Shown: piece after piece, positions 1-64,000 of the stretch
How positions within the stretch are numbered: the first letter of the stretch is position 1
How the letters are laid out: the number at the start of each line of letters is the position of its first letter
From: Caballeronia concitans
Lineage (GTDB): Bacteria; Pseudomonadota; Gammaproteobacteria; Burkholderiales; Burkholderiaceae
Length of the DNA: 64,000 nucleotides
NCBI RefSeq assembly: GCF_001544615.1
Contig: NZ_FCNV02000014.1
Location: 62,001-126,000, forward strand
Direction of reading: 5' to 3'
Notes under the pieces: model-generated
What the model was told of the DNA's origin: nothing
The model's input: the letters and a program-made list of their open reading frames with translations, nothing else
The model's database searches: none
Program-made: the position numbers and the translations under genes

Positions 1-2
1 AT

Positions 3-1271
3 TGGACGACCGATATAGGCGGTCCCATCACCACGCAGCCGACGCTGATCACAGGCGTGCCGATCGACGGCCGGCCAACCGATGTCGTCTACGCGGCCAC
101 GTGGTCGGGGCGAATTGTTGCGCTAAATGCCGCGACGGGTGCGATCATCTGGAGCGTTCAGGCGCCCACCGTGCAAACGCGCTGCGGCAACTTCAATCCA
201 TCGCAAGGCTTCGTAGGGACGGTGGGTACGCCGACATTGGACCGAAGCACGAACCGCATGTATGTCGTCACGGGCTACGGCTTTCTGCATGCGCTCGACT
301 TGTCGACGGGCGCCGACGTCATGCCGTGGGTCCAGCTGATCGACGCGCAGAGTGCTTCGCCAAAAACGATCGTCTTCGGCAGCCCGACGCTCAACGGCTC
401 CGATATCTATGTCACCACGGCGAGCCCATGCGACGTGCGGCCCTATCACGGTCAGATCGTGCGTGTCTCGACGACGAACGGTGCGATCCTGAACAGGTGG
501 TACACGACGGGCGCGAACGGTCCCGACGGAGGGGGCATCTGGGGACCGGGCGGCGCATCCATCTCTCCGAACGGCCTGTGGATCTACACGGCCACGGGCA
601 ACGCGTTTCCGGACGCACAGAACGCGCCTTATGCGGAACATGTGGTGAGGCTCACGAGGAGTCTGACACTCGATGCCGCGAATGCGCCGCCGCTCTCGAC
701 CACCATCGACGTGGATTTCGGCGCGACGCCGCTGCTCTTTCAGACCGCATCATGTCATCCGATGCTGGCCGCGATGCAGAAAACCGGCAGGCTTTATATC
801 TATGACCGCAATACACTCGCGGACGGTCCCATCTATTCGTTTCAAATCGGTCGAAGTACACCGGCAGGCAATTTCATCGGCCTGCCCGCATTCGATCCGG
901 TGCTCAATCGAATCTATCTGGGCAATCCGGTCGATTCGAGTTCGGGCATCGTCGGGCACGGTCTCGTTGCGCTGTCCATTCAATCGGACTGCTCGGTTTC
1001 AATCGCGTGGAATCTGCCGGTCGGCGTGAATTCGGCGGGGCAGAATCCGTCGATCTCGCCCATCGTTGCCAATGGCGTCGTCTATTACGCCGATGGAGTA
1101 GGAAGCGAGGTATTCGCCGTCGATGCACGCAGTGGATTGCAGCTTTGGAGCACTAACAATTTGCCGGCAGCAGACCGCGTGACGGGAGGCATCTTCACAT
1201 CGCCGACGGTCGTGAATGGACAGCTCTTCGTCGCGGGATTCGACCACAAGATTCACGCGTATGGTTTATAG
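3..1271 (+). CDS. PQQ-type beta-propeller protein, 5' end missing
   Basis: The reading frame is open from the left edge, so the true start and any signal peptide lie outside the window; 422 codons plus a stop are visible. The protein shows repeated propeller-blade motifs such as VVYAATWSGRIVALNAATG, MYVVTGYGFLHALDLSTG and VFAVDARSGLQLWSTN, the pattern of PQQ-like (BamB / alcohol dehydrogenase type) repeats. No c-type heme motif is visible, so it is probably a non-enzymatic or cofactor-free propeller secreted to the periplasm or outside, although the missing N-terminus could change this. It is convergent with the next gene, 33 bp away. The exact function is not recognisable. Confidence 0.8.
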   Translation, partial: WTTDIGGPITTQPTLITGVPIDGRPTDVVYAATWSGRIVALNAATGAIIWSVQAPTVQTRCGNFNPSQGFVGTVGTPTLDRSTNRMYVVTGYGFLHALDLSTGADVMPWVQLIDAQSASPKTIVFGSPTLNGSDIYVTTASPCDVRPYHGQIVRVSTTNGAILNRWYTTGANGPDGGGIWGPGGASISPNGLWIYTATGNAFPDAQNAPYAEHVVRLTRSLTLDAANAPPLSTTIDVDFGATPLLFQTASCHPMLAAMQKTGRLYIYDRNTLADGPIYSFQIGRSTPAGNFIGLPAFDPVLNRIYLGNPVDSSSGIVGHGLVALSIQSDCSVSIAWNLPVGVNSAGQNPSISPIVANGVVYYADGVGSEVFAVDARSGLQLWSTNNLPAADRVTGGIFTSPTVVNGQLFVAGFDHKIHAYGL

Positions 1272-1304
1272 ACGCGGACGATACGTGCATCGCGCCCGCG
1301 GCCC

Positions 1305-1772
1305 TCATTGCGCGATGCGTTTGAAACTCGCGTAATAGTCGTCGGTGTAATAGCAGTCGCCTGTCTGCTTGCGCGGGCCGCCGCATACGATTCGACGTTG
1401 CCCGCGATCGGCCGATCCGGGGGTGCGCACCGTGTATGCGTGGTAATAGCCGCGAGCGTGTTGCGGCAGCAAGGTTGCGCTGTTGCGAAAGAGGACGCCG
1501 TCTTCGCTAAAGGGATAGGGTCCGCCCGCTTTGATGAGCCGCAGCGTTTCCACCGCTTCGTCCGGCAACTGCTTCTGGCCGACCGAGGCCAACGGGCCTC
1601 GCACCAGCGCGCCCGATGCGGCGACTGCATCGCTCGATGCCTGCGGCTGGGAGGACGCCTGACTCGCGGATGCGCCCGAATCCTGGGTCGCGTCCTGAGA
1701 TCCTTTCTTGCCGCATCCGCATAGGGCTGCGCTCAAGGCGAACATGCACAACACAGTCCACGCGCGCTTCAT
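1305..1772 (-). CDS. Lipoprotein with degenerate RNase Sa/barnase-family (N1/T1) domain
   Basis: 155 aa. Residues 1-20 form a lipoprotein signal ending in a lipobox-like LCGC (Cys20), followed by a Ser/Ala/Gln-rich linker to about residue 65. Residues 66-155 align well with Streptomyces RNase Sa: LPDEAVETLRLI, GGPYPFSEDGVLFRN, LLPQ, GYYH, YTV, TPG, RRIVCGG, YYT and YASF are all in register. The general base Glu54 of RNase Sa is Ala112 here (gca codon) and the general acid His85 is Tyr146 (tat codon), while the Arg69 equivalent is kept. The fold therefore looks intact but classical guanyl-specific cleavage is unlikely. Cys130 and Cys140 could form a disulfide. A GGAGA lies 10 nt before the ATG. 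No barstar-like inhibitor gene is adjacent. Confidence 0.8.
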   Translation of the reverse strand: MKRAWTVLCMFALSAALCGCGKKGSQDATQDSGASASQASSQPQASSDAVAASGALVRGPLASVGQKQLPDEAVETLRLIKAGGPYPFSEDGVLFRNSATLLPQHARGYYHAYTVRTPGSADRGQRRIVCGGPRKQTGDCYYTDDYYASFKRIAQ

Positions 1773-2098
1773 CGATCGGTTGTCTCCGGTTGACCCTATT
1801 CGACGACGAACGAATCAAGCATATCGCTAGTGTCACACTGAATCAACGTTCGAGCACTGCTGCTCGCAGGTCTTGTCCGAACTTCACGATGCGCTGGCGA
1901 TTCGGTGATGCAGTCGCAATCGACTGATCAATACAAGCGACGACGCGCACTCCGGACACTTCAGCCGCGCCTTTATTCCGCCCTAGCCCCACAAATAAAT
2001 CGCCACTTCCACGCGGAACAAATCCTCCCGCCCCGCTGTTTTGCTATCGACGGTCGCGACATCCCACGGCGGCCACGATCGGACCGGCAGGAGGCATC
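1773..2098. other. Intergenic region, 326 bp
   Basis: No convincing gene is seen. It should hold the promoter of the leftward lipoprotein gene and that of the rightward 44-aa/511-aa pair. A strong ribosome site (GGCAGGAGGCATC) sits at its right end and belongs to the 44-aa ORF. No clear -35/-10 pair, repeat or terminator could be picked out by eye. Confidence 0.4.
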
Positions 2099-2233
2099 AT
2101 GCACCGCGAACTCTTCGTCCTGGAGCACAGCTACTTCAGCTTCGGCTGCATCTATCGGGTGGACCTGCGCAGTCGCAGCGGACGCCTGATCGAAACGCAC
2201 TATGTGAAGCTGAGCGATATCGCGTGGTGCTAG
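2099..2233 (+). CDS. Small 44-aa protein of unknown function
   Basis: An ATG reading frame of 44 codons begins MHRELFVLEHSYFSFGCIYR and ends ISDIAWC-like (KLSDIAWC). It has a near-consensus AGGAGG five nucleotides before the start, which is the main reason to call it. It has no signal peptide and no membrane helix; it is rich in aromatic and charged residues. It ends 52 bp before the start of the 511-aa unknown gene and is probably co-transcribed with it. It could be a small partner (adaptor or immunity-like) or a leader peptide; nothing recognisable supports a specific role. Confidence 0.5.
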   Translation: MHRELFVLEHSYFSFGCIYRVDLRSRSGRLIETHYVKLSDIAWC

Positions 2234-2285
2234 CGCGCCTCCCCGACATTCAATGACGACATCGGATTTTCGAGGAGACCCATTC

Positions 2286-3821
2286 ATGCCCTACGCTTAC
2301 GCCCAGTTGCCCGACATCGTTCCGCACGATGAATGGCTCAGAGGAACCTCGGCGCTGCTTCAGGTGCGCAGCACGGCGCTGAAGGACCTGGATCAGCAGA
2401 TCCTCATGTACCACCGCAATCGGACGGTTCATCAATTCCACGCGCTCGTGAAGGCGTTCGAGCGCTGGCAACGTTCAGCCGGCGCGGGCGATGTCTGGAA
2501 AAGCGCCTCGCGCAACGGTTCGAAGTATTTCACGCTACTGGATCAGCAACTGCGCGGCAAGGGCGACACGGACGCCGCAGCCGGTGCGCAGGACTTCATG
2601 ACGCCCGCGCTCATCAACGCGCGGCTCGGCGTGCTGTATCTCTTCGGCAATCTCGAACTGGAAGACGACACATTTCAGGTCCTGCTGGAAGGCGCTTTCG
2701 ATATCACCAACGTCGGTCTCGGCTTCGCTCCGGAAACCAATGTCGCGGCGGCGCGCGCATCGGAAATACTGGATAACAGCGTCGTGCAGAAGTCGGCATC
2801 GCTCGCGCTCGAACAGGTGCAGAAGAAGATCACGAAGCGCAAGGAACCGACGCTCGTGAAATCGAATCAACTCACCGCTTCGGCACTGACGCTGCCCGCG
2901 TTGAGCAGCGCGGCGCGACGGCTCTACGAGGCCATTCGCGCGAAAGTCGGCGAAGGCGCGAAAAAGCTGTGGGACATGATTCGCGAAAAGGTCGCCGACA
3001 TCCGCAGCGATCCGGGCGGATTCGCGCTCGACACCATGCCCGGGCTCTTGCGCAAGCTCGTCGATTTCCTGTGCGGCAAGCTGCTTGCCACGCTCGCGCC
3101 CTTCATCGGCGCGGGACTCGATATCGCGAAGGGCATCGCGAACACCGTCGACAGCAGCATCACCAAGTATCGCGAATGGGTGCTAGGGCGCGACGTGCAA
3201 GTGCTCGCCGGGCATCCCGGAACCATCGTGGAAGCCATCAGGCGTGCGATGAAACTGAGCATCGGCTCCGGCGTATACGACCTCGTCAAGGGCGGCGCGA
3301 GCCTCGGCCTGCAGTTCGCGAGCCAAGGCGCATCGACCATCATCGATGCGGTGGTGTCCATCATGGAAACGCTCGCGAAGGTCATCTGGAAGATCGTGGA
3401 GATCAAGCGCATCAAGCGGTTCTGCGAACAAGCGAAGGGCTACTGGGACGCACGCCTGCAACGCGACGCGCTGCATACGCGGCCCATCGCCTTCAATAGC
3501 TGGTTCAAGCGCTATGCGGTGCCGATTCCCGCGCTTTCGGTGCTCGCGCTGAACTCGGGCATTTGCGGCGACAAGATGCATTTCCTCGCGATGTTCAAGG
3601 ACGACGACAGCATCATCACGCAGGCGCAATTCACGGCCGGCTGCAAGTATGTGGACAGTCTCAAGGTGTGGGGCTCGGACTATCTGAGCGATGCGGGTTT
3701 CGCCTTCGATTCCGAGGATGCGATGATCAAAGGCCTGCTCAAGCTCGCCACGAGCCACAAGGAAGAGCAGACGTGGGACCTGAAGGTGCGCAAGGCCGTG
3801 CTCGGTTTTTTGAACGCCTGA
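2286..3821 (+). CDS. Unknown 511-aa helical protein at the edge of the T6SS locus
   Basis: The ATG at 2286 (MPYAYAQLPDIVPHDEW) is preferred because GAGGAGA lies just upstream; an in-frame ATG at 2253 would add 11 residues without a good ribosome site. No known domain is recognised. The N-terminal half is predicted helical and charged, with KKITKRKE near residue 190. Residues about 250-295 and 326-375 are Gly/Ala/Leu-rich and amphipathic to hydrophobic (PFIGAGLDIAKGIANTV; VYDLVKGGASLGLQFASQGA), which would suit membrane insertion. The C-terminal 130 residues look globular. No signal peptide is present. Its place beside a T6SS locus, followed by its own terminator, is compatible with a secreted effector or accessory protein, but this is inference only. 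Confidence 0.75.
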   Translation: MPYAYAQLPDIVPHDEWLRGTSALLQVRSTALKDLDQQILMYHRNRTVHQFHALVKAFERWQRSAGAGDVWKSASRNGSKYFTLLDQQLRGKGDTDAAAGAQDFMTPALINARLGVLYLFGNLELEDDTFQVLLEGAFDITNVGLGFAPETNVAAARASEILDNSVVQKSASLALEQVQKKITKRKEPTLVKSNQLTASALTLPALSSAARRLYEAIRAKVGEGAKKLWDMIREKVADIRSDPGGFALDTMPGLLRKLVDFLCGKLLATLAPFIGAGLDIAKGIANTVDSSITKYREWVLGRDVQVLAGHPGTIVEAIRRAMKLSIGSGVYDLVKGGASLGLQFASQGASTIIDAVVSIMETLAKVIWKIVEIKRIKRFCEQAKGYWDARLQRDALHTRPIAFNSWFKRYAVPIPALSVLALNSGICGDKMHFLAMFKDDDSIITQAQFTAGCKYVDSLKVWGSDYLSDAGFAFDSEDAMIKGLLKLATSHKEEQTWDLKVRKAVLGFLNA

Positions 3822-3840
3822 AGCCCTTCGCGCACGAACC

Positions 3841-3878
3841 CGCCGACGCCTTCGCTCATGCGAGGGCGTTGGCGTTTG
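3841..3878 (+). terminator. Rho-independent terminator after the 511-aa gene
   Basis: Arms at 3841-3855 and 3860-3874 pair over 15 bp with two G-T pairs around a TCAT loop and are followed by TTTGTGTT. It lies 20 bp after the stop codon of the 511-aa gene and separates that gene from the FecR/heme-sensor/kinase/phosphatase operon. Confidence 0.8.
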
Positions 3879-3967
3879 TGTTACACGACGCGCCAAGAAG
3901 AACTCTGGAATAGAACCCGGCGCTCGGCTGTTTTCGTCGCAATCCCTTCACGCTTCGAGGCATCGCC

Positions 3968-4873
3968 GTGATGAACGCCCGGACCCTGCTGCATACCCTT
4001 CGCTTCGGCGTCGCACTCGCATGTCTGTGCGCGCTTCACGGCGCGCAAGCGGGTGAGGCCATGCTGCTGCCCGAAGGCGCCGTCACGCTGATCCGCGCGA
4101 CATCCGTGTTCAACGTCGATGCGCCCATCGCGCTGCAGCCGGGCGATCTTCTCGCCACCGACGCGCACGCCAGCGCGCAAATCGAAGCCGCCGACGGCAC
4201 GATCGTCGCGCTCGGTGCGGACACGCGCATCGCCATCGATTCCGCGCCGCACGGCGATGCGCTCGCGCTGCTCTCGGGCTGGATCAAGGTCGCGCGTCCG
4301 CATACGGGCGCGGCTGATTCCGTGTCGATCGACACGCCCGCGCTCGGCATCAGCCTGCGCGAAGGCGCGGCCGTGCTGCATGCGAGCCGCGACATGACCG
4401 CGCTCTTCATCGAAGCGGGCAGCATGACGCTCGCGCTGCCGGAACATGCCGACGTGCATCGGCAACTCGATGGCGAACATTACGCCGAACGCGCGACCGG
4501 CAAGCCGCTCGATGTAGGCACGCGCCCCGCGCCGCCGTTCGTCGCCGCGATGCCGCTGCCGTTTCGCGATCCGCTCGCGCCCGCCGCGACGCCCGCCAAG
4601 GCGAAGCTCGCCGCGCCTGCGCAGGGCCGCCCGGCGACCTATGCCGATATCGCCGACTGGCTCGTCGCGCCGCTGTCCATCCGGCGCGGCTTCGTCGCAC
4701 GCTTCAGGCCGCTCGCGCAGAGCGCGCCGTTTCGCGCCCAGGTGCGCCAGAACTTGCGCGATCTTCCCGAATGGCGGCGCGTGTTGTGCCCGCCGCCCGC
4801 CATGCCGCGCCGGCGCGCGCTCGCGCCTGTGTCCGCGCCCGCGCAGGATCAATCAACCGAGGTGGAGTCATGA
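3968..4873 (+). CDS. FecR-domain periplasmic protein
   Basis: 301 aa with a Sec signal peptide (about residues 1-29, ending HGAQA). Residues 30-160 resemble the FecR domain: a beta-rich stretch with LLPEGAVTLIRATSVFNVDAPIALQPGDLLATD, then IVALGADTRIAID and an SVSIDTPALGISLREGAAVLHA segment. The C-terminal part is Pro/Ala-rich. Such stand-alone FecR proteins sense or scaffold in the periplasm and are not the TonB-linked FecR anti-sigma factor itself. Start: GTG at 3968 with GAGG seven nucleotides upstream; the adjacent ATG at 3971 is equally possible. Its stop overlaps the next start (ATGA), so the two are translationally coupled and belong to one operon with the T6SS kinase and phosphatase. 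Confidence 0.75.
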   Translation: MMNARTLLHTLRFGVALACLCALHGAQAGEAMLLPEGAVTLIRATSVFNVDAPIALQPGDLLATDAHASAQIEAADGTIVALGADTRIAIDSAPHGDALALLSGWIKVARPHTGAADSVSIDTPALGISLREGAAVLHASRDMTALFIEAGSMTLALPEHADVHRQLDGEHYAERATGKPLDVGTRPAPPFVAAMPLPFRDPLAPAATPAKAKLAAPAQGRPATYADIADWLVAPLSIRRGFVARFRPLAQSAPFRAQVRQNLRDLPEWRRVLCPPPAMPRRRALAPVSAPAQDQSTEVES

Positions 4874-5748
4874 GACTGTCGCTCGCCGTCAAGTTCAATC
4901 TGGTGTTTCTCGCGGTGTTCGTCGTCGGCTTCGTGTCGGCGGGGTACGCGGCGCGCGAGTTGCTGCGTCGCGAGGCCATCGACGAAACCGTGCAGAACGC
5001 GCGCGTGCTCATGGAAGCGGCGAGCGCGGCGCAGAACTACACCGCCACGCAAGTCACGCCGCTTCTGCAAACGCAGCTCAAATACAGCTTCGTGCCGCAG
5101 TCGGTGCCGGCGTTCTCGGCGGTCGAAACGCTGATGACGCTGGAAAAGCGCCTCGCGGGCTATTCGTATCGCTCGACGATGCTCAATCCGACCAATCCGC
5201 GCGACCGTCCATCGGACTGGGAAACGGACGTCATCCGCCATCTGCACGACAAGCCGGAACTGAAGGAAATCGTCGGACTGCGCGACACGCCATCCGGGCA
5301 GAACCTGTACATCGCGCGCCCGAACCGCATCAACGACGCGGCGTGCATGGAATGTCACAGCGTGCCGTCGCGGGCGCCGAAGACGCTCATCGACAAATAC
5401 GGTCCCGACAACGGCTTCAACTGGACGATGCACGATGTCATCGGTGCGGATTTCGTTTCGGTGCCGATGGCGCTGCCGGTCGCGCGCAGCGACGCGGTGC
5501 TGCGCACGTTCCTGGGCTCGCTGCTTGCCGTGTTCGTGCTGTTGTTGATCGCGCTGAACGCGATGGTGCATCTGCTCGTCACGCGGCGCATCCGCGCCCT
5601 CTCGCGCGCCGCTGATGAAGCCAGCCTCGGACAACTCGACGGCGCCGACTTCACCGAGCGCGGCCGCGACGAGATCGCTTCGCTCGCGGCGTCGTTCGCG
5701 CGCATGAAGACGAGCCTCGTGGAAGCGTTCAAAATGATCGAGGCATGA
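4870..5748 (+). CDS. Membrane c-type heme sensor (DUF3365/Tll0287-like) with HAMP domain
   Basis: 292 aa. A transmembrane helix spans residues 8-26, a periplasmic domain about 27-212 carries one c-heme site CMECH (Cys159, Cys162, His163), a second helix spans 213-237, and a cytoplasmic HAMP segment ends the protein. No kinase, cyclase or methyl-accepting output domain follows the HAMP. The YSYRSTMLNPTNPRDRPSDW and GQNLYIARPNRI stretches are typical of DUF3365 heme sensors, which are proposed to sense redox state or gases. The gene overlaps the FecR gene before it and is one base from the kinase gene after it, which suggests that the signal is passed to the kinase; this link is inference. Confidence 0.8.
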   Translation: MRLSLAVKFNLVFLAVFVVGFVSAGYAARELLRREAIDETVQNARVLMEAASAAQNYTATQVTPLLQTQLKYSFVPQSVPAFSAVETLMTLEKRLAGYSYRSTMLNPTNPRDRPSDWETDVIRHLHDKPELKEIVGLRDTPSGQNLYIARPNRINDAACMECHSVPSRAPKTLIDKYGPDNGFNWTMHDVIGADFVSVPMALPVARSDAVLRTFLGSLLAVFVLLLIALNAMVHLLVTRRIRALSRAADEASLGQLDGADFTERGRDEIASLAASFARMKTSLVEAFKMIEA

Positions 5749-5749
5749 G

Positions 5750-7135
5750 GTGAAAGCCCCCGCGATGGACCCGCCGCGCATCACGGAACTCGGCAAATAC
5801 CGCATCGAAGCGATATTGGGCGCGGGCGCGATGGGCGTGGTCTATCGCGCGTTCGATCCGCATATCGAGCGGCATGTCGCGTTGAAAACGGTCCGTCACG
5901 AGCTGTTCGAAACCGGCGAGCGCGCGAGCCTGATGACGCGCTTGCGTAGCGAAGCGCAGGCGGCGGGACGGCTCGCGCATCCGAACATCGTCGGCGTGTA
6001 CGACTATGGCGAAACCGGCGACACCGCCTTCATCGCGATGGAGCTGGTCGACGGACGCGCGCTCAAGCATTGGCTCGACGCGGGCCGTCCGCTCGAACTC
6101 GCGACCGCGCTCGACTGGTTCGCACAACTGCTCGCCGCGCTCGGCTTCGCGCATGCACATGGCGTCGTGCATCGCGACATCAAGCCCGCGAACCTGCTCG
6201 TCAGCGAGCAAGGACGGCTGAAGGTGGCGGACTTCGGTGTCGCGCATGTGGAATCGTCGACGCTGACGCTGGCCGGCGCGATGATCGGCACGCCCTGCTA
6301 CATGTCGCCGGAGCAGTTCACGGGCGAGTCCGTCGACGGGCGCTCCGACCTGTTCTCGGCCGCCATCGTGCTTTACCAGATGCTGACCGGATGCCGGCCG
6401 TTCGCGGGCGCGTCGCAAGCCGAAGTGATGCGGCAAGTGATGCACGAGACGCCGCGCTTGCCGTCCGCCTGCAATCCGGCGCTGCCGCGCGAAATCGACG
6501 ACGTGCTGATGCGCGCGCTGTCCCGCCGTCCCGCCGCACGTTTTCAGACCGCCGACGCGCTGCGTCAGGCGCTCGCCGATGCCTCGCACGGCACGCCCGC
6601 GGCCACGGACGACTGCACGATCCTCGAAGCGCAGACGGTGACGCCAGGCGCGCCGCTCGCATCGGGAACGGGTTCGTGGCGCGGCGAATCGCTGCCGTCG
6701 CTGACGATGTGGCCCGCCGCCACGCTCGCGTCGGTCGAAGCGCGGCTCGCCGCGCAGATCGGGCCGGTCGCGCGTCTGCTCGTGCGGCGCGCGGCGGCGC
6801 GCATCGCGGATGCGCCGGACCTGCCCGCGCTCGTCGCGCTGCTCGCGCCGCATGTTCCCTCCGACAAGGGCCGCGCGCAGTTCGTCGCGGCGTTCGCGGA
6901 GGGATCGGTTGCCGGCGCGACGCATGCGACGGCATCGGCTGCTTCGTCGCTCGATGCGGATGACGTGCGCGCCGCCGCGCTCAAGCTCGCCGTCTATCTC
7001 GGCCCGATCGCGACGATCATCGCGAAACGCGAGGCCGCGCGCGCGCCCAGCCTGCGTGCGCTGCACGAACGGCTCGCGGCGTCGATCTCCAACGAACACG
7101 ACCGCGCGCGTTTTCAGCGCGACGTCGGGCTCTAG
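5750..7135 (+). CDS. ppkA: T6SS-associated serine/threonine protein kinase (PpkA-type)
   Basis: 461 aa. An N-terminal Hanks kinase domain has the glycine loop GAGAMGVVY (24-32), Lys46 in VALK, the catalytic HRDIKPANLL (141-150), DFG at 161-163 and GTPCYMSPEQ in the activation segment; all key residues are present. After a linker the C-terminus (about 320-461) holds two copies of a helical domain, marked by AAQIGPVARLLVRRAA and AVYLGPIATIIAKREA. There is no transmembrane helix and no vWA domain, unlike Pseudomonas PpkA. In T6SS threonine-phosphorylation pathways such kinases phosphorylate the FHA protein, here probably TagH. Start is GTG 5750 or ATG 5765; neither has a strong ribosome site of its own, which suggests coupling to the upstream gene. 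Confidence 0.85.
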   Translation: MKAPAMDPPRITELGKYRIEAILGAGAMGVVYRAFDPHIERHVALKTVRHELFETGERASLMTRLRSEAQAAGRLAHPNIVGVYDYGETGDTAFIAMELVDGRALKHWLDAGRPLELATALDWFAQLLAALGFAHAHGVVHRDIKPANLLVSEQGRLKVADFGVAHVESSTLTLAGAMIGTPCYMSPEQFTGESVDGRSDLFSAAIVLYQMLTGCRPFAGASQAEVMRQVMHETPRLPSACNPALPREIDDVLMRALSRRPAARFQTADALRQALADASHGTPAATDDCTILEAQTVTPGAPLASGTGSWRGESLPSLTMWPAATLASVEARLAAQIGPVARLLVRRAAARIADAPDLPALVALLAPHVPSDKGRAQFVAAFAEGSVAGATHATASAASSLDADDVRAAALKLAVYLGPIATIIAKREAARAPSLRALHERLAASISNEHDRARFQRDVGL

Positions 7136-7162
7136 CACGCTCACCACGCTCACCACGCTCAC
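7136..7162. repeat. Three perfect tandem copies of a 9-bp unit
   Basis: CACGCTCAC is repeated three times without interruption, starting directly after the kinase stop codon in the 56-bp gap before the phosphatase gene. It could change copy number by slippage and so alter kinase/phosphatase spacing; no functional evidence is visible. Confidence 0.85.
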
Positions 7163-7191
7163 CGCAATAAGCATCCGAAGGAGCACGACCG

Positions 7192-8013
7192 ATGAATCCC
7201 GACACGCTCATCCGCCGCGCGCCGATCCGGCTTGCCGCGTGCACCGCGTTCGGCCTCACCGATGCCGGGCGCGTGCGCCGCGACAATCAGGACCGCTTTC
7301 TGATCGATCCGGCGCTGAACCTCGTCGCGGTGGCGGACGGCATGGGCGGACACGCGTTCGGTGCGCGCGCCAGCGCGACCGCGCTCGACTGCATCGCCAC
7401 GCGGCTCGCCGCCGACGCCGCTCATACCGGTCATTGCGACGATCCCAACGATCCCGACGCCACCGTCCACGATGCGTCTGCCTGCGCGATGCGCGCCGCC
7501 GCCGACGCGATCGACCACGCCAACGCGACGCTCCACGCGATGAACCTGCGCGAGCGTCTCATGCATCGCGCGATGGGCACCACGCTGACGGGCATCTGGC
7601 AGCCGGCCGGATCGGCGCGGCTGATCTCGTTTCACGTCGGCGACAGCCGGCTGTATCGGTATCGCGATGGCGCGCTCGTGCAGTTGTCGCGCGACCAGAC
7701 GCTTTATCAGCAGGCGCTGGAGTCCGGCGCCGTCGAACATATGCCGCCGCGCAACATGCTGCTGCAGGCGCTCGGGCCGCTGCCGTCCATCGCGCCCGCC
7801 GTGGAAGTGCATGCGTGGCTGCCCGGCGACCGGTACTTGCTGTGCAGCGACGGATTGCACGGCGAAGTGCCGCACGGCGAGCTCGAAGCGACGCTCGGAA
7901 CGATGACGCCGCATGACATCGCCGGCGCATGCGCGCGGCTCATCGCGCTCGCGCTCGATGCAGGCGGCAAGGACAACATCACGGCGGTCATCGCGTGCTT
8001 CGACGGCGGTTAA
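7192..8013 (+). CDS. pppA: PP2C-family protein phosphatase (PppA-type)
   Basis: 273 aa, one PP2C domain. Metal-binding motifs are intact: TDAGRVRRDNQDRF near residues 20-34, VADGMGGHAFG near 44-55, HVGDSRLYRYRDG, CSDGLHGEV and GGKDNITAVIA at the end. It should reverse the phosphorylation made by the kinase encoded just upstream, as in the Pseudomonas and Agrobacterium T6SS pathways. The loop near residues 75-90 carries an unusual DDPNDPDAT insertion. Its TAA stop overlaps by two bases the stop codon of the convergent tagF gene. Confidence 0.9.
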   Translation: MNPDTLIRRAPIRLAACTAFGLTDAGRVRRDNQDRFLIDPALNLVAVADGMGGHAFGARASATALDCIATRLAADAAHTGHCDDPNDPDATVHDASACAMRAAADAIDHANATLHAMNLRERLMHRAMGTTLTGIWQPAGSARLISFHVGDSRLYRYRDGALVQLSRDQTLYQQALESGAVEHMPPRNMLLQALGPLPSIAPAVEVHAWLPGDRYLLCSDGLHGEVPHGELEATLGTMTPHDIAGACARLIALALDAGGKDNITAVIACFDGG

Positions 8014-8603
8014 TCAGCACGGTCATCGGCACGGTCATCGAAGAGCGCCGCGACGAACGCGGCATCGGGCAAACCTGCGCTCGTGCGCACCGTTTCCCCA
8101 TGCCACCAGACGCTCGTTTCCGATGCGGCCGCATGCGACGGCATCGAAACGCCGTTCGCGTCATCCTCAAGCGACAGCGATAGCGCCAGCAATCCGGCAT
8201 CGAAATCCACTAAACGAGCGTGTTTGTCGAGTGTCGCGAGCGCGAGCGCTCCGCAACGTCCGAACCACGCATCGGCATGCGCGCCCCAGAAAGGCCAAGG
8301 GTGCGGCTCGACGGGCGCGGCGATCGTCAAGGGAAAGTATCGGCCCGCGCTGTCGATGCTCGGCATCAGCACACCCGCCCAGCCGCTCTCTCCCAGCACG
8401 CCGCCGCCAATCGCGAAGCACCAGAGCGGCGCGGTCAGATACGCATCGAGCCATGCACGCCCGCGCGCCGCGCGTCCGGCGAGCAGGCCCGCCTGCAACA
8501 TCGCGTCCCACGGATCGACGAAGCGCGCGGGCAAGCGCCGCGTCACGAAGTCGCCGTTGCAGCGCAGCTTGCCGAAACATCCGGCGACGCCCGGCGACGC
8601 CAT
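8010..8603 (-). CDS. tagF: TagF/ImpM-type T6SS regulator
   Basis: 197 aa, with the family's N-terminal pattern GVAGCFGKLRCNGDFVTRRLP, then FVDPWDAMLQAGL, and W-rich core GVLMPSIDSAGRYFPLTIAAP and PFWGAHADAWF. TagF proteins repress T6SS assembly after translation; in Agrobacterium TagF is fused to PppA, and here tagF and the phosphatase gene are adjacent but convergent. The ATG at 8603 overlaps the tssM stop (ATGA). This is the last gene of the leftward T6SS operon. Confidence 0.9.
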   Translation of the reverse strand: MASPGVAGCFGKLRCNGDFVTRRLPARFVDPWDAMLQAGLLAGRAARGRAWLDAYLTAPLWCFAIGGGVLGESGWAGVLMPSIDSAGRYFPLTIAAPVEPHPWPFWGAHADAWFGRCGALALATLDKHARLVDFDAGLLALSLSLEDDANGVSMPSHAAASETSVWWHGETVRTSAGLPDAAFVAALFDDRADDRAD

Positions 8604-11600
8604 CACAGATGCTCCGGACAGCGGAACTGTTCGAGCGGCGCGCGCCGGAAAGGATTGACGACGCTCGTCGCATCGAGTTCGAGCACGGCCTTGCGTCCTG
8701 CCGAATCGAGCGTGAGCCTGTAGCGGTCCGGCTGCGCGGTGGCGTCGAGCCTGCCCGCGTCGATGAGATGCAGCAGCGCCCACGGACCGCTCGCGTCGAA
8801 GGAAGCGGACTGCGCCGGGGAAGCCGGATCGAACTGAGCGCTGGCGCGGCCCGTGTTCTTGCCGCTCGGCCATTGCAGCAGCATCGACTGAAGGCCGTCC
8901 TGTGTGAGCGCAAGCTGCTGCCCGTCGATGTCCAGATTCACATGCGTGATCGCCGGATCCAACGAGAGCGCCTTCACGCGAAAGCGGATGGACATGTCGC
9001 GGCTGCCGTCGTGGAAGAACGCATCGCGGATCTGCGCGGCGCGCTGGAATTGCGCGAGCGCGTCGCGGGGCGTGCCCGCTGGCGGCGTCCCGGCGCGCCA
9101 TTGCCACACGGGTCCGCTCGTATCGGCCAGCGCGGCGAGATTCTTCTGGAAGAAATCGTCGATCAGGCCGCCCGGCGCGAACAGCTTGCCGAAGTCGTCG
9201 GCGGCGACATCGCGCGTCGAGGCACGCACGAAGGGATAGCGGCCATCGAGCGCGCGGCGGCAAAGCGGACCGGCGTTCGCGTTCCACTGCGCGTCCAGCC
9301 GGGCGCGCTCGCCGCCTTCGACGAGCGCCGTGCCCGCCGTCACGATCGACGCGGCGACCGGCGTGAGCGGCGCCGGGCTCGTCTGACTCGCGAGCCGCAG
9401 CTTGCCGAGCGCATCGCCGGCGGGCGCGGGCTGGCCCATTCTGCGCGCGGCATCGGCGGCATCGAGATAAACGGCGGCGTCCTTGAGCGGCGCGAGCGCG
9501 CGATCGAGCGCCGTGGCGTCGCCCGGCTTGCCTGCAAGCTGATGCAGCGGCTGGAAATGATCGTCGACGCGCGTCGTTGCGTTCCCCGCGAGCGTCGTTT
9601 CGCGCGCCGCCGCGACGATGAACTTCCTGAGCGGCGAATCGGGCGCGGACAATTCGTTCGCGATGCGCGCGCCATCGGCAAGACCGGTGACGGGCGCGGC
9701 GGTCACATCGTCGAGCAGAGCGTCCCATGCGCGGGTATAGGCGTCGAAGTAGCGCTCGTCGAGCGCGGCGCGCAACGAAGCGACGCCGTCGGGCGTGAGC
9801 GCGGCATCGTCGCTGCCGAGCACCCAGGCATCTTTCGCGACGCTGGTGAGCGCGGCGTCGCGCAAACGCGTGTATTGCGCGTAGCCCGCGCGGGTGTACG
9901 CGCCCGCGACGCCCGCCGTGAGGGGTGCGCCGCTCGTGCGCCGCAAGAGCAGCGGCGCGTTGGGACCGGCGGCGGCGCTCACGCTGAACGCCGGGACATT
10001 GGCCTGCGTGAGTTCGCCGTCCACCCGGTTGCCGATGCGCTGCGACAGCGGCAACTGCGCCAGCCGCGCGCGCGCCGCCTTGACGAGCGCGTCGTCGAGC
10101 GGCAGCGACGGATCGAAATGCGTCTTGTCGAAGAGCGCGGCGAGATGCGCATCGAGCGCGCTGCGTTGCGCCGGAGTCGCGTTGCCTGCGAGCGCCGGAA
10201 CAAGATGCGTGCGCAGCGCGGCGGCCTCGAAATGGCGTGCGTCGCCGAGCATCAGATAGGCGCGCAGCGCTTCGTATCGATATGCTTCGGATGCCGAAGC
10301 ATTATTCGAACCGCCGTCGCGCAATTCCTGCGTCAGCTTGCCGACCGCGAGCGGCAGCAAGGTCTGGTCCAGCAGACGCCGATACGTCACGCGCGCTTCC
10401 TGACCGAGCTTGTCGCCCTGATACAGCCAGAGCCGCGTGAGCCACGGCACCGGCCTGGCCGCGTCCGCGTAGCCGCCGGGCAGCGCGCGCGCCGCGTCGA
10501 GCAGCGGCAGCACGGCGAGCGGATCGGCGGTTGCGTTCGCTTCGCGCGCCAGTTGCGCGACATGCTGCGTCTCGCGCTCGAACGCCGCGACATACGCGCG
10601 ATTGCGCTGATAGCTCACCGCCATGCACGCGAGCGCGAGCATCAGCGTCACGCCCACGAACGCGAGCGCGCCGCGCCGCAGCCACGCGCTGCACCGCTCG
10701 AAGCGTGCGTTCGCGCCGACGAGCCCGGCTTCCGCGATCACCACGTCCTTCAGCATCCGGTTGATGAAATACGCGCGGCCCGACGCGTCGCGGTTATACG
10801 CGGCGTCGCGCCGCAAGCCGAGCGATTGCGCGATGCGGCTGATCGCGCGATCGATCGGCCGTCCGTGCTGCGTGCCGCTCGTGAAATACACGCCGCGCAA
10901 GAGCGGCGACGCCTCGAAGCGCGTGCCGCGAAACGCGCCATCGAGAAAGCGTTCGAGCGCCGGCTGCAATCCCGCGAACTGCTGCGCGAAGCCGTAGATG
11001 CGCGCGCGCCGCGCGACGTCCGTTTCACGCTGCATGCGATGCAGCACGCGCGCCTGGAGCCGCGTGCCGAGCGCATCGAATTCGGCGGGGAATGCCCCGA
11101 GCGCCGCGCCCGCGCCCGGCGACTCGTCGAGCGCGAACGTGATGCCCCAGACCTGGTTGCGCTCCGCTTCGCCGAGATCGTCGAAGAACTCGGTGAATCC
11201 CGCGAGCAGATCGCATTTCGTCACGACGACATAAACCGGAAAGCGCACGCCGAGCCGCTCGCTCAGTTCCGTGAGACGGCTGCGGATGGTGCGGATGTGC
11301 GCGTCGCGCGCGGCTTCGTCGTCATGCACGAGATCCGCCGCCGACAACGTGACGATGACGCCGTTCAGCGGACGCCGCGGCCGGTACTTGCGCAGCAGTT
11401 GCAGAAAGCCCGTCCACGCGGATTCGTCGGCCTGCGCGTCGCTGTCCTGCGTCGTGAAGCGGCCTGCCGTGTCGACGAGCACGGCGTCGTCGGTGAACCA
11501 CCAGTCGCAGTGGCGCGTGCCGCCGACACCGCCGATCGCCTCGTCGCCGAGCTTGTCGCGCAAGGGAAAGCGCAGGCCGGAATGCGCGAGCGCCGTGCTC

Positions 11601-12013
11601 TTGCCCGTCCCCGGCGCGCCGATGAACATGTACCACGGCAACTGATACACCCATTGCCGGCCGTTGACGCCTTTCATGCGCGCTTGCCGCAGGATCGCGA
11701 GCGCCTGTTCGAAACGTTCGCGCAGGATCGCAAGCTCCGCGCTTCCGGCGGCTGCGGTCTGTCCCTGCCCCGACATGCCGCTCGTGAAGCGCAGATTGAC
11801 GAGCCGCGCGGCGATCAGGCGCGCGCCCCAGACGATTCCCCACATGGCGACGAGCGCGGCCATCGCGATCCAGCGGCTGCGCGGCGTTTCGAGCGGCGCG
11901 TGGCCGTTGAACGCGAAAAGCGGCCCTTCGAACCAAACGACGACGAGCAGCGCGAGCACGCCCGCCAGCGTGAACCATTTCGGCATCCTGAGCGTTTCGG
12001 CAACTTTTTTCAT
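8603..12013 (-). CDS. tssM: TssM (IcmF-like) inner-membrane T6SS component
   Basis: 1136 aa, usual length for TssM. Two N-terminal transmembrane helices (about 13-29 and 48-66) are followed by a cytoplasmic GTPase-like domain with an intact Walker A, GAPGTGKST (132-140), and a WWFTDDAVLVDTAGRF Walker B region. A third helix lies near residues 440-460 and the remainder is periplasmic, ending in the IcmF C-terminal beta-sandwich domain. TssM anchors the membrane complex with TssL and normally with the lipoprotein TssJ, which is not encoded in this locus. GGAGA lies five bases before the ATG. Confidence 0.95.
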   Translation of the reverse strand: MKKVAETLRMPKWFTLAGVLALLVVVWFEGPLFAFNGHAPLETPRSRWIAMAALVAMWGIVWGARLIAARLVNLRFTSGMSGQGQTAAAGSAELAILRERFEQALAILRQARMKGVNGRQWVYQLPWYMFIGAPGTGKSTALAHSGLRFPLRDKLGDEAIGGVGGTRHCDWWFTDDAVLVDTAGRFTTQDSDAQADESAWTGFLQLLRKYRPRRPLNGVIVTLSAADLVHDDEAARDAHIRTIRSRLTELSERLGVRFPVYVVVTKCDLLAGFTEFFDDLGEAERNQVWGITFALDESPGAGAALGAFPAEFDALGTRLQARVLHRMQRETDVARRARIYGFAQQFAGLQPALERFLDGAFRGTRFEASPLLRGVYFTSGTQHGRPIDRAISRIAQSLGLRRDAAYNRDASGRAYFINRMLKDVVIAEAGLVGANARFERCSAWLRRGALAFVGVTLMLALACMAVSYQRNRAYVAAFERETQHVAQLAREANATADPLAVLPLLDAARALPGGYADAARPVPWLTRLWLYQGDKLGQEARVTYRRLLDQTLLPLAVGKLTQELRDGGSNNASASEAYRYEALRAYLMLGDARHFEAAALRTHLVPALAGNATPAQRSALDAHLAALFDKTHFDPSLPLDDALVKAARARLAQLPLSQRIGNRVDGELTQANVPAFSVSAAAGPNAPLLLRRTSGAPLTAGVAGAYTRAGYAQYTRLRDAALTSVAKDAWVLGSDDAALTPDGVASLRAALDERYFDAYTRAWDALLDDVTAAPVTGLADGARIANELSAPDSPLRKFIVAAARETTLAGNATTRVDDHFQPLHQLAGKPGDATALDRALAPLKDAAVYLDAADAARRMGQPAPAGDALGKLRLASQTSPAPLTPVAASIVTAGTALVEGGERARLDAQWNANAGPLCRRALDGRYPFVRASTRDVAADDFGKLFAPGGLIDDFFQKNLAALADTSGPVWQWRAGTPPAGTPRDALAQFQRAAQIRDAFFHDGSRDMSIRFRVKALSLDPAITHVNLDIDGQQLALTQDGLQSMLLQWPSGKNTGRASAQFDPASPAQSASFDASGPWALLHLIDAGRLDATAQPDRYRLTLDSAGRKAVLELDATSVVNPFRRAPLEQFRCPEHL

Positions 12014-12047
12014 CGATGTCTCCGTGCTGTTGTGCTTTACAAGTGAC

Positions 12048-13385
12048 TCACGACGACGCGCCCGGCGCGAGCAGCGTGATCTCCACGCGGCGGTTTTTCG
12101 CGCGGCCGGCGGGCGTATCGTTCGATGCGAGCGGCTCCGCGTCGCCGCGCCCTTCGGCGGAAAAGCGCGCAGGCGTGCCGGTCAGCGACGCGAGCATCGC
12201 GCTCACGCTCTGCGCACGTGCCTGCGACAGATGCCAGTTCGACGGGAAGCGCGCGGACACGAGCCGCTGATCGTCGGTATGGCCCGTCACCACGACCTTG
12301 CCGGGCACGCTCTTGAGCGCGTCCGCGATGCGCCCGATCAGCGCGTCGTAGGCGGGATCGAGCGTCGCGCTGGCGGAGGCGAACAGGTTGTCGCCATTGA
12401 TCGTGACGATGGAGCGGTCCGCCGCCTCGCGCACCGAAACCAGACCTCGGCGAATCTCGGGCGCGAGGAAGGTCGCGAGCGTCGCGGCGGCGGCGGGCAT
12501 CGCGGCAGGCGCGATCACGCTCGGCGGCGCGGCGGGCCGCGCGCTCACGCGAATGCGGTTGAGCGCGTCGAACACGGGGTCCGACGTGCGGTTCAGGCTC
12601 ATCGCAAGCGCGATGTGCGTCGCCACCAGCACGACGCCCGCGAGCGCGGCGCACACCCACGGCGGCATGCGCTGCCCGAGCGGCCGTCGCGCGCGTTCGG
12701 CGGGCCGCCAGTGCACCGAAAGCTCGGTCTCGAAAGCGCCGCGCTGGTCGCGGATCATGCGTTCGAGCCGCTCGCGCGCGGATTCGAGCTGACTGCGGCC
12801 ACCATCGATCAGGCGATAGCGTCCTTCGAAACCCAGCGACAGGATCACGTAGAGCAGTTCCAGCACGTCGACGTTGCGCGCCGGATCTTGCGCGAGGCGT
12901 TGCAGGATCAGAAAGAAGCGCTCGCCGCCCGACGCTTCGTTGTGAAAAGTCACGAGCAGGCTGCGGCTCGCCCACACGCCGCTGCCCCACGGCGTGCCCG
13001 CGATCGCCTCGTCGATGAACGTGCACAAGCAATAGCGCGCCGCCGCGAGCTTTTCGGTGTCGGCGCCGCTCGCGCGGGCTTCCTGCTCGAACGCGCGCAC
13101 CATGCGCACGAGTTCGCCGCGCAGCCCTTCGATATCGGTCATCGCGGCCCGCTGGCGCAGCGGCAGCGCAAGCTCGATGAGCGGATTCGCCGCGCGCACG
13201 AGCGGGTTCAGGCCACTCGCGATCGAAAGGAACGGCGCGCGCGGCGCGTCATCAACGGGTGCGCGCGCCGCGACGCGTCCGCCCGGTTGCGGAATCAGGA
13301 TGGTGTCGTCCGGGTCGAAGCCGGCCTGCGGAAAGGTCGATGCATTCACGTTGCGTTCCTTCGTCGAATGGAGCCGGGGATTCAT
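12048..13385 (-). CDS. tssL: TssL (DotU-like) with C-terminal OmpA domain
   Basis: 445 aa. The DotU domain covers about residues 50-250 (NPLIELALPLRQ; CTFIDEAIAGTPWG; LELLYVILSLGFEGRYR), a single transmembrane helix follows (PPWVCAALAGVVLVATHIAL), and the C-terminus is a peptidoglycan-binding OmpA-like domain (TGHTDDQRL; LSQARAQSVSAML; NRRVEITL). So this is the extended TssL, able to bind the cell wall itself. The ATG at 13385 overlaps the tssK stop, but a GTG at 13349 has a much better site (AAGGA seven bases upstream) and may be the true start, giving 433 aa. Confidence 0.93.
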   Translation of the reverse strand: MNPRLHSTKERNVNASTFPQAGFDPDDTILIPQPGGRVAARAPVDDAPRAPFLSIASGLNPLVRAANPLIELALPLRQRAAMTDIEGLRGELVRMVRAFEQEARASGADTEKLAAARYCLCTFIDEAIAGTPWGSGVWASRSLLVTFHNEASGGERFFLILQRLAQDPARNVDVLELLYVILSLGFEGRYRLIDGGRSQLESARERLERMIRDQRGAFETELSVHWRPAERARRPLGQRMPPWVCAALAGVVLVATHIALAMSLNRTSDPVFDALNRIRVSARPAAPPSVIAPAAMPAAAATLATFLAPEIRRGLVSVREAADRSIVTINGDNLFASASATLDPAYDALIGRIADALKSVPGKVVVTGHTDDQRLVSARFPSNWHLSQARAQSVSAMLASLTGTPARFSAEGRGDAEPLASNDTPAGRAKNRRVEITLLAPGASS

Positions 13386-14722
13386 GGGCGGATCGCCCAG
13401 AATTCGAACTCGATGCCGGGAAAATCCCCCGCCACATGCAGCGCCACGCCCGCCGAGGTCGCAAACTGCCGCCACAGATCGCCACCGCGCTCCAGTTCGA
13501 AATAAGTGAAGCCGGCATGGAACGGCAACTGACGCGGCGCGACCGGCAACGCACGCAGCGCGATGCCCGGCAACTGCAGGTTGACGAGATCGCGGATGCG
13601 CTCGACCGGCCCGAGCTTCGCCTGCTGCGGAAAGCCGTTGAGGAGCGCGGCGGGTGCGAGATCGGCCTTGACCGCGAGCACGAAGCTCGCCGAGCGGAAC
13701 AGTTCGCGGTCCGGCACGATCGCCACGCGCAGCCCGTACTTGCGCTCCTCCAGCGCGATGGGCACCACATGCGGGTCCATCACGGCGGCGAGCGCGGCGC
13801 GCAGCGCGTTGACGAGCGGCGTGAACGTCTCGTCGAGCCGCTCGTGGCGATACGCCGGAAACGCACCGGGACGCTTCCCGGACTGGCTGAAGGTGGCAAG
13901 TTCGCCCGCCAGTTGCAGCGCGTGCTGATGCAGGTCGTGCGGATGCAAACCCGTCGTCGATGCAATGCCCGCGAACAACGGCTCTGCCCGGTTGAGCACC
14001 TGAAGCAGCAGGAAGTCGGCGATTTCGGCTGCGCCGGTCGCGGCGGGCTGGGCGAGGCGCGCGGCGAGCGCATCGGCGCGCTGGTGCATGAGTCCCGTGA
14101 GTTCGTCGACGAATCCGCTGAGCCGGCGCGACACGCGATAGTCGAGGCACGGCGGCGCGTAGGCCGCATCGAGCACGATGCTGTTGTCCGCGCGACGCTC
14201 CACGATGCGCGCGATCCCGAGCGACGTATGCGCGTGCGCCACGTCCGCTTCGAACGCAAGGCGCAGTTGCAGCTTGCCGACCTGCACGAGCGCGGCGCCG
14301 GTCGCGCCCTCGTTGCTGTCGAGCACTTCCGTTTCCGCGATACGATGCCGCGCGAAGCCATCGTGACCGGCGTGCGCCGCATACGCGGCCTCGGGCGCGC
14401 CGTGACGCGCGACGGGCAGCGCGAGCACGACGGTCAGATCGCGCGCGTCCTCGGGCACGGCGAGCGGCAGCGGAAGCTCGTCGTCGGCGGGAAGGCGAAA
14501 CGGACTGCCGTCGGGCAGCACGCCCGCGCACGCATTGAGCGCGATGCGGCCGAGCTTCAGTTGCTCGACATCGATCTCCAGTTCCGAGAAGCCGTATGCA
14601 TAGGGCCGCAGCGCGGCGCAGCGCGCGTCGATCTGCGCGCGCACGTAGCGGTCGTGCTGCTGCAAGTGCTGCGGCTGAAGCAGCATGCCTTCGGACCAGA
14701 TCACCTTGTTGTTCCTGGACAT
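13382..14722 (-). CDS. tssK: TssK baseplate-membrane connector
   Basis: 446 aa with the hallmark N-terminus KVIWSEGMLLQPQHLQQHDRY and the C-terminal domain ending FELERGGDLWRQF and GIEFEFWAIRP. TssK trimers link the T6SS baseplate to the membrane complex. GAGG lies five bases before the ATG. It directly follows tagH; in many T6SS loci tssJ sits in this place, but only 19 bp separate the two genes here. Confidence 0.95.
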   Translation of the reverse strand: MSRNNKVIWSEGMLLQPQHLQQHDRYVRAQIDARCAALRPYAYGFSELEIDVEQLKLGRIALNACAGVLPDGSPFRLPADDELPLPLAVPEDARDLTVVLALPVARHGAPEAAYAAHAGHDGFARHRIAETEVLDSNEGATGAALVQVGKLQLRLAFEADVAHAHTSLGIARIVERRADNSIVLDAAYAPPCLDYRVSRRLSGFVDELTGLMHQRADALAARLAQPAATGAAEIADFLLLQVLNRAEPLFAGIASTTGLHPHDLHQHALQLAGELATFSQSGKRPGAFPAYRHERLDETFTPLVNALRAALAAVMDPHVVPIALEERKYGLRVAIVPDRELFRSASFVLAVKADLAPAALLNGFPQQAKLGPVERIRDLVNLQLPGIALRALPVAPRQLPFHAGFTYFELERGGDLWRQFATSAGVALHVAGDFPGIEFEFWAIRP

Positions 14723-14741
14723 CGTCGCCTCGCGCGTCAAT

Positions 14742-16061
14742 TCAGATTGAAGAAGCGAGCGGCTTCGCATCGGCGAAACCGCTCGCCTGCCGCTCGTATG
14801 CGTCGTTGAAGGCGCTGCCGGATAGCGCCTGGAGATCGTCGGCGCTCGCGCGCGTCAGTTCGGCGTGCAGCGCGACGAGACGATCCCACTGACGCGCCTT
14901 GCGGCACGCGGGTAGCCAGTGGAGCCAGCCGCGTTGTGTGCTGGATGCCGCTATCGTCTGCGGATCGAAGCGGCCGAGCAGATGCTGCATCGCCGCGCGC
15001 GTGCCCGCGAGGACCGCGAGTTCGTGACGGCGGATGTCGTCGAAGGCGCCCTCCAGCGCGGTCTGCGCGGGCAGATAGCCTGCGCTCGCGCCGCGCAGCA
15101 TTTGCGCAAGCGCGCCGTCGCCGTCGGGAAAGAACTTGAGCGGATTGTTGTCGCGCTGGACCAGCATCGTGGTGTCGAGGCTGATCTCGCGCTTCAAAGC
15201 CGAGCGCGACAGCAGCACGTCCACCACGCCGCGCACCGCCGTGCGCAGCATTCCGCCCGCGAGACGCGCGACCTCGGCGGCATCGCGGGTGCCGAGCGCG
15301 GCGGCATCGACGCCCATGCCGTCGAGCAGCGCCGCATAGGCCGATTCGGCGATGGCGTCGTTCGCGGCGGCGCTCGTGCAAGGCGCGAAAGCGATGTCAC
15401 CCAGCGGATCGTAGTCGTGCGGAATGCCGCCTGCGGGCGCATGCGCCGCCGTACGGACGGACGGCACGTAGGCGACCTGCTCGGGCGGCACGTGATCGCT
15501 CCGCGATCCGGCGAACGCCGCGTGGCCGTCCAGCCGATGCGGCGCATCATCCGCGCAGCCGGAGGCCACGGCGAGCGGATCGAAGCGCGGGCCGGGCAGC
15601 GGCGAATCGGCCAGCACCGCCGCACAGGCGAGCGGATCGTGCGCGAGCGCTGCGGCAACGCCTTCTTCGCTTGCCGCGTTCAAAGGATCGAAGCCGCGCT
15701 GGTCGTGCACGCCGAGCGGCGCATCGAAGGCTTCGGCGGGCGCGCGCGTCATCATTCGCACGCCGAGCCGGTAGCCGCCGATCTCCAGCACGTCGCCGTT
15801 CGCGAGCGGCGCGCTCTGGCCGACTGCGAGCGGACGTCCTCCGACGCGGCTCGGATTGCTGCCGAGATCCGCGAGCCGCCAGCCGTCCTCGGTCCAGTCG
15901 ATCCGCGCATGCACGCGCGACACGGTCTTCGCCGCATCCGGCAGCACCATCGCGTTGCCGGGGCCGCGCCCGATGGTGCCGCCCGCCGTGCCGAACCGGC
16001 TCGCGAGCGGCGCATCCGGCGCGCTGCCCTGATAGCTCTCCACCGTGAGCGTGAGGTACAT
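14742..16061 (-). CDS. tagH: TagH, FHA-domain T6SS regulator
   Basis: 439 aa. An N-terminal FHA domain (about 1-100) has the phosphothreonine-binding pattern IGRGPGNAMVLPD, VSRVHARI and DLGSNPSRVGG; the usual Asn of the last motif reads Ser-Asn-Pro-Ser here. The middle is Asp/Pro-rich with repeated FDPL/YDPL motifs (GFDPLNA, RFDPLAV, DYDPLGD). The C-terminal 190 residues match the T6SS FHA-associated domain (NPLKFFPDG; MQHLLGRFDP). It is the expected target of the kinase at 5.75 kb. Start 16061 is chosen because AAGGAGA precedes it; an ATG at 16085 overlapping the vgrG stop lacks a ribosome site. Confidence 0.9.
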   Translation of the reverse strand: MYLTLTVESYQGSAPDAPLASRFGTAGGTIGRGPGNAMVLPDAAKTVSRVHARIDWTEDGWRLADLGSNPSRVGGRPLAVGQSAPLANGDVLEIGGYRLGVRMMTRAPAEAFDAPLGVHDQRGFDPLNAASEEGVAAALAHDPLACAAVLADSPLPGPRFDPLAVASGCADDAPHRLDGHAAFAGSRSDHVPPEQVAYVPSVRTAAHAPAGGIPHDYDPLGDIAFAPCTSAAANDAIAESAYAALLDGMGVDAAALGTRDAAEVARLAGGMLRTAVRGVVDVLLSRSALKREISLDTTMLVQRDNNPLKFFPDGDGALAQMLRGASAGYLPAQTALEGAFDDIRRHELAVLAGTRAAMQHLLGRFDPQTIAASSTQRGWLHWLPACRKARQWDRLVALHAELTRASADDLQALSGSAFNDAYERQASGFADAKPLASSI

Positions 16062-16081
16062 GGAGTCTCCTTCGTGTCCGT

Positions 16082-18088
16082 TCATCTGGAACCGTCGTCG
16101 GCCTGGCGCGGCGCATCGGGTGCATCGGGCGACGCGCTCGCCGCCCCCGCCCCGCCGCCTGCACCGCCGCAATTGATCTGCACGACCACGCCGTCGATCG
16201 ACACCGGCCCGGCCGCGCTGATCGCGATACCGGACGGTCCGAGCACGATGGTGTTGCCGCCCGCCTTGAGCGTGAGCGTCGCGCCGGCCTCGATGGTGAC
16301 GTTGGCCCCGCCCTTCACATCGACGTTAACACCCGCCCCCACCAAAATATTCGCCCCGCTTTTGTGTTGCGTATCGCCGCCGACATCCAGGGAAAATTTG
16401 CCGCCGATGTGCGTGCGCTGGCTGCCCTGCACCGCGTCGCTGCGATTTCCGCCGCAGCGCGCGAAGTCGTCCTGCTCGACGATCACATGCCGCTCGTTGC
16501 CGATCCGCGTGAGCGCGTCGTGCTTGACCCAGGTTTCGAGATCGCGCTCGGCGTGAAAGAACAACTGCTCGGCATTCTTCGTATCGTCGAAACGCATTTC
16601 GTTGAAGCCGTTGCCGCCTTTCGTCGAATTGCTCTTGATCGTGGTCCGCGCCATCTTCGCGGGCAGTTCGTAAGGCACGGTCTGCGCCGCGTTGTAGACG
16701 CTGCCGATCACGAGCGGCTGGTCCGGGTCGCCTTCGATGAAATGCACGAGCACTTCCTGTCCGATGCGCGGCAGAAAGAACGCGCCGTAGCCCTTGCCCG
16801 CCCACGGCTGCGCGACGCGCACCCAGCAGCGCTGCAACGACTCGCGCGACGCATCGGGCGCGAGCTGTTCCCAATGAAACTGCACCTTGATGCGGCCGTA
16901 TTTGTCGGTATGAATCTCTTCGCCCTTTGGTCCGACGACGATCGCCGTCTGCGGCCCCGCGACACTCGCACGCGGCGTGGTGCGCGCGGAGCGAAACCCG
17001 GCGTCGCGCGGCAGCGCCGTGAAAGCGCAATCGAAAACGGACGGTCTCGCGCGCGCATCCAAAGACGAAATATAGGTATCCGAATTGATTTCGTATTCAG
17101 CCGACACGACGAGATATTCGCCGTGGTGCTGCGCGAGCGGATGATCGCTCAACTGGACGATGCCGCCCGGCCAGATGGCGCGCGCGGTCGTGCGTGCGTT
17201 CACGAAGACATTGGCCGCCTGATGCGCCTCGACATGCGCGCGCGCAAGACGCTCGGCGTCTTCGTGGCGCGTGTAGCCCGGCGCGTGCTCCTGCATGGCG
17301 TAGACCGCTTCATCGAAACGCTTCACGCGATGCGCGCGCGCGACGAGCCCTTGCTGCGCCGATTGCGACGGCTTCTCGAAGTCATAGTCGTTGATCTCGA
17401 CGATGCCCGTCGCCACTTCGCCGCCGGTGGACCACGCGTAGACCCACTCGTGTTCGTGCGGCGCGGCGGTCTGCGCGCGAAACGGCAGCGCCTTGCAATG
17501 CGGCGTCGCGTCGTGCACGTGCGACGAATCCGTGAGGATCAGCCGATGCTTCCCGCCCCGATGCTCGAAGTAGTAGTAAATGCCTTCGCGCTCGGCGAGC
17601 CGGCTCACGAAATCGAAATCCGTCTCGCGGTACTGCGCGCAATGTTCGAGACCCGGATACGCGGCCGAGCACTTGTTCTCGAAGTCGATGTGATAGTCCG
17701 CGAGCACGCTGCAGATGATCGCTGGCACGGTCATCTGGTGAAAGAAGCGGCAGTGCGACGCGCGCGTGAGCAGCCACAGGCGGGGGCGCACCGTCGCGCG
17801 ATACATCGCCGGGAGATTGGGCTGCGTGCTCGCGGGCCGCGCCAGCTCGAACGCCGTGACGATGCCGTTGTACTCGCGCGTGCCGCCGGAAGGAATCGCA
17901 AGCGACAGCGAGAAGTCGCTGCCGAGCATCTTCGCGATATCGGCATTCGAGCGCTCCGCGAGCAGTTCGAGATCCCATTGCGCGAGACGTCCCAGTTCCT
18001 CGCGTCCGCGCATGCGGTAGAGCACGAGCGCGTTCTTGCCGAGCGCGCAGGTCACCTGCGCGATGCGATCGGTGTCGGTGAGCATCAT
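16082..18088 (-). CDS. vgrG: VgrG (TssI) T6SS spike protein
   Basis: 668 aa. gp27-like base (ETDFDFVSRLAEREGIYYYFEH), gp5-like OB fold (HTDKYGRIKVQFHWE; CWVRVAQPWAGKGYGAFFLPRIGQEVLVHFIEGDPDQP) and a short beta-helix with Gly/Val-rich repeats (DVGGDTQHKSGANILVGAG) are in the normal order. There is no extra enzymatic C-terminal domain: it ends soon after the needle in a Gly/Ala/Asp-rich tail with Cys in QINCGGAGGG. Effectors must therefore be loaded by other means. GAGG lies upstream of the ATG at 18088. It is followed directly by tagH and preceded by the PAAR-like gene. Confidence 0.95.
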   Translation of the reverse strand: MMLTDTDRIAQVTCALGKNALVLYRMRGREELGRLAQWDLELLAERSNADIAKMLGSDFSLSLAIPSGGTREYNGIVTAFELARPASTQPNLPAMYRATVRPRLWLLTRASHCRFFHQMTVPAIICSVLADYHIDFENKCSAAYPGLEHCAQYRETDFDFVSRLAEREGIYYYFEHRGGKHRLILTDSSHVHDATPHCKALPFRAQTAAPHEHEWVYAWSTGGEVATGIVEINDYDFEKPSQSAQQGLVARAHRVKRFDEAVYAMQEHAPGYTRHEDAERLARAHVEAHQAANVFVNARTTARAIWPGGIVQLSDHPLAQHHGEYLVVSAEYEINSDTYISSLDARARPSVFDCAFTALPRDAGFRSARTTPRASVAGPQTAIVVGPKGEEIHTDKYGRIKVQFHWEQLAPDASRESLQRCWVRVAQPWAGKGYGAFFLPRIGQEVLVHFIEGDPDQPLVIGSVYNAAQTVPYELPAKMARTTIKSNSTKGGNGFNEMRFDDTKNAEQLFFHAERDLETWVKHDALTRIGNERHVIVEQDDFARCGGNRSDAVQGSQRTHIGGKFSLDVGGDTQHKSGANILVGAGVNVDVKGGANVTIEAGATLTLKAGGNTIVLGPSGIAISAAGPVSIDGVVVQINCGGAGGGAGAASASPDAPDAPRQADDGSR

Positions 18089-18104
18089 CGGCGGCCTCGT
18101 CGTT

Positions 18105-18494
18105 TCAGGGAATCTGCGTTTCGCGCGTCGCCGCATCGGCGACCGTCACCACGCCGCCCCAGTTGCAGACGCACCTGGACACGTTGTCGAGCGACGGCTC
18201 GTTGCCGAGCAGCACCGTGACCGCGCCGGGCACCCACGGCGTCAGCGTCGCGGGCACGCAGGGCATCGGCGTCGGCGTGCCCAACGCGGCGGCGGTGGCC
18301 GCGGCGACTTCCGGATTCGCCTGCGACGTGCACATGCCGAACGGCATGATGTTCACGAGCGGCTCGTGATCCATGATGTTCGCCGCGATCGATCCTTCGC
18401 AGCGCACGCGGTTGACGGGCAGCACGACGAGCGCGGACGGCGTCACGCCGAACGAGCATTGCAACGTCGCGCCCATGACGACTTGTTGTGGCAT
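18105..18494 (-). CDS. PAAR-like (DUF4280) spike-tip protein
   Basis: 129 aa. It matches the DUF4280 pattern from end to end: VVMGATLQCSFGVTPSALVVLP, NIMDHEPLVNIMPFGMC, NPEVAAATAAALGTPTPMPCVP and VLLGNEPSLDNVSRCVCNWGG. Several Cys residues and the PMPC motif suggest metal binding at the tip. DUF4280 proteins replace classical PAAR proteins in some T6SS loci and cap the VgrG spike. GAGGAG lies just upstream of the ATG. It lies between tssH and vgrG with gaps of 10 and 16 bp, so it is co-transcribed. No effector domain is attached. Confidence 0.85.
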   Translation of the reverse strand: MPQQVVMGATLQCSFGVTPSALVVLPVNRVRCEGSIAANIMDHEPLVNIMPFGMCTSQANPEVAAATAAALGTPTPMPCVPATLTPWVPGAVTVLLGNEPSLDNVSRCVCNWGGVVTVADAATRETQIP

Positions 18495-18504
18495 GGCTGG
18501 CTCC

Positions 18505-21111
18505 TCAGTCGAACGAATAGGTGAAGTCGCCGTCGCTCACGCCGACTTCGACTTTTTCCACGCTGCGGCCATCGACGAGACGGCTCAGGAATTCCGTGCT
18601 CACGCGCGGCAGCACGGTGTTGGTCAGAATGGCGTCGATCATCCGGCCGCCGCTCGCGAGTTCGGTGCAGCGCCGCGCGATCTGGCCGACCACCGCGTCG
18701 TCGTACTCGAAACTCACGCGATGCCGCTCCCCGATGCGCCGCCCGATGCGCGCGAGTTGCAGGCGGATGATCGCATCGAGCATCGCTGCGTCGAGCGGGT
18801 AATACGGGATCACTGCGACGCGTCCGAGCAGCGCCGGGGCAAACGCTTCGAGCAGCGGTTCGCGCAGCGCCCGCGCGATGTCTTCCGGTGAAGGCGCTTC
18901 ATGTCTGCCGCCGCACAGATGCGTGATGAGTTCGGTGCCGACGTTCGTCGTGAGCAGGATCAGCGTGTTGGAAAAGTCGATCTCGCGGCCTTCGCCGTCT
19001 TCCATGCGGCCTTTGTCGAAGACCTGGAAGAAGAGCTTGTGCACGTCCGGATGCGCCTTCTCGAATTCATCGAGCAGCACGACGCTGTATGGACGGCGGC
19101 GCACCGCCTCGGTCAGCACGCCGCCCTCGCCGTAGCCCACATATCCCGGCGGCGCGCCTTTCAGGAGCGAGACCGTATGCGCTTCCTGATACTCGCTCAT
19201 GTTCACGGTGATGACGTTGTCTTCGCCGCCATAGAGCGCCTCGGCGAGCGCGAGCGCGGTTTCCGTCTTGCCGACGCCCGAGGTGCCCGCCAGCATGAAC
19301 ACGCCGACGGGCTTGCACGGATCGTCGAGACCGGCGCGCGCGGTCTGCACGCGTCGGGCGATCATCTTCATCGCGTGATCCTGTCCGACGATGCGCCGAT
19401 TCAGCGTCTCGGCCAGATCGAGCACGCTCGCGGCTTCGTCGCGGACCATGCGGCCGACGGGAATGCCGGTCCAGTCCTGCACCACCGATGCGACCGCGTG
19501 CGCATCCACGCCCGGCAGGATCAGCGGCGCTTCGCCCTGGCGTTGCGCGAGTTCGTCGGTCAGCGCCTTGAGATCCGCGAGCGTGACGGATTCGCCGCCT
19601 TCCTCGATCGCGCGCCGCGCCGCGAGAATGCGGCCGACGAGCGCGCGCTCCGCTTCCCAGTGCGCGGTGAGATCGGCGAGGCGCGCGCGTTCGGCGTCGA
19701 GCCGCGCGGCGACATCGGCGGCGCGTTCTTGAGTATCGATGCCGAGCGCCGCTTCGCGCGCCACGATCTCGCTTTCCGTCGTCCACGTCTCGATGCGCCG
19801 CTTCGCATCGTCGAGGGCGGGCGGCAGCGCCTGCTGGCTCACCGCGACGCGCGCGCAGGCGGTGTCGAGCAGGCTCACGGCCTTGTCCGGCAGCTGACGC
19901 GCCGGAATGAAGCGATGCGACAGCTTGACCGCCGCCTCCAGCGCCTCGTCAAGCACCTGCACGCCGTGATGCCGCTCCATCTTGCGCACGAGGCCGCGCA
20001 TCATCGCGATCGCGCCCGCTTCCGTCGGCTCCGGCACCTTCACCACCTGAAAGCGCCGCGTGAGCGCCGGGTCCTGCTCGATGTGCTTCTTGTATTCCAC
20101 CCACGTCGTCGCCGCGATGGTCCGCAGCGTGCCGCGTGCGAGCGCGGGCTTGAGCAGGTTGGCCGCGTCGCCGGTGCCCGCCGCGCCGCCCGCGCCGACG
20201 AGCGTGTGCGCCTCGTCGATGAACAGAATCACCGGCTTCTCCGACGCCTGCACCGCTTCGATAACCTGCTTCAGGCGGTTCTCGAATTCGCCCTTCACGC
20301 TCGCGCCCGCCTGCAGCAGGCTGACATCGAGCGTGCGCACGACGGCGTCGCCCAACGCGGGCGGCACGTCCCCCGCGACGACGCGCTGCGCGAAGCCTTC
20401 CACCACCGCCGTCTTGCCGACGCCCGCCTCGCCCGTGAGGATCGGGTTGTTCTGCCGGCGGCGCATGAGAATGTCGATGCACTGGCGAATCTCCATGTCG
20501 CGCCCGACGATGGGATCGAGCTTGCCTTCGCGCGCCTCGGCGGTGAGATCGACGGTATAGCGGGCGAGCGCATCGTTCTGCGCGAGCGGCGCGGCGGTCT
20601 CGGCGGCGGCGCTGGGAACTGCCGAAGCCTGCGCTTCCGGCGAGCCGGCGAGCAGCGCGTCGAAGCGGGCGGAGAGCGCATCGAAACTGATTTTCTCGAA
20701 CTGGCGGGACATCGCGTAGAGCGCATTGCGCAGATTCGGCGTGCGCAACATGCCGATCACGAGATGTCCCGTGCGCACCTTCGCCGCGTTGAACATCAGC
20801 GAGCCGAAGACCCAGCCGCGCTCGACGGCTTCATCGACTTGCGCGGAGATATCGGAAACGGATGTCGCGCCGCGCGGCAGGCGATCGAGCGCGACGGTGA
20901 GATCGCGTTGGAGCGCGGCTTCGTCCAGTTCGAAATGCCGCACGAGGCGGCGCACATCCGAATCCGCCGCGAGCAGGATCTGATGCATCCAGTGCGCCAG
21001 TTCGACATACGGATTGCCGCGCAGCTTGCAGAACGCGGCGCCGTTTTCCATCGCACGATAGGCAAGCGCGTCGAGCTTGCCGAACAGCGCCATGCGGCTG
21101 ATTTCAGTCAT
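18505..21111 (-). CDS. tssH: TssH (ClpV) sheath-recycling AAA+ ATPase
   Basis: 868 aa. N-terminal Clp-N domain (about 1-150), first AAA+ with Walker A GEAGVGKT (227-234) and FIDEAHTLVGAGG, a middle coiled coil near 430-520, second AAA+ with GTSGVGKTE and VVLLDEFEKAHPDV, and the ClpB-type small domain at the end. ClpV disassembles the contracted TssB/TssC sheath. AAGGAGA lies six bases before the ATG, which is inside the last codons of tssG (8-bp overlap). Confidence 0.95.
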   Translation of the reverse strand: MTEISRMALFGKLDALAYRAMENGAAFCKLRGNPYVELAHWMHQILLAADSDVRRLVRHFELDEAALQRDLTVALDRLPRGATSVSDISAQVDEAVERGWVFGSLMFNAAKVRTGHLVIGMLRTPNLRNALYAMSRQFEKISFDALSARFDALLAGSPEAQASAVPSAAAETAAPLAQNDALARYTVDLTAEAREGKLDPIVGRDMEIRQCIDILMRRRQNNPILTGEAGVGKTAVVEGFAQRVVAGDVPPALGDAVVRTLDVSLLQAGASVKGEFENRLKQVIEAVQASEKPVILFIDEAHTLVGAGGAAGTGDAANLLKPALARGTLRTIAATTWVEYKKHIEQDPALTRRFQVVKVPEPTEAGAIAMMRGLVRKMERHHGVQVLDEALEAAVKLSHRFIPARQLPDKAVSLLDTACARVAVSQQALPPALDDAKRRIETWTTESEIVAREAALGIDTQERAADVAARLDAERARLADLTAHWEAERALVGRILAARRAIEEGGESVTLADLKALTDELAQRQGEAPLILPGVDAHAVASVVQDWTGIPVGRMVRDEAASVLDLAETLNRRIVGQDHAMKMIARRVQTARAGLDDPCKPVGVFMLAGTSGVGKTETALALAEALYGGEDNVITVNMSEYQEAHTVSLLKGAPPGYVGYGEGGVLTEAVRRRPYSVVLLDEFEKAHPDVHKLFFQVFDKGRMEDGEGREIDFSNTLILLTTNVGTELITHLCGGRHEAPSPEDIARALREPLLEAFAPALLGRVAVIPYYPLDAAMLDAIIRLQLARIGRRIGERHRVSFEYDDAVVGQIARRCTELASGGRMIDAILTNTVLPRVSTEFLSRLVDGRSVEKVEVGVSDGDFTYSFD

Positions 21112-22150
21112 GATGAATCTCCTTGCCTGGGGTTGGCTTCTGGCCCGTTTTCGCCTGCCCGGCGATCACGACCCGATGGTTGTCATGGACCGGCGCGCCG
21201 CTCGTGAGCCACGTGTTCCAGCCGAGTCGCGCGCCGCTTTTCGCGTTCGCTTTCAGACGCAGCGGCGGCACTTCCTCGCGCGTGAGATGCAGCGCCACGT
21301 CCCAGTCGAGCGGATCGCGCACGTAGTTGCGGACCCAGTCGGCGAGCTTCGCGAGGCTCGCGCCGCCCGGCAGAAAGCGCAGGAAATCGGCATAACCGAG
21401 CGGCCCGATCACGATGCGAAACTTGTGCTGGCAGTCCCAGACCCGCGTGCCGACGACCGTCGATACGCCGAGCCGCGCGCCGCCGAGGCATGTGCGTGCG
21501 TCTTCCGGCAGCGTGATCCAGTGGCCGCGCCACGGTTCGATACGCACGTTCACGCCGAAAAAGCGCGCGAGAATCAGCCGCAGTCCGTCGGCATGGCGCG
21601 TCGGCGCGGCGAGCACGCCCGCGAAATGACGTTTGGCGGAATCGGGCACGGCGTCGCGATTGGCGAGCGCGGGCGCGCCCAGACCGAAGAGACTGCCGAC
21701 GTAGCCCGCGAAACGATCGTCGTGCGGACGGTCGGCGCTCACGACCGGCTGCGCATCCGCCCACGCGCGATAGAACAGCGACAGCATCCGGTGATGGAAC
21801 ACGTCGAGAAAGCGGGCGAGCGTCGGATCGTTCGCGTTGCGCATGCGCTCGCGCACATACGCGGTCAGATGCGTCGGCAGCGGGCCGTTCGGTCCGAGCA
21901 GGCCGAGAAAATTCACCGCGAGCCGGCCGGGCTTGCCCTCCTCGCCCGGCACATAGTCGCCGAGCGTCGTCGGATGAAAGATCAGTTCAGGGTCTTGCGA
22001 GAGCCGCACGGCGTCGTCGCGCGCGGAGAGCGACCGGCCGAGACGCGGACGCTCGCCATGCGCCTGCTCGATCAGCCGCAGCGCCTGAAAGAAGTCGAAG
22101 CGGCGGGCCTCGCGCGCGAGCACGCCGTCGATGGTCAGAGCGTCGCGCAT
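21104..22150 (-). CDS. tssG: TssG baseplate component
   Basis: 348 aa, family length. Typical features are the N-terminal REARRFDFFQALRLIEQAHGERPRLGRS, FHPTTLGDY, VNFLGLLGPNGPLPTHLTAYVRER and the C-terminal FLPGGASLAKLADWVRNYVRDPLDWDV. TssG joins TssF, TssE and TssK in the T6SS baseplate. The ATG at 22150 lies within the end of tssF (16-bp overlap) and the gene's stop overlaps the tssH start, so translation is coupled on both sides. Confidence 0.93.
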   Translation of the reverse strand: MRDALTIDGVLAREARRFDFFQALRLIEQAHGERPRLGRSLSARDDAVRLSQDPELIFHPTTLGDYVPGEEGKPGRLAVNFLGLLGPNGPLPTHLTAYVRERMRNANDPTLARFLDVFHHRMLSLFYRAWADAQPVVSADRPHDDRFAGYVGSLFGLGAPALANRDAVPDSAKRHFAGVLAAPTRHADGLRLILARFFGVNVRIEPWRGHWITLPEDARTCLGGARLGVSTVVGTRVWDCQHKFRIVIGPLGYADFLRFLPGGASLAKLADWVRNYVRDPLDWDVALHLTREEVPPLRLKANAKSGARLGWNTWLTSGAPVHDNHRVVIAGQAKTGQKPTPGKEIHHD

Positions 22151-24030
22151 CGTCCTGTCCTCGCTGGCCACTGCATGATCGGGCCGCGCGCGAGCGTCGC
22201 GACGGCGGTCTCGGTGAACGAATTGATCGACACGTACTGCGCGAAGAACCGCGCGAGCACCGCGCCGAGCAGGAAGGCGCTCGCGCCTTCGAACGCGGCG
22301 TCGTCGAAATGCAGCGCGATCGCGAGACCGCGCCCGTAGACGATCGGTCCCGGCGACGGCAGCCGCCGCACGACCGGCGCGCACGACACCGAGCGCAGCC
22401 CTTCCACCTGCCGATGCGCGGCGGCATCGTCGGCGGGACAGTAGAGCGCGAGCAGTTCGCGCAGCGCGCGTGCGCCTTCGTGCTCGTTCGCATCGACGAG
22501 CGACGCGTAGTTGAGCGAAAGATGATCGAGCAGCCGCCACGCCGCCGGTCCTTCCGCGAACGAAGGCAGCGGCCGGCTCGGGCCCGCGACGCAGCGCACG
22601 GCGGTGACGGGCGCTTCCGTCTCCAGCGTGAAGTCGGTCGATCCCGCGCCGACGGGCATCGACAGCGGCAGGTCGCGGTTCGTGCACCACGCGCTGATGC
22701 CGAGCTGACGCACGTCGCCGCGCTCGGGCGCGCTAGCGGCATCGACCAGCGCGATGAACGCTTCGCTGCCGAGGTAGCTGCTGCGCGCGCCGTTCTGCTG
22801 CTGTCGCACCGACGCGCGCCGCGACTCGCGCCGCAGTTGATAGAACGCGCCGCCTTCGCCCGGCCTGTCGAGGTCCTTCGCGCAGTGGAACGGCCGATAC
22901 TGCTTCTGCGCGTCGGCCCCCGCGCCGTAGCCGGTGACTTCGTCGATCTGATGGATTTCGTAGTCCATCGGACGCGTGCGGTCGACGACGACGTGATATT
23001 CGAACTCCGTCTCCGACAGCGCGACGCGGTCGGTGCGGCGGGGAAACAGGTTGACGGCGGGCGTGCAGTCGAGCGCGAAGTTCGATGCATCGACGCTGCG
23101 TTCGAGCGATGCATCGGCCTGATCGAGCAGGATCACGATCTCCGCTTCCCGCCCGCGGCACTGACGCAACGCATCGCGCAAGCCGTTCAGTTCGACGAAC
23201 ATGAAGCGCGGCGCGAACGCGAAATACTCCTGCAGCAGCCGGTAGCCATCGAAGGATTGCCGGCCGACCGGCAAGAGCGCCTCGTCTTCGGCGAAACCGA
23301 GCGGCCGCAGCGCGGTCTTCGGCAACACGGCGACGGTGGTTGACGCACTCGTGCCATTCCCCGGCTGCATCACCGCCACACCGACGCAACGCCCGAGCAA
23401 ACGTTCATGCAGCTTCGACGGCAGGCCATCAGGACCGCGCAGATAGAGCGCGAGCGTGTCGAGCGAGAGCCGGTCGAAGCCGAGCGAGCCGGTCGCGCGC
23501 AGACGCAGGCGCAAGCCCGCCTTGACGTTCGCGGGCAACGCCGGCGATTGCGCACCGAGCGCGCCCGCATGCGTGAAGAACTTCGCCTGCGCGATCTCGA
23601 TGGGCCACAGCGTGACCGCATGCGCCGTGCGAAATTCGCAGCGCGTGGACGCGGACTTGTCGAGCATGCCGCGCAGCGCGGTATGACGCGGCACGACGAT
23701 GCCATCGGCGCTCGATGCGAGTTGCGGGTTCGCGTGATCGGCCTGAAGCTGCACGACGGCCATCGACGGCGTCGGCGCGAGATAGTGCGGATACGCCAGT
23801 TCCAGCAAATGCTGCGTGAAGCGCGGAAACTCGGCATCGAGCTTCATCTGCACGCGCGCCGCGAGAAAGCCGAAGCCTTCCAAGAGCCGCTCGACATACG
23901 GGTCCGCGCATTCGAGACCATCGAGCGCGAGCCGTCCGGCAATCTTCGGAAACGCGGCGGCGAATTCGCCGCCCATCTCGCGGACGTGCTGAAGCTCCTG
24001 GCTGTAGTACTTGAGGAAGGCGGGATTCAT
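22135..24030 (-). CDS. tssF: TssF baseplate component
   Basis: 631 aa. The start is the classic MNPAFLKYYSQELQHVREMGGEF, followed by FPKIAGRLAL, DPYVERLLEGFGFLAARVQ and LAYPHYLAPTPSMAV. The C-terminal region has YAQYVSINSFTETAVAT. TssF and TssG form the baseplate wedge. Its ATG overlaps the tssE stop by the ATGA arrangement. Confidence 0.95.
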   Translation of the reverse strand: MNPAFLKYYSQELQHVREMGGEFAAAFPKIAGRLALDGLECADPYVERLLEGFGFLAARVQMKLDAEFPRFTQHLLELAYPHYLAPTPSMAVVQLQADHANPQLASSADGIVVPRHTALRGMLDKSASTRCEFRTAHAVTLWPIEIAQAKFFTHAGALGAQSPALPANVKAGLRLRLRATGSLGFDRLSLDTLALYLRGPDGLPSKLHERLLGRCVGVAVMQPGNGTSASTTVAVLPKTALRPLGFAEDEALLPVGRQSFDGYRLLQEYFAFAPRFMFVELNGLRDALRQCRGREAEIVILLDQADASLERSVDASNFALDCTPAVNLFPRRTDRVALSETEFEYHVVVDRTRPMDYEIHQIDEVTGYGAGADAQKQYRPFHCAKDLDRPGEGGAFYQLRRESRRASVRQQQNGARSSYLGSEAFIALVDAASAPERGDVRQLGISAWCTNRDLPLSMPVGAGSTDFTLETEAPVTAVRCVAGPSRPLPSFAEGPAAWRLLDHLSLNYASLVDANEHEGARALRELLALYCPADDAAAHRQVEGLRSVSCAPVVRRLPSPGPIVYGRGLAIALHFDDAAFEGASAFLLGAVLARFFAQYVSINSFTETAVATLARGPIMQWPARTGRCATL

Positions 24031-24548
24031 GCTGACTGCTCCATCGCCGATGCATCGGAGACGCGCGCCTCGCCCGCTTCGAGATCCAGTTCCGTGCGCA
24101 GGAACAGGCGTTCGGGATACGGCTGCGACCACATGTCCGCCTCGATCTCGAAGCGGATCACGTGGCCGCCGCGTGCGCCTTTCGCGTCGTCGATCGCGGT
24201 CACGCGCACCGATTCGCGCGCGAGACGCGGCTCGAATGCCCACAGCGCATCCCGGATCAGGCGCTCCAGCGCACCCGATGCGAGCGCGGCGACGTCGCGG
24301 CCCGCGAGATCCGGCAGGCCGTAGTTGAGCACCGACGTCGCCACATGCGGCAGGTTCGCCGCGTCCGTTCCATTCCCGAGACCGCTCGCGTTGAGCAGCC
24401 AGCCGATATCGCGTTGCACGCTCTGGCGCAGCGCACGCGCCGAGATCACGCGATGCTCGCGGGATTCATGACGCGCATGCGGTTCGAAGTCGGTCAGGCG
24501 GTCCAGCAACGAAGGCTGCAGGCGGTCGCGGGCGGAAGGTTCGGACAT
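24027..24548 (-). CDS. tssE: TssE, gp25-like baseplate protein
   Basis: 173 aa. gp25/lysozyme-like fold markers are QPSLLDRLTDFEP, SARALRQSVQRDIGWLLNA, VLNYGLPDLAG and FEPRLARESVRVT. TssE is the phage gp25 homologue at the sheath-baseplate junction and has no lysozyme activity. AAGGAG lies six bases before the ATG. A 41-bp gap separates it from tssC upstream. Confidence 0.93.
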   Translation of the reverse strand: MSEPSARDRLQPSLLDRLTDFEPHARHESREHRVISARALRQSVQRDIGWLLNASGLGNGTDAANLPHVATSVLNYGLPDLAGRDVAALASGALERLIRDALWAFEPRLARESVRVTAIDDAKGARGGHVIRFEIEADMWSQPYPERLFLRTELDLEAGEARVSDASAMEQSA

Positions 24549-24589
24549 GGACGGCTCCTTTTACGCGGAATGGACGGACTTCAGGCGGA

Positions 24590-26092
24590 TCACGCGGCCT
24601 TCGCCGTCGGCAGCTTCGACACGAGCCGCAGCGATACCGTCAGACCTTCCAACTGGTAATGCGGACGCAGGAAGAACTTCGACGTGTAGTAGCCCGGATT
24701 GCCCGCCACTTCTTCCACGATGACCTGTGCATCGGCGAGCGGCTTGCGCGCCTTGGTGTCGTCGGAGGAATGCGTGGGATCGCCATCGACGTATTGAAGA
24801 ATCCAGTTCTGCAGCCAGCGCTCCATGTCGTCGCGTTCCTTGAACGAGCCGAGCTTGTCGCGCACGATGCACTTCAGGTAGTGCGCGAAGCGGCAGCACG
24901 CGAACAGATACGGCAGCCGCGCGGCGAGATTCGCGTTGGCGGTGGCGTCAGGGTCTTCGTATTCGGCCGGCTTGTGCAGCGATTGCGCGCCGATGAAAGC
25001 CGCGAAGTCCGAGTTCTTCTTGTGCACGAGCGGCATGAAGCCGTTCCTGGCCAGTTCGGCCTCGCGCCGGTCGCTGATCGCGATCTCGGTCGGGCATTTC
25101 ATGTCGACGCCGCCGTCGTCCGTCGGGAACGCATGGACGGGCAATCCTTCGACCGCGCCGCCCGACTCGACGCCGCGAATGCGCGAGCACCAGCCGAACG
25201 TCTTGAACGAGCGCGTGATGTTCGCCGCCATTGCATACGATGCGTTCGCCCACGCGTACTTGCTGCTGTTCGCGCCCGCCGTGTCTTCCTCGAAATCGAA
25301 CGCTTCGACCGGATCGGACTTCGCGCCGTAGGGCGCACGCGCGAGAAAGCGCGGCATCGCGAGACCGATGTAGCGCGAGTCTTCCGAATCGCGCAGCGAG
25401 CGCCACGCGGCGTGTTCGGGCGTCTGAAAGATCTTGGTGAGATCGCGCGGATTCGCGAGTTCCTGCCACGATTCCATCAGAAGCGCGGCAGGGTCCGCGC
25501 CCGCGATGAAAGGCGCATGCGCCGCCGCCGCGATCTTCGCGATCTGCGTGAGCAGGTCCACATCCGGGCCGCTGTGATCGAAGTAGTAATCCGCGACGAG
25601 CGCGCCGTAAGGCTCGCCGCCGAACTGGCCGTACTCCTCCTCGTAGAGCTTCTTGAAGAGCGGGCTTTGATCCCACGCGACCCCGCGATACTTCTTCAGC
25701 GTCTTGTGCAGCTCCGGCTTGGAGATGTTCAGCACGCGGATCTTGAGCGACTCGTCGGTCTCCGTGTTGTTCACGAGGTAATGCAGGCCGCGCCATGCGC
25801 TTTCGACTTTCTGGAACGGCTCGCTATGCAGGATCAGGTTGATCTGCCCGGTGAGCGTCCGGTCGATCTGCGCGATGAGCGCCTCGATGGTCGCGAGGAC
25901 ATCGCCGGAAATCACGCCGGTGTCGCGCAATGCCTGCTCGGCGAGCGTGCGCACCGCGTTCTCCACGGCGTCGCGGGCATGATCGGACTTCGGCTTGAAT
26001 TCCTTTTGCAGCAGCGTGGAGAAGTCGTCGAGTTCGGGCGCCGCGTCCATGACGGCGGAGCTGCGCTGTGGCTGGATGCTGAGGTCGTTCAT
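24590..26092 (-). CDS. tssC: TssC (VipB) large contractile-sheath protein
   Basis: 500 aa, usual length. Signature stretches include ESAWRGLHYLVNNTETDESLKIRVLN, EEEYGQFGGEPYGALVADYYFDH, FIAGADPAALLM, FARAPYGAKSDPVEAF-like sequence, NGFMPLVHKKNSDFAAF and the C-terminal YYTSKFFLRPHYQLEGLTVSLRLVS. It pairs with TssB to build the sheath that drives the Hcp tube. Only four bases separate it from the tssB stop. Confidence 0.96.
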   Translation of the reverse strand: MNDLSIQPQRSSAVMDAAPELDDFSTLLQKEFKPKSDHARDAVENAVRTLAEQALRDTGVISGDVLATIEALIAQIDRTLTGQINLILHSEPFQKVESAWRGLHYLVNNTETDESLKIRVLNISKPELHKTLKKYRGVAWDQSPLFKKLYEEEYGQFGGEPYGALVADYYFDHSGPDVDLLTQIAKIAAAAHAPFIAGADPAALLMESWQELANPRDLTKIFQTPEHAAWRSLRDSEDSRYIGLAMPRFLARAPYGAKSDPVEAFDFEEDTAGANSSKYAWANASYAMAANITRSFKTFGWCSRIRGVESGGAVEGLPVHAFPTDDGGVDMKCPTEIAISDRREAELARNGFMPLVHKKNSDFAAFIGAQSLHKPAEYEDPDATANANLAARLPYLFACCRFAHYLKCIVRDKLGSFKERDDMERWLQNWILQYVDGDPTHSSDDTKARKPLADAQVIVEEVAGNPGYYTSKFFLRPHYQLEGLTVSLRLVSKLPTAKAA

Positions 26093-26096
26093 CGCG

Positions 26097-26624
26097 TCAT
26101 GCTCCGGTGTTGGGTTGGCCGGCGTCGTCGTTCGGACGCGGCTGGGCGGCGAGCGCCTTCATCAGCGCGGGCTCTTCGAGCAGGCGCGCGATCAGCGCTT
26201 CGGCGCCGGTCTTGCCGTCCATGTAGGTCATGAGGTTGGCCAGTTGCGTGCGCGCTTCCAGCAGTTGCCGCAGCGGTTCGACTTTGCGGGCGATCGCGGC
26301 GGGCGTGAAGTCGTCCATGCTCTCGAAGGTGAGATCGACCGCGACGTTGCCTTCGCCCGTCAGCGTGTTCGGCACCTGCACCGCGACGCGCGGCTTCATC
26401 GACTTGAGGCGTTCGTCGAAGTTGTCGACGTCGATCTCGAGAAACTTCCGCTCGGCGGCAGGCGCGAGCGGCTCGGAGGGCTCTCCCGAGAGGTCCGCGA
26501 GCACGCCCATCACGAAGGGCAAGTTGACCTTCTTTTCCGAGCCATAAACTTCGACGTCGTATTCGATCTGCACGCGCGGCGCACGATTGCGCGCGATGAA
26601 TTTCTGACTGCTTTCCTTGGCCAT
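26097..26624 (-). CDS. tssB: TssB (VipA) small contractile-sheath protein
   Basis: 175 aa. Family markers are SQKFIARNRAPRVQIEYDVE, EKKVNLPFVMGVLADLSG, FLEIDVDNFDERLKSMKPRVA and EPLRQLLEARTQLANLMTYMDGK. The ATG at 26624 (MAKESSQ) is preferred because AAAGGA is nine bases upstream; an ATG three codons earlier is too close to that site. The C-terminal tail is acidic and Pro-rich. Confidence 0.95.
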   Translation of the reverse strand: MAKESSQKFIARNRAPRVQIEYDVEVYGSEKKVNLPFVMGVLADLSGEPSEPLAPAAERKFLEIDVDNFDERLKSMKPRVAVQVPNTLTGEGNVAVDLTFESMDDFTPAAIARKVEPLRQLLEARTQLANLMTYMDGKTGAEALIARLLEEPALMKALAAQPRPNDDAGQPNTGA

Positions 26625-26656
26625 GATGTCCATTCCTTTGCTTGTGTTCGGGACCG

Positions 26657-27712
26657 TCAGACGACCCCGCCCAGATGCCTGAATTGATGTGCGCCATCCG
26701 GCGCGACGTCCTCGATGATTTCGATGAAGCTCTTGCCGACCAGTCTCCGCGCGCGTTGCAGCAGCACCGGCAACGGGCTCGACGGTTCGCATTCGGCGTA
26801 GTACGCGCAGATCGCGTCGAGCGCGTCGCTCACGTCGCGCGCACTCGCGATTCGCCGGGGCGTGGCGGGTCCGGCCGCGGCGGCGCGATGCGTCGCCGGA
26901 CCGAAACCCGCGCCCTCTTCACTGCTGCCGGTCTCCGTCGCACTGCTCCTTCCCCCCGTAGCCGGTTCCAGCACGCCGACCCGCGCCGCGACGAACTCGC
27001 CGATACGCGCGAGCGGCCTGGCGAGCGCGCCGAAATCGAGCGCGCGCGACGGCCCCACGCGAGCGGTCAGCCTGCTCTCGATATTCGCGAGCGATGCCCT
27101 CGCCGACGCGAGCGCCTCGTCCATCGCCCGCGCTTCGCCGATGCCTGCCTGCGCGAACGCCGCATCGATGGCCGCGAGCGTCGGCATCTCGTCGCCATCG
27201 GCAAGCGGCGCTTCGCCCGACATCACATCGAGCTCGCGCAGTGCGAAACCACGCTGGCCGCGCGGCGCGACGAAGGGCACATCGCGCAGGTCGCCCACGA
27301 GACCCGCGTCGTCGATGAGCGCCGAGAGCGCGTTGACCCGCGCGGTCGGATCGTCGCCGTCGCTGGCGTCGAGTTGCGGATGCACGCCGCCCCAGTGCCG
27401 ATCGAGCAGCCCTTCGATCAGCGCGAGGCCGCGCGCGAGTCCTGCGAAGCCCTCGCGAACCGTGCTCGAACGCGTGTAATGCACCGCCACGCGAAGATCG
27501 CGCGTGCGTCCGAGCAGGGTCGTCGAAAGCGCGTGGGCGAGCGTCCAGTCGGGCGGCGTGGCGGCGATCACGGTGCCGCCGTACTGGGCGTCGGGCTTGC
27601 CGGCGATCGCCTCTTCCAGCGACCGAAAATCCGCGCTGTACTCTTCGTCCTCGCCGCACGGAAGATCCGGCGTGAGGTCGGTGAGCCAGCCTGCGATATC
27701 TGCGCGATTCAT
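26657..27712 (-). CDS. tssA: TssA, ImpA-family cap/priming protein
   Basis: 351 aa. The N-terminal ImpA domain shows PCGEDEEYSADFRSLEEAI, DLRVAVHYTRSSTVREGFAGLARGLALIEGLLDRHWGGVHPQLD and VNALSALID. A variable Ala/Ser/Thr-rich linker (about 240-285) leads to a short C-terminal helical domain with RDVSDALDAICAYYAECEP and SPLPVLLQRARRLVGKSF. TssA starts sheath polymerisation at the baseplate. It lies between hcp and tssB, with gaps of 46 and 32 bp. Confidence 0.92.
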   Translation of the reverse strand: MNRADIAGWLTDLTPDLPCGEDEEYSADFRSLEEAIAGKPDAQYGGTVIAATPPDWTLAHALSTTLLGRTRDLRVAVHYTRSSTVREGFAGLARGLALIEGLLDRHWGGVHPQLDASDGDDPTARVNALSALIDDAGLVGDLRDVPFVAPRGQRGFALRELDVMSGEAPLADGDEMPTLAAIDAAFAQAGIGEARAMDEALASARASLANIESRLTARVGPSRALDFGALARPLARIGEFVAARVGVLEPATGGRSSATETGSSEEGAGFGPATHRAAAAGPATPRRIASARDVSDALDAICAYYAECEPSSPLPVLLQRARRLVGKSFIEIIEDVAPDGAHQFRHLGGVV

Positions 27713-27758
27713 GGTGAGGTCCGTGAGAGGCGTGGGATTTAGTCCGTCAAGCGGCGGC

Positions 27759-28244
27759 TCATTCCGACTTGTTCTTCGGGATGTTCCACTTGCCCGTCAC
27801 CACGCCGCCCTTCTTCGCGCCGGTGTTGTCCTGCGGCTGATACTCCATGTTGAATTGCGCGAAATTGAGCGTGATCGTCTCGGAGATCTGATCGCCGCCG
27901 CCCGCGCCCATCGAGTGGCTGCTGATGAGCACTTCCTTGAGCGTGAGCTTCAGATACTCGACCGGGTCCTTGCCGCCCGCCTTCCGTAGCGTGAGCACGG
28001 CCTCGGGCATGTGCACGCCCTGGCAGCACGACTGCACGATCGTGGGCGAGCTTTTGTCGACGTACTTGCTGATCGTGATGTCCTGCACATTCGCGGTGCC
28101 GGTGCCGCCGCCCGTGCCGGTGTGCGTCGTGCCGGTCTGGGCGCATCCCCACGACCAGCTGAACACCTCTATCTCTTCGGCATGACCCACCGCCAGAGAT
28201 TCACCCTTGATATCGCCCAGCTTGAGAAACATGTCGAAAGCCAT
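27759..28244 (-). CDS. hcp: Hcp (TssD) T6SS tube protein
   Basis: 161 aa. Begins MAFDMFLKLGDIKGES and contains EEIEVFSWSWG, VQDITISKYVDKSSPTIVQSC, YLKLTLKEVLISSHS and ISETITLNFAQFNMEYQPQD. A TGTTHTGTGGGTGTA loop near residues 37-51 is low in complexity. Hcp hexamers form the secreted inner tube. CTGGAGA lies five bases before the ATG. It is the first gene of the leftward T6SS operon; the 129 bp upstream must hold the main promoter, and a TTGACA hexamer occurs there on the - strand (28332-28327), but no matching -10 could be identified. Confidence 0.96.
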   Translation of the reverse strand: MAFDMFLKLGDIKGESLAVGHAEEIEVFSWSWGCAQTGTTHTGTGGGTGTANVQDITISKYVDKSSPTIVQSCCQGVHMPEAVLTLRKAGGKDPVEYLKLTLKEVLISSHSMGAGGGDQISETITLNFAQFNMEYQPQDNTGAKKGGVVTGKWNIPKNKSE

Positions 28245-28373
28245 TTCAGTCTCCAGAGAAAAATGCGCCTTGCGGCACAGGCAAAATTCGCGTCGCCATT
28301 GATCGCGAAAATTGATTTAATTCGGATGTCAAATTGATATCGATGCTTCGCCGTGTTTCGACACACCGCACGT

Positions 28374-28607
28374 TTAGCCGAGCGCTTGGCGGATCGCCGC
28401 CGCCACGGCTGCCACGTCGCCGCGTTCGCAGAGCGCCGCCCAGTGTTCGAGCGTCTCGCGGCTCACGGCGGGTGCTTCGCAAAGCTGTGCAAAACGTGCG
28501 AGCGTTGCTGTCGAAGCGGCTATGCTATGAAAACGTTCGCGTCCGATGCACGCGTCCAGCATGACTGCCATGCCTGCCTGTCGTGCGCGGTCGAGGAGGG
28601 TCTCCAT
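28374..28607 (-). CDS. Small 77-aa protein upstream of hcp, unknown
   Basis: Begins METLLDRARQAGMAVMLDAC and ends DVAAVAAAIRQALG. AGGAGA lies six bases before the ATG, which supports translation. It is predicted mostly helical, with one Cys pair region (LDACIGRERF and QLCEA), no signal peptide and no membrane helix. It lies 129 bp upstream of hcp in the same direction and 165 bp from the divergent ECF sigma gene. No family is recognised; it might be a T6SS-locus regulator or adaptor, but position is the only reason to think so. Confidence 0.55.
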   Translation of the reverse strand: METLLDRARQAGMAVMLDACIGRERFHSIAASTATLARFAQLCEAPAVSRETLEHWAALCERGDVAAVAAAIRQALG

Positions 28608-28681
28608 GATCTGTCTCCTATTCGGTTCGAGTGCGCGCCGTTGCGCGATCCGTGACCCGAAAACAACTGCCCCCGTCCGCT

Positions 28682-28716
28682 TATTCCGCAAAAAAAATCG
28701 AAAAATTCGCGGAATA
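28682..28716. repeat. Inverted repeat with A/T-rich spacer between divergent genes
   Basis: TATTCCGC (28682-28689) and GCGGAATA (28709-28716) are perfect 8-bp arms separated by 19 bp of mostly A/T. It lies between the small 77-aa gene and the ECF sigma gene, where promoters for both should be. It could be an operator or a stem-loop; no assignment is possible from sequence alone. Confidence 0.55.
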
Positions 28717-28772
28717 GATCGGCGTCTCGAGTGTTGTCAATCATGAGCGCGCCCATCACAGGAGCTGCCCCG

Positions 28773-29306
28773 ATGAACGACGACGATCTGCCGACCGTTC
28801 TGCCGACGTTGTTGCCGCGCCTGTGGCGGTTCGCGCTGCGGCTCACGCAGAACCAGCACGACGCCGAAGATCTCGTGCAGCGCGCCTGCGTGCGGGCGCT
28901 GGAGCGGCGCAGTCAGTTGCAGCCGGGCACATCGACGTTGAGCTGGCTCTTTTCGATCGTGCATTCGACATGGATGAACGAATTGCGCGCACGTTCGATC
29001 CGTAACCGCGGCAGCATGGACTGGCAGGACGAGGAAATCGAATCGTTCGCCGATCCGTCGGCGCGCAATCCGGAGCTGGATTTGCTGCATCGCCAGGTGA
29101 TCGACGCGGTCGAGGCGCTTCCCGAAGCACAGCGCGTCGTGATGGTGCTGGTGGCGATCGAGGGCTTGAGCTATCGCGAGGCCGCCGACGTGCTCGACGT
29201 GCCGATCGGCACGATCATGAGCCGGCTTTCACGCGCGCGGCTGACGATCGGTCAGCGCTTCAGCGTGCAGGCGCCGGGGGCAGGTAGAAAAGGAGAATCC
29301 TTATGA
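28773..29306 (+). CDS. ECF (RpoE-type) RNA polymerase sigma factor
   Basis: 177 aa. Sigma-70 region 2 is seen in LWRFALRLTQNQHDAEDLVQRACVRALER and TLSWLFSIVHSTWMNELR, and region 4 in ALPEAQRVVMVLVAIEGLSYREAADVLDVPIGTIMSRLSRAR. The ATG at 28773 (MNDDDLPTV) is chosen for the GGAG eight bases upstream. Its end overlaps the start of the next gene, a typical anti-sigma factor arrangement. The regulon is unknown. It is divergent from the T6SS side, so a link to T6SS is possible but unproven. Confidence 0.9.
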   Translation: MNDDDLPTVLPTLLPRLWRFALRLTQNQHDAEDLVQRACVRALERRSQLQPGTSTLSWLFSIVHSTWMNELRARSIRNRGSMDWQDEEIESFADPSARNPELDLLHRQVIDAVEALPEAQRVVMVLVAIEGLSYREAADVLDVPIGTIMSRLSRARLTIGQRFSVQAPGAGRKGESL

Positions 29307-30145
29307 TGAATGTCGATGATTCGCTGCTGATGTCGTACGTCGACGGGGAGCTTTCGCCGGAGCAGCGCGCGGAAGTCGAAGCGGCAATTGCGCACTCCGA
29401 CGAACTCGCGGCGCGCGCGGCGGCGCTGCAGGCGTCGGTGCTGCCGTATCGCGCCGCGTACGACCGTCAAACGGTGCCGCCGGTGCCGGAGAGCCTCACG
29501 CGCCGCATCGAGGAATTGGTGAGCGTGAGCACGACGCAAGAGCGCAAGCGTTCGCGCGGCTCGCGCCGTTTCTCCATGTTCCCGATGCAGTGGGCCGCCG
29601 CTGCATTCGTCGCGGGCGCGATCTGCTCGGGCGTGCTGACCGGCTATCTCGGCGGCTACAACCCGTTCAATCGCGGCGCCGATCCGTGGGTGCAGAGCGT
29701 GGCCGACTATCAGGTGCTGTACGGGCGCGACACGGTCTCGAATCTGCGGGAAGACAAGGTCAGCACGCAGCAAGTGCTCGCCGACATCCATCAACGCGAT
29801 GGCATGCCGATCGATGTTCCGGATCTGCGTGAGGCCGGTCTCAAGTTCAAGCGCGTGCAGCGCCTGAATTACCATGATCGCCCGCTGATTCAGATGGTGT
29901 ATCTGCCGGAGCGCGGCGATCCGGTCGCGTTGTGCGTGATCGAGGAAAACAAGGGTGACGCGCCGGTGCACGCCGGTCAGGTCGGGGAAATGAAGACGGT
30001 CACGTGGCGCACGAACCGGCTCGCTTATGTGCTGCTGGCGAAAGCGCCGTCGCTGGATCTTCAGGCTGTCGGCAACAGCATCGCCAGTGGGAAGACCGTT
30101 CCGCTCTATAGCAGCGGCGACGCGGACGTATCGCGTGATAGTTGA
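29303..30145 (+). CDS. Membrane-bound anti-sigma factor
   Basis: 280 aa. The cytoplasmic N-terminus carries the zinc-less anti-sigma-like pattern DDSLLMSYVDGELSPEQRAEVEAAIA; one transmembrane helix follows (WAAAAFVAGAICSGVLTGYL, about 96-115), then a 165-residue periplasmic domain. The HXXXCXXC zinc motif is absent. It should hold the ECF sigma factor encoded just upstream at the membrane until a periplasmic signal arrives. AAAGGAGAA precedes the ATG, and the gene overlaps the sigma gene by four bases. Confidence 0.85.
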   Translation: MMNVDDSLLMSYVDGELSPEQRAEVEAAIAHSDELAARAAALQASVLPYRAAYDRQTVPPVPESLTRRIEELVSVSTTQERKRSRGSRRFSMFPMQWAAAAFVAGAICSGVLTGYLGGYNPFNRGADPWVQSVADYQVLYGRDTVSNLREDKVSTQQVLADIHQRDGMPIDVPDLREAGLKFKRVQRLNYHDRPLIQMVYLPERGDPVALCVIEENKGDAPVHAGQVGEMKTVTWRTNRLAYVLLAKAPSLDLQAVGNSIASGKTVPLYSSGDADVSRDS

Positions 30146-30166
30146 TCGAATAGAGGAGCGAGAAAA

Positions 30167-30196
30167 GGGACCGGGCTTGTCTGCGCGCCCGGTCCC
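30167..30196. terminator. Bidirectional stem-loop terminator
   Basis: Perfect 10-bp arms GGGACCGGGC and GCCCGGTCCC enclose a 10-base loop, with AAAA on the left flank and CTTCCCTT on the right. It lies between the convergent anti-sigma gene and the MxKDx gene and could end transcription from both sides. Confidence 0.75.
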
Positions 30197-30209
30197 CTTC
30201 CCTTGCGCG

Positions 30210-30443
30210 TTACTGAGACATCGCGCCCGATGCCGGATGGTCCTTGCCCATCGCATCGTGTTTCTTCATCTTGTCGCTCTTGCCCATCGAGTCGTGAGAC
30301 ATGGCGCCCTTCTTCATCGAGTCTTTCGACATCGAGTCTTTCGACATGGCGTCGTTCGACATCGCGCCGCTCGCCTGGGCGAACACATTCATCGCGCCAA
30401 TCGAAAGCGCCGCTGCGAGCACTGCCGTCATCAATCGCTTCAT
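30210..30443 (-). CDS. Pentapeptide MxKDx repeat protein, exported
   Basis: 77 aa: a Sec signal peptide (MKRLMTAVLAAALSIGAMNVFAQA), then a low-complexity mature part of repeated AMSNDAMSKDSMSKDSMKK-like units, rich in Met, Lys, Asp and Ser. This is the MxKDx repeat family of small periplasmic proteins. The many Met residues could act as metal ligands or as oxidant-scavenging sites, which would suit the neighbouring methionine-sulfoxide-reductase-like operon; that is inference. AAGGAGA lies four bases before the ATG at 30443. It follows the molybdopterin oxidoreductase gene by 64 bp on the same strand. Confidence 0.85.
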   Translation of the reverse strand: MKRLMTAVLAAALSIGAMNVFAQASGAMSNDAMSKDSMSKDSMKKGAMSHDSMGKSDKMKKHDAMGKDHPASGAMSQ

Positions 30444-30507
30444 TGCTTCTCCTTGGTGAGTCTTGCATGGCATCCGGACAATCCGGAACCGGTGGATGGC
30501 GCGGCGC

Positions 30508-31284
30508 TCAGGAGCCGCCGAACCAGTTGTATCCCTGGTCGACCCAATAGCCGCCCGGATACGTGTTCGTGACGAATATCTCGACGATGTGCTTCGGGTT
30601 CTTGTAGCCGAGCTTGGTCGGCATGCGCAGCTTCATCGGATAGCCGTACTTCGCGGGCAGACGCTCGCCGTCGTATTCGAAGGTCAAGAGCGTCTGCGGA
30701 TGCAGCGCCGTGGGCATGTCGATGCTCTCGTAGTAGTCGTCGGCACAACGAAAGCCCACGTACTTCGCCGTCGTATCCGCGCCCACGCGACGCAAGAAGT
30801 CCGAGAACGGCGTGCCGCCCCAGCGCCCGATCGCGCTCCACCCTTCGACGCAGATATGCCGCGTGATCTGCTCCGCGTGCGGCAGCGCGTAAAGCTCCGG
30901 CAAGGTCCATACGCGCTGGCCCGTGACGAGACCGCTCACTTTCAGGCGATAGTCGTCGCCATTCACTTCGGGCACGTCGTCGATTCCATAGAACGCATTG
31001 AATGGAAACGGCCGCGTGATTTGCGCCTCGGTGTAAGTCGGCGCGAGCCGCTTCGGATCGAAGAGCAACGCCTGCGCGCGATCGTTCAGGCGCGATACGG
31101 CGGCGAGGAATGTGTTCACCGATTTGTCGTCGGTCAGCGAGCAGCCGGTCAGAAGCGACAGCCCGCCCAGCGTCAGCACGCGCTTGCCGAAGAGGCGCCG
31201 CGAAGGGTTGTCGAGTTCGCGGTGCGCATCGGCCAGCACGGATGCGCGATCCACGTTGATGATTCGCTTGTGGTCGGTTTTCAT
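30508..31284 (-). CDS. Molybdopterin-dependent oxidoreductase, MsrP/YedY-like
   Basis: 258 aa. The sulfite-oxidase-family fold is marked by YRLKVSGLVTGQRVWTLPELYALP, RHICVEGWSAIGRWGGTPFSDFL with the Mo-binding Cys145, VGFRCADDYYESIDM, GERLPAKYGYPMKLRMPTKLGYKNPKHI and GYWVDQGYNWFGG. The N-terminus has twin Arg (SRRLFGKRVLTLGG, 29-42) and a lipobox-like LTGC (Cys48), so it is probably exported by Tat and perhaps lipid-anchored. The cytochrome b561 gene just upstream is the likely electron donor, similar to MsrPQ, which repairs oxidised methionine in the periplasm; the substrate here is inferred. No strong ribosome site is seen. Confidence 0.85.
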   Translation of the reverse strand: MKTDHKRIINVDRASVLADAHRELDNPSRRLFGKRVLTLGGLSLLTGCSLTDDKSVNTFLAAVSRLNDRAQALLFDPKRLAPTYTEAQITRPFPFNAFYGIDDVPEVNGDDYRLKVSGLVTGQRVWTLPELYALPHAEQITRHICVEGWSAIGRWGGTPFSDFLRRVGADTTAKYVGFRCADDYYESIDMPTALHPQTLLTFEYDGERLPAKYGYPMKLRMPTKLGYKNPKHIVEIFVTNTYPGGYWVDQGYNWFGGS

Positions 31285-31304
31285 GGCATCAGGTCCGGGT
31301 TGCA

Positions 31305-31943
31305 TCAGCGGCCGCGCAGCATCGTGAGCAGCGAGCGCGGCACGAGCGCGACCATCGCCACATGCACGACGACGAATGCCGCCATGAACGCCATCGCGCA
31401 GAAATGCACGATGCGCGCGTTGTCGTAACCGCCCATCAGCTCGCGCAGCAGCGGGAATTGCACCGATTTCCAGATCGCGAGTCCCGACAGCACGATCACG
31501 AACAGATCGACGATGACTGCGAGATAAGCGAGCTTCTGCACCGCGTTGTACTGGCGCAGGTCGGCGTGCGAGAGCTTGCCGCTCAATGCAGCGGCGAGAT
31601 CGCGCAGCACGGCGCGCGGCGACAGCGGAAAGAACTTCGCGAAGAACCGGCCGCTCGCCACGTTCAGCACTACATAGACGATGCCGTTGAAGACCAGCAG
31701 CCACATCGCCGCGAAATGCCACTGCAACGCGCCGCCGAGCCAGCCGCCGAGCGTGATCGAAGGCGGAATGACGATCTGCCTGAACACCGGCGATGCATCG
31801 TAGATGCGCCAGCCGGACAACATCATGATGAGCGCGGCCAATGCGTTGAGCCAGTGCGTCACGCGCAGCCATAGCGGATGAATCGGCGCATCGCGGCGCG
31901 AGCGTTCGTGCGCGGATGAAACGGGCGCTTTGATCGTTTCCAT
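31305..31943 (-). CDS. Cytochrome b561-type membrane subunit
   Basis: 212 aa with four main transmembrane helices and heme-ligand His residues in them: WLRVTHWLNALAALIMM, LQWHFAAMWLLVFNGIVYV and RIVHFCAMAFMAAFVVVHVAM. The family (Ni/Fe-hydrogenase b-type / b561) moves electrons from the quinone pool to a partner. It is the first gene of the operon with the molybdopterin enzyme and the MxKDx protein. A SigF-type promoter lies 44-69 bp upstream of its ATG. Confidence 0.9.
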   Translation of the reverse strand: METIKAPVSSAHERSRRDAPIHPLWLRVTHWLNALAALIMMLSGWRIYDASPVFRQIVIPPSITLGGWLGGALQWHFAAMWLLVFNGIVYVVLNVASGRFFAKFFPLSPRAVLRDLAAALSGKLSHADLRQYNAVQKLAYLAVIVDLFVIVLSGLAIWKSVQFPLLRELMGGYDNARIVHFCAMAFMAAFVVVHVAMVALVPRSLLTMLRGR

Positions 31944-31986
31944 ATCGTCACCTCGATGGTCGGCCTGTGAGTCGGTTACCGGTTAG

Positions 31987-32012
31987 TTCGTCGCGGATGC
32001 ATCGCCGGTTAC
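31987..32012 (-). promoter_or_regulatory. SigF-type promoter for the cytochrome b/oxidoreductase operon
   Basis: Read on the - strand: GTAACC (32012-32007), 16 bases, CGAA (31990-31987). This is exactly the GTAACC-N16-CGAA form reported for Caulobacter SigF promoters. It points into the cytochrome b561 gene starting at 31943. A second GTAACC occurs closer to the gene (31980-31974) but lacks a correctly spaced CGAA. Confidence 0.75.
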
Positions 32013-32083
32013 AGACGTTTCATTGAATTTGCGTCTTCGTCAGGTGAGTTCGTCCGCTGCCCGAAAAAAGTTACAGCCACGCT

Positions 32084-32109
32084 GTAACGCGCGACGGCCA
32101 GGCAGCGAA
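32084..32109 (+). promoter_or_regulatory. SigF-type promoter for the sigma/anti-sigma operon
   Basis: GTAACG (32084-32089), 16 bases, CGAA (32106-32109), facing right. It differs from the divergent site by one base in the -35 and has the same spacing. It implies that the sigma factor regulates its own operon. Confidence 0.72.
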
Positions 32110-32300
32110 CTAACTTCGAGCAGGAGGTGAACGACGACATGAATCAGGAAGGCGCTATTGAGACGAGTCACGGCTTCGGCTACCCTGAAGCGATCGAACC
32201 ACGGCATGACGGCCGTCTCGCGTTTGCTGCGGCGGGCGTGTGGTCTTCCGCTGCTTCTTCATTCCTTACTTCGTCCCGTCGCACCGGATACACAGGAACC

Positions 32301-32849
32301 ATGTTGCAAGATGCGGAAAGCCGGCTGAAAGCGCTGTTCATCGGCGGACTCGATGGCGACCAGAGCGCATATCGCGGCTTTCTGCAGGACCTCACGCGGC
32401 ATTTGCGCGGCTATCTGCGCAAGCGCATCGCGCGTCGTCCCGAAGATGTCGAAGACCTCGTGCAGGAAATTCTGCTGGCCGTTCATAACGCGCGTCACAC
32501 GTATCGTCCGGATGAGCCGTTGACGGCGTGGCTGCACGCCATTGCCCGCTACAAGCTGATGGACTTCTTCCGCGCTCATGCGCGCCGCGACTCGCTGAAC
32601 GTTCCGCTCGACGATCACGAGGAACTGCTCGCCGCCATCGATGACGAACCGGCAGAGGCGCGCCACGACGTCGGGAAATTGCTCGAACATCTGCCGGACA
32701 AGCAGCGCCTGCCGATCGTTCATATGAAACTGGAGGGAATGTCAGTGACGGAGACCGCGCGGATCACGGGTCTTTCCGAATCGGCCGTGAAAGTGGGCGT
32801 GCATCGCGGTCTCAAGGCACTCGCCGCAAAAATTCGGGGACTCCGATGA
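32301..32849 (+). CDS. ECF sigma factor of the SigF/NrsF type
   Basis: 182 aa from the ATG at 32301 ([20 protein letters not shown]), which has AGGA five bases upstream and matches where SigF-like proteins normally begin. Region 2 is [33 protein letters not shown] and [16 protein letters not shown]; region 4 is [41 protein letters not shown]. The frame is also open upstream to an ATG at 32139 preceded by AGGAGGT, which would add 54 residues. The gene overlaps the NrsF-type anti-sigma gene by four bases. In Caulobacter the SigF/NrsF pair responds to heavy metals and oxidants. Confidence 0.88.
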
Positions 32850-33487
32850 AAACCGACGAACTCATCACGCTCCTCTCGAATCAGGTGACGCGCGTCGATC
32901 GCACGGTCGCGTCGCGCCGCTTCGCGCAGGCGCTGCTGCTCGGCGCGGCAGGCTCGCTCGTTCTGATGAGCATCGTGTTCGGCGTGCGGCACGACATCGG
33001 CATCGTCGCGCGCACGGGAATCTTTTGGGCGAAGCTCGCGTTTCCGCTGGCGACGGCCATCGGCGCGATGCTCGTTATCGACCGCATCGGCCGCCCGGGC
33101 GGGCGTATCGGCTATTCATGGGCGATCGTCGCGTTGCCTTTCGTCGCGGTGTGGATCGGCGGCTGGCTGGTTTTGGACGCAGCGGATTCCACCGCGCGCT
33201 CGGCGCTCGTGCTCGGGCATACGTGGCGCACCTGCCCGTTCAACATCCTGCTGCTCTCGGTGCCGACGTTTCCCGCCGCGATGTGGGCGATGCAATCGCT
33301 CGCACCGACGCGCCTGCGGCTCGCCGGCGCCGTCGCGGGATTGCTGGCGAGTTCGACCGCGACCATCGTCTACTGCCTGCATTGCCCGGAGATGAGCCCC
33401 GCGTTCTGGGGCGTGTGGTACGCAATCGGCATGTTGCTGCCGGCGCTCATCGGCGCATGGCTGGGGCCGCGGCTCTTGCGATGGTAG
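32846..33487 (+). CDS. nrsF: NrsF-type (DUF1109) anti-sigma membrane protein
   Basis: 213 aa with six predicted transmembrane helices. Cys130 (HTWRTCPFN) and Cys177/Cys180 (YCLHCPEM) sit close to the positions of the two periplasmic Cys residues needed for signalling in Caulobacter NrsF (131 and 181 in that protein). It should bind and inhibit the upstream-encoded sigma factor and release it when these Cys residues react with metals or oxidants. The start overlaps the sigma stop (ATGA). Confidence 0.88.
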
Positions 33488-33514
33488 GCGGCGTCGAGCG
33501 TCGCCGACTCATGC

Positions 33515-34675
33515 TCACGAAGCCTTCATCAAATGCTTGCCGATGACTAACTGCTGAATCTGAGTCGTGCCTTCATAGAGGCGCAGCAAGCGAACGTCGC
33601 GGTAGAAACGTTCGACCTTGTACTCGCTGATATACCCGGAACCGCCGTGGATCTGAACGCCACGGTCTGCCACGCGGCCCACCATCTCAGTAGTGAACAT
33701 CTTTGCGCAAGACGCTTGCATGCTGACTTCGGGATCGCTCACGCCGAATGGCTTCGCGTCGTAACGGCTCGCCACGGACTGAACCAGCGACCAGCCGGCC
33801 AGCAGTTCGGCCTGGCTGTCCGCCAGCATCGCCTGTACGAGTTGAAAGTCGCCGATGCGCTGACCGAATTGCTTGCGTTGTTGAGCATAGGCCACGCTTT
33901 CCTGCAGGATGCGGCTCGCCATTCCACATGCGAGTGCTGAAACGTGAAGACGGCCGCGATCCAGCACTTTCATCGCCGTCTTGAAGCCTTTGCCCGGTTC
34001 GCCACCGATGATATTGGCCGCGGGCACGCGCACGTTGTCCAGATTGACGTCGCACGTCTTGGTGCCGCGTTGCCCCATTTTCTTGTCGGGCTTGCCGAGT
34101 GAAAGCCCCGGCGAATCAGCGGGAACGATGAACGCGCTGATGCCGCTTGCACCCGCTCCTTCGGTACGGGCCATCAGCGTGAACGCACCGGCACGCGTTG
34201 CGTTCGTGATGAAACGCTTGGTGCCGTTGAGAACGTACGCATTTCCCTCTTTCACGCCCTTTGTCTTGATCGACGCCGCATCCGAACCGGCATCCGGCTC
34301 CGTCAGCGCAAAGGAAATGATCAAGTCCCCACTCGCGATGCGAGGCAGATACTCGGCCTTCTGCTCGGGCGTCCCGTCCATCAAGATGCCTTGCGAGCCG
34401 ATACCGATGTTCGTCCCCACCACCGACCGGAACGCGAGTGCGGTATGGCCGAGTTCATAGGCGACTTCACACTCCTGCGCCAGGCTCAGGCCGATGCCGC
34501 CGTACTCCTCGGGAATGGAGATGCCGAACAGTCCTAGTTCCTTCATGTCGGTCACGATATCGACGGGAACCTCATCATGCTCTTCGACATAATCCTCGGC
34601 GGGCATGAGTCGCTCTCGCACGAAGCGATGCACGCTGTCTTTGAGAAGCTTAAAGGTTTCGTTATCGAGTGACAT
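33515..34675 (-). CDS. Acyl-CoA dehydrogenase
   Basis: 386 aa, standard length. Markers are LGLFGISIPEEYGGIG, ISFALTEPDAGSDAASIKTK (FAD/substrate loop), GTKRFITNA, the DRGRLHVSALACGMASRILQESVAYAQQRKQFGQRIG helix, QIHGGSGYISEYKVERFYRDVR and the catalytic-Glu region LLRLYEGTTQIQQLVI. It oxidises an acyl-CoA with electrons passed to ETF. AGGAG lies five bases before the ATG at 34675. It stands alone on the - strand, with no CoA ligase or thiolase in the window, so the substrate cannot be assigned. Confidence 0.92.
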   Translation of the reverse strand: MSLDNETFKLLKDSVHRFVRERLMPAEDYVEEHDEVPVDIVTDMKELGLFGISIPEEYGGIGLSLAQECEVAYELGHTALAFRSVVGTNIGIGSQGILMDGTPEQKAEYLPRIASGDLIISFALTEPDAGSDAASIKTKGVKEGNAYVLNGTKRFITNATRAGAFTLMARTEGAGASGISAFIVPADSPGLSLGKPDKKMGQRGTKTCDVNLDNVRVPAANIIGGEPGKGFKTAMKVLDRGRLHVSALACGMASRILQESVAYAQQRKQFGQRIGDFQLVQAMLADSQAELLAGWSLVQSVASRYDAKPFGVSDPEVSMQASCAKMFTTEMVGRVADRGVQIHGGSGYISEYKVERFYRDVRLLRLYEGTTQIQQLVIGKHLMKAS

Positions 34676-34781
34676 GACATCTCCTGTGAATGAGGCACAT
34701 TGTTCGCGCATCGATGCACCATGACAACGGCAGTGCGGTCGATACCTTGCGCCACGTCGTCTATCTCCACGCAAGCGCGCC

Positions 34782-35654
34782 TTATGCTCGCGCCGCGAAA
34801 TCCAGATACGCCCGCACCGCCGCCGCCCGCTCGAAGCGCCGGTACATCATCGCGACTTCCGAAGGCACCGCCTTCCCCGCGATCTCCCGATACTCCACGC
34901 CCGGCACCGTCACGCACTGCGCGAGCGAACGCGGCACGACAGCGACATCGCCGCCCAGCGACACGAGCGCGAGCACGGCGGCGAGCGTGCCCGGCCGCGC
35001 GACGATGCGCGCCGGAAAGCGTCCGCGCCGCGCCACTTCGAGCGTGCCGGATTCCTGCTCCGGAACCACGAACGCCTGATCGCGCAACTGCGCCGGCGCG
35101 ATGACGCTGCTCGCCGTCAGCGGCGAATCGGCGGGCAACGCGACGATGAACGCATCGCGATGCACGGTGCGCGCCTCCACGCCCTCCGGTTGAGGCACGG
35201 GCGGCCGCACATACGCGATGTCGATGCGCCCGTCGCCCAGCAGCGCACCGGCGTCGCGCATCACGATTTCCTCGATGCCGATCTCGACCTGCGGAAAGCA
35301 CGCGCGAAAGCCGCGCACGGTCGTCTGAAGCACGCCCGAATACACCGCCGACCCGACATAGCCGATCACGATCTTGCCCACTTCCCCGCGCTCCGCCAGC
35401 GCCGCGCGTTCGGCGCCGCGCGCGAGATGATCGAGCGCGGTCGCGGCTTCGTCGAGATAGGCGACGCCCGCCGCCGTCAGTTCGACCGAACGCTTCGTGC
35501 GATGAAAGAGGCGCACGCCGAGCAGCCGCTCCGCTTCCTGAATCTGCCGGGTGAGCGCGGGCGGCGCGATGCCGAGTTCTTCCGCGGCGCGCGCGAAATG
35601 CAGATGCCTCGCGACACTCAGGAAGCAGCGCACATGACGCAGTTCAACGGACAT
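34782..35654 (-). CDS. LysR-family transcriptional regulator
   Basis: 290 aa. N-terminal winged helix-turn-helix (ELRHVRCFLSVARHLHFARAAEELGIAPPALTRQIQEAERLLGVRLFHR) followed by the periplasmic-binding-like effector domain. It is divergent from the DHA2-type transporter gene and probably controls it. A perfect 10-bp palindrome lies 11 bp upstream of its start codon. Confidence 0.92.
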   Translation of the reverse strand: MSVELRHVRCFLSVARHLHFARAAEELGIAPPALTRQIQEAERLLGVRLFHRTKRSVELTAAGVAYLDEAATALDHLARGAERAALAERGEVGKIVIGYVGSAVYSGVLQTTVRGFRACFPQVEIGIEEIVMRDAGALLGDGRIDIAYVRPPVPQPEGVEARTVHRDAFIVALPADSPLTASSVIAPAQLRDQAFVVPEQESGTLEVARRGRFPARIVARPGTLAAVLALVSLGGDVAVVPRSLAQCVTVPGVEYREIAGKAVPSEVAMMYRRFERAAAVRAYLDFAARA

Positions 35655-35664
35655 TTCGGTATTT

Positions 35665-35674
35665 ACGAATTCGT
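35665..35674. promoter_or_regulatory. Putative LysR operator palindrome
   Basis: ACGAATTCGT is a perfect palindrome inside TTACGAATTCGTTAA, in the gap between the divergent LysR and transporter genes. LysR regulators commonly bind such sites to regulate themselves and the divergent gene. Confidence 0.5.
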
Positions 35675-35758
35675 TAATTATTCAGCGATTCTATGCCAAT
35701 GACGGGAAAGACGATCGGCTCTAGCATCGGCGTATCGAATAGTCCTTCCGCCCACCTC

Positions 35759-37324
35759 ATGTCCGAAACGAAAGAACGCGCGGGTTCTGCCCGCTTCGTG
35801 CTGCTCACCGCGTCCGCGACGTGCGCGCTCATCACGCTCGATACCAATGTCGTCGCGGTCGCGCTGCCGTCCATCGCGCGGGATTTTCACGCGGGCTTCG
35901 CCGATGTCGAATGGGTCGTCAGCGCGTATATGGTTGCGTTCGCCGCGTGCCTGTTGCCCGCCGGCGCGCTCGCCGACCGCATCGGCCGCAAGCGGATGCT
36001 GATCGCCGGGCTTGCCGTGTTCTCGCTGGCGTCGCTCGGCTGCGGGCTCGCGCCGTCGGCGGTCGCGCTGAACGTCGCGCGCGCGGCAAAGGGCGTCGGC
36101 GCGGCGATGCTGCTCACGTCGGCGCTCGCGATCATCGCGAATACCTTCCACGAAGGCGCGGCGCGTGCGTGGGCGGTGTGGGGCACGTGCATGGGCGTGT
36201 CGACGACCATCGCGCCGCTCGTCGGCGGCGTCATCACGCAATGGGCCGGATGGCGCTGGATCTTCCTGATGAACCTGCCGATCTGCGCGCTGCTCGCGGC
36301 CTGCGCGTGGCGCGGCATGCGCGAATCGCGCAACCGCGAAGCAGGCGCACTCGACCTCGCGGGCAGCGCGCTGTTCGCCGCCGCGCTCGCACTCGGCATC
36401 TGGGCGCTGATCGACGCGCAAGCGGACGGCTGGGCGAGCTGGCGCACCGAGGCGCGTCTGGCGGCGTGCGCGGTGCTATTCGTCGTCTTCGTGCGGGTAC
36501 AGCGCTCGCGCGCCCACGCGATGATTGACCTCGCGCTGTTCCGCCAGCCGCGCTTCGTCGCCGCCGTGCTCGCCATGTTCGGCTACGCCGCATGCGCGCA
36601 GGTCATGATGACCTTCCTGCCGCTTTATCTGCAGAACGCATTCGGCCTGCCGGCGGTGCGCGCGGGTATCGGCATGCTGCCGTTCGCGATCGCGATGGTC
36701 GTCGGGCCCTACATCGGCGCGGCGCTCGGCAAGCGCGTGCCGGGCATGGCGCTGTTGACGCTCGGGCTTACGATCATCGGCGCGGGCAATCTGCTGACGG
36801 CGCTGTTCGCGGGCATGTCCAACTACGCGTTGATCGCTGTCGGGATGATCGTTACCGGGCTCGGCGCGGGCGTGCTCAATGGCGATACGCAGAAGGCGAT
36901 CATGGCGTGCGTGCCGCCGAATCGCACCGGCATGGCTTCGGGCATCAGCACGACCACGCGCTTTACCGCCATCGTCACGTCGGTTGGCGTGCTCGGCGCG
37001 GTGCTCGCGACACGTACGCAAGCCGCACTCGATTCGCACGCGGGCGATTTCGTGCAGGCCGGTAACGGATTCGACGCGGCCTTTCTTTCCCGCCTCCTCG
37101 CGGGCGATCTCGCGCATGCCGGCGCAAACCTGAGCGGCCCGGCGGGCGCAGCGGTCGCCGCGATCGCACGCGCGAGTTTCGCGAGCGGCTTCTCTGCGGC
37201 ACTCGGCGTGGCGGGCATCTGCGCGCTGACGATCGCGGCGGCGGTCTGGCTGCTCGGCGGGCGCGTGCGGACCGAAAGCAGCGCGCAAGCGCAGGGGAAA
37301 GCCGGATCAGCGTTGCCGGAATAA
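35759..37324 (+). CDS. MFS drug/metabolite exporter, DHA2 (14-helix) type
   Basis: 521 aa. Motif A is GALADRIGRKRML and the first helix has the LDTNVVAVALPSIARDF pattern of the EmrB/QacA (DHA2) group; WAGWRWIFLMNLPI is motif C-like. About 14 hydrophobic helices are present. The start is uncertain: ATG 35759 (MSETKERAGS) gives a family-like N-terminus, while ATG 35693 would add 22 residues; neither has a good ribosome site. It is divergent from the LysR gene, its likely regulator. Confidence 0.88.
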   Translation: MSETKERAGSARFVLLTASATCALITLDTNVVAVALPSIARDFHAGFADVEWVVSAYMVAFAACLLPAGALADRIGRKRMLIAGLAVFSLASLGCGLAPSAVALNVARAAKGVGAAMLLTSALAIIANTFHEGAARAWAVWGTCMGVSTTIAPLVGGVITQWAGWRWIFLMNLPICALLAACAWRGMRESRNREAGALDLAGSALFAAALALGIWALIDAQADGWASWRTEARLAACAVLFVVFVRVQRSRAHAMIDLALFRQPRFVAAVLAMFGYAACAQVMMTFLPLYLQNAFGLPAVRAGIGMLPFAIAMVVGPYIGAALGKRVPGMALLTLGLTIIGAGNLLTALFAGMSNYALIAVGMIVTGLGAGVLNGDTQKAIMACVPPNRTGMASGISTTTRFTAIVTSVGVLGAVLATRTQAALDSHAGDFVQAGNGFDAAFLSRLLAGDLAHAGANLSGPAGAAVAAIARASFASGFSAALGVAGICALTIAAAVWLLGGRVRTESSAQAQGKAGSALPE

Positions 37325-37419
37325 CGCGGTTTAACGCATTCTCATGAAGCTCGGTTTCGCGGCGCGCAGCATTCCGTCCTATGCTTCATCTGGCGCCATG
37401 CAACCGGAGTGACATCGTG

Positions 37420-38121
37420 ATGAACAGCCTCGAAGGAAAGATCGTCGCCGTCACGGGCGGCTTCGGCAGCCTGGGACGTGCGACGGCGCGCGTGCTGGCC
37501 GGACGCGGCGCGCGCATCGCGCTGATCGGACGAAGCGACAAGGCCGATGCGCTGCCCCCGCCGCTCGCCGATGCATGCATGGTGACGGGCATCGACCTGA
37601 CGGATGCGAACGCGGCGCACCGGGCAATCGATACGATCGTTCAGCGGATGGGCGGACTCCATGCGCTCGTGAACGTCGCGGGTGCGTTTGCGTGGGAGAC
37701 GATCGCGGACGGCAGCGTCGACACATGGCAATCGATGTTCGACGTGAATGTGAAGACCGCGCTCAACGCATCGAAGGCGGCGCTCGCGCCATTGAGCGCA
37801 CAGGAAGGCGGGCGCATCGTCAATGTCGGCGCGCTCGCCGCGCTGAAGGCCGGCACGGGCATGGGCGCCTACGCGGCGTCGAAGGCCGCGCTGATCCGCT
37901 TCACCGAGGCGCTCGCGGAAGAACTCAAGGACCGTGGCGTGACGGTGAACGCGGTGCTCCCGTCGATCATCGATACCGCGCCGAATCGCCGCGACATGCC
38001 CGACGCGGATTTCTCCCGCTGGGTGAAGGCGGAAGAACTGGGCGCGGTGATCGCGTTTCTGCTTTCGCCCGAGGCGCAATGCATTACCGGCGCGTCGATT
38101 CCGGTGAGCGGGCGGGTTTGA
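37420..38121 (+). CDS. Short-chain dehydrogenase/reductase with Ala at the catalytic Ser
   Basis: 233 aa. NAD(P)-binding TGGFGSLGRA (12-21), NVAGAF near 85-90 and YAASK (Tyr151, Lys155) are present. The residue 13 positions before the Tyr, normally the catalytic Ser, is Ala138 (VNVGALAALKAG), so the classical catalytic set is incomplete. Other features, including the C-terminal TGASIPVSGRV, are normal for the family. GGAG lies upstream of the GTGATG start. It follows the transporter by 95 bp and may or may not be co-transcribed. The substrate is unknown. Confidence 0.85.
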   Translation: MNSLEGKIVAVTGGFGSLGRATARVLAGRGARIALIGRSDKADALPPPLADACMVTGIDLTDANAAHRAIDTIVQRMGGLHALVNVAGAFAWETIADGSVDTWQSMFDVNVKTALNASKAALAPLSAQEGGRIVNVGALAALKAGTGMGAYAASKAALIRFTEALAEELKDRGVTVNAVLPSIIDTAPNRRDMPDADFSRWVKAEELGAVIAFLLSPEAQCITGASIPVSGRV

Positions 38122-38187
38122 CGCGTGGGTGACGGCGGGTGTTGCTTGTCGATGTGGACCGAGGCGCTGAAGCCGAGAAACAAGCAG

Positions 38188-39318
38188 TCACGCATGGGTG
38201 ACGCGCGGCAGCGTCACCGAGAAAGTCGTCACATCCGCGCCGGACTCGGCTTCGATCGTTCCATGATGAAGCCTGGCTACGCAGTCGCAAACGTAGAGAC
38301 CGAGGCCGAGGCCCGCCGCCGCGCCGCGCCGCTCAGGAGCGGTGTAGGTTCGCATCAGCGGATCGAAAAGCGCGCGCATTGCATGATCCGGGATAGGGTC
38401 TCCCGCGTTCGATACTTCGATTCGTACCGTCTCGTCTTCACCGATCGCCCTTAAGTGCACCTCGCCCCTTCCATGTTGAACCGCGTTGACGAGCAGATTC
38501 ACCAGGATCTGACTGAGGCGCGCGCCATCCCACACGCCGCTCATATCGCCGCTGATGGTGAGTTGGATCGCAGCGTCGGGGTAGGATGCGCGCACTTCTT
38601 CGAGCGCGTGTTGACACAGTTGCTCGAGGTCTTGCGGGGAGACCGTCATCGGCAACGCCTCCCCCAAACGATCGCGCGTGAAATCGAGAAGGTCATCGAT
38701 CATGCGCTTCATGCGCGAAGCACTGCGCCGCGCATTGTCGGCGGCCTTTATGACGATCGGCGGCGTGCCGGGGACGCGGCCGATCAACTCGACCGAATTG
38801 GTAATGGCAGACAACGGAGAACGCAGGTCGTGCGCGAGAATGCCCGACAACAGGGTGCGTTCCTTCTCCGTGCGCTTCTGATGCTCGCGGGCGGACTCCG
38901 TCAGCGCTTCATCGATGGCCTCGTTGAATCGAATCATCTGCTGGAAGGCGGCTGCCCCGCCCGAATCCGTCTCCTGCCACAAACGCAGGACCGTTGCACG
39001 CAACGCGCGATATTCCGCGATGATGTCGTCGAGGCTGAAGCCCTGCGACAGTCGGTCGTCGGCGTGTCGTTGGGCGGCGTCCTTGACGGCTGAAGGTGCC
39101 TCGGCGAACTCACCGCGTGACTTTGCAACCTGGCTGGCGCCCTCTTGCAGGGTACGCATGTCCGCGGCCACGCTGGACAGCAGTTGCACACCGGCTTTTT
39201 CCAGATCGATGACGGACAGCGGCCGCCCCTTGCCCGCCAGACGCAACGCCTGCTCCGCCCACTCTGTGACGATTGTCGGGATTTCTTGTTCGATGAAGGC
39301 GGAGAGGTCCATTTCCAC
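38188..39318 (-). CDS. Cytoplasmic sensor histidine kinase with RsbRD-like N-terminus
   Basis: 376 aa, no transmembrane helix. The N-terminal 140 residues are helical (IVTEWAEQALRL; GFSLDDIIAEYRALRATVLRLW), resembling RsbRD-type globin-like sensor regions. The HisKA box is LSGILAHDLRSPLSAITNSVEL; the HATPase region has ILVNLLVNAVQHG, GLGLGLYVCDCVARLHHG. No receiver domain or adjacent response regulator is present. Start is GTG 39318 or ATG 39312. An unknown 134-aa gene lies 122 bp upstream in the same direction. Confidence 0.88.
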   Translation of the reverse strand: MEMDLSAFIEQEIPTIVTEWAEQALRLAGKGRPLSVIDLEKAGVQLLSSVAADMRTLQEGASQVAKSRGEFAEAPSAVKDAAQRHADDRLSQGFSLDDIIAEYRALRATVLRLWQETDSGGAAAFQQMIRFNEAIDEALTESAREHQKRTEKERTLLSGILAHDLRSPLSAITNSVELIGRVPGTPPIVIKAADNARRSASRMKRMIDDLLDFTRDRLGEALPMTVSPQDLEQLCQHALEEVRASYPDAAIQLTISGDMSGVWDGARLSQILVNLLVNAVQHGRGEVHLRAIGEDETVRIEVSNAGDPIPDHAMRALFDPLMRTYTAPERRGAAAGLGLGLYVCDCVARLHHGTIEAESGADVTTFSVTLPRVTHA

Positions 39319-39440
39319 TCTGGGCTCAATGACGGTCGCACTGCGGCCTGCCGGGTTTGCATGAGGATTTTGCCCTGCATCTTAACGAAAATCTCTCTCG
39401 GCGCGTGCAATTTACTCAGTCCGAGTGGACGAAACATGCA

Positions 39441-39845
39441 TTACTTACCTGCTCTCGGTGATCCTTCCAGACGAGTTAATGCATTGGCGCATGTCGGTGC
39501 AATCCCTCGCGGCATTCGGTCGGCTAGTGCTTTATTACTGGCTAACTCACCGAATAACTCACTGACGCACAAGCTGTCCATGTTTTGTTCCGACGCGTTG
39601 TTGTCAGCGAGCCGCCGCATGGTCGCCTGAAGACGAGTCAGTGCAGCGTACGGCTGTCGCAGGATCAGGTACGAGCGAACCACGGCGAGGCATTGCCTGA
39701 GTTCGAGGTCGCAATGAAGCCACTCTTCACAAAGCCAGGCTATTTGATGGACTTCGCGCGTCAAAAGCCACTCTGCCCACTCGGGCTCCTCTCGTGCACG
39801 TCGTTCCAGAGATTCAATGAGGAAAAGAACGTCCGTGGACTTCAT
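39441..39845 (-). CDS. Hypothetical 134-aa protein upstream of the histidine kinase
   Basis: From the ATG at 39845 (MKSTDVLFLIESLERRAREEP) with GGAG five bases upstream. It is mostly helical, with many Arg/Glu/Trp residues (WAEWLLTREVHQIAWLCEEWLHCDLELRQCLAVV) and no signal or membrane segment. No family is recognised. Same strand as the histidine kinase downstream, so it may belong to that signalling unit. Confidence 0.65.
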   Translation of the reverse strand: MKSTDVLFLIESLERRAREEPEWAEWLLTREVHQIAWLCEEWLHCDLELRQCLAVVRSYLILRQPYAALTRLQATMRRLADNNASEQNMDSLCVSELFGELASNKALADRMPRGIAPTCANALTRLEGSPRAGK

Positions 39846-40370
39846 CGTTGCTCCATTCATCGAACCGGGGAAGTCATTCCTTGACGAAATCGCCTTGAGC
39901 AATTTGCAGACCGCATTGCCATGCTCGTTGATGACGGAGCGTCAAAGCCGGGCAATCCGGTCAGTGTCGATTGTCGGCCGGCCGCTGCGGGCACTCACTC
40001 GCTGTTTCATAAAGAAGCGCGTGCCGAGAGCGACACGGCAGCGCGACTGGACGCTGCTTTCAACATCCGTCAACTTACTGTTCTAGTCATTTTTTCAGAC
40101 AGAGTTGGATCGCAACGACCGCTCGTAGAGGCGTTTAAGCGTTCTGGTCGAACGCATGACACTGGAAGCGACGCGAAAGCGAAATCAGCGCGGCGGCTGA
40201 CACGGCTCAAGAATGAACCTTGAAAGCTTCGGTCAAGCACTCGCAAGACAACGGCAGTACCCATGCCCTATGGCGCGAACGCAAGTCCCCAAAGTTACTG
40301 TCAGTTCCGAAGAGAGGCAGGACCGAAACTTGCCATTCACCGCGTTTCTACCTTTGATTAGGCGCGTCGT
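39846..40370. other. Intergenic region, 525 bp, upstream of the KaiC-like gene
   Basis: No convincing gene on either strand. It must carry the promoters of the leftward 134-aa gene and the rightward KaiC-like operon. Codon pattern and composition drop compared with flanking genes (more A/T in about 40060-40130), but no repeat, terminator or clear promoter could be identified by eye. Confidence 0.4.
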
Positions 40371-41882
40371 ATGTCTGAGCAGTCAAAACTTCCAATTATT
40401 GAAACAGGCATTCCGGAACTGGACGTCGTTCTTCGTGGCGGGCTTCCCAGGAACCGCCTGCATCTCATCGAGGGAGCCCCGGGCACCGGGAAAACCACGC
40501 TGGGTCTTCGCTTCCTGCTCGATGGCATAAGCCGTGACGAACGATGCCTGTATGTCACGCTATCGGAGTCCACCGAAGAGTTGAAGACCACCGCGAGCAC
40601 GCATGGATGGAATACCGACGGCATCGAATTCTTCGAACTCATACCTGAGGAGGCGCTTCCCGAGCGGCAGCAAACGGTGCTGTTCCCGGCAGAAGTGCAG
40701 TTTGGGAAGACCATCGAGCAATTGATCGATCGAATCGAGCGATCGAATCCCGACCGAATCATTATCGACAGCGTCTCCGAAGTGCGGATGCTCGCGCAGG
40801 ATCCTCTGCAATTCCGTCTGCAGATGACTTCGCTCAAGCGATATCTCCAGGGAAAGAACGTCACAGTCCTTCTGCTGGACGACTTGACCGAAACAGACAA
40901 GGGCGATCTTCACAGTCTCGTTCATGGCGTGCTGTCGTTGCGCCTCTTCGAGCGCGACTACGGCGCGGCGCGGCGGCGTCTGCGCATTGCGAAGATGCGC
41001 GGTGTCGATTTCCAGAGCGGATGGCACGACTATGCGATCGTCACGGGGGAAATCCTGGTCTTTCCCAGTCTGATTGCCGAGGAGCATGAGGGCGTCGTGC
41101 AGGGCGCACCGCTCCTCAGTGTGTTCGAGGACCTGAATGGTGTGTTTCCACAGGGACTGGATCGCGGAACGACAACCATGTTGATCGGCCCTTCCGGCGC
41201 GGCGAAGTCCACACTCGCGATGAGCTATGCGCTCGCCGCCACGCGAACGGGCGAATCCGCAAGCTTCTTCTCTTTCGATGAAACCTATGAGACGTTCCTG
41301 CGCCGCAACGAATCGATGAACCTCGATCCCACCGAAGCAATCCGTGCCGAGAAGTTCCACTGGCGGCGCATGAATCCGTCGCGGATTTCTCCCGGTGAGT
41401 TTGTCTGGCAAGTGAGAAGAGACGTCGAAGGCCGCAGAGTTCGCGTGGTCGTGATCGACAGTATCAACTCGTATCTCAGCACGATGCCCGAAGAACAGTC
41501 GCTGATACTGCACTTGCACGAGTTGCTCAGCTACCTCAACAAGCAGGGCATCGTGACGATCCTCGTGCTTGCGCAACAAGGCGTAGTGGGCGATGTCGAG
41601 AATCCCATCGATCTGAGCTTCCTGAGCGACACCGTGGTGCTTTGCCGCTTCTTCGAGGCAGCAGGCACCCTGCGTCGCGCCTTGGCCATCGTCAAGCGTC
41701 GCACCGGCGCCCACGATCTCGCGATCCATGAATATCGGCTGTCCTCTTCAGGCATGCAAGTCGGCCCCGAACTGACCGAGCTGCGCGGCATATTCACAGG
41801 GGTGCCCGTCTACACCGGTGCGCATGAGGAACTGCTGGACGCGGTGCCCGACGACGGAACACGCGATGAATCGACGAGCTAG
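40371..41882 (+). CDS. KaiC-like double RecA-fold ATPase
   Basis: 503 aa with two KaiC domains. Domain 1 has Walker A GAPGTGKT (35-42) and RIIIDSVSE; domain 2 has GPSGAAKST (273-281) and VVVIDSINSYLS. In the stretch aligned with the KaiC phosphorylation loop (DLSFLSDTVVLCRFFEAAG) Ser431 of cyanobacterial KaiC matches Ser416 but Thr432 matches Phe417, so only one phosphoacceptor is kept. No KaiA or KaiB gene is nearby. Proteobacterial KaiC-like proteins of this kind are usually beside sensor kinases, and here a hybrid kinase gene overlaps the 3' end by 17 bp. A signalling ATPase role is likely; clock function is not supported. Confidence 0.88.
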   Translation: MSEQSKLPIIETGIPELDVVLRGGLPRNRLHLIEGAPGTGKTTLGLRFLLDGISRDERCLYVTLSESTEELKTTASTHGWNTDGIEFFELIPEEALPERQQTVLFPAEVQFGKTIEQLIDRIERSNPDRIIIDSVSEVRMLAQDPLQFRLQMTSLKRYLQGKNVTVLLLDDLTETDKGDLHSLVHGVLSLRLFERDYGAARRRLRIAKMRGVDFQSGWHDYAIVTGEILVFPSLIAEEHEGVVQGAPLLSVFEDLNGVFPQGLDRGTTTMLIGPSGAAKSTLAMSYALAATRTGESASFFSFDETYETFLRRNESMNLDPTEAIRAEKFHWRRMNPSRISPGEFVWQVRRDVEGRRVRVVVIDSINSYLSTMPEEQSLILHLHELLSYLNKQGIVTILVLAQQGVVGDVENPIDLSFLSDTVVLCRFFEAAGTLRRALAIVKRRTGAHDLAIHEYRLSSSGMQVGPELTELRGIFTGVPVYTGAHEELLDAVPDDGTRDESTS

Positions 41883-43548
41883 CCCCATCATGGGTGCCAT
41901 TGCGATCTGCGCGCCGTCGGGCGCCGATGCGGAGACCATCGCGCACGCGATCAACGCAATCGATCTGCAGACGCGCATTCTCGCCAGCCTGGACGAGCTG
42001 GGTGCGCGTCTGGCCGCGGAGGATGGCGAGGAGTTCGCCGGCCTTTTCGTGACGGAGGAGGCGCTGGTCGATGAACTCGCGCTTGCCGGCGCACTTCGTC
42101 AGCAGCCGGTCTGGTCCGACCTGCCGGTCATTATCCTGACCGTCGCCGGTAACCGTGCGAGCAGCCGCAAGCGCTGGGCACTCTTCAAGAGTCTGGGCAA
42201 CGTCACGCTGCTCACTCGGCCGCTGCATCGGGAAGATCTCGAGAGCGCCGCGCGCGGCATTGTGAGAGCGCGCGCACGCCAGCACGAGACGCGCGCTCAT
42301 CTGCTGGAAATGAAGCTGGCCGCGCGAGATCTCGAGGCGCGCGTGGAAGAGCGAACCGCTGCCTTGATGGAAGTTGAAGCCACGCTGCGGCAGTCGCAGA
42401 AGATGGAAGCAATCGGTCAGTTGACGGGCGGCCTCGCGCACGACTTCAATAACCTGCTCCAGATAGTTAGTTCGAATACCGAACTAATCAAATTGCGAAT
42501 CAGACAGGGAAATGTCACTGATCTTGGGCGCTACGCGCACAATGTCTCGGGCGCAACCGAGAAGGCCGCCGCACTGACGCACCGTCTGCTCGCGTTTTCC
42601 CGCCAGCAAACGCTCGATCCAAAGCCGGTGGACGTGAACAGGCTGGTGCTCGAAATATCGGACCTGGTGAAGAGCACCGTCGGTCCCACCATCAAGGTAG
42701 AGACAAGGCTGCATGCGGATCCGATGCTGACTCACTGCGATCCGCCGCAACTCGAGAATGCGTTGCTCAACCTGTGCATCAACGCACGCGACGCCATGCC
42801 GAATGGCGGCCAGCTCCACATCGATACGGATCATGCAACGCTCGATGAACATCGTGCCAGGCGCTTCGGACTCGCGCCGGGCGATTACGTCTCGGTCGCG
42901 GTAACCGACAACGGAGAGGGAATGACGCCGGAGGTCGCGGAACGCGCCTTCGATCCGTTCTTCACCACGAAGCCGATGGGTAAAGGAACGGGGCTCGGTC
43001 TGTCGATGGTCTATGGCTTTACACGACAATCGCAAGGGCATGCGAGCATCGACACGGCACCCGGTCAAGGAACCACGGTGCGCCTATGGTTGCCTGAACT
43101 GAAAGCAGCGCGAGCCGCTACGCAGGATGCCGCTTCGGCCCGCACCGCAGTCGCATTGCCCGCCACCCTGACCGTACTGCTGGTCGACGACGAGACGGGT
43201 GTACGAACGCTCCTGGCTGAAATTCTCCGCGATGCAGGATACGAGGTGATCGAAGCAAACGATGGCGTCGAGGGGCTTGAAGTCCTGCACTCCGGAGCGA
43301 CCATCGATATCGTCGTGACCGACGTTGGCATGCCTCGAATGAACGGCGTTGAGATGATCGAACGGGCGCGCGTTTCTCTGCCCGAGTTGAAGGTGCTTTT
43401 CATCACCGGTTATGCGCAACAGCAAGTGTCGCTCGAACAACAACTGGATCGAAATTCACACATGCTGACCAAGCCCTTCGCAATGAATGCCTTGCTTGAG
43501 CGGGTCGCGGTCATTGTGAAGTCGTCGTCGGGGCCATCGCCCAACTGA
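41866..43548 (+). CDS. Hybrid sensor histidine kinase with N-terminal receiver-like domain
   Basis: 560 aa. Residues about 10-133 look like a receiver fold ([37 protein letters not shown]) but no clear phosphoacceptor Asp is seen. A coiled-coil linker (135-178) leads to HisKA with His192 in [16 protein letters not shown], HATPase with [23 protein letters not shown] and [14 protein letters not shown], and a C-terminal receiver (435-555) with Asp486 in [12 protein letters not shown] and a conserved Lys in MLTKPFAM. It overlaps the KaiC-like gene by 17 bp, so the two are translationally linked and probably act in one pathway. The start ATG 41866 has GGAA upstream; ATG 41890 is an alternative. 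Confidence 0.9.
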
Positions 43549-43637
43549 TGCGTATGGCGTTCTGCGCCGCCGTCGGTGAATCAGGTCGCTGCGCTCGTCG
43601 GCGAACGACCCGAGTTTCTGCCGGCGTCCACGAACCA

Positions 43638-43952
43638 TCACCGTGCGTTGCCGATGGCCGCGCGGACCGGATGGCCACCGATGTGCAGAATGTCGCCGTG
43701 CGTCGACGTCGAAGAGGAATTGAGCTGTGCCGCGATTCGCTCGAGTTCATCGAGCAGCGAAAGCAGTTGCGCCCGCTGAACCGGCGACGCGGCGGGCGCC
43801 TGGCGCAAGCTCTCGATGCGTTCGCGCCAATACGACACCGGCCATGCGACACTGCGATGCCAGTGCCGGGAGCGGATCATCCTTGCCAGATGATCGATTT
43901 CCCGCTCGATGAAAGGTTCTGTGATGTGAGTGAAGTCGCGTTGTTGAACCAC
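43638..43952 (-). CDS. Hypothetical 104-aa protein
   Basis: A GTG start at 43952 is proposed because AGGGG lies seven bases upstream; the open frame extends further but with unlikely composition. The product is helical (FIEREIDHLARMIRSRHW; SYWRERIESLRQ; RAQLLSLLDELERIAAQLN) with no signal peptide. The last 25 residues are Ser/Thr/Gly-rich. It is convergent with the hybrid kinase. No family is recognised. Confidence 0.55.
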   Translation of the reverse strand: MVQQRDFTHITEPFIEREIDHLARMIRSRHWHRSVAWPVSYWRERIESLRQAPAASPVQRAQLLSLLDELERIAAQLNSSSTSTHGDILHIGGHPVRAAIGNAR

Positions 43953-44035
43953 GGTCGTGCCCCTGATGACAACTCTGGCAGGTGAACGCTTCGCGTCTTC
44001 CCGATGCCCTTGCTTCGCGGATGATGTTAGCATTT

Positions 44036-44054
44036 GCTTATCATTTTGATAAGC
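44036..44054. promoter_or_regulatory. Perfect inverted repeat, probable operator
   Basis: GCTTATCA and TGATAAGC are perfect 8-bp arms around TTT, within a locally A/T-rich 100-bp stretch. It is 75 bp upstream of the winged-helix regulator gene and between it and the divergent 104-aa gene. The form suits a dimeric MarR/GntR-type regulator, perhaps the adjacent protein acting on its own promoter. Confidence 0.6.
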
Positions 44055-44128
44055 ACGGCGGCATCGCTCGATCTTCTTTTTTTTTGCCCCCATGCTATGA
44101 CCGAATCATCCCTTTCAATGGTTTCCAC

Positions 44129-44479
44129 ATGGCCCCAAAGAGCTTCGATGCCTATTTCCGCTTCCTGAATCTGGCTCACGCGGTCCAGGCGTTGCCCTCG
44201 GTGCCGAAACTCGACGCCCTCGAAGCACGTCTCCTGGAAGCACTCACGGCGTCGTGGCATGCGGGGCGCGCGCTGACGGTCACGGAAACGATGGCGCTAT
44301 CGGCTGCCGGCGCGCCGGCCACCGTGCATCGCAAGTTGAAGAGTCTGAAGAACCAGGGTCTCGTATCCGTCGACGAGACCAGCGGCGATCTGCGCATCAA
44401 GACGGTCGCGCCGACGCCCGAGGCGCTGGAGTATTTCGAAAAGCTGGCGGCGTGTCTCGAAGAGGCGAAGCAACGCTAG
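44129..44479 (+). CDS. Winged-helix (MarR-like) DNA-binding protein
   Basis: 116 aa from ATG 44129 (MAPKSFDAYFRFLNLAHAV). The core LEARLLEALTASWHAGRALTVTETMAL, ATVHRKLKSLKNQGLVSVDE, DLRIKTVAPTPEALEYFEKLAACL has the order helix-helix-recognition helix-wing of a MarR-like winged helix. No ribosome site is clear; an upstream in-frame start at 43982 would add an unlikely N-terminus. It precedes the TonB-dependent receptor gene in the same direction (186 bp gap) and could control it, the 104-aa gene or itself through the inverted repeat upstream. Confidence 0.75.
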   Translation: MAPKSFDAYFRFLNLAHAVQALPSVPKLDALEARLLEALTASWHAGRALTVTETMALSAAGAPATVHRKLKSLKNQGLVSVDETSGDLRIKTVAPTPEALEYFEKLAACLEEAKQR

Positions 44480-44521
44480 GCGTCGCGGCAACGCCTTACC
44501 ACAAAGCTGTGCAGGGAACGT

Positions 44522-44527
44522 TATAAT
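44522..44527 (+). promoter_or_regulatory. Possible -10 element of the TonB-dependent receptor gene
   Basis: A perfect TATAAT occurs in the gap, 138 bp before the receptor start codon. No good -35 hexamer is found at 16-18 bp upstream, so this is only a weak candidate. No cobalamin, TPP or FMN riboswitch motif is seen in the leader. Confidence 0.25.
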
Positions 44528-44665
44528 TCGTCGCTTTCCGGCGCACACGCGCAGTAAATTTTTCCACCCAGGCCGAATTCCCTCCGGAGAGCGGGGATGG
44601 CCAGCAGTATCCGACAGCCTCTGTAGCAATCGCAGGTGTTGTGCTGCATCCAGACCGCGATTGTC

Positions 44666-46846
44666 ATGTCCTTCCCGAGTACCGAAGTCGTTTATCGCCG
44701 CCATGCTTCGACGGCGGCGAGCGTGCTATTCCTGAGCCTCGTTCTTTCTGCCGGTGCTCGCGCGGATGAAAGCGATGCAGGCGCGCAACAGTTGAAGCCG
44801 GTCATCGTCAGGGCGGAAAAGCTGCCCGCGCCCGAAGAGCGCACGCCTGTCGCCATGAGCGTCTATGGCGATGCCTTCATCGACAGCACAGGCGTGAGCG
44901 ATATCAAGTCGCTTGCCACGATCGCGCCGGACCTGAGCTATGCGCAGGTGCAGACGGTCGTGCCCGTGCTGACGATTCGCGGCATCTCCAGTCGCGACAC
45001 GACCGAGGTCGGCGATCCGTCCGTGGTCGTCGTGACGGACGGCAGCTCGAACAATCGCCCGTATGCATTGAGCGCCACGCTCTACGATCTCGACCACATC
45101 TCGGTGCTGCGCGGACCGCAAGGCACGCTGTACGGGCGCAACGCGGTGGGCGGCATCGTCGATATCGTGACGGCGAAACCATCGCGCACTTTCGAGGGCC
45201 GCGCGTCCGTCGATCTCGGCAACTACGCGACGCGCAACCTGGAGGCGATGGTCAACGTTCCGATGAACGACGTCCTGCAGTTTCGCGTGGCCGCCATCTC
45301 GCGACGGCACGACGGCTATCTGAACAATGCGCCTCAGGCGGACGGTGACGACGAGAACACGCGCTCCGGACGGCTCTCCGTCGCGCTCGAGCCGACGTCG
45401 CATCTGCGCATGCTGTTCACCGCGCAACAGACGACATTGAAGGGCGTCGGCCCCGTCTCGCTCGATATTCCCTATATCTACGACGCGAACGGCAATGTCT
45501 CGCACGACAAGCCGCCCTTCCCGGCCGATCCGCGCACCTTCACGTATGCGACGCCGCAATCGCAAAGCATCGACGACACGACCGCGCGATGGACCGTCGC
45601 TTATGACTTCCGCAACGTCGAGCTGAGCTATATCGGCAGCTACGACAATCTGACCTGGCGTCACGCAGCAGACAGCAGCCCGAGTTTCGCCGAACCGGTG
45701 TCGTACCGGCAGAACGAGTTTCCGAAGACGCTGAATCAGGAAGTGCGCGTGAGCTCGCTCGGCAATGAGCGGTGGTCATGGCAAGCGGGCGTGTCGTACT
45801 TCAGAGAATCGTCATCGCTCAACAGCGCGAACGAATCGCCGTTCGACGGCGGCGTGTATCTGCCCACGCTCGCGTTCGCCTACGGCATCCGCACGACATC
45901 GACGGCGGCCTACGGCCAGTCGTCGTACCGCGTCACCGACAAGATCAAGCTGACCGCGGGCATCCGCGTCACCCGCGACGAAAAGAGCCGCGACGGCGAA
46001 TACTTCTACGCCAATTCGAACGAGCCGCCGTTCGTGTATACGCACGTGCCGCAGGACAACTCCGGCACCTGGTCGAAGCCGACGGTGCACCTCGCGGCCG
46101 AATACGCGCCCACCTCGGCGGTGATGAACTACATCCGCTACGACACCGGCTACAAGTCGGGCGGCTTCTCTTCGTCGGGATCGTATGCGCCGGAGACGCT
46201 GAGAGGCATCGAGATTGGCACGAAGTCGTTGTGGAATTCGCAGCGCGTGCAGATCAACGCGAGCGTCTTCGACTATGACTATTCGGGCCAGCAGATCTCG
46301 CAGCTCGTGCCGTTCGCGGACGGGCGCACGGGAACGAGCATCGTCAACGCGGGGCGCACGCGCATTTATGGCGCCGACGCCGATATCCGCGCGCTCGTCG
46401 ATCACGTCGGTCTGGTGACGCTATCGGTGGCGTGGCTGCACGCGCGCTTCACCGATTTCGTCGTCGACGACGGCAGCGGCCAGAATGTGCAGCTCGCCGG
46501 CAATGCGCCGCCGCAGAGCCCGGCGTTCACCGTCGGCTTCGGACTGGAACATGCGTGGACGACGGCGGCGGGACGCATCGTCGGCCGCGTGGACGCGAAG
46601 TTCCAGAGCGGCCAGCACTTCACGGTCTACAACTACGCGGACGATTACCAGAAGCCGTATCTGACCGCCGATCTCTCGGCGACCTGGATGCCGAACCGCA
46701 AGGACATCGAGTTGATGGCGTATGTCCGCAACGTGACGAATCAGCGTGTGTTCACGGCCGCCGAGGAGTACACGTTCGATGACTCGTACCGCTATGCGTT
46801 CGCCGCCCCGCGCACGTTCGGCGTGAAGGCGACTTACTTCTGGTGA
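44666..46846 (+). CDS. TonB-dependent outer-membrane receptor
   Basis: 726 aa. Signal peptide (about 1-33, ending AGARA), a TonB-box-like LKPVIVRAEK, then the plug domain (DIKSLATIAPDLSYAQ; VLTIRGISSRDTTEVGDPSVVVVTDG; ISVLRGPQGTLYGRNAVGGIVDIVT) and a 22-strand barrel ending in Phe-less ATYFW with a final Trp. It is of the class often called iron complex or vitamin B12 receptor; the sequence resembles the Sphingomonad-type receptors with SRDTTEVGDP-like loops. The ligand cannot be told. No tonB/exbBD or siderophore genes are nearby. A stem-loop sits on its stop codon. Confidence 0.9.
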   Translation: MSFPSTEVVYRRHASTAASVLFLSLVLSAGARADESDAGAQQLKPVIVRAEKLPAPEERTPVAMSVYGDAFIDSTGVSDIKSLATIAPDLSYAQVQTVVPVLTIRGISSRDTTEVGDPSVVVVTDGSSNNRPYALSATLYDLDHISVLRGPQGTLYGRNAVGGIVDIVTAKPSRTFEGRASVDLGNYATRNLEAMVNVPMNDVLQFRVAAISRRHDGYLNNAPQADGDDENTRSGRLSVALEPTSHLRMLFTAQQTTLKGVGPVSLDIPYIYDANGNVSHDKPPFPADPRTFTYATPQSQSIDDTTARWTVAYDFRNVELSYIGSYDNLTWRHAADSSPSFAEPVSYRQNEFPKTLNQEVRVSSLGNERWSWQAGVSYFRESSSLNSANESPFDGGVYLPTLAFAYGIRTTSTAAYGQSSYRVTDKIKLTAGIRVTRDEKSRDGEYFYANSNEPPFVYTHVPQDNSGTWSKPTVHLAAEYAPTSAVMNYIRYDTGYKSGGFSSSGSYAPETLRGIEIGTKSLWNSQRVQINASVFDYDYSGQQISQLVPFADGRTGTSIVNAGRTRIYGADADIRALVDHVGLVTLSVAWLHARFTDFVVDDGSGQNVQLAGNAPPQSPAFTVGFGLEHAWTTAAGRIVGRVDAKFQSGQHFTVYNYADDYQKPYLTADLSATWMPNRKDIELMAYVRNVTNQRVFTAAEEYTFDDSYRYAFAAPRTFGVKATYFW

Positions 46847-46866
46847 TGCGCGCGGCGGCGCGCATC
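46845..46866. terminator. Stem-loop between convergent receptor and oxidoreductase genes
   Basis: Perfect 9-bp arms GATGCGCGC and GCGCGCATC with a GGCG loop start at the stop codon of the receptor gene. No T tract follows, so it is either a non-classical terminator or an mRNA-stabilising hairpin. Confidence 0.5.
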
Positions 46867-46882
46867 GCGATGCGGATGAGCC

Positions 46883-47983
46883 TTACTCGGCGACCGCGTA
46901 CCGTTCCAGCCAGTGAGCATAGGGCGCGGGAAGCACCCACGACGGCCGGTCGATCTTCAACTTCTTCGCCGCGTGATACGGCCAGTGCGGATCGGCCAGA
47001 TGCGCGCGACCGATCATCACCAGATCGAGCTGCTCCTGCGACACGGCGCGTTCCGCGTTGACCGGCGAGTCGAAGCCCCAAGCCGAGGACACCGGAATCT
47101 TTGCCTCGCGCCGGACACGCTCCGCGACGGGCGCGAGAAACGCCGGCCCCCACGGAATGCTCGCCTTGGGCGTGGAGAATCCGATGCTCACGCTCAGCAT
47201 GTCGAGACCGTCGCTGCGCAGCGCCTTCACCAGATCGATCGACTCCTGCAGCGTCTCTTCATCGCGACCGTCGTATTCAATGACCCCGAAGCGCGCCGTG
47301 AGCGGCAGGCGCTCCGGCCATACTTCGCGGACCGCTTGATAAGTCTCGCGCAGGAAGCGGCCGCGACGGACGGCATCGCCGCCGTACTCGTCGTCTCGCT
47401 GATTCGCGTGGACGGAAAAGAAGCTCTGCGCCAGATAGCCGTGCGCAAAGTGCAACTCGAGCCACTCGAACCCGGCTTGTTTCGCGCGACGGGCGGCGGC
47501 TGCAAAATCCGCCTTGACCCGCTCGATGTCCGCGAGCGTCATTGCCTTGGGCAGCTTCGGCAAGTTGGCGCCGAATGCGATTGCCGACGGCGAGAGGGTG
47601 TCCCAGCCGCGCCGGTCGTCGGCGGCGATATGGTCGTCGCCTTCCCACGGGCGATTGGCGCTTGCCTTGCGTCCCGCGTGCGCGATCTGAATGCCCGGCA
47701 CGGCGCCGGCTGCCTTGATCGCAGCGGCGATGCGCGCCATTCCTTCGATTTGCGCATCGTCCCAGAGCCCGGTGCAGCCCGGCGTGATGCGGCCTTCCGG
47801 CGCGACGCCGGTGGCCTCGACGATCACGAGGCCCGCGCCGCCACGGGCGATGCTTGCGTAGTGTGCGAGATGCCAGTCGTTGACGAAGCCGTCGTTGGCG
47901 CGGTATTGGCACATCGGCGGAATGGCGATGCGATTGCGGAGCTTGACGTCTTTGAGTTCGATCGGTGAAAAGAGTGCGGACAT
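46883..47983 (-). CDS. NADH:flavin oxidoreductase, Old Yellow Enzyme family (YqjM-like)
   Basis: 366 aa. Begins SALFSPIELKDVKLRNRIAIPPMCQYRANDGFVNDWHLAHYASIARGGAGLVIVEATGV; the CQY and HLAHY motifs and the active-site HAGRKAS, WLELHFAHGYLAQSFFS and GRAHLADPHWPYHAA are those of YqjM/XenA-type OYEs. It binds FMN and reduces activated C=C bonds or nitro compounds with NAD(P)H. The start is ATG 47983; no clear ribosome site. It is convergent with the TonB-dependent receptor gene. The real substrate is unknown. Confidence 0.93.
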   Translation of the reverse strand: MSALFSPIELKDVKLRNRIAIPPMCQYRANDGFVNDWHLAHYASIARGGAGLVIVEATGVAPEGRITPGCTGLWDDAQIEGMARIAAAIKAAGAVPGIQIAHAGRKASANRPWEGDDHIAADDRRGWDTLSPSAIAFGANLPKLPKAMTLADIERVKADFAAAARRAKQAGFEWLELHFAHGYLAQSFFSVHANQRDDEYGGDAVRRGRFLRETYQAVREVWPERLPLTARFGVIEYDGRDEETLQESIDLVKALRSDGLDMLSVSIGFSTPKASIPWGPAFLAPVAERVRREAKIPVSSAWGFDSPVNAERAVSQEQLDLVMIGRAHLADPHWPYHAAKKLKIDRPSWVLPAPYAHWLERYAVAE

Positions 47984-48226
47984 AGTGTGTTCGGGTGAGC
48001 CCAGATCATGCGGAAGAGGAAGCATAAGGGTAAACGTGAATCTCTGCTCGGCACGCGGTCGCGAGACCGATTTCCCAGTCACGGCGTACAACGGGCGCAG
48101 TTCAATTCGAGGATGGCTGCGAATGACCGCGCGGTCCGTCCCATTTCATACGCACTACCAATTAACACCGTTGTGCAAACTCGTGTCGGAGCGATTGCAA
48201 CTCATAATCCGCCGATATCCGCCGGG

Positions 48227-49114
48227 CTATTCCAGCTCTTCAAAAAGCCAGTCCTGAAAGCTCTTCACTTTCGGCAGGTCCACCGACGACTTGAGTAAGT
48301 TCAGCGTATACCCATTCACGCTCAACCCGTCGAACCCGAACGGCGCGACGAGCTTTCCCGCATCGAGCTCGCGCTGCACGAGCAGCAGACTCTCCAGACA
48401 CACGCCGACTCCATCGACCGCCGCGCTGATCGCCATGAACGAGCGATCGAAGCGCGGTCCGCGCGAAATGTCGAGCGGCGTCTTCCGATGCATACGCATC
48501 CAGTCGCGCCATCCGACCAGACAATTCTCGCTGTGAATCAGCGTGTGATGCTTCAGGTCCGCCACCGTGCGAATCGGATGCTTCCCTTCCATCAGCGCCG
48601 GCGAACACAGCGGCACGATGGTCTCCGACGGCAGGTCGAGCACCAGCGTGCCCGCCGGTTGCAGCCTGCGCGCGCCGTATCGCAAGTCGATATCGACGGA
48701 CTCACGCGTCAGATCGACGGGATCGTTCGACGCATTCAGCCGCAAATCGATGTCCGGATGCCGCGACGAAAAGCGCGCGAGCCGCGGCATCAGCCATTGC
48801 GTGGCGAAGCTCGGCGTCGAATGCACGGTGAGGATGTCGCTCTTGGCCACGCGCCCGATGTCGCGCGTCGCCTTCTCGATGCGCGCGAACGCCGCGCCGA
48901 TCTCTTCCGCATAGTGCCGGCCGCTGTCGGTGAGGATCACCGCGCGATGCACGCGATGAAAGAGCCTCAGGCTCAACTGCTCTTCCAGCAGCTTGATCTG
49001 ATGGCTGATCGCGGACGGCGTCACGAACAGTTCCTCTGCTGCAAGCGCGAAAGAGGAGAGCCTCGCCGCCGCCTCGAACGCTTGTATGGACTTGAGCGTC
49101 ACGCGATTGTGCAT
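48227..49114 (-). CDS. LysR-family regulator (GcvA-like), module A
   Basis: 295 aa. Helix-turn-helix VTLKSIQAFEAAARLSSFALAAEELFVTPSAISHQIKLLEEQLSLRLFHR; effector domain with SFATQWLMPRLARFSSRHPDIDLRL typical of the GcvA subgroup. It is divergent from the first split-transketolase pair, and a 13-bp palindrome lies in the 143-bp gap, so it probably controls the operon from 49.26 to 57.87 kb. The second LysR at 57.9 kb has a comparable place before the second transketolase pair. Confidence 0.92.
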   Translation of the reverse strand: MHNRVTLKSIQAFEAAARLSSFALAAEELFVTPSAISHQIKLLEEQLSLRLFHRVHRAVILTDSGRHYAEEIGAAFARIEKATRDIGRVAKSDILTVHSTPSFATQWLMPRLARFSSRHPDIDLRLNASNDPVDLTRESVDIDLRYGARRLQPAGTLVLDLPSETIVPLCSPALMEGKHPIRTVADLKHHTLIHSENCLVGWRDWMRMHRKTPLDISRGPRFDRSFMAISAAVDGVGVCLESLLLVQRELDAGKLVAPFGFDGLSVNGYTLNLLKSSVDLPKVKSFQDWLFEELE

Positions 49115-49127
49115 TGCAGTGCTCGGA

Positions 49128-49140
49128 TGAATTCAATTCA
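49128..49140. promoter_or_regulatory. Putative LysR operator palindrome
   Basis: TGAATTCAATTCA: perfect 6-bp arms TGAATT and AATTCA around one base, 14 bp upstream of the LysR start codon in the divergent gap. A LysR autoregulation or activation site is the simplest reading. Confidence 0.45.
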
Positions 49141-49257
49141 ACGATGCGCCACTTTAATTCGTTTGAGCGCGGCTGTCTAAAGCAATACGCTTGAACCTAC
49201 TCACTGGCCGCCGCGTTCGAGGGAATACCCGGAGTCGCGCGGGCCGCCAATAAAACG

Positions 49258-50106
49258 ATGGAGACAACACGCGTGAACAACGACATCGCGCAACTCGCGG
49301 AGCATGCGCATCGCATTCGGCGCAACGCCCTTCTGATGGGCGAGGTGCAAGGCCAGGGCTATATCGGCCAGGCGCTCGATATCGCCGACGTGCTCGCGGT
49401 CGCCTATTTCGGCGCGATGAATCACCGCCCCGACGATCCCGCATGGGAAGAGCGCGATCGCTTTCTTCTGTCCAACGGTCACTACGCGATCGCGCTCTAC
49501 GCCGCGCTCTTCGAAGCGGGTGTGTTGCCCGAAGACGAACTCGAAACCTACGGCAGCGACGACAGCCGTTTGCCGATGTCCGGCATGGCGAGCTACACGC
49601 CCGGCATGGAAATGTCCGGCGGCTCGCTCGGTCAGGGCCTGACGATCGCAGTCGGCCGCTGTCTCGGTCTGAAGCGCAAGGGCTCAACATCCTTCGTCTA
49701 CACGCTTTTCTCCGACGGCGAACTCGATGAAGGCGCGATCTGGGAAGGCCTGATGTCCGCCGCGCACTGGAGACTCGACAACCTCATCGCCATCGTCGAT
49801 GTGAACAACCAGCAAGCCGATGGTCCCTCGACGCAGGTCATGGCATTCGAGCCGCTCGTCGAGAAGCTCGAAGCATTCGGCTGGTACACGCAACGCATCG
49901 ACGGCAACGACATCCGCGCCGTGAAAGCGGCATTCGACAACGCGCGCAACCTGAAGGAGGCGAAGCCGCGCATCATCGTGTGCGACACGAAGATGGGCTG
50001 CGGCGTGCCGTTCCTCGAGGAGCGCGAGAAGAATCACTTCATTCGCGTCGATCCGCACGAGTGGAAGCTCGCGCTCGAAGCGCTGGAACAAGGACGCCCG
50101 GCATGA
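49258..50106 (+). CDS. Split transketolase, N-terminal (TPP-binding) subunit, module A
   Basis: 282 aa. Contains the N-terminal transketolase domain: GEVQGQGYIGQALDIADVLAV, DRFLLSNGHYAIALYAAL, RLPMSGMASYTPGMEMSGGSLGQGLTIAVG and SDGELDEGAIWEGLMSAAH with VDVNNQQ. The usual GDG of the TPP/metal motif reads SDG (152-154). It must pair with the C-terminal subunit encoded next; the two overlap by ATGA. It is close to the paralogue at 58.9 kb. Start: ATG 49258, but GTG 49273 has GGAGA eight bases upstream and may be the true start. The reaction would be transfer of a C2 ketol unit; donor and acceptor are unknown. Confidence 0.88.
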   Translation: METTRVNNDIAQLAEHAHRIRRNALLMGEVQGQGYIGQALDIADVLAVAYFGAMNHRPDDPAWEERDRFLLSNGHYAIALYAALFEAGVLPEDELETYGSDDSRLPMSGMASYTPGMEMSGGSLGQGLTIAVGRCLGLKRKGSTSFVYTLFSDGELDEGAIWEGLMSAAHWRLDNLIAIVDVNNQQADGPSTQVMAFEPLVEKLEAFGWYTQRIDGNDIRAVKAAFDNARNLKEAKPRIIVCDTKMGCGVPFLEEREKNHFIRVDPHEWKLALEALEQGRPA

Positions 50107-51086
50107 ATACGCGACTGAAAACCTCCGCGATGATCGCGTCCATCGCAGGCGAAGGACAGGTCACGCGTTCCGCACCGTTCGGCCACGCACTCGCCGAACT
50201 CGCGCGCACGAATGCGAACGTCGTCGGCATGACGGCCGATCTCGGCAAGTACACGGACCTGCATGTCTTCGCGAACGCATTTCCCGAGCGCTATTACCAG
50301 ATGGGCATGGCCGAGCAACTGCTGATGGGCGCGGCCGCGGGCATGGCGCACGAAGGCGCGCAGCCGTTCGTCACGACCTATGCCGTGTTCGCGACGCGCC
50401 GCGCCTACGACTTCATCCATCAAACGATCGCGGAGGACAACCTCGACGTGAAGATCGTCGCCGCGCTGCCCGGACTCACGACCGGCTACGGTCCGAGCCA
50501 CCAGGCCGCCGAAGACCTCGCGCTGATGCGCGCGATGCCCAACATGACGGTCATCGACCCGTGCGATGCGCTCGACATCGAGCAGATGGTTCCGGCCATC
50601 GCCGCGCACAAGGGCCCGGTCTATGCGCGTCTGTTGCGCGGCAACGTGCCCGCCGTGCTCGACGAATACGGCTATCAGTTCGAACTCGGCAAAGCGAAGC
50701 TCTTGCGCGGCGGCAATGACGTGCTGATGATTTCCACCGGCATCATGACGATGCGCGCGCTCGAGACGGCCAAGGCCCTCCGGCAGGACAACGTCGACGT
50801 CGCCGTGCTGCACGTCCCGACGATCAAGCCGCTCGACACCGCGACGATCCTGCGCGAAGCGAAGCGCACCGGCCGCATGGTGGTCGTCACCGAAAACCAT
50901 ACGACGATCGGCGGACTCGGCGAAGCCGTCGCGCGCGCCCTGCTCGGCGCGGGCGTGACGCCGCCCTTCCGCCAGATCGCCCTGCCCGACGCGTTTCTCG
51001 ACGCGGGCGCGCTACCCACCTTGCACGATCGCTACGGCATCTCGACCGAAGCGATGTGCAACACCATCAAAGGCTGGCTCGGCTAA
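50103..51086 (+). CDS. Split transketolase, C-terminal subunit, module A
   Basis: 327 aa. Pyrimidine-binding domain with RSAPFGHALAELARTNANVVGMTADLGKYTDLHVFANAFPERYYQMGMAEQLLMGAAAGMA (Glu of MAEQ activates TPP), PFVTTYAVFATRRAYDFIHQ, GLTTGYGPSHQAAEDLALMRAMPNMTV, then the transketolase C-terminal domain with ISTGIMTMRALETA and HVPTIKPLD. It is coupled to the N-terminal subunit gene by the ATGA overlap. The GYGPSHQ loop, with His next to the active site, is kept in both paralogues. Confidence 0.9.
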   Translation: MNTRLKTSAMIASIAGEGQVTRSAPFGHALAELARTNANVVGMTADLGKYTDLHVFANAFPERYYQMGMAEQLLMGAAAGMAHEGAQPFVTTYAVFATRRAYDFIHQTIAEDNLDVKIVAALPGLTTGYGPSHQAAEDLALMRAMPNMTVIDPCDALDIEQMVPAIAAHKGPVYARLLRGNVPAVLDEYGYQFELGKAKLLRGGNDVLMISTGIMTMRALETAKALRQDNVDVAVLHVPTIKPLDTATILREAKRTGRMVVVTENHTTIGGLGEAVARALLGAGVTPPFRQIALPDAFLDAGALPTLHDRYGISTEAMCNTIKGWLG

Positions 51087-51121
51087 GCCTTCATCGACAA
51101 CAACCACTGGAGATTCAAATC

Positions 51122-51886
51122 ATGTCAGAGTCGCGTCTTCTCGAAGGCAAGGTCGCCGTCATTTCCGGAGCGGCATCGCCGCGCGGGATCGGCATGGCGA
51201 CGGCGCGCATGTTCGCGAAGCACGGCGCGAAAGTCGCCATTCTCGATCTCGACGAAGCCGCCGCGCGCGAAGCGGCCGGCAGCATCGGCCCGGAACATCG
51301 CGGCTATGTCTGCAACGTGACCGACCGCGCCGCGTGCGACGCCGCCGTGGATCGCATCGTCACGGACTTCGGCGGCATCGACATTCTCATCAACAACGCG
51401 GGCGTCACGCAGGCCGCGAAGCTGCTCGACATCGACTCCGAAAGCTGGGACCGCATTCTCGACGTGAACCTGCGCGGCGTGCTGTATCTGTCGCAAGCCG
51501 TCGTCCCGGTGATGAAGCGCAACGGCGGCGGCTCGATCGGCTGCATGTCGTCGGTATCGGCGCAGCGCGGCGGCGGCATTCTCGGCGGCCCGCACTATTC
51601 CGCCGCGAAGGCAGGCGTGCTCGGTCTCGCCAAGGCGATGGCGCGCGAGTTCGGCGTCGACGGCATCCGCGTGAATTGCGTGACGCCGGGCCTCATTCAG
51701 ACCGACATCAACGCCGGCAAGATCAGCGACGAAAAACGCGTCGAGATTCTCGCCGGCATTCCGCTCAATCGTCTGGGCGTGCCCGACGACGTCGCCGGCG
51801 CATTTCTCTTTCTCTCCGCGCCGATTTCCTCGTACATTACGGGCGCCGTCATCGACGTGAACGGAGGCATGCTGATTCACGGTTGA
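51122..51886 (+). CDS. Short-chain dehydrogenase/reductase
   Basis: 254 aa classical SDR: cofactor motif SGAASPRGIGMATA (15-28), Asp42 region AILDLDE suggesting NAD preference, NNAGVT (91-96), catalytic Ser near 143-144 and YSAAK (Tyr159, Lys163), and the C-terminal TGAVIDVNGGMLIHG. It lies 35 bp after the split transketolase and 60 bp before the TRAP receptor gene, so it probably oxidises or reduces the pathway's hydroxyl substrate. Substrate unknown. Confidence 0.92.
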   Translation: MSESRLLEGKVAVISGAASPRGIGMATARMFAKHGAKVAILDLDEAAAREAAGSIGPEHRGYVCNVTDRAACDAAVDRIVTDFGGIDILINNAGVTQAAKLLDIDSESWDRILDVNLRGVLYLSQAVVPVMKRNGGGSIGCMSSVSAQRGGGILGGPHYSAAKAGVLGLAKAMAREFGVDGIRVNCVTPGLIQTDINAGKISDEKRVEILAGIPLNRLGVPDDVAGAFLFLSAPISSYITGAVIDVNGGMLIHG

Positions 51887-51946
51887 AACGCGCGGCATCG
51901 AATAACAACACTTATATCGACATCACCCGGTTTGGAGGAGCACACC

Positions 51947-52987
51947 ATGACCACTCGCACGAAAGACAGCGGCATCGACCGGCGTACGTTCCTGAAGACG
52001 GGCGCGACCATCGCCGCGGCCGCTCCGCTGTTCGCCATCACGACGCGCCGCGCATCGGCGGCCGAGTTCTCGTACAAGCTCGCGACGGGTCAGGACCCGA
52101 CGCATCCGGTGAACATTCGCGGCCAGCAGGCCTGCGACAAGATCCGCGAAGCGACCGGCGGCAGGCTCGACATCAAGCTCTTTCCCGCCAATCAGCTCGG
52201 CTCCGACACCGACCTGCTCTCGCAGGTGCGCAGCGGCGGCGTCGAGTTCTTCAATCTCGCATCGTCGATTCTCGCGACACTCACGCCCGCCGCCGGCATC
52301 GTCAACACGGGCTTCGCGTTTCCCGACTACGACACCGTCTGGAAAGCCATGGACGGCGATCTCGGCGGTTATATCCGCCAGCAGATCGAGAAGTCGGGAA
52401 TCATCGCGGTGTCGAAGCCGTGGGACAACGGCTTTCGGCAAGTGAGTTCGTCCACGCGCGTCGTGAAGACGCCCGCCGATCTGAAGGGCTTCAAGATTCG
52501 CGTGCCGCAAGCGCCGATGCTCACGTCGCTCTTCAAGTCGCTCGATGCCGGTCCCGCGCCGATCAACTTCAACGAACTGTATTCCGCGTTGCAGACGGGC
52601 GTGGTCGAAGGTCAGGAAAACCCGTTGCCGATCATCGCGACGGCGAAGCTCTACGAAGTGCAGAAGTCCATCAGCCTCACGTCGCACGTGTGGGACGCGT
52701 ACTGGATTCTCGGCAACCGCCGCGCGTGGGAGAAGCTGCCCGCCGACATGCGCGCGATCGTCACGCGCGAGTTCGAAGCGGCCGGCATGAATCAGCGCGC
52801 GGATATCGCGAAGCTAAATTCGAGCCTGCGCGACGACCTGAAGGGCAAGGGCATCAACATCGTCGAGGTAGATCGTGAAGCGTTCCGCGGCGCGCTGAAG
52901 AAAACGAGCTTCTATACCGACTGGAAATCGAAGTACGGCGAGCAAGGCTGGGGCGTGCTCGAAAAGTACACCGGCAAACTGGTATGA
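51947..52987 (+). CDS. TRAP transporter solute-binding protein (DctP family)
   Basis: 346 aa with a twin-arginine type signal (DRRTFLKTGATIAAAAPLFAI) and mature start near AAEFSYKLATG. DctP features are HPVNIRGQQACDKIREATGGRLDIKLFPANQLG, the ligand-carboxylate Arg in LKGFKIRVPQ, and NFNELYSALQTGVVEGQENPLPII. It captures a carboxylate-bearing substrate in the periplasm. GGAGGAG lies eight bases before the ATG. It overlaps the membrane gene that follows by ATGA. Confidence 0.93.
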   Translation: MTTRTKDSGIDRRTFLKTGATIAAAAPLFAITTRRASAAEFSYKLATGQDPTHPVNIRGQQACDKIREATGGRLDIKLFPANQLGSDTDLLSQVRSGGVEFFNLASSILATLTPAAGIVNTGFAFPDYDTVWKAMDGDLGGYIRQQIEKSGIIAVSKPWDNGFRQVSSSTRVVKTPADLKGFKIRVPQAPMLTSLFKSLDAGPAPINFNELYSALQTGVVEGQENPLPIIATAKLYEVQKSISLTSHVWDAYWILGNRRAWEKLPADMRAIVTREFEAAGMNQRADIAKLNSSLRDDLKGKGINIVEVDREAFRGALKKTSFYTDWKSKYGEQGWGVLEKYTGKLV

Positions 52988-54855
52988 AAATCATGCAGAC
53001 GGTTCCGCTTCCGCATCCGGCGCCGCATCGCGGTATCGCGGCGAAACTCGATACCGTGCTCGGCCATCTCGTCGAGATTCCGGCAGCGCTGCTGGTCGTG
53101 GCCGAGATCGTCGTGCTGCTCGCCGGCGTGACGAGCCGCTATGCGCTGCACACGCCGCTCGTCTGGTCCGACGAACTCGCCTCGATGCTGTTCCTCTGGC
53201 TCGCGATGCTCGGCGCGGTCGTCGCCTTGCGGCGCGGCGAGCACATGCGGATGACGGCGCTCGTCGGCATGGCGTCGCCCGGCATGCGCGCGTTTCTCGA
53301 TGTCGTCGCGATCGCGGCGCCCCTCGCCTTCCTCGCGATGGTGATCGGCCCTGCCATCGACTTCGCGCAGGACGAAGCGTTCATCACGACGCCCGCGCTC
53401 GGCATTTCCAACTCGTGGCGCGCGGCCGCGCTGCCCATCGGCTCGGGCCTGATGCTGCTCGTCGCGTGCGTGCGGCTCGTGCGCGTCGGCGACCGGAAGC
53501 TCGTGCTCGGCGCGCTCGCGGTGGTCGCGGCCATCGCAGGCGCGTTCTACGCGGCGAGTCCGATGCTGAAGGATCTCGGCAATCTGAACCTTCTGATCTT
53601 CTTCGTCGGACTCGTGGCGTTGTGCGTGCTGTCGGGCGTGCCCATCGCGTTCTCCTTCGGGCTTGCGACCTTCGGCTATCTCGCGCTCACGACGAGCACG
53701 CCGCTCGAAGTCGTGGTCGGGCGCATGGACGAAGGCATGTCGCATCTGATCCTCCTGTCCGTGCCGCTCTTCGTGTTCCTCGGACAACTGATCGAGATGA
53801 CCGGCATGGCCGCCGCGATGATCGCGTTCCTCGCGAGCCTGCTCGGTCACGTGCGCGGCGGCTTGTCGTACGTGCTCGTCGGCGCGATGTATCTCGTCTC
53901 CGGCATCTCCGGTTCGAAAGCCGCCGACATGGCCGCCGTCGCGCCCGTCTTGTTCCCCGAGATGAAGGCGCGCGGCGCGAAGCCCGGCGATCTCGTGGCG
54001 CTGCTCGCGGCAACGGGCGCGCAGACGGAAACCATTCCGCCGAGTCTCGTGCTCATCACGCTCGGCTCGGTGACCGGCGTGTCGATTTCCGCGCTGTTCA
54101 CGGGCGGCATGCTGCCGGGCATCGTGCTCGCGATCACCTTGTGCGCGGTCGTGTGGTGGCGCTATCGCGTGGACGATCTGTCGAACGTGAAACGCGCGTC
54201 GCGCGGCGAGATCCTGCGCAAGCTCGCCATCGCCCTGCCCGCGCTCGCCTTGCCGTTCGTGATTCGCGCGGCGGTGGTCGAAGGCGTCGCGACCGCGACG
54301 GAAGTCTCGACCATCGGCATCGCATATGCAGTGCTCGCGGGCCTGCTCATCTATCGCCGCTTCGAATGGGCGCGTCTCAAGCCGATGCTGATCGACACCG
54401 CCGCGTTGTCCGGCGCGATCCTGCTCATCATCGGCGCGGCGACGAGCATGGCGTGGGCGCTCACGCAATCCGGCTTCTCCGGCCAGCTCGCGCGCGCGAT
54501 GGCGGCGCTTCCCGGCGGCGGATGGATGTTCATGGCGGCCTCGATCCTCGTGTTCATCGTGCTCGGCAGCGTGCTCGAAGGCATTCCGGCAATCGTGCTG
54601 TTCGGCCCGCTGATGTTTCCGATCGCGCGGCAAATGGGCATCAACGACGTGCATTACGCGATGGTCGTGATCCTGTCGATGGGCGTCGGCCTGTTCGCGC
54701 CGCCGTTCGGCGTCGGCTATTACTCGGCGTGCGCCGTGAGCCGCATTCATCCCGACGAAGGCATGAAGCCGATCCTCGGCTATATCGCGGCGCTGATCGT
54801 CGGCCTGATTCTCGTCGCCGCCATTCCGTGGATTTCCACGGGCTTCCTGAAGTAA
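52984..54855 (+). CDS. Fused TRAP transporter permease (DctQ-DctM)
   Basis: 623 aa. Residues 1-170 are the four-helix small subunit (LVEIPAALLVVAEIVVLLAGVTSRYALHTPLVWSDELASMLFLWLAMLGA); from about 195 on is the 12-helix large subunit (SGVPIAFSFGLATFGYLALTT; SKAADMAAVAPVLFPEMKARG; TGAQTETIPPSLVLI; FAPPFGVGYYSACAVSRI). TRAP transporters use a sodium or proton gradient. DctQ and DctM are separate in most systems, fused in a minority. It works with the binding protein encoded just upstream. Confidence 0.93.
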   Translation: MKIMQTVPLPHPAPHRGIAAKLDTVLGHLVEIPAALLVVAEIVVLLAGVTSRYALHTPLVWSDELASMLFLWLAMLGAVVALRRGEHMRMTALVGMASPGMRAFLDVVAIAAPLAFLAMVIGPAIDFAQDEAFITTPALGISNSWRAAALPIGSGLMLLVACVRLVRVGDRKLVLGALAVVAAIAGAFYAASPMLKDLGNLNLLIFFVGLVALCVLSGVPIAFSFGLATFGYLALTTSTPLEVVVGRMDEGMSHLILLSVPLFVFLGQLIEMTGMAAAMIAFLASLLGHVRGGLSYVLVGAMYLVSGISGSKAADMAAVAPVLFPEMKARGAKPGDLVALLAATGAQTETIPPSLVLITLGSVTGVSISALFTGGMLPGIVLAITLCAVVWWRYRVDDLSNVKRASRGEILRKLAIALPALALPFVIRAAVVEGVATATEVSTIGIAYAVLAGLLIYRRFEWARLKPMLIDTAALSGAILLIIGAATSMAWALTQSGFSGQLARAMAALPGGGWMFMAASILVFIVLGSVLEGIPAIVLFGPLMFPIARQMGINDVHYAMVVILSMGVGLFAPPFGVGYYSACAVSRIHPDEGMKPILGYIAALIVGLILVAAIPWISTGFLK

Positions 54856-54913
54856 GTCAATCCCTTTCGAACTCGTTGATGCCGCTCCTTTCACGGAGCG
54901 GCAAGGAGAAGTC

Positions 54914-56893
54914 ATGTCTTCCATCGACACGCCAGCGCTGTCGAACGCCATCCGCTTCCTCGCCATCGATGCGATCGTGCGCGCGGGCGAAGGCCACCAG
55001 GGCGTGCCGCTCGGCATGGCCGAGATCGCCACGGCGCTCTTCACGCGCCACATGAAGTTCAATCCCGCCGATCCGCAATGGCCCGACCGTGACCGCTTCG
55101 TGCTGTCCAACGGACATGGCTCGATGCTGCTCTATGCCGTGCTGCATCTGACCGGCTATGCGAACTTCGGCATCGATCAGATCAGGACGTTTCGCGAGAT
55201 GGGCTCGCACTGCGAAGGGCATCCCGAGTTCGATACGGCGTCGGGCATCGAAGTGACGACCGGCCCGCTCGGGCAAGGCATCGCGAACGCGTTCGGCATG
55301 GCCGTCGCGGAGGCGTATCTGAACGCGAAGTTCGGCGACGGCATCGTCGATCACTACACGTACGCGTTCGTCGGCGACGGCTGTTTGCAGGAAGGCGTCG
55401 GACAGGAAATGATTTCGCTCGCGGGGCATCTGAAGCTCGGCAAGCTCATTCTGTGCTGGGACGATAACCGCATCACCGACGACGGCAGCACGTCGCTATC
55501 CATCAGCGAGGATGTGAGCGCGCGCTTTCGCGTGGCGGGCTGGCATGTGATCGAAGTCGACGGCCACGATCTGGACGCGGTTTCCCGCGCGCTCGACGAA
55601 GCGAAGCAAGACGCGCGGCCCTCGATGATCGCGTGCCGCACGGTGATCGCACGCGGCATCGCGCGTCTGCAAGGCCAGCGCGGCGGGCACAGCGGGCGTC
55701 TCTTCGAAAAGGACGCCGACGCCGCGCGCAACGAACTGAACTGGCCGCACGCGCCGTTCGAGATTCCCGCCGACGTGCTGAAAACCTGGCGCGATGCGGG
55801 CCGCCGCAGCGAAGGCGAATATCGCGCGTGGCGCGAGCGCGTCGCGTCGTTGCCGTCGCAAACGCGTGCGGAGTTCGAGCGCATCATGGCGGGCGAATTG
55901 CCGGAAGGCTGGAAAGACACGCTCGAAACGTACAAGCGCGATGCGCAGAAGAGAGACGAAGCGCCCGGCGGAATCCTGATCTCGGCGGAGATCAACGATC
56001 TGCTCGCGAACGTGCTGCCCGAGCGCGTGGTCGGCTGCGCGGACCTCGAAGCGCCGACGAGCCACAAGCGCAGCCTGCGCGGGTTCAATGCAGAAGACCG
56101 CGGCGGCGCCTACGTGCATTGCGGCGTGCGCGAGCACGTCATGGGCGCGATGGCGAACGGCATGGCCGCGCACGGCGGCATCGTGCCGCTCGCCGTCACC
56201 TATCTGGCCTTTTCCGACTACGAGCGCCCCGCGATGCGCATGGCCGCGCTGATGGGTCTGCCGGTGAAGTTCGTCTTCAGCCACGACTCGATCGGCGTCG
56301 GCAAGAACGGGCCGACGCACCAGCCGGTGGAAATCCTCGCGTCCCTGCGCGCGATGCCGAACATGCGCGTGTTTCGTCCCGCGGATGCCGTCGAAGCCGC
56401 CGAATGCTGGATGCTCGCCTACGAGCACAGGACCGGCCCGAGCACGATGGTGTTCGCCCGTCAGACGCTGCCGCTCGTGCGCCGCTCGCACGACGCGGCG
56501 AATCTCAGCGCGCGGGGCGGCTATGTGCTTGCGAAGGCCGTTGGCGGCGAGCGCCGCGTCACGCTCATCGCGACCGGCTCGGAAGTGGCCATCGCGCTCG
56601 CCGCGCGCGAGCAGTTGCAGGCGGCGGGCATTCCGACGGCCGTCGTGTCGATGCCCTGCTGCGAACTCTTCGACGAACAGGACGCGGATTATCGGCAAAG
56701 CGTGCTCGGCGCCGGCACCGTGCGCGTCGCGGTGGAAGCGGCCGTGCGCTTCGGATGGGACCGCTATCTCGGCGATCGAGGCGGCTTCGTCGGCATGAAC
56801 GGCTTCGGCGCATCGGGGCCGGCCGAGGCGTTGTACGAGCACTTCGGCATCACGCCCGCGCATGTCGTCGCACAGGCGCAGCGGCATCTTTGA
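54914..56893 (+). CDS. Transketolase, full length
   Basis: 659 aa, standard transketolase length and domain order. N-terminal GEGHQGVPLGMAEIATALFTRHMKFNP, VLSNGHGSMLLYAVLHLTGY, SGIEVTTGPLGQGIANAFGMA and an intact VGDGCLQEG with WDDNRITDDG; middle domain GVREHVMGAMANGMA; C-terminal LIATGSEVAIAL and RVAVEAAVRFGWDRY. AAGGAGAA precedes the ATG. Having this beside two split enzymes suggests different donor/acceptor pairs. It may return ketol units to the pentose phosphate pathway. Catalytic His residues (HQG, SNGHG) are present. Confidence 0.93.
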   Translation: MSSIDTPALSNAIRFLAIDAIVRAGEGHQGVPLGMAEIATALFTRHMKFNPADPQWPDRDRFVLSNGHGSMLLYAVLHLTGYANFGIDQIRTFREMGSHCEGHPEFDTASGIEVTTGPLGQGIANAFGMAVAEAYLNAKFGDGIVDHYTYAFVGDGCLQEGVGQEMISLAGHLKLGKLILCWDDNRITDDGSTSLSISEDVSARFRVAGWHVIEVDGHDLDAVSRALDEAKQDARPSMIACRTVIARGIARLQGQRGGHSGRLFEKDADAARNELNWPHAPFEIPADVLKTWRDAGRRSEGEYRAWRERVASLPSQTRAEFERIMAGELPEGWKDTLETYKRDAQKRDEAPGGILISAEINDLLANVLPERVVGCADLEAPTSHKRSLRGFNAEDRGGAYVHCGVREHVMGAMANGMAAHGGIVPLAVTYLAFSDYERPAMRMAALMGLPVKFVFSHDSIGVGKNGPTHQPVEILASLRAMPNMRVFRPADAVEAAECWMLAYEHRTGPSTMVFARQTLPLVRRSHDAANLSARGGYVLAKAVGGERRVTLIATGSEVAIALAAREQLQAAGIPTAVVSMPCCELFDEQDADYRQSVLGAGTVRVAVEAAVRFGWDRYLGDRGGFVGMNGFGASGPAEALYEHFGITPAHVVAQAQRHL

Positions 56894-56915
56894 ATCGTCA
56901 ATTCCGGACATAGTC

Positions 56916-57872
56916 ATGCAGAAGATCGTCTTTCTCGACCGCGAAACGCTCGCTCCGCAAATCACGCTCAGGCGCCCCGCATTCGAACACGAACTCGTCG
57001 AATACGACCGCACCGCGCCCGATCAGGTCGCGGCGCGCCTCGCGGGCGCGAGCATCGTCATCACGAACAAGGTCGCGATCACCGCCGACGTCATCGAGCA
57101 GGTGCCCACGCTCCAACTCGTCGCGGTCGCCGCCACGGGCACGGACGTCGTCGACAAGGCGGCGTGCGCGAAACGCGGCATCGTCGTATCGAACATTCGC
57201 GGCTATGCGGTGAACACGGTGCCGGAGCACACCTTCGCGCTGATGCTCGCGTTGCGCCGCAACCTCGTCGCATACCGCGACGACGTGCTGAACGGCGAGT
57301 GGCGGAAATTCGGCCAGTTCTGCTTCTTCAATCACGCGATACGCGATCTGGGCGGCGCCACGCTCGGCATCATCGGCGAAGGCGTGCTCGGGCAGCGCGT
57401 CGCCGAAATCGCGAAAGCGTTCGGCATGAAGCCGGTTTTCGCGGCGCATAAAGGACGCGATGGACTGGGGCCGCTCTACACGCCGTGGGACGAAGTGCTC
57501 GCGACGAGCGATGTCATCACGATCCATAGCCCGCTCACGCCGCAGACGCGCGGCATGCTGTCGACGGCCGAATTCCGCGCGATGAAGAAGAGGCCGCTCA
57601 TCATCAACACGGCGCGCGGCGGACTGGTCGACGAAGCCGCGCTGGCCGCGGCGCTGGACGAAGGGCTCATCAGCGGCATCGGTTTCGACGTGCTCACGAC
57701 GGAGCCGCCCGCGCCCGACAACCCGCTCATGCGCATCGCCGGCCGGCCGAACGTGATCGTGACGCCGCACGTCGCGTGGGCGTCGGACGAAGCGCAGCAG
57801 TCGCTCGCCGATCAGCTGATGGACAACGTCGCGGCGTTCGTCGCGGGCGCGCCGGTCAACGTGGTGTCATGA
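56916..57872 (+). CDS. D-isomer-specific 2-hydroxyacid dehydrogenase
   Basis: 318 aa. NAD-binding GIIGEGVLGQRVAEIAKAFG (GxGxxG), the catalytic Arg in INTARGGLVDEAAL, Glu in GIGFDVLTTEPP and His in VIVTPHVAWAS are all present, with SNIRGYAVNTVPEHTFALMLALRRN. It is of the hydroxypyruvate/glycerate dehydrogenase type. In this setting it could reduce a 2-oxo acid (glyoxylate or hydroxypyruvate) made by the pathway; this is inference. Its stop overlaps the stop of the convergent LysR gene. Confidence 0.92.
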   Translation: MQKIVFLDRETLAPQITLRRPAFEHELVEYDRTAPDQVAARLAGASIVITNKVAITADVIEQVPTLQLVAVAATGTDVVDKAACAKRGIVVSNIRGYAVNTVPEHTFALMLALRRNLVAYRDDVLNGEWRKFGQFCFFNHAIRDLGGATLGIIGEGVLGQRVAEIAKAFGMKPVFAAHKGRDGLGPLYTPWDEVLATSDVITIHSPLTPQTRGMLSTAEFRAMKKRPLIINTARGGLVDEAALAAALDEGLISGIGFDVLTTEPPAPDNPLMRIAGRPNVIVTPHVAWASDEAQQSLADQLMDNVAAFVAGAPVNVVS

Positions 57873-58757
57873 CCGCTCGACGATACCGAGCGCGTTCAGC
57901 AGCCACGCCTTGAAGGTCTCGAACGCCTCGTGCCGATGCGCCCTGCGCGGATGCACGAGGTAGTGCCCCACGTACTCCACTTCTTTTGCCGATCCGGCGA
58001 GCGGCCGCACGAGTTCGCCGCGCTGCAGCTCGCGCTCGGACAGCAACGTCGATTCGAGCACGACGCCGAGACCGTCGACGGCGGCGGCGATCGCCATCGA
58101 ACTGCGGTCGAAGCGCAGGCCGTAGTGCGTCGGCGGCGGAAGCGCGTTGGCTTCGAACCAGCCTTTCCATTGATACATCTGCACTTCGCACTGGATCAGC
58201 GGCAGGTGATACAGATCTTGCGGCTCGCGGATGCGCTCCGCGAGCGCCGGCGTGCACAAGGGCGCTAGGCCTTCGAGCACGAGCGGAATCTTTTCGTGCG
58301 GTGAAGGCTTCGGCTCGCCATAGACGATGTCGAGATCGAAGTCGTCGTCGAAGCGCGCGTAGTCGGTATTCGCGGAAAAGCGCAAGTCGATGTTCGGGTG
58401 ATCGCGCACGAAGCCCGCGAGCCGCGGCAGCAGCCATTGCGTCGCGAAGCTCGGCGCGGTGTGCAGCCGCAGCGGCGTGCGCTCGTCGCTCGCCAGCAGC
58501 GCAAAGCCGCGCTGCATCTCGTCCATGCCGCGCTGGATGTGCTCCATCAGCATCGCGCCTTCGCGCGTGAGGCGCACTTCCCGCGTGCTGCGCAGGAAGA
58601 GCCTGGTCCGGAGCAGATCTTCCATCTTGCGCACCGAATGACTGACCGCGCTGGGCGACAGATTCAGCTCGCGAGCAGCATCCGCGAAAGAAAGCGTGCG
58701 GCCGGCAGCCTCGAAAACCCGGATATACGAGAGCGGAACCTTGCGGAAGACGTTCAT
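57867..58757 (-). CDS. LysR-family regulator (GcvA-like), module B
   Basis: 296 aa. Helix-turn-helix VPLSYIRVFEAAGRTLSFADAARELNLSPSAVSHSVRKMEDLLRTRLFLR; effector domain with SFATQWLLPRLAGFVRDHPNIDLRF, close to the module A regulator. It is divergent from the second split-transketolase pair (174-bp gap) and convergent with the 2-hydroxyacid dehydrogenase gene, sharing stop-codon bases. It probably controls the operon that runs from 58.9 to 63.1 kb. Confidence 0.92.
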   Translation of the reverse strand: MNVFRKVPLSYIRVFEAAGRTLSFADAARELNLSPSAVSHSVRKMEDLLRTRLFLRSTREVRLTREGAMLMEHIQRGMDEMQRGFALLASDERTPLRLHTAPSFATQWLLPRLAGFVRDHPNIDLRFSANTDYARFDDDFDLDIVYGEPKPSPHEKIPLVLEGLAPLCTPALAERIREPQDLYHLPLIQCEVQMYQWKGWFEANALPPPTHYGLRFDRSSMAIAAAVDGLGVVLESTLLSERELQRGELVRPLAGSAKEVEYVGHYLVHPRRAHRHEAFETFKAWLLNALGIVERS

Positions 58758-58931
58758 GCGCGGGATTCGTGAATGGTGTTCATCAGTTGCTGCAATCTTT
58801 TCTTTTGTCAGCGCCGGCTGTCAAGGCTAAATTTTGCCAACCTCGTTTCCACACTGCCCGATTGCTGAACAGGAGACAACTGCAGCTTTCGGAGGTTGTC
58901 GAGGATTTCTCTTCCGTCCGCAGGAACAGCC

Positions 58932-59822
58932 ATGACAATGATTACCGAGGCCGAGCCGCAAGCCGGCTCGCGCCCAGCGCAACTCGCCAAACTCGCCGAT
59001 CACGCTTACCGCATTCGCCGCTTCGCGCTGCGCATGGGCGAAGTGCAGGGCCAGGGCTATATCGGCCAGGCGCTCGGACTCGCCGATGCCCTCGCCGTCG
59101 CCTGGTGCCACGCGATGAACCTCCGCCCCGCCGATCCCGAATGGGAAGGCCGCGACCGCTTTCTGCTCTCGCACGGCCACTACGCGATCGCGCTTTACGC
59201 CGCGCTGATCGAAGCGGGTGTGATCCCCGAGGAAGAGCTGGAAACGTACGGCTCCGACGACTCGCGCCTGCCCATGTCCGGCATGGCCACGTACACGCCG
59301 GGCATGGAAATCTCGGGCGGCTCGCTCGGGCAGGGGCTGACGATCGCCGTCGGCATGGCGCTCGGTCTCCGTCTGAAGGGCAATCCGGCATTCGTCTACA
59401 ACTCGATGTCCGACGGCGAGCTCGATGAAGGCGCGACGTGGGAAGCCGCGTTGTCCGCCGCGCATCACGGCCTCGGCAATCTCATCACGATGGTCGACAT
59501 CAACCGCCAGCAGGCGGACGGCCCGTCGCACGACGTGCTCGCCTTCGAGCCGCTCGCGGACAAGTTCGCGTCGTTCGGCTGGCACGTCGAGCGCGTGAAC
59601 GGCAACGACATGCCCGCGCTGGTCGCGGCATTCGACCGTTGCCGGTCGCTGAACGAGGCGAAGCCGCGCGTCATCCTGCTCGACACCTTGATGGGCAAGG
59701 GCGTGCCGTTTCTGGAGGCGCGCGAGAAGAATCACTTCATCCGGGTGGACCCCGAAGAATGGCAGCAGGCGATCGCCGTGCTCGATCAACACCACGCAGC
59801 AGCACAAGGAGACGCAGCATGA
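58932..59822 (+). CDS. Split transketolase, N-terminal subunit, module B
   Basis: 296 aa. Same layout as the module A subunit: GEVQGQGYIGQALGLADALAV, DRFLLSHGHYAIALYAAL, RLPMSGMATYTPGMEISGGSLGQG, SDGELDEGATWEAALSAAH and VDINRQQADGP. The SDG in place of GDG is shared, while several surface loops differ and the N-terminus is 14 residues longer. CAGGAACAG precedes the ATG at 58932. It overlaps the C-terminal subunit gene by ATGA. Clearly a paralogue of the 49.3-kb gene, most likely by duplication. Confidence 0.9.
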   Translation: MTMITEAEPQAGSRPAQLAKLADHAYRIRRFALRMGEVQGQGYIGQALGLADALAVAWCHAMNLRPADPEWEGRDRFLLSHGHYAIALYAALIEAGVIPEEELETYGSDDSRLPMSGMATYTPGMEISGGSLGQGLTIAVGMALGLRLKGNPAFVYNSMSDGELDEGATWEAALSAAHHGLGNLITMVDINRQQADGPSHDVLAFEPLADKFASFGWHVERVNGNDMPALVAAFDRCRSLNEAKPRVILLDTLMGKGVPFLEAREKNHFIRVDPEEWQQAIAVLDQHHAAAQGDAA

Positions 59823-60820
59823 GCGCCGTCGCTGAAAAGAAACCACGCCTCACGACCTCCGCGATGATCGCGTCGATCGCATCGGAAGGCCAGCAGACGC
59901 GTCCCGCGCCGTTCGGCCACGCGCTCGTCGCGGAAGCGGAGAAGCGCCGCAACATCGTCGGCATGACGGCCGATCTGTCGAAGTACACCGACCTGCACAT
60001 CTTCAGCCAGGCGTTCCCCGAGCGTCACTTTCAGATGGGCATGGCCGAGCAGTTGTTGATGGGCGCGGCGGGCGGCATGGCGAAGGAAGGCTTCATTCCG
60101 TTTGCGACGACCTACGCCGTGTTCGCCACGCGCCGCGCGTACGACTTCATCCACCAGGTGATCGCGGAAGAGAACCTCAACGTGAAAATCTGCGCGGCGC
60201 TGCCCGGACTCACGACCGGTTATGGCCCGAGCCACCAGGCGACCGAAGACCTCGCGTTGATGCGCGCGATTCCCGGCATGACCGTGATCGACCCATGCGA
60301 CGCGCTGGACACCGAACAGGCCGTCGCCGCGATCGCGGCGCACGAAGGCCCGGTCTACATGCGTCTCTTGCGCGGCAAGGTGCCCGCCGTGCTCGACGAC
60401 TACGACTACCGCTTCGAACTCGGCAAGGCGAAGATGCTGCGCGACGGCGCGGACGTGCTCATCGTCTCGTCCGGCATCATGACCATGCGCGCGCTCGAAG
60501 CAGCGCAGGCGCTGGATGACGGCTCGGCGAGCGTCGGCGTGCTGCACGTGCCGACCATCAAGCCGCTTGACGAGGCGACCATCATCGAGCAATGCAGGAA
60601 GCCGGGACGGCTCGTGATCGTCGCGGAGAACCACAGCGTGATCGGCGGTCTGGGCGACGCCGTGACGAGCGCACTGGTGCGTCATCGCGTGATGCCGGAG
60701 TTCCGTCAGATCGCCCTGCCCGACCAGTTTCTCGATGCGGGCGCGCTGCCGACGCTGCACGACCGCTATGGCATTTCGACGGCATCCATCGTGGAAAACA
60801 TCAAACACTGGCTCAAGTAA
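59819..60820 (+). CDS. Split transketolase, C-terminal subunit, module B
   Basis: 333 aa. RPAPFGHALVAEAEKRRNIVGMTADLSKYTDLHIFSQAFPERHFQMGMAEQLLMGAAGGMA, ATRRAYDFIHQVIAEENLNVKICAALPGLTTGYGPSHQATEDLALMRAIPGMTV and VPTIKPLDEATI align with the module A subunit almost without gaps. Both domains of the transketolase C-terminal half are complete. It is followed two bases later by the dehydrogenase gene, so transcription and probably translation are coupled. Confidence 0.92.
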   Translation: MSAVAEKKPRLTTSAMIASIASEGQQTRPAPFGHALVAEAEKRRNIVGMTADLSKYTDLHIFSQAFPERHFQMGMAEQLLMGAAGGMAKEGFIPFATTYAVFATRRAYDFIHQVIAEENLNVKICAALPGLTTGYGPSHQATEDLALMRAIPGMTVIDPCDALDTEQAVAAIAAHEGPVYMRLLRGKVPAVLDDYDYRFELGKAKMLRDGADVLIVSSGIMTMRALEAAQALDDGSASVGVLHVPTIKPLDEATIIEQCRKPGRLVIVAENHSVIGGLGDAVTSALVRHRVMPEFRQIALPDQFLDAGALPTLHDRYGISTASIVENIKHWLK

Positions 60821-60822
60821 TC

Positions 60823-61674
60823 ATGAACGTGACTTTCATTGGGATCGGTGCGATCGGTCTGCCGATGGCGCTGCGAATCAAGGGCGCGGGCCACGACGTG
60901 ACCGGCGTCGACCTGTCGCCCCGAGCGCTCGACATGGCGCGCGAGAGCGGTCTTGCCGCCGTCGACAGTTTCGCGGCCGCGCCTGCGCCGGACGTCGTCG
61001 TCGCGATGGTGGCGACGCCGCAGCAGCTCGCATCGCTCGTCGAGAGCGTCGGCACGAAGCTCGACAACCAGACCTGGGTCGTCATGTCGACGGTCGGTCC
61101 GGATGCGGTGCGCGAGCAAGGCAAACGCCTTGCGGCGGCAGGCGCGCGCGTCGTCGATGCGCCCGTGACCGGCGGCACCGCGCGTGCGAAGACCGGCCAG
61201 CTCGTGATCTTCGCATCGGGCGATCAGGCGGACATCGACGCCGCGCGCCCCGTGCTCGACGCGATGGGCAGCGTGCGCGTCACCGGCCCGAAGCTCGGCG
61301 ACGGGCAGGCGATCAAGGTCGTGAACCAGCATCTGTGCTCGGTGCATATCGTCGCGGCGGCCGAAGCGCTGAATCTGGCGCGCTCGCTCGGCCTCGATCC
61401 GGCGGCCGTGCTCGAACTCGTCGAGAAAGGCGCGGCGGGCTCGTGGATGCTTTCGGATCGCGGTCCGCGCATGCTGCAAGGCACGGACGTGAACGTGACC
61501 AGCTCGATCAACATTTTCGTTAAAGACAGCGATCTCGTCGCCCATGCCGCGAAGTCCTGCGGCGCGGATGTGCCGCTGCTTTCGATCGCCAACGCGCGTT
61601 ATCACGAAGCCGCCGACAAGGGACTCGGCCTGCGCGACGACAGCCGCGTGATAGAAACCTGGGAGAAGTCCTGA
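60823..61674 (+). CDS. 3-hydroxyisobutyrate dehydrogenase-family beta-hydroxyacid dehydrogenase
   Basis: 283 aa. N-terminal GIGAIGLPMALRIKGAGHDVTGVD (NAD(P)-binding), DAPVTGGTARAKTGQLVIFASG (substrate loop), and the catalytic-Lys region GDGQAIKVVNQHLCSVHIVAAAEALNLARSLG; C-terminal helical domain with NIFVKDSDLVAHAAKSCGADVPLLSIANARYHEA. The family includes tartronate semialdehyde reductase and L-threonate dehydrogenase. The downstream helix keeps the usual order. Its place after the split transketolase suggests that it acts on the C3-C4 hydroxyacid or semialdehyde of the pathway. Confidence 0.92.
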   Translation: MNVTFIGIGAIGLPMALRIKGAGHDVTGVDLSPRALDMARESGLAAVDSFAAAPAPDVVVAMVATPQQLASLVESVGTKLDNQTWVVMSTVGPDAVREQGKRLAAAGARVVDAPVTGGTARAKTGQLVIFASGDQADIDAARPVLDAMGSVRVTGPKLGDGQAIKVVNQHLCSVHIVAAAEALNLARSLGLDPAAVLELVEKGAAGSWMLSDRGPRMLQGTDVNVTSSINIFVKDSDLVAHAAKSCGADVPLLSIANARYHEAADKGLGLRDDSRVIETWEKS

Positions 61675-61781
61675 GATCGGGACGCCATTTGTCGCGTTGA
61701 AAGCGCTCGGCGAAGCGCAACGCATTCTCGGCCGCCTCGCTTCCCGCAGGCGGCTGGTTGATGTATCGGAGACACCACGAC

Positions 61782-63089
61782 ATGAGCAGCAACAACGAAG
61801 ACCGCGCGGTCAAGGTGGCCGTCGCGTCGATGATCGGCTCGGCGGTCGAGAGCTACGACTTCTTCATCTACGGCACGGCCGCCGCCGCGTGGTTCGGCAA
61901 GATATTCTTTCATACGACCGAGCCGATCGTCGGCATTCTGGCGTCGTTCGCGACGCTCGCCATCGGCTTTCTCATGCGTCCGTTCGGCGGCTATCTCGCC
62001 GGACACTACGGCGATCGCCTGGGCCGCAAGGCCGTGCTGTTCTGGTCGCTCGTGGCAATGGGCGGCGCGACCGTGCTGATCGGCTTCCTGCCGACTTACG
62101 CGCAAGCCGGCGTGCTCGCGCCGATCCTGCTCATCCTGCTGCGCATGGTGCAGGGCGTCGGCTTCGGCGCTGAATGGGGCGGCGCGGTGCTGATGGCGTG
62201 TGAACACGCGCCGGAGAAGCGCCGTGGTTTCTTCGGCGCGGTGCCGCAACTGGGCATTCCGCTCGGCCTGCTCCTTGCGAACGGCGCGTTCCTTTTGTCG
62301 GGCGCGCTCTTCGAAGGCGACTGGGTCTGGCGCATGCCATTCCTGATGTCTTTCGTGATGGTCGCGATCGGCATCTTCATCCGGATGAGCGTGTCCGAGT
62401 CGCCGGCATTCGAAGCGGTGAAAGCCGAGAACAAGGTGATGAAGCAACCGGCGCTCGAAGTCATCAGGAGCGACTGGCGCGGCATTCTGAAGATCGTCGG
62501 CCTGCGCATGGCGGAGACCGGCGGCTACTACATCACGACGAGTTTCATGCTGTCGTATGTGGCGCTCGCGCATGTGTCGACCACGCGCCATATCCTGTGG
62601 GGCACGTTGATCGGCTCCGCGCTCGGCCTCGTGAGCCACCTGATCTACGGCGCGCTGAGCGACAGGATCGGCCGCCGTCCGGTGTTCATGATGGGCGCGC
62701 TGTTCACCATCGCCTTCGGCGTGCCGATGTTCATGCTGATCAACACCGGCGCGGTCATCATGGTGATCGTCGCGGTCGCGCTGTCCCTGCTCTTCAGCCA
62801 CGATCCAATTTTCGCGGTCGAAGCAAGCTGGTTCTCGGAGCAGTTTCCGGCCAACGTGCGCTCGTCGGGCATTTCGCTCGGCTATAACGGTGCGTCGGTG
62901 ATCGCGGGTCTTCTGCCGATCATCGCCACCGGCATGTACGGCGCGTTCGGCTGGATCGGTCCGGCGCTGATGTTCTCCGTGCTCGGCGTGATCTCGACAT
63001 GCTGTGCGCTGGCGATGAAGGAGACCGCGCCCGCCGTGCTGGAGAAACGCGATCTGCGGCACAGCGCGGATCGGCGCTTCGCGGCTTAG
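61782..63089 (+). CDS. MHS-family (major facilitator) metabolite:proton symporter
   Basis: 435 aa with 12 transmembrane helices. MHS features are ASMIGSAVESYDFFIYGTAAAAWFGKIFF, FLMRPFGGYLAGHYGDRLGRKAVL (motif A), GVGFGAEWGGAVLMACEHAPEKRRGFFGAVPQLGIPLGLLLANG and WRMPFLMSFVMVAIGIFIRMSVSESPAF. Substrates in this family include citrate, 2-oxoglutarate, proline and shikimate. It is the last gene of module B and would import its substrate. GGAGA lies nine bases before ATG 61782. A strong terminator follows. Confidence 0.92.
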   Translation: MSSNNEDRAVKVAVASMIGSAVESYDFFIYGTAAAAWFGKIFFHTTEPIVGILASFATLAIGFLMRPFGGYLAGHYGDRLGRKAVLFWSLVAMGGATVLIGFLPTYAQAGVLAPILLILLRMVQGVGFGAEWGGAVLMACEHAPEKRRGFFGAVPQLGIPLGLLLANGAFLLSGALFEGDWVWRMPFLMSFVMVAIGIFIRMSVSESPAFEAVKAENKVMKQPALEVIRSDWRGILKIVGLRMAETGGYYITTSFMLSYVALAHVSTTRHILWGTLIGSALGLVSHLIYGALSDRIGRRPVFMMGALFTIAFGVPMFMLINTGAVIMVIVAVALSLLFSHDPIFAVEASWFSEQFPANVRSSGISLGYNGASVIAGLLPIIATGMYGAFGWIGPALMFSVLGVISTCCALAMKETAPAVLEKRDLRHSADRRFAA

Positions 63090-63107
63090 TATCTTTCCGC
63101 GCGTGGC

Positions 63108-63136
63108 AAGCCCGCCCTTCCCTGGCGGGCTTTTTC
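63108..63136 (+). terminator. Rho-independent terminator after the MHS symporter gene
   Basis: Perfect 9-bp arms AAGCCCGCC and GGCGGGCTT with a CTTCCCT loop, followed by TTTCGCTTTT. It closes the module B operon. Confidence 0.92.
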
Positions 63137-63474
63137 GCTTTTCGGCAAGGGCGTGCCGCAGAAACGCTCGCCATCATGTGCTGCTGCTTTGAGCGACGCA
63201 AAGCCAGTCCGCGGTCGAATACAAGGACGCCAGGCCCGCCCGATGACAATGACCGGACGGCAACAGCTAGAAACGTGAAGGCGTCGGGTGTGGCTTTGCC
63301 CGGCCAACGTCGCGTTCGAAAGCCGCCGCCGTGCACGCGTTCGAGCGCAAGCGGCGGCGGCGGCGACAGGCGTTGCGTTGCTGTCCGCTGACCGGTCCGA
63401 GCCGCACAGCCTCGCAGATGTTGGTGCGCCGATTGCTACTCAGAGCGCCAAGCACTTCATCCTCGAGGCCATGC
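63137..63474. other. Intergenic region, 338 bp
   Basis: No gene with a plausible start and ribosome site was found on either strand. It includes a GC-rich stretch of short GGC/GCG runs near 63340-63370 and should contain the promoter of the following gene. Nothing else is recognised. Confidence 0.4.
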
Positions 63475-64000
63475 ATGAAACGGTACAAAGCACTCGTGGC
63501 GGGTGGCGTCGGCGTGATCGGGCGTCAACTCGTCGATCATCTCGCTTCTCTGCCTGAATGGGACGTCATCGGTTTGTCTCGACGCACGCCGGACGAGGCG
63601 AAGCCCGGCGGGCACATCGCCGTCGATCTGCTCGATCCCGACGACGTGCGCGCGAAGCTGGGCGATATTCACGACGTCACGCACATCTTTCACGCGGCGT
63701 ATCAGGAGAAGCCCACGCCGCAGGCGCTCATCGACGTGAACCTCGGTATGCTGCGCAATCTCGTCAGCGTGGCAGCCGAGAATTCGCCGGCGCTCGAGCG
63801 CGTCGTGCTGTACGAGGGCGCAAAGTACTACGGCGCGCATCTCGGGCGCTTCAAGACGCCCGCGCGCGAAGACGATGCGCGTCACATGCCGCCCAACTTC
63901 TATTACGACATGGAAGACTGGCTGCTGCAGGAGGCGGCGGGCAAACGGTGGGATGCGGTCGTGCTTCGGCCGGACGTAGTGTGCGGCTTCGCGCTCGGCA
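63475..64000 (+). CDS. PRISE-like NAD(P)-dependent reductase (SDR family), 3' end missing
   Basis: 175 codons from the ATG at 63475 are open to the right edge. The Rossmann start is ALVAGGVGVIGRQLVDHLASL and is followed by DWDVIGLSRRTP-like sequence (EWDVIGLSRRTPDE). THIFHAAYQEKPTPQALIDVNLGMLRNLV, VVLYEGAKYYGAHLGRFKTPAREDD and HMPPNFYYDMEDWLLQEA are the hallmarks of the progesterone 5-beta-reductase/iridoid synthase-like (PRISE) group, with the active-site Lys (GAKYYG) and Tyr (NFYY) both present. It should reduce enones with NADPH. No ribosome site is strong; the start is chosen from the family N-terminus. Confidence 0.85.
   Translation, partial: MKRYKALVAGGVGVIGRQLVDHLASLPEWDVIGLSRRTPDEAKPGGHIAVDLLDPDDVRAKLGDIHDVTHIFHAAYQEKPTPQALIDVNLGMLRNLVSVAAENSPALERVVLYEGAKYYGAHLGRFKTPAREDDARHMPPNFYYDMEDWLLQEAAGKRWDAVVLRPDVVCGFALG

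Follow-up and report, generated by a model that had tools for sequence, protein, structure and literature searches.

The apulose-4-phosphate transketolase AptAB is a split transketolase (TK) encoded within a catabolic cluster (PMC13001218), and in the sulfo-TK pathway, SqwGH passes a C2 unit from an unphosphorylated sulfo-sugar to glyceraldehyde 3-phosphate (PMC9594981). Furthermore, the steroid-17,20-desmolase operon lysR-desE-desA-desB encodes a LysR regulator, an SDR (DesE) and the N and C subunits of a TK, where DesE is described to oxidize or reduce the ketone required by the DesAB TK (PMC5408610; PMC12876203). Regarding unphosphorylated substrates, the TK in the 5-keto-gluconate reaction needs to be able to use a non-phosphorylated substrate according to a review (PMC11066805), and the engineered Escherichia coli TktA variant R358I/H461S/R520Q featured raised activity on unphosphorylated 5-keto-D-gluconate, the gain being 55.3% (PMC12016104). 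In Rhizobium leguminosarum, the transketolases RL2718-RL2719, located next to a CUT2 binding protein, were raised in the alfalfa rhizosphere (PMC3333776); this locus may be of the apt type.

Comparison of the split transketolases with described systems

An island encoding two split TKs and a full-length TK was identified in the window, i.e. the complete stretch of 64,000 nucleotides from Caballeronia concitans, and compared with these systems (residue positions refer to E. coli TktA numbering throughout). The split TK of Carboxydothermus hydrogenoformans (6yaj, 6yak) represents the best solved match of both window subunits and features the same N/C split. However, it is 41% identical to the window N subunit and retains H26, H100, S385, H461 and D469, all five of which were lost in the window clade. 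AptAB resembles the window enzymes in being a split TK within a catabolic cluster (E. coli SE15 ECSF_RS02710, ECSF_RS02715), whereas the identities of AptA and AptB to the window subunits are 36% and 31%, respectively. Moreover, AptA retains H26 and H100, which are lost in the window clade, AptB is devoid of R520, which is kept there, and AptAB adjoins FGGY kinase and sugar ABC genes, whereas the window module genes include no kinase. Low identity, residue differences and the missing kinase rule out AptAB as the identity of the window TKs; orthology to a known split TK, by which the initial annotation would have been refuted, was not found for AptAB.

SqwGH parallels the reading proposed below, since it represents a TK using an unphosphorylated C2 donor. 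As judged from neighbouring genes alone, the window TKs are set apart from it, no Pfam family of the SqvB, SqvD, SqwI or SqwF type being present among the window module genes. The order LysR, TKN, TKC, SDR of module A resembles the desmolase operon in gene layout. DesAB acts on a steroid substrate and was reported for 44 operons from more than 2.23 million genomes (PMC12876203), whereas the window clade was present in 54 of the 150 family genomes that were sampled.

Gene content and conservation of the island

All genes named in the initial annotation were recovered at their positions by Pfam and NCBIfam matches (Table 1). No kinase or aldolase family appeared among these matches for the module genes and the island as a whole, which bears out the earlier statement that both are absent.

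Table 1. Genes of the island with their positions in the window and the supporting matches.
Feature	Position	Strand	Evidence and remarks
LysR regulator, module A	48227..49114	-	Pfam HTH_1 + LysR_substrate
Split TK N subunit, TKN1	49258..50106	+	Pfam Transketolase_N; nearest solved chain 6yak
Split TK C subunit, TKC1	50103..51086	+	Pfam Transket_pyr + Transketolase_C (longer frame); nearest solved chain 6yaj
SDR	51122..51886	+	NCBIfam SDR models; ATG at 51122; conserved subfamily
TRAP binding protein DctP	51932..52987	+	Pfam DctP; 61% identity to solved chain 4oan
Fused TRAP membrane protein DctQM	52984..54855	+	Pfam DctQ + DctM, single frame
Full-length TK, altered substrate site	54914..56893	+	TIGR00232; R358I, S385P, D469N, F434Y
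D-2-hydroxyacid dehydrogenase	56862..57872	+	Pfam 2-Hacid_dh + 2-Hacid_dh_C
LysR regulator, module B	57867..58757	-	Pfam
Second split TK N subunit, TKN2	58896..59822	+	Pfam Transketolase_N
Second split TK C subunit, TKC2	59819..60820	+	Pfam Transket_pyr + Transketolase_C (longer frame)
HIBDH-type beta-hydroxyacid dehydrogenase	60820..61674	+	Pfam NAD_binding_2 + NAD_binding_11
MHS-type MFS symporter	61758..63089	+	Pfam MFS_1 + Sugar_tr

The ATG of TKC1 at position 50103 overlaps TKN1 by four bases, and the true start of the D-2-hydroxyacid dehydrogenase may be the ATG at 56916. The SDR of module A is probably of the NAD type, as judged from the DLD motif following its second strand. Against TIGR00883, the MHS-type symporter reached 351.7 bits (cut-off 443.45). 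Assignment of the HIBDH-type enzyme as L-threonate dehydrogenase was rejected, its score for NF043037 (213 bits) lying below the cut-off of 350; the member of this genome above the cut-off is located on C27 (474 bits).

Corresponding split-TK parts of the two LysR/split-TK modules lie 9698-9734 bases apart, in agreement with the 9.7 kb noted before, and their subunits are alignable as described (N: 71% identity over 269 aa; C: 74% over 323 aa); the two LysR regulators share 40% identity. In a tree of 58 rows, modules A and B were resolved as distinct clades with SH-aLRT support of 99 and 100, and the partner genes specific to each module accompany it in further genomes as well. Tandem duplication of the modules is rejected and local duplication not supported by this tree, and their previous designation as duplicated is misleading: separate clades and own partner genes indicate two older paralogous modules that are now adjacent in this genome. 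A third split TK is encoded elsewhere in the same genome.

The split-TK clade was also found in other proteobacterial classes, and the same island gene sets recur in other genera, which argues for an association beyond chance. The same SDR subfamily adjoins the split TK in 45 of 55 loci, and the gene order LysR-SDR-TKN-TKC was observed in four loci (L063, L064, L065, L067). Carriers adjoining the TKs are of the TRAP, MHS and galactonate-type MFS families, which represent acid-transporting types. The genes are considered to form a widespread, undescribed enzyme set; the cluster was not described in the titles and abstract openings found in the literature, most subscription papers being outside the search.

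Substrate-site replacements in both transketolase types

Within the split-TK clade, H26Y and H100S were observed in all aligned N subunits (54/54), and S385Y, H461L and loss of D469 in all aligned C subunits (55/55). The ThDP and catalytic residues D155, N185, E411, H66, H261 and H473 are kept, R520 is retained in 55/55 and a basic residue adjoins the R358 position in 34/57. The full-length TK exceeds the TIGR00232 cut-off (719.5 versus 682.25 bits), and its clade features R358I, D469N and F434Y as well as S385P/A in 11/11 members, while H461 and R520 are kept. All compared substrate-site positions are retained in the 30 canonical control TKs (30/30), and the three other TKs of this genome are intact at every compared position. 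These replaced residues, just as the genes and their conserved association, are direct observations.

R358, S385 and D469 are substrate-site residues of TK. Some phosphate binding may remain, as suggested by R520 and the basic residue near R358 in the split TKs and by H461 together with R520 in the full-length TK. The three enzymes might also be reserve transketolases of the ordinary kind within an island of mixed catabolic genes, converting normal pentose-phosphate substrates with changes of little effect, as Pfam and NCBIfam assign all of them as transketolases and the full-length TK lies above its cut-off. This is regarded as very improbable, since the replacements are invariant within the clades and absent from all controls, intact TKs are encoded elsewhere in the genome and the neighbourhood is conserved. 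A role of the full-length TK as mere regenerator of glyceraldehyde 3-phosphate became less plausible in view of the loss of R358 and S385.

Engineered TktA was changed at the same substrate-site positions, and its R358I occurs naturally in the full-length clade. However, it was derived from a canonical TK in the laboratory, its R520Q occurs in neither window clade, and it carries H461S where the window full-length TK keeps H461.

Proposed sugar-acid route and alternative substrates

Based on the invariant TK replacements, the precedent of engineered TktA, the SDR linkage, the acid-type carriers and the lack of kinase and aldolase matches, the region is proposed to encode the catabolism of small sugar acids that are not phosphorylated. 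The acid would be imported by the TRAP or MHS carrier and oxidized by the SDR in module A, in module B perhaps by the HIBDH-type enzyme, to yield HOCH2-CO-CH(OH)-R-COOH, a TK donor similar in kind to 5-keto-gluconate. The split ThDP enzyme would remove a C2 unit from this unphosphorylated keto acid to leave a shorter aldehydic acid, namely glyoxylate (from C4), tartronate semialdehyde (C5) or tartaric semialdehyde (C6). The 2-hydroxyacid and HIBDH-type dehydrogenases would be able to reduce such products, and the full-length TK, which is also altered, may act either on the C2 unit or on a second donor. The acid nature of the substrate, the direction of the dehydrogenases, the order of steps, the acceptor and the exact substrate are inferred.

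That a dehydrogenase produces an unphosphorylated keto-acid donor from which the TKs take a C2 unit is given somewhat less than an even chance. More doubtful is the wider claim of a natural TK family for unphosphorylated keto-aldonates, operating an 'oxidize, then transketolate' sugar-acid route with the full-length TK as second altered member and C2 units passing between unphosphorylated carbon skeletons. Transfers of C2 units involving acids or sugars without phosphate had been suggested initially; the active-site comparison favours this suggestion, and its chemistry stays at the level of inference. Counting against the sugar-acid reading are the possible residual phosphate binding, the modest engineered gain, which includes R520Q, the four module-B loci devoid of the SDR subfamily (L050, L051, L053, L056) and the occurrence of the full-length TK near only 10 of 55 split-TK loci.

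A sugar or polyol may also serve as substrate, as indicated by a CUT2 sugar-type ABC ATPase in 13/55 split-TK loci and by a sugar porter encoded close to the Pantoea locus. Here, the SDR would produce an unphosphorylated straight-chain ketose, e.g., from a tetritol or pentitol, and the C2 unit would pass to a central sugar phosphate, for which SqwGH provides a precedent with glyceraldehyde 3-phosphate as acceptor (PMC9594981) and with which the retained R520 of the split TK is compatible. Since the window carriers are TRAP and MHS, and the loss of S385 and H461 makes a phosphorylated acceptor less likely, this alternative appears rather unlikely.

Alternatively, the donor may be branched, with a tertiary alcohol adjacent to its ketone, as in apulose-, apionate- or 2-C-methyltetronate-like compounds. 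The substrate site is reshaped by Tyr or Leu at positions 26, 385 and 461, and 4oan, the solved TRAP binding protein closest to DctP, presumably contains a modelled branched C5 acid. However, the best 80 out of 587 relatives included 60 full-length loci (>20 kb), and in none of these 60 was a split TK located near the 4oan-type transporter, so that transfer of this ligand to DctP was rejected. The split TK would cleave HOCH2-CO-C(OH)(R)- into a C2 unit and a ketone or 2-oxo acid; an analogous cleavage was proposed for the steroid desmolase on cortisol, whose operon has the same gene layout (PMC5408610). Given also the low identity of AptAB and that no apiose kinase- or isomerase-type gene was found among the module genes, a branched substrate is judged unlikely, and distinctly so.

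If the sugar-acid reading is true, many bacteria associated with plants and soil possess a separate sugar-acid pathway hidden under the bare annotation 'transketolase'. Furthermore, natural enzymes would then exist for the conversion of keto-aldonates to semialdehydes, pursued so far via engineered E. coli TktA (PMC12016104). The island is thereby narrowed to one question, namely which keto acid is accepted by the split TK and which C2 acceptor is used.

Prediction of a ligand via the CUT2 binding protein encoded at the Rhizobium etli locus was abandoned, its best solved match reaching 72 bits. In locus L076, the 4oan-type TRAP transporter adjoins an AMP-ligase-like gene, as judged by eye. Moreover, a xylose-isomerase-like TIM barrel protein is encoded next to the TK in L070 and recurs, among the loci searched, in L202 only.

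Active sites of the transketolases

Subunits of the split and full-length transketolases (TKs) were aligned with E. coli TktA, and residue positions (TktA numbering) were read from the alignment; the roles of these positions, e.g., holding the sugar phosphate, are presumed to be those of TktA. Within the split clade, the N subunits (TKN) carried Tyr in place of H26 and Ser in place of H100 (54/54 each), and all C subunits (TKC) showed S385 and F434 replaced by Tyr, H461 replaced by Leu and D469 deleted (55/55 each). H66, D155, N185, H261, D381, E411, H473 and R520 were retained. A basic residue in the motif adjoining R358 was found in 34 of 57 sequences, the placement of R358 being uncertain. 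The full-length clade featured R358 to Ile, D469 to Asn and F434 to Tyr (11/11 each) as well as S385 to Pro (10/11) or Ala (1/11), and retained H26, H66, H100, H261, H461, H473 and R520. All positions were intact in three other TKs of the same genome, and all thirteen in 30/30 control TKs, which represent the best-scoring loci from a search of 41 genomes, include one TK of the own genome and are biased towards canonical TKs. Based on the observed replacements, the aligned sequences indicate that both TK kinds lack parts of the normal sugar-phosphate site, in each case via different replacements.

Layout and relationship of the modules

Divergent LysR genes head both gene sets, and module A is tightly packed: for the reading frames chosen, its intergenic gaps lie between -32 and 58 bases. 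The initial annotation placed the two split-TK modules about 9.7 kb apart, which was confirmed by a spacing of 9.70-9.73 kb between the repeated parts. Its observation that kinase and aldolase genes are absent also held, since neither family was matched among the module genes in Pfam and NCBIfam.

Features of the window and of compared loci (L numbers)
Feature	Position	Strand	Content
Module A	within 48227..63089		divergent LysR; TKN1, TKC1, SDR, DctP, fused DctQM, full-length TK, 2-hydroxyacid dehydrogenase
Module B	within 48227..63089		divergent LysR; TKN2, TKC2, HIBDH-type dehydrogenase, MHS symporter
Upstream of module A	44636-48091		TonB-dependent receptor, NADH:flavin oxidoreductase-type gene
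Downstream of MHS gene	63331-64000	+	NAD-dependent epimerase/PRISE-type gene, continuing past the window end
Tail-sheath gene	24590-26092	-	VipB-type protein (Pfam VipB, VipB_2), hallmark of type VI secretion gene clusters
NrsF gene	32846-33487	+	end-to-end match to NrsF, negative regulator of sigma F
Histidine kinase gene	38188-39318	-	further histidine kinase with RsbRD_N domain
KaiC region	40371-43548	+	KaiC-type ATPase, then a reading frame combining a histidine kinase ATPase domain with a response-regulator domain
Third module (L041, contig C35)	4869-10679		carboxymuconolactone-decarboxylase-type gene, LysR, SDR, MFS carrier, TKN, TKC
L063	13873-18359		CUT2 sugar ABC set and Amidohydro_2 protein near TK; also in L064, L191, L196, L198
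L076 (Rhodopseudomonas)	9905-14520		4oan relatives with fused DctQM and AMP-ligase-like gene

Modules A and B share 71% identity in their N subunits, 74% in their C subunits and 40% in their LysRs. Their description as duplicated could not be maintained: a tree built from concatenated N and C subunits in a quick IQ-TREE run (58 rows, 713 columns; SH-aLRT as sole support measure) placed A in a clade of 22 rows that includes L043 and L045 (SH-aLRT 99), and B in a clade of 11 rows that includes L050, L051, L053 and L056 (SH-aLRT 100). A local duplication was rejected on the basis of these separate clades. The own genome (6.17 Mb, 47 contigs) yielded ten Transket_pyr matches, among them the third split TK (L041), which is placed near A in the tree.

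Twenty stretches of 19-20 kb each were mapped using the window genes. Type A, resembling the window module, was represented by L043, L045, L046, L055 and L059; in L045 an HIBDH-type gene directly follows the 2-hydroxyacid dehydrogenase gene. Type B (LysR, TKN2, TKC2, HIBDH, MHS) was found in L050, L051 and L056, and L053 comprises the type B set with TRAP genes nearby and LysR not mapped. Type C, i.e., an SDR and an A-kind split TK without TRAP, occurred in L041, L044, L047, L048, L049, L052 and L060. In L041 and L044, a galactonate-transporter-type MFS carrier lies between SDR and TK; the corresponding cluster is present in 11 loci. TRAP and split TK genes also occur together in L054, L057 and L058. 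Annotated records of Rhizobium, Agrobacterium, Azospirillum and Bradyrhizobium show the order LysR-SDR-TKN-TKC-TRAP, Paracoccus and another Rhizobium record show other orders, and a Pantoea record contains LysR, SDR and TK without TRAP.

Gene neighbourhoods and distribution

Genes within 8.5 kb of the TK were counted by direct search with the window proteins in 55 loci (L041, L043-L060, L062-L072, L188-L212); L042 (overlapping the window), the AptAB locus and short loci (about 3.5 kb) were excluded. These loci are non-independent, 19/55 originating from the mapped stretches of 19-20 kb, all of one family, and some end at contig edges. Both split-TK subunits were present in 55/55 loci, an SDR (>=55% identity) in 45 and a LysR (>=35%) in 44. 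DctP was found in 29/55 loci at any identity (9/55 at >=55%), the HIBDH type in 13 (five at >=55%), a full-length TK in ten (every one >=63%), a 2-hydroxyacid dehydrogenase (>=55%) in seven and MHS in four. Clustering gave similar counts, looser SDRs included (SDR 48/55, N subunit 54/55); the labels TonB-dependent receptor and NADH:flavin oxidoreductase appeared on no cluster of at least four of the 55 loci. An SDR of >=55% identity was not found in L050, L051, L053, L056 (module B), L054, L058, L072, L194, L208 and L209.

The sampled SDRs show >=58% mutual identity (17 rows), having been selected at >50% identity to the window SDR. Among same-genus or near loci (L041, L044, L047-L049), identity between the split TKs of modules A and C is 85-91%, whereas that between their SDRs is 60-62%. 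This would fit A and C SDRs that differ in stereochemistry and supply one keto acid, by analogy with the 20alpha- and 20beta-HSDHs for steroid desmolase. The Amidohydro_2 protein of the five loci with a CUT2 set matched L-fucono-lactonase weakly (108 of 400 bits) and is possibly a lactonase supplying aldonate to the TK route.

Matches to TKC1 were obtained in 54/150 family genomes (E <= 1e-60; 10/25 genera) and 24/398 phylum genomes (E <= 1e-90), and matches to TKC2 in 6/300 order genomes (E <= 1e-120), the own genome included in each genome count. Among plasmids, 327 records matched TKC1 (E <= 1e-30), and identities were read from 40 of these, picked at even steps. Identity ranged from 91% to 65.7% in rows 1-23 and dropped to 42.2% in row 24; hosts in rows 1-23 include Paraburkholderia, Caballeronia, Azospirillum, Bradyrhizobium, Rhizobium, Agrobacterium, Variovorax, Paracoccus and Pantoea. 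This gap suggests that TKC1 relatives form a clade of their own; however, the matches in two of the phylum genomes have identities of 55% and 50%.

Known systems and proposed route

The split TK of C. hydrogenoformans retains H26, H100, S385, H461 and D469, unlike the split clade of the window, and AptA retains H26 and H100, where that clade has Tyr and Ser. The window enzymes were rejected as AptAB (PMC13001218) on comparison of locus, residues and sequence identity. SqwGH was judged by the neighbour genes, which give no support for it. The likeness to DesAB, which was reported in 44 operons out of >2.23 million genomes (PMC12876203), lies in the operon plan.

The window contains the parts for such a keto-acid/TK route: a carrier, a probably NAD-type SDR, the altered TKs and further dehydrogenases. 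A 5-keto-gluconate-like route, in which a dehydrogenase would make an unphosphorylated keto acid and the altered TKs would take a C2 unit from it, is tentatively put forward as the most likely reading, at somewhat less than even confidence. Since much of the phosphate site is gone, the split TK may transfer the C2 unit to an unphosphorylated aldehyde; a phosphorylated acceptor is possible, because R520 is retained. Within the 5-keto-gluconate-like route, the full-length TK may catalyze a second step. According to a review (PMC11066805), L-idonate is converted to 5-keto-gluconate by a dehydrogenase, and a TK for the 5-keto-gluconate reaction must take a non-phosphorylated substrate. The E. coli TktA variant R358I/H461S/R520Q is reported to have 55.3% enhanced activity on 5-keto-D-gluconate (PMC12016104); a Gluconobacter strain carrying it forms tartaric semialdehyde, the acceptor being glycolaldehyde or formaldehyde.

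By NCBIfam names, the 2-hydroxyacid and HIBDH-type dehydrogenases of the window belong to families with members that reduce glyoxylate, tartronate semialdehyde or hydroxypyruvate. None of the TRAP binding proteins grouping with 4oan, the nearest solved one, lay beside split TKs in 60 loci examined. The HIBDH-type enzyme was rejected as L-threonate dehydrogenase, scoring below that family's cut-off; its alphaproteobacterial counterpart in L070 came nearer (310.8 of 350), and seven more loci encode counterparts 51-65% identical to the L070 enzyme.
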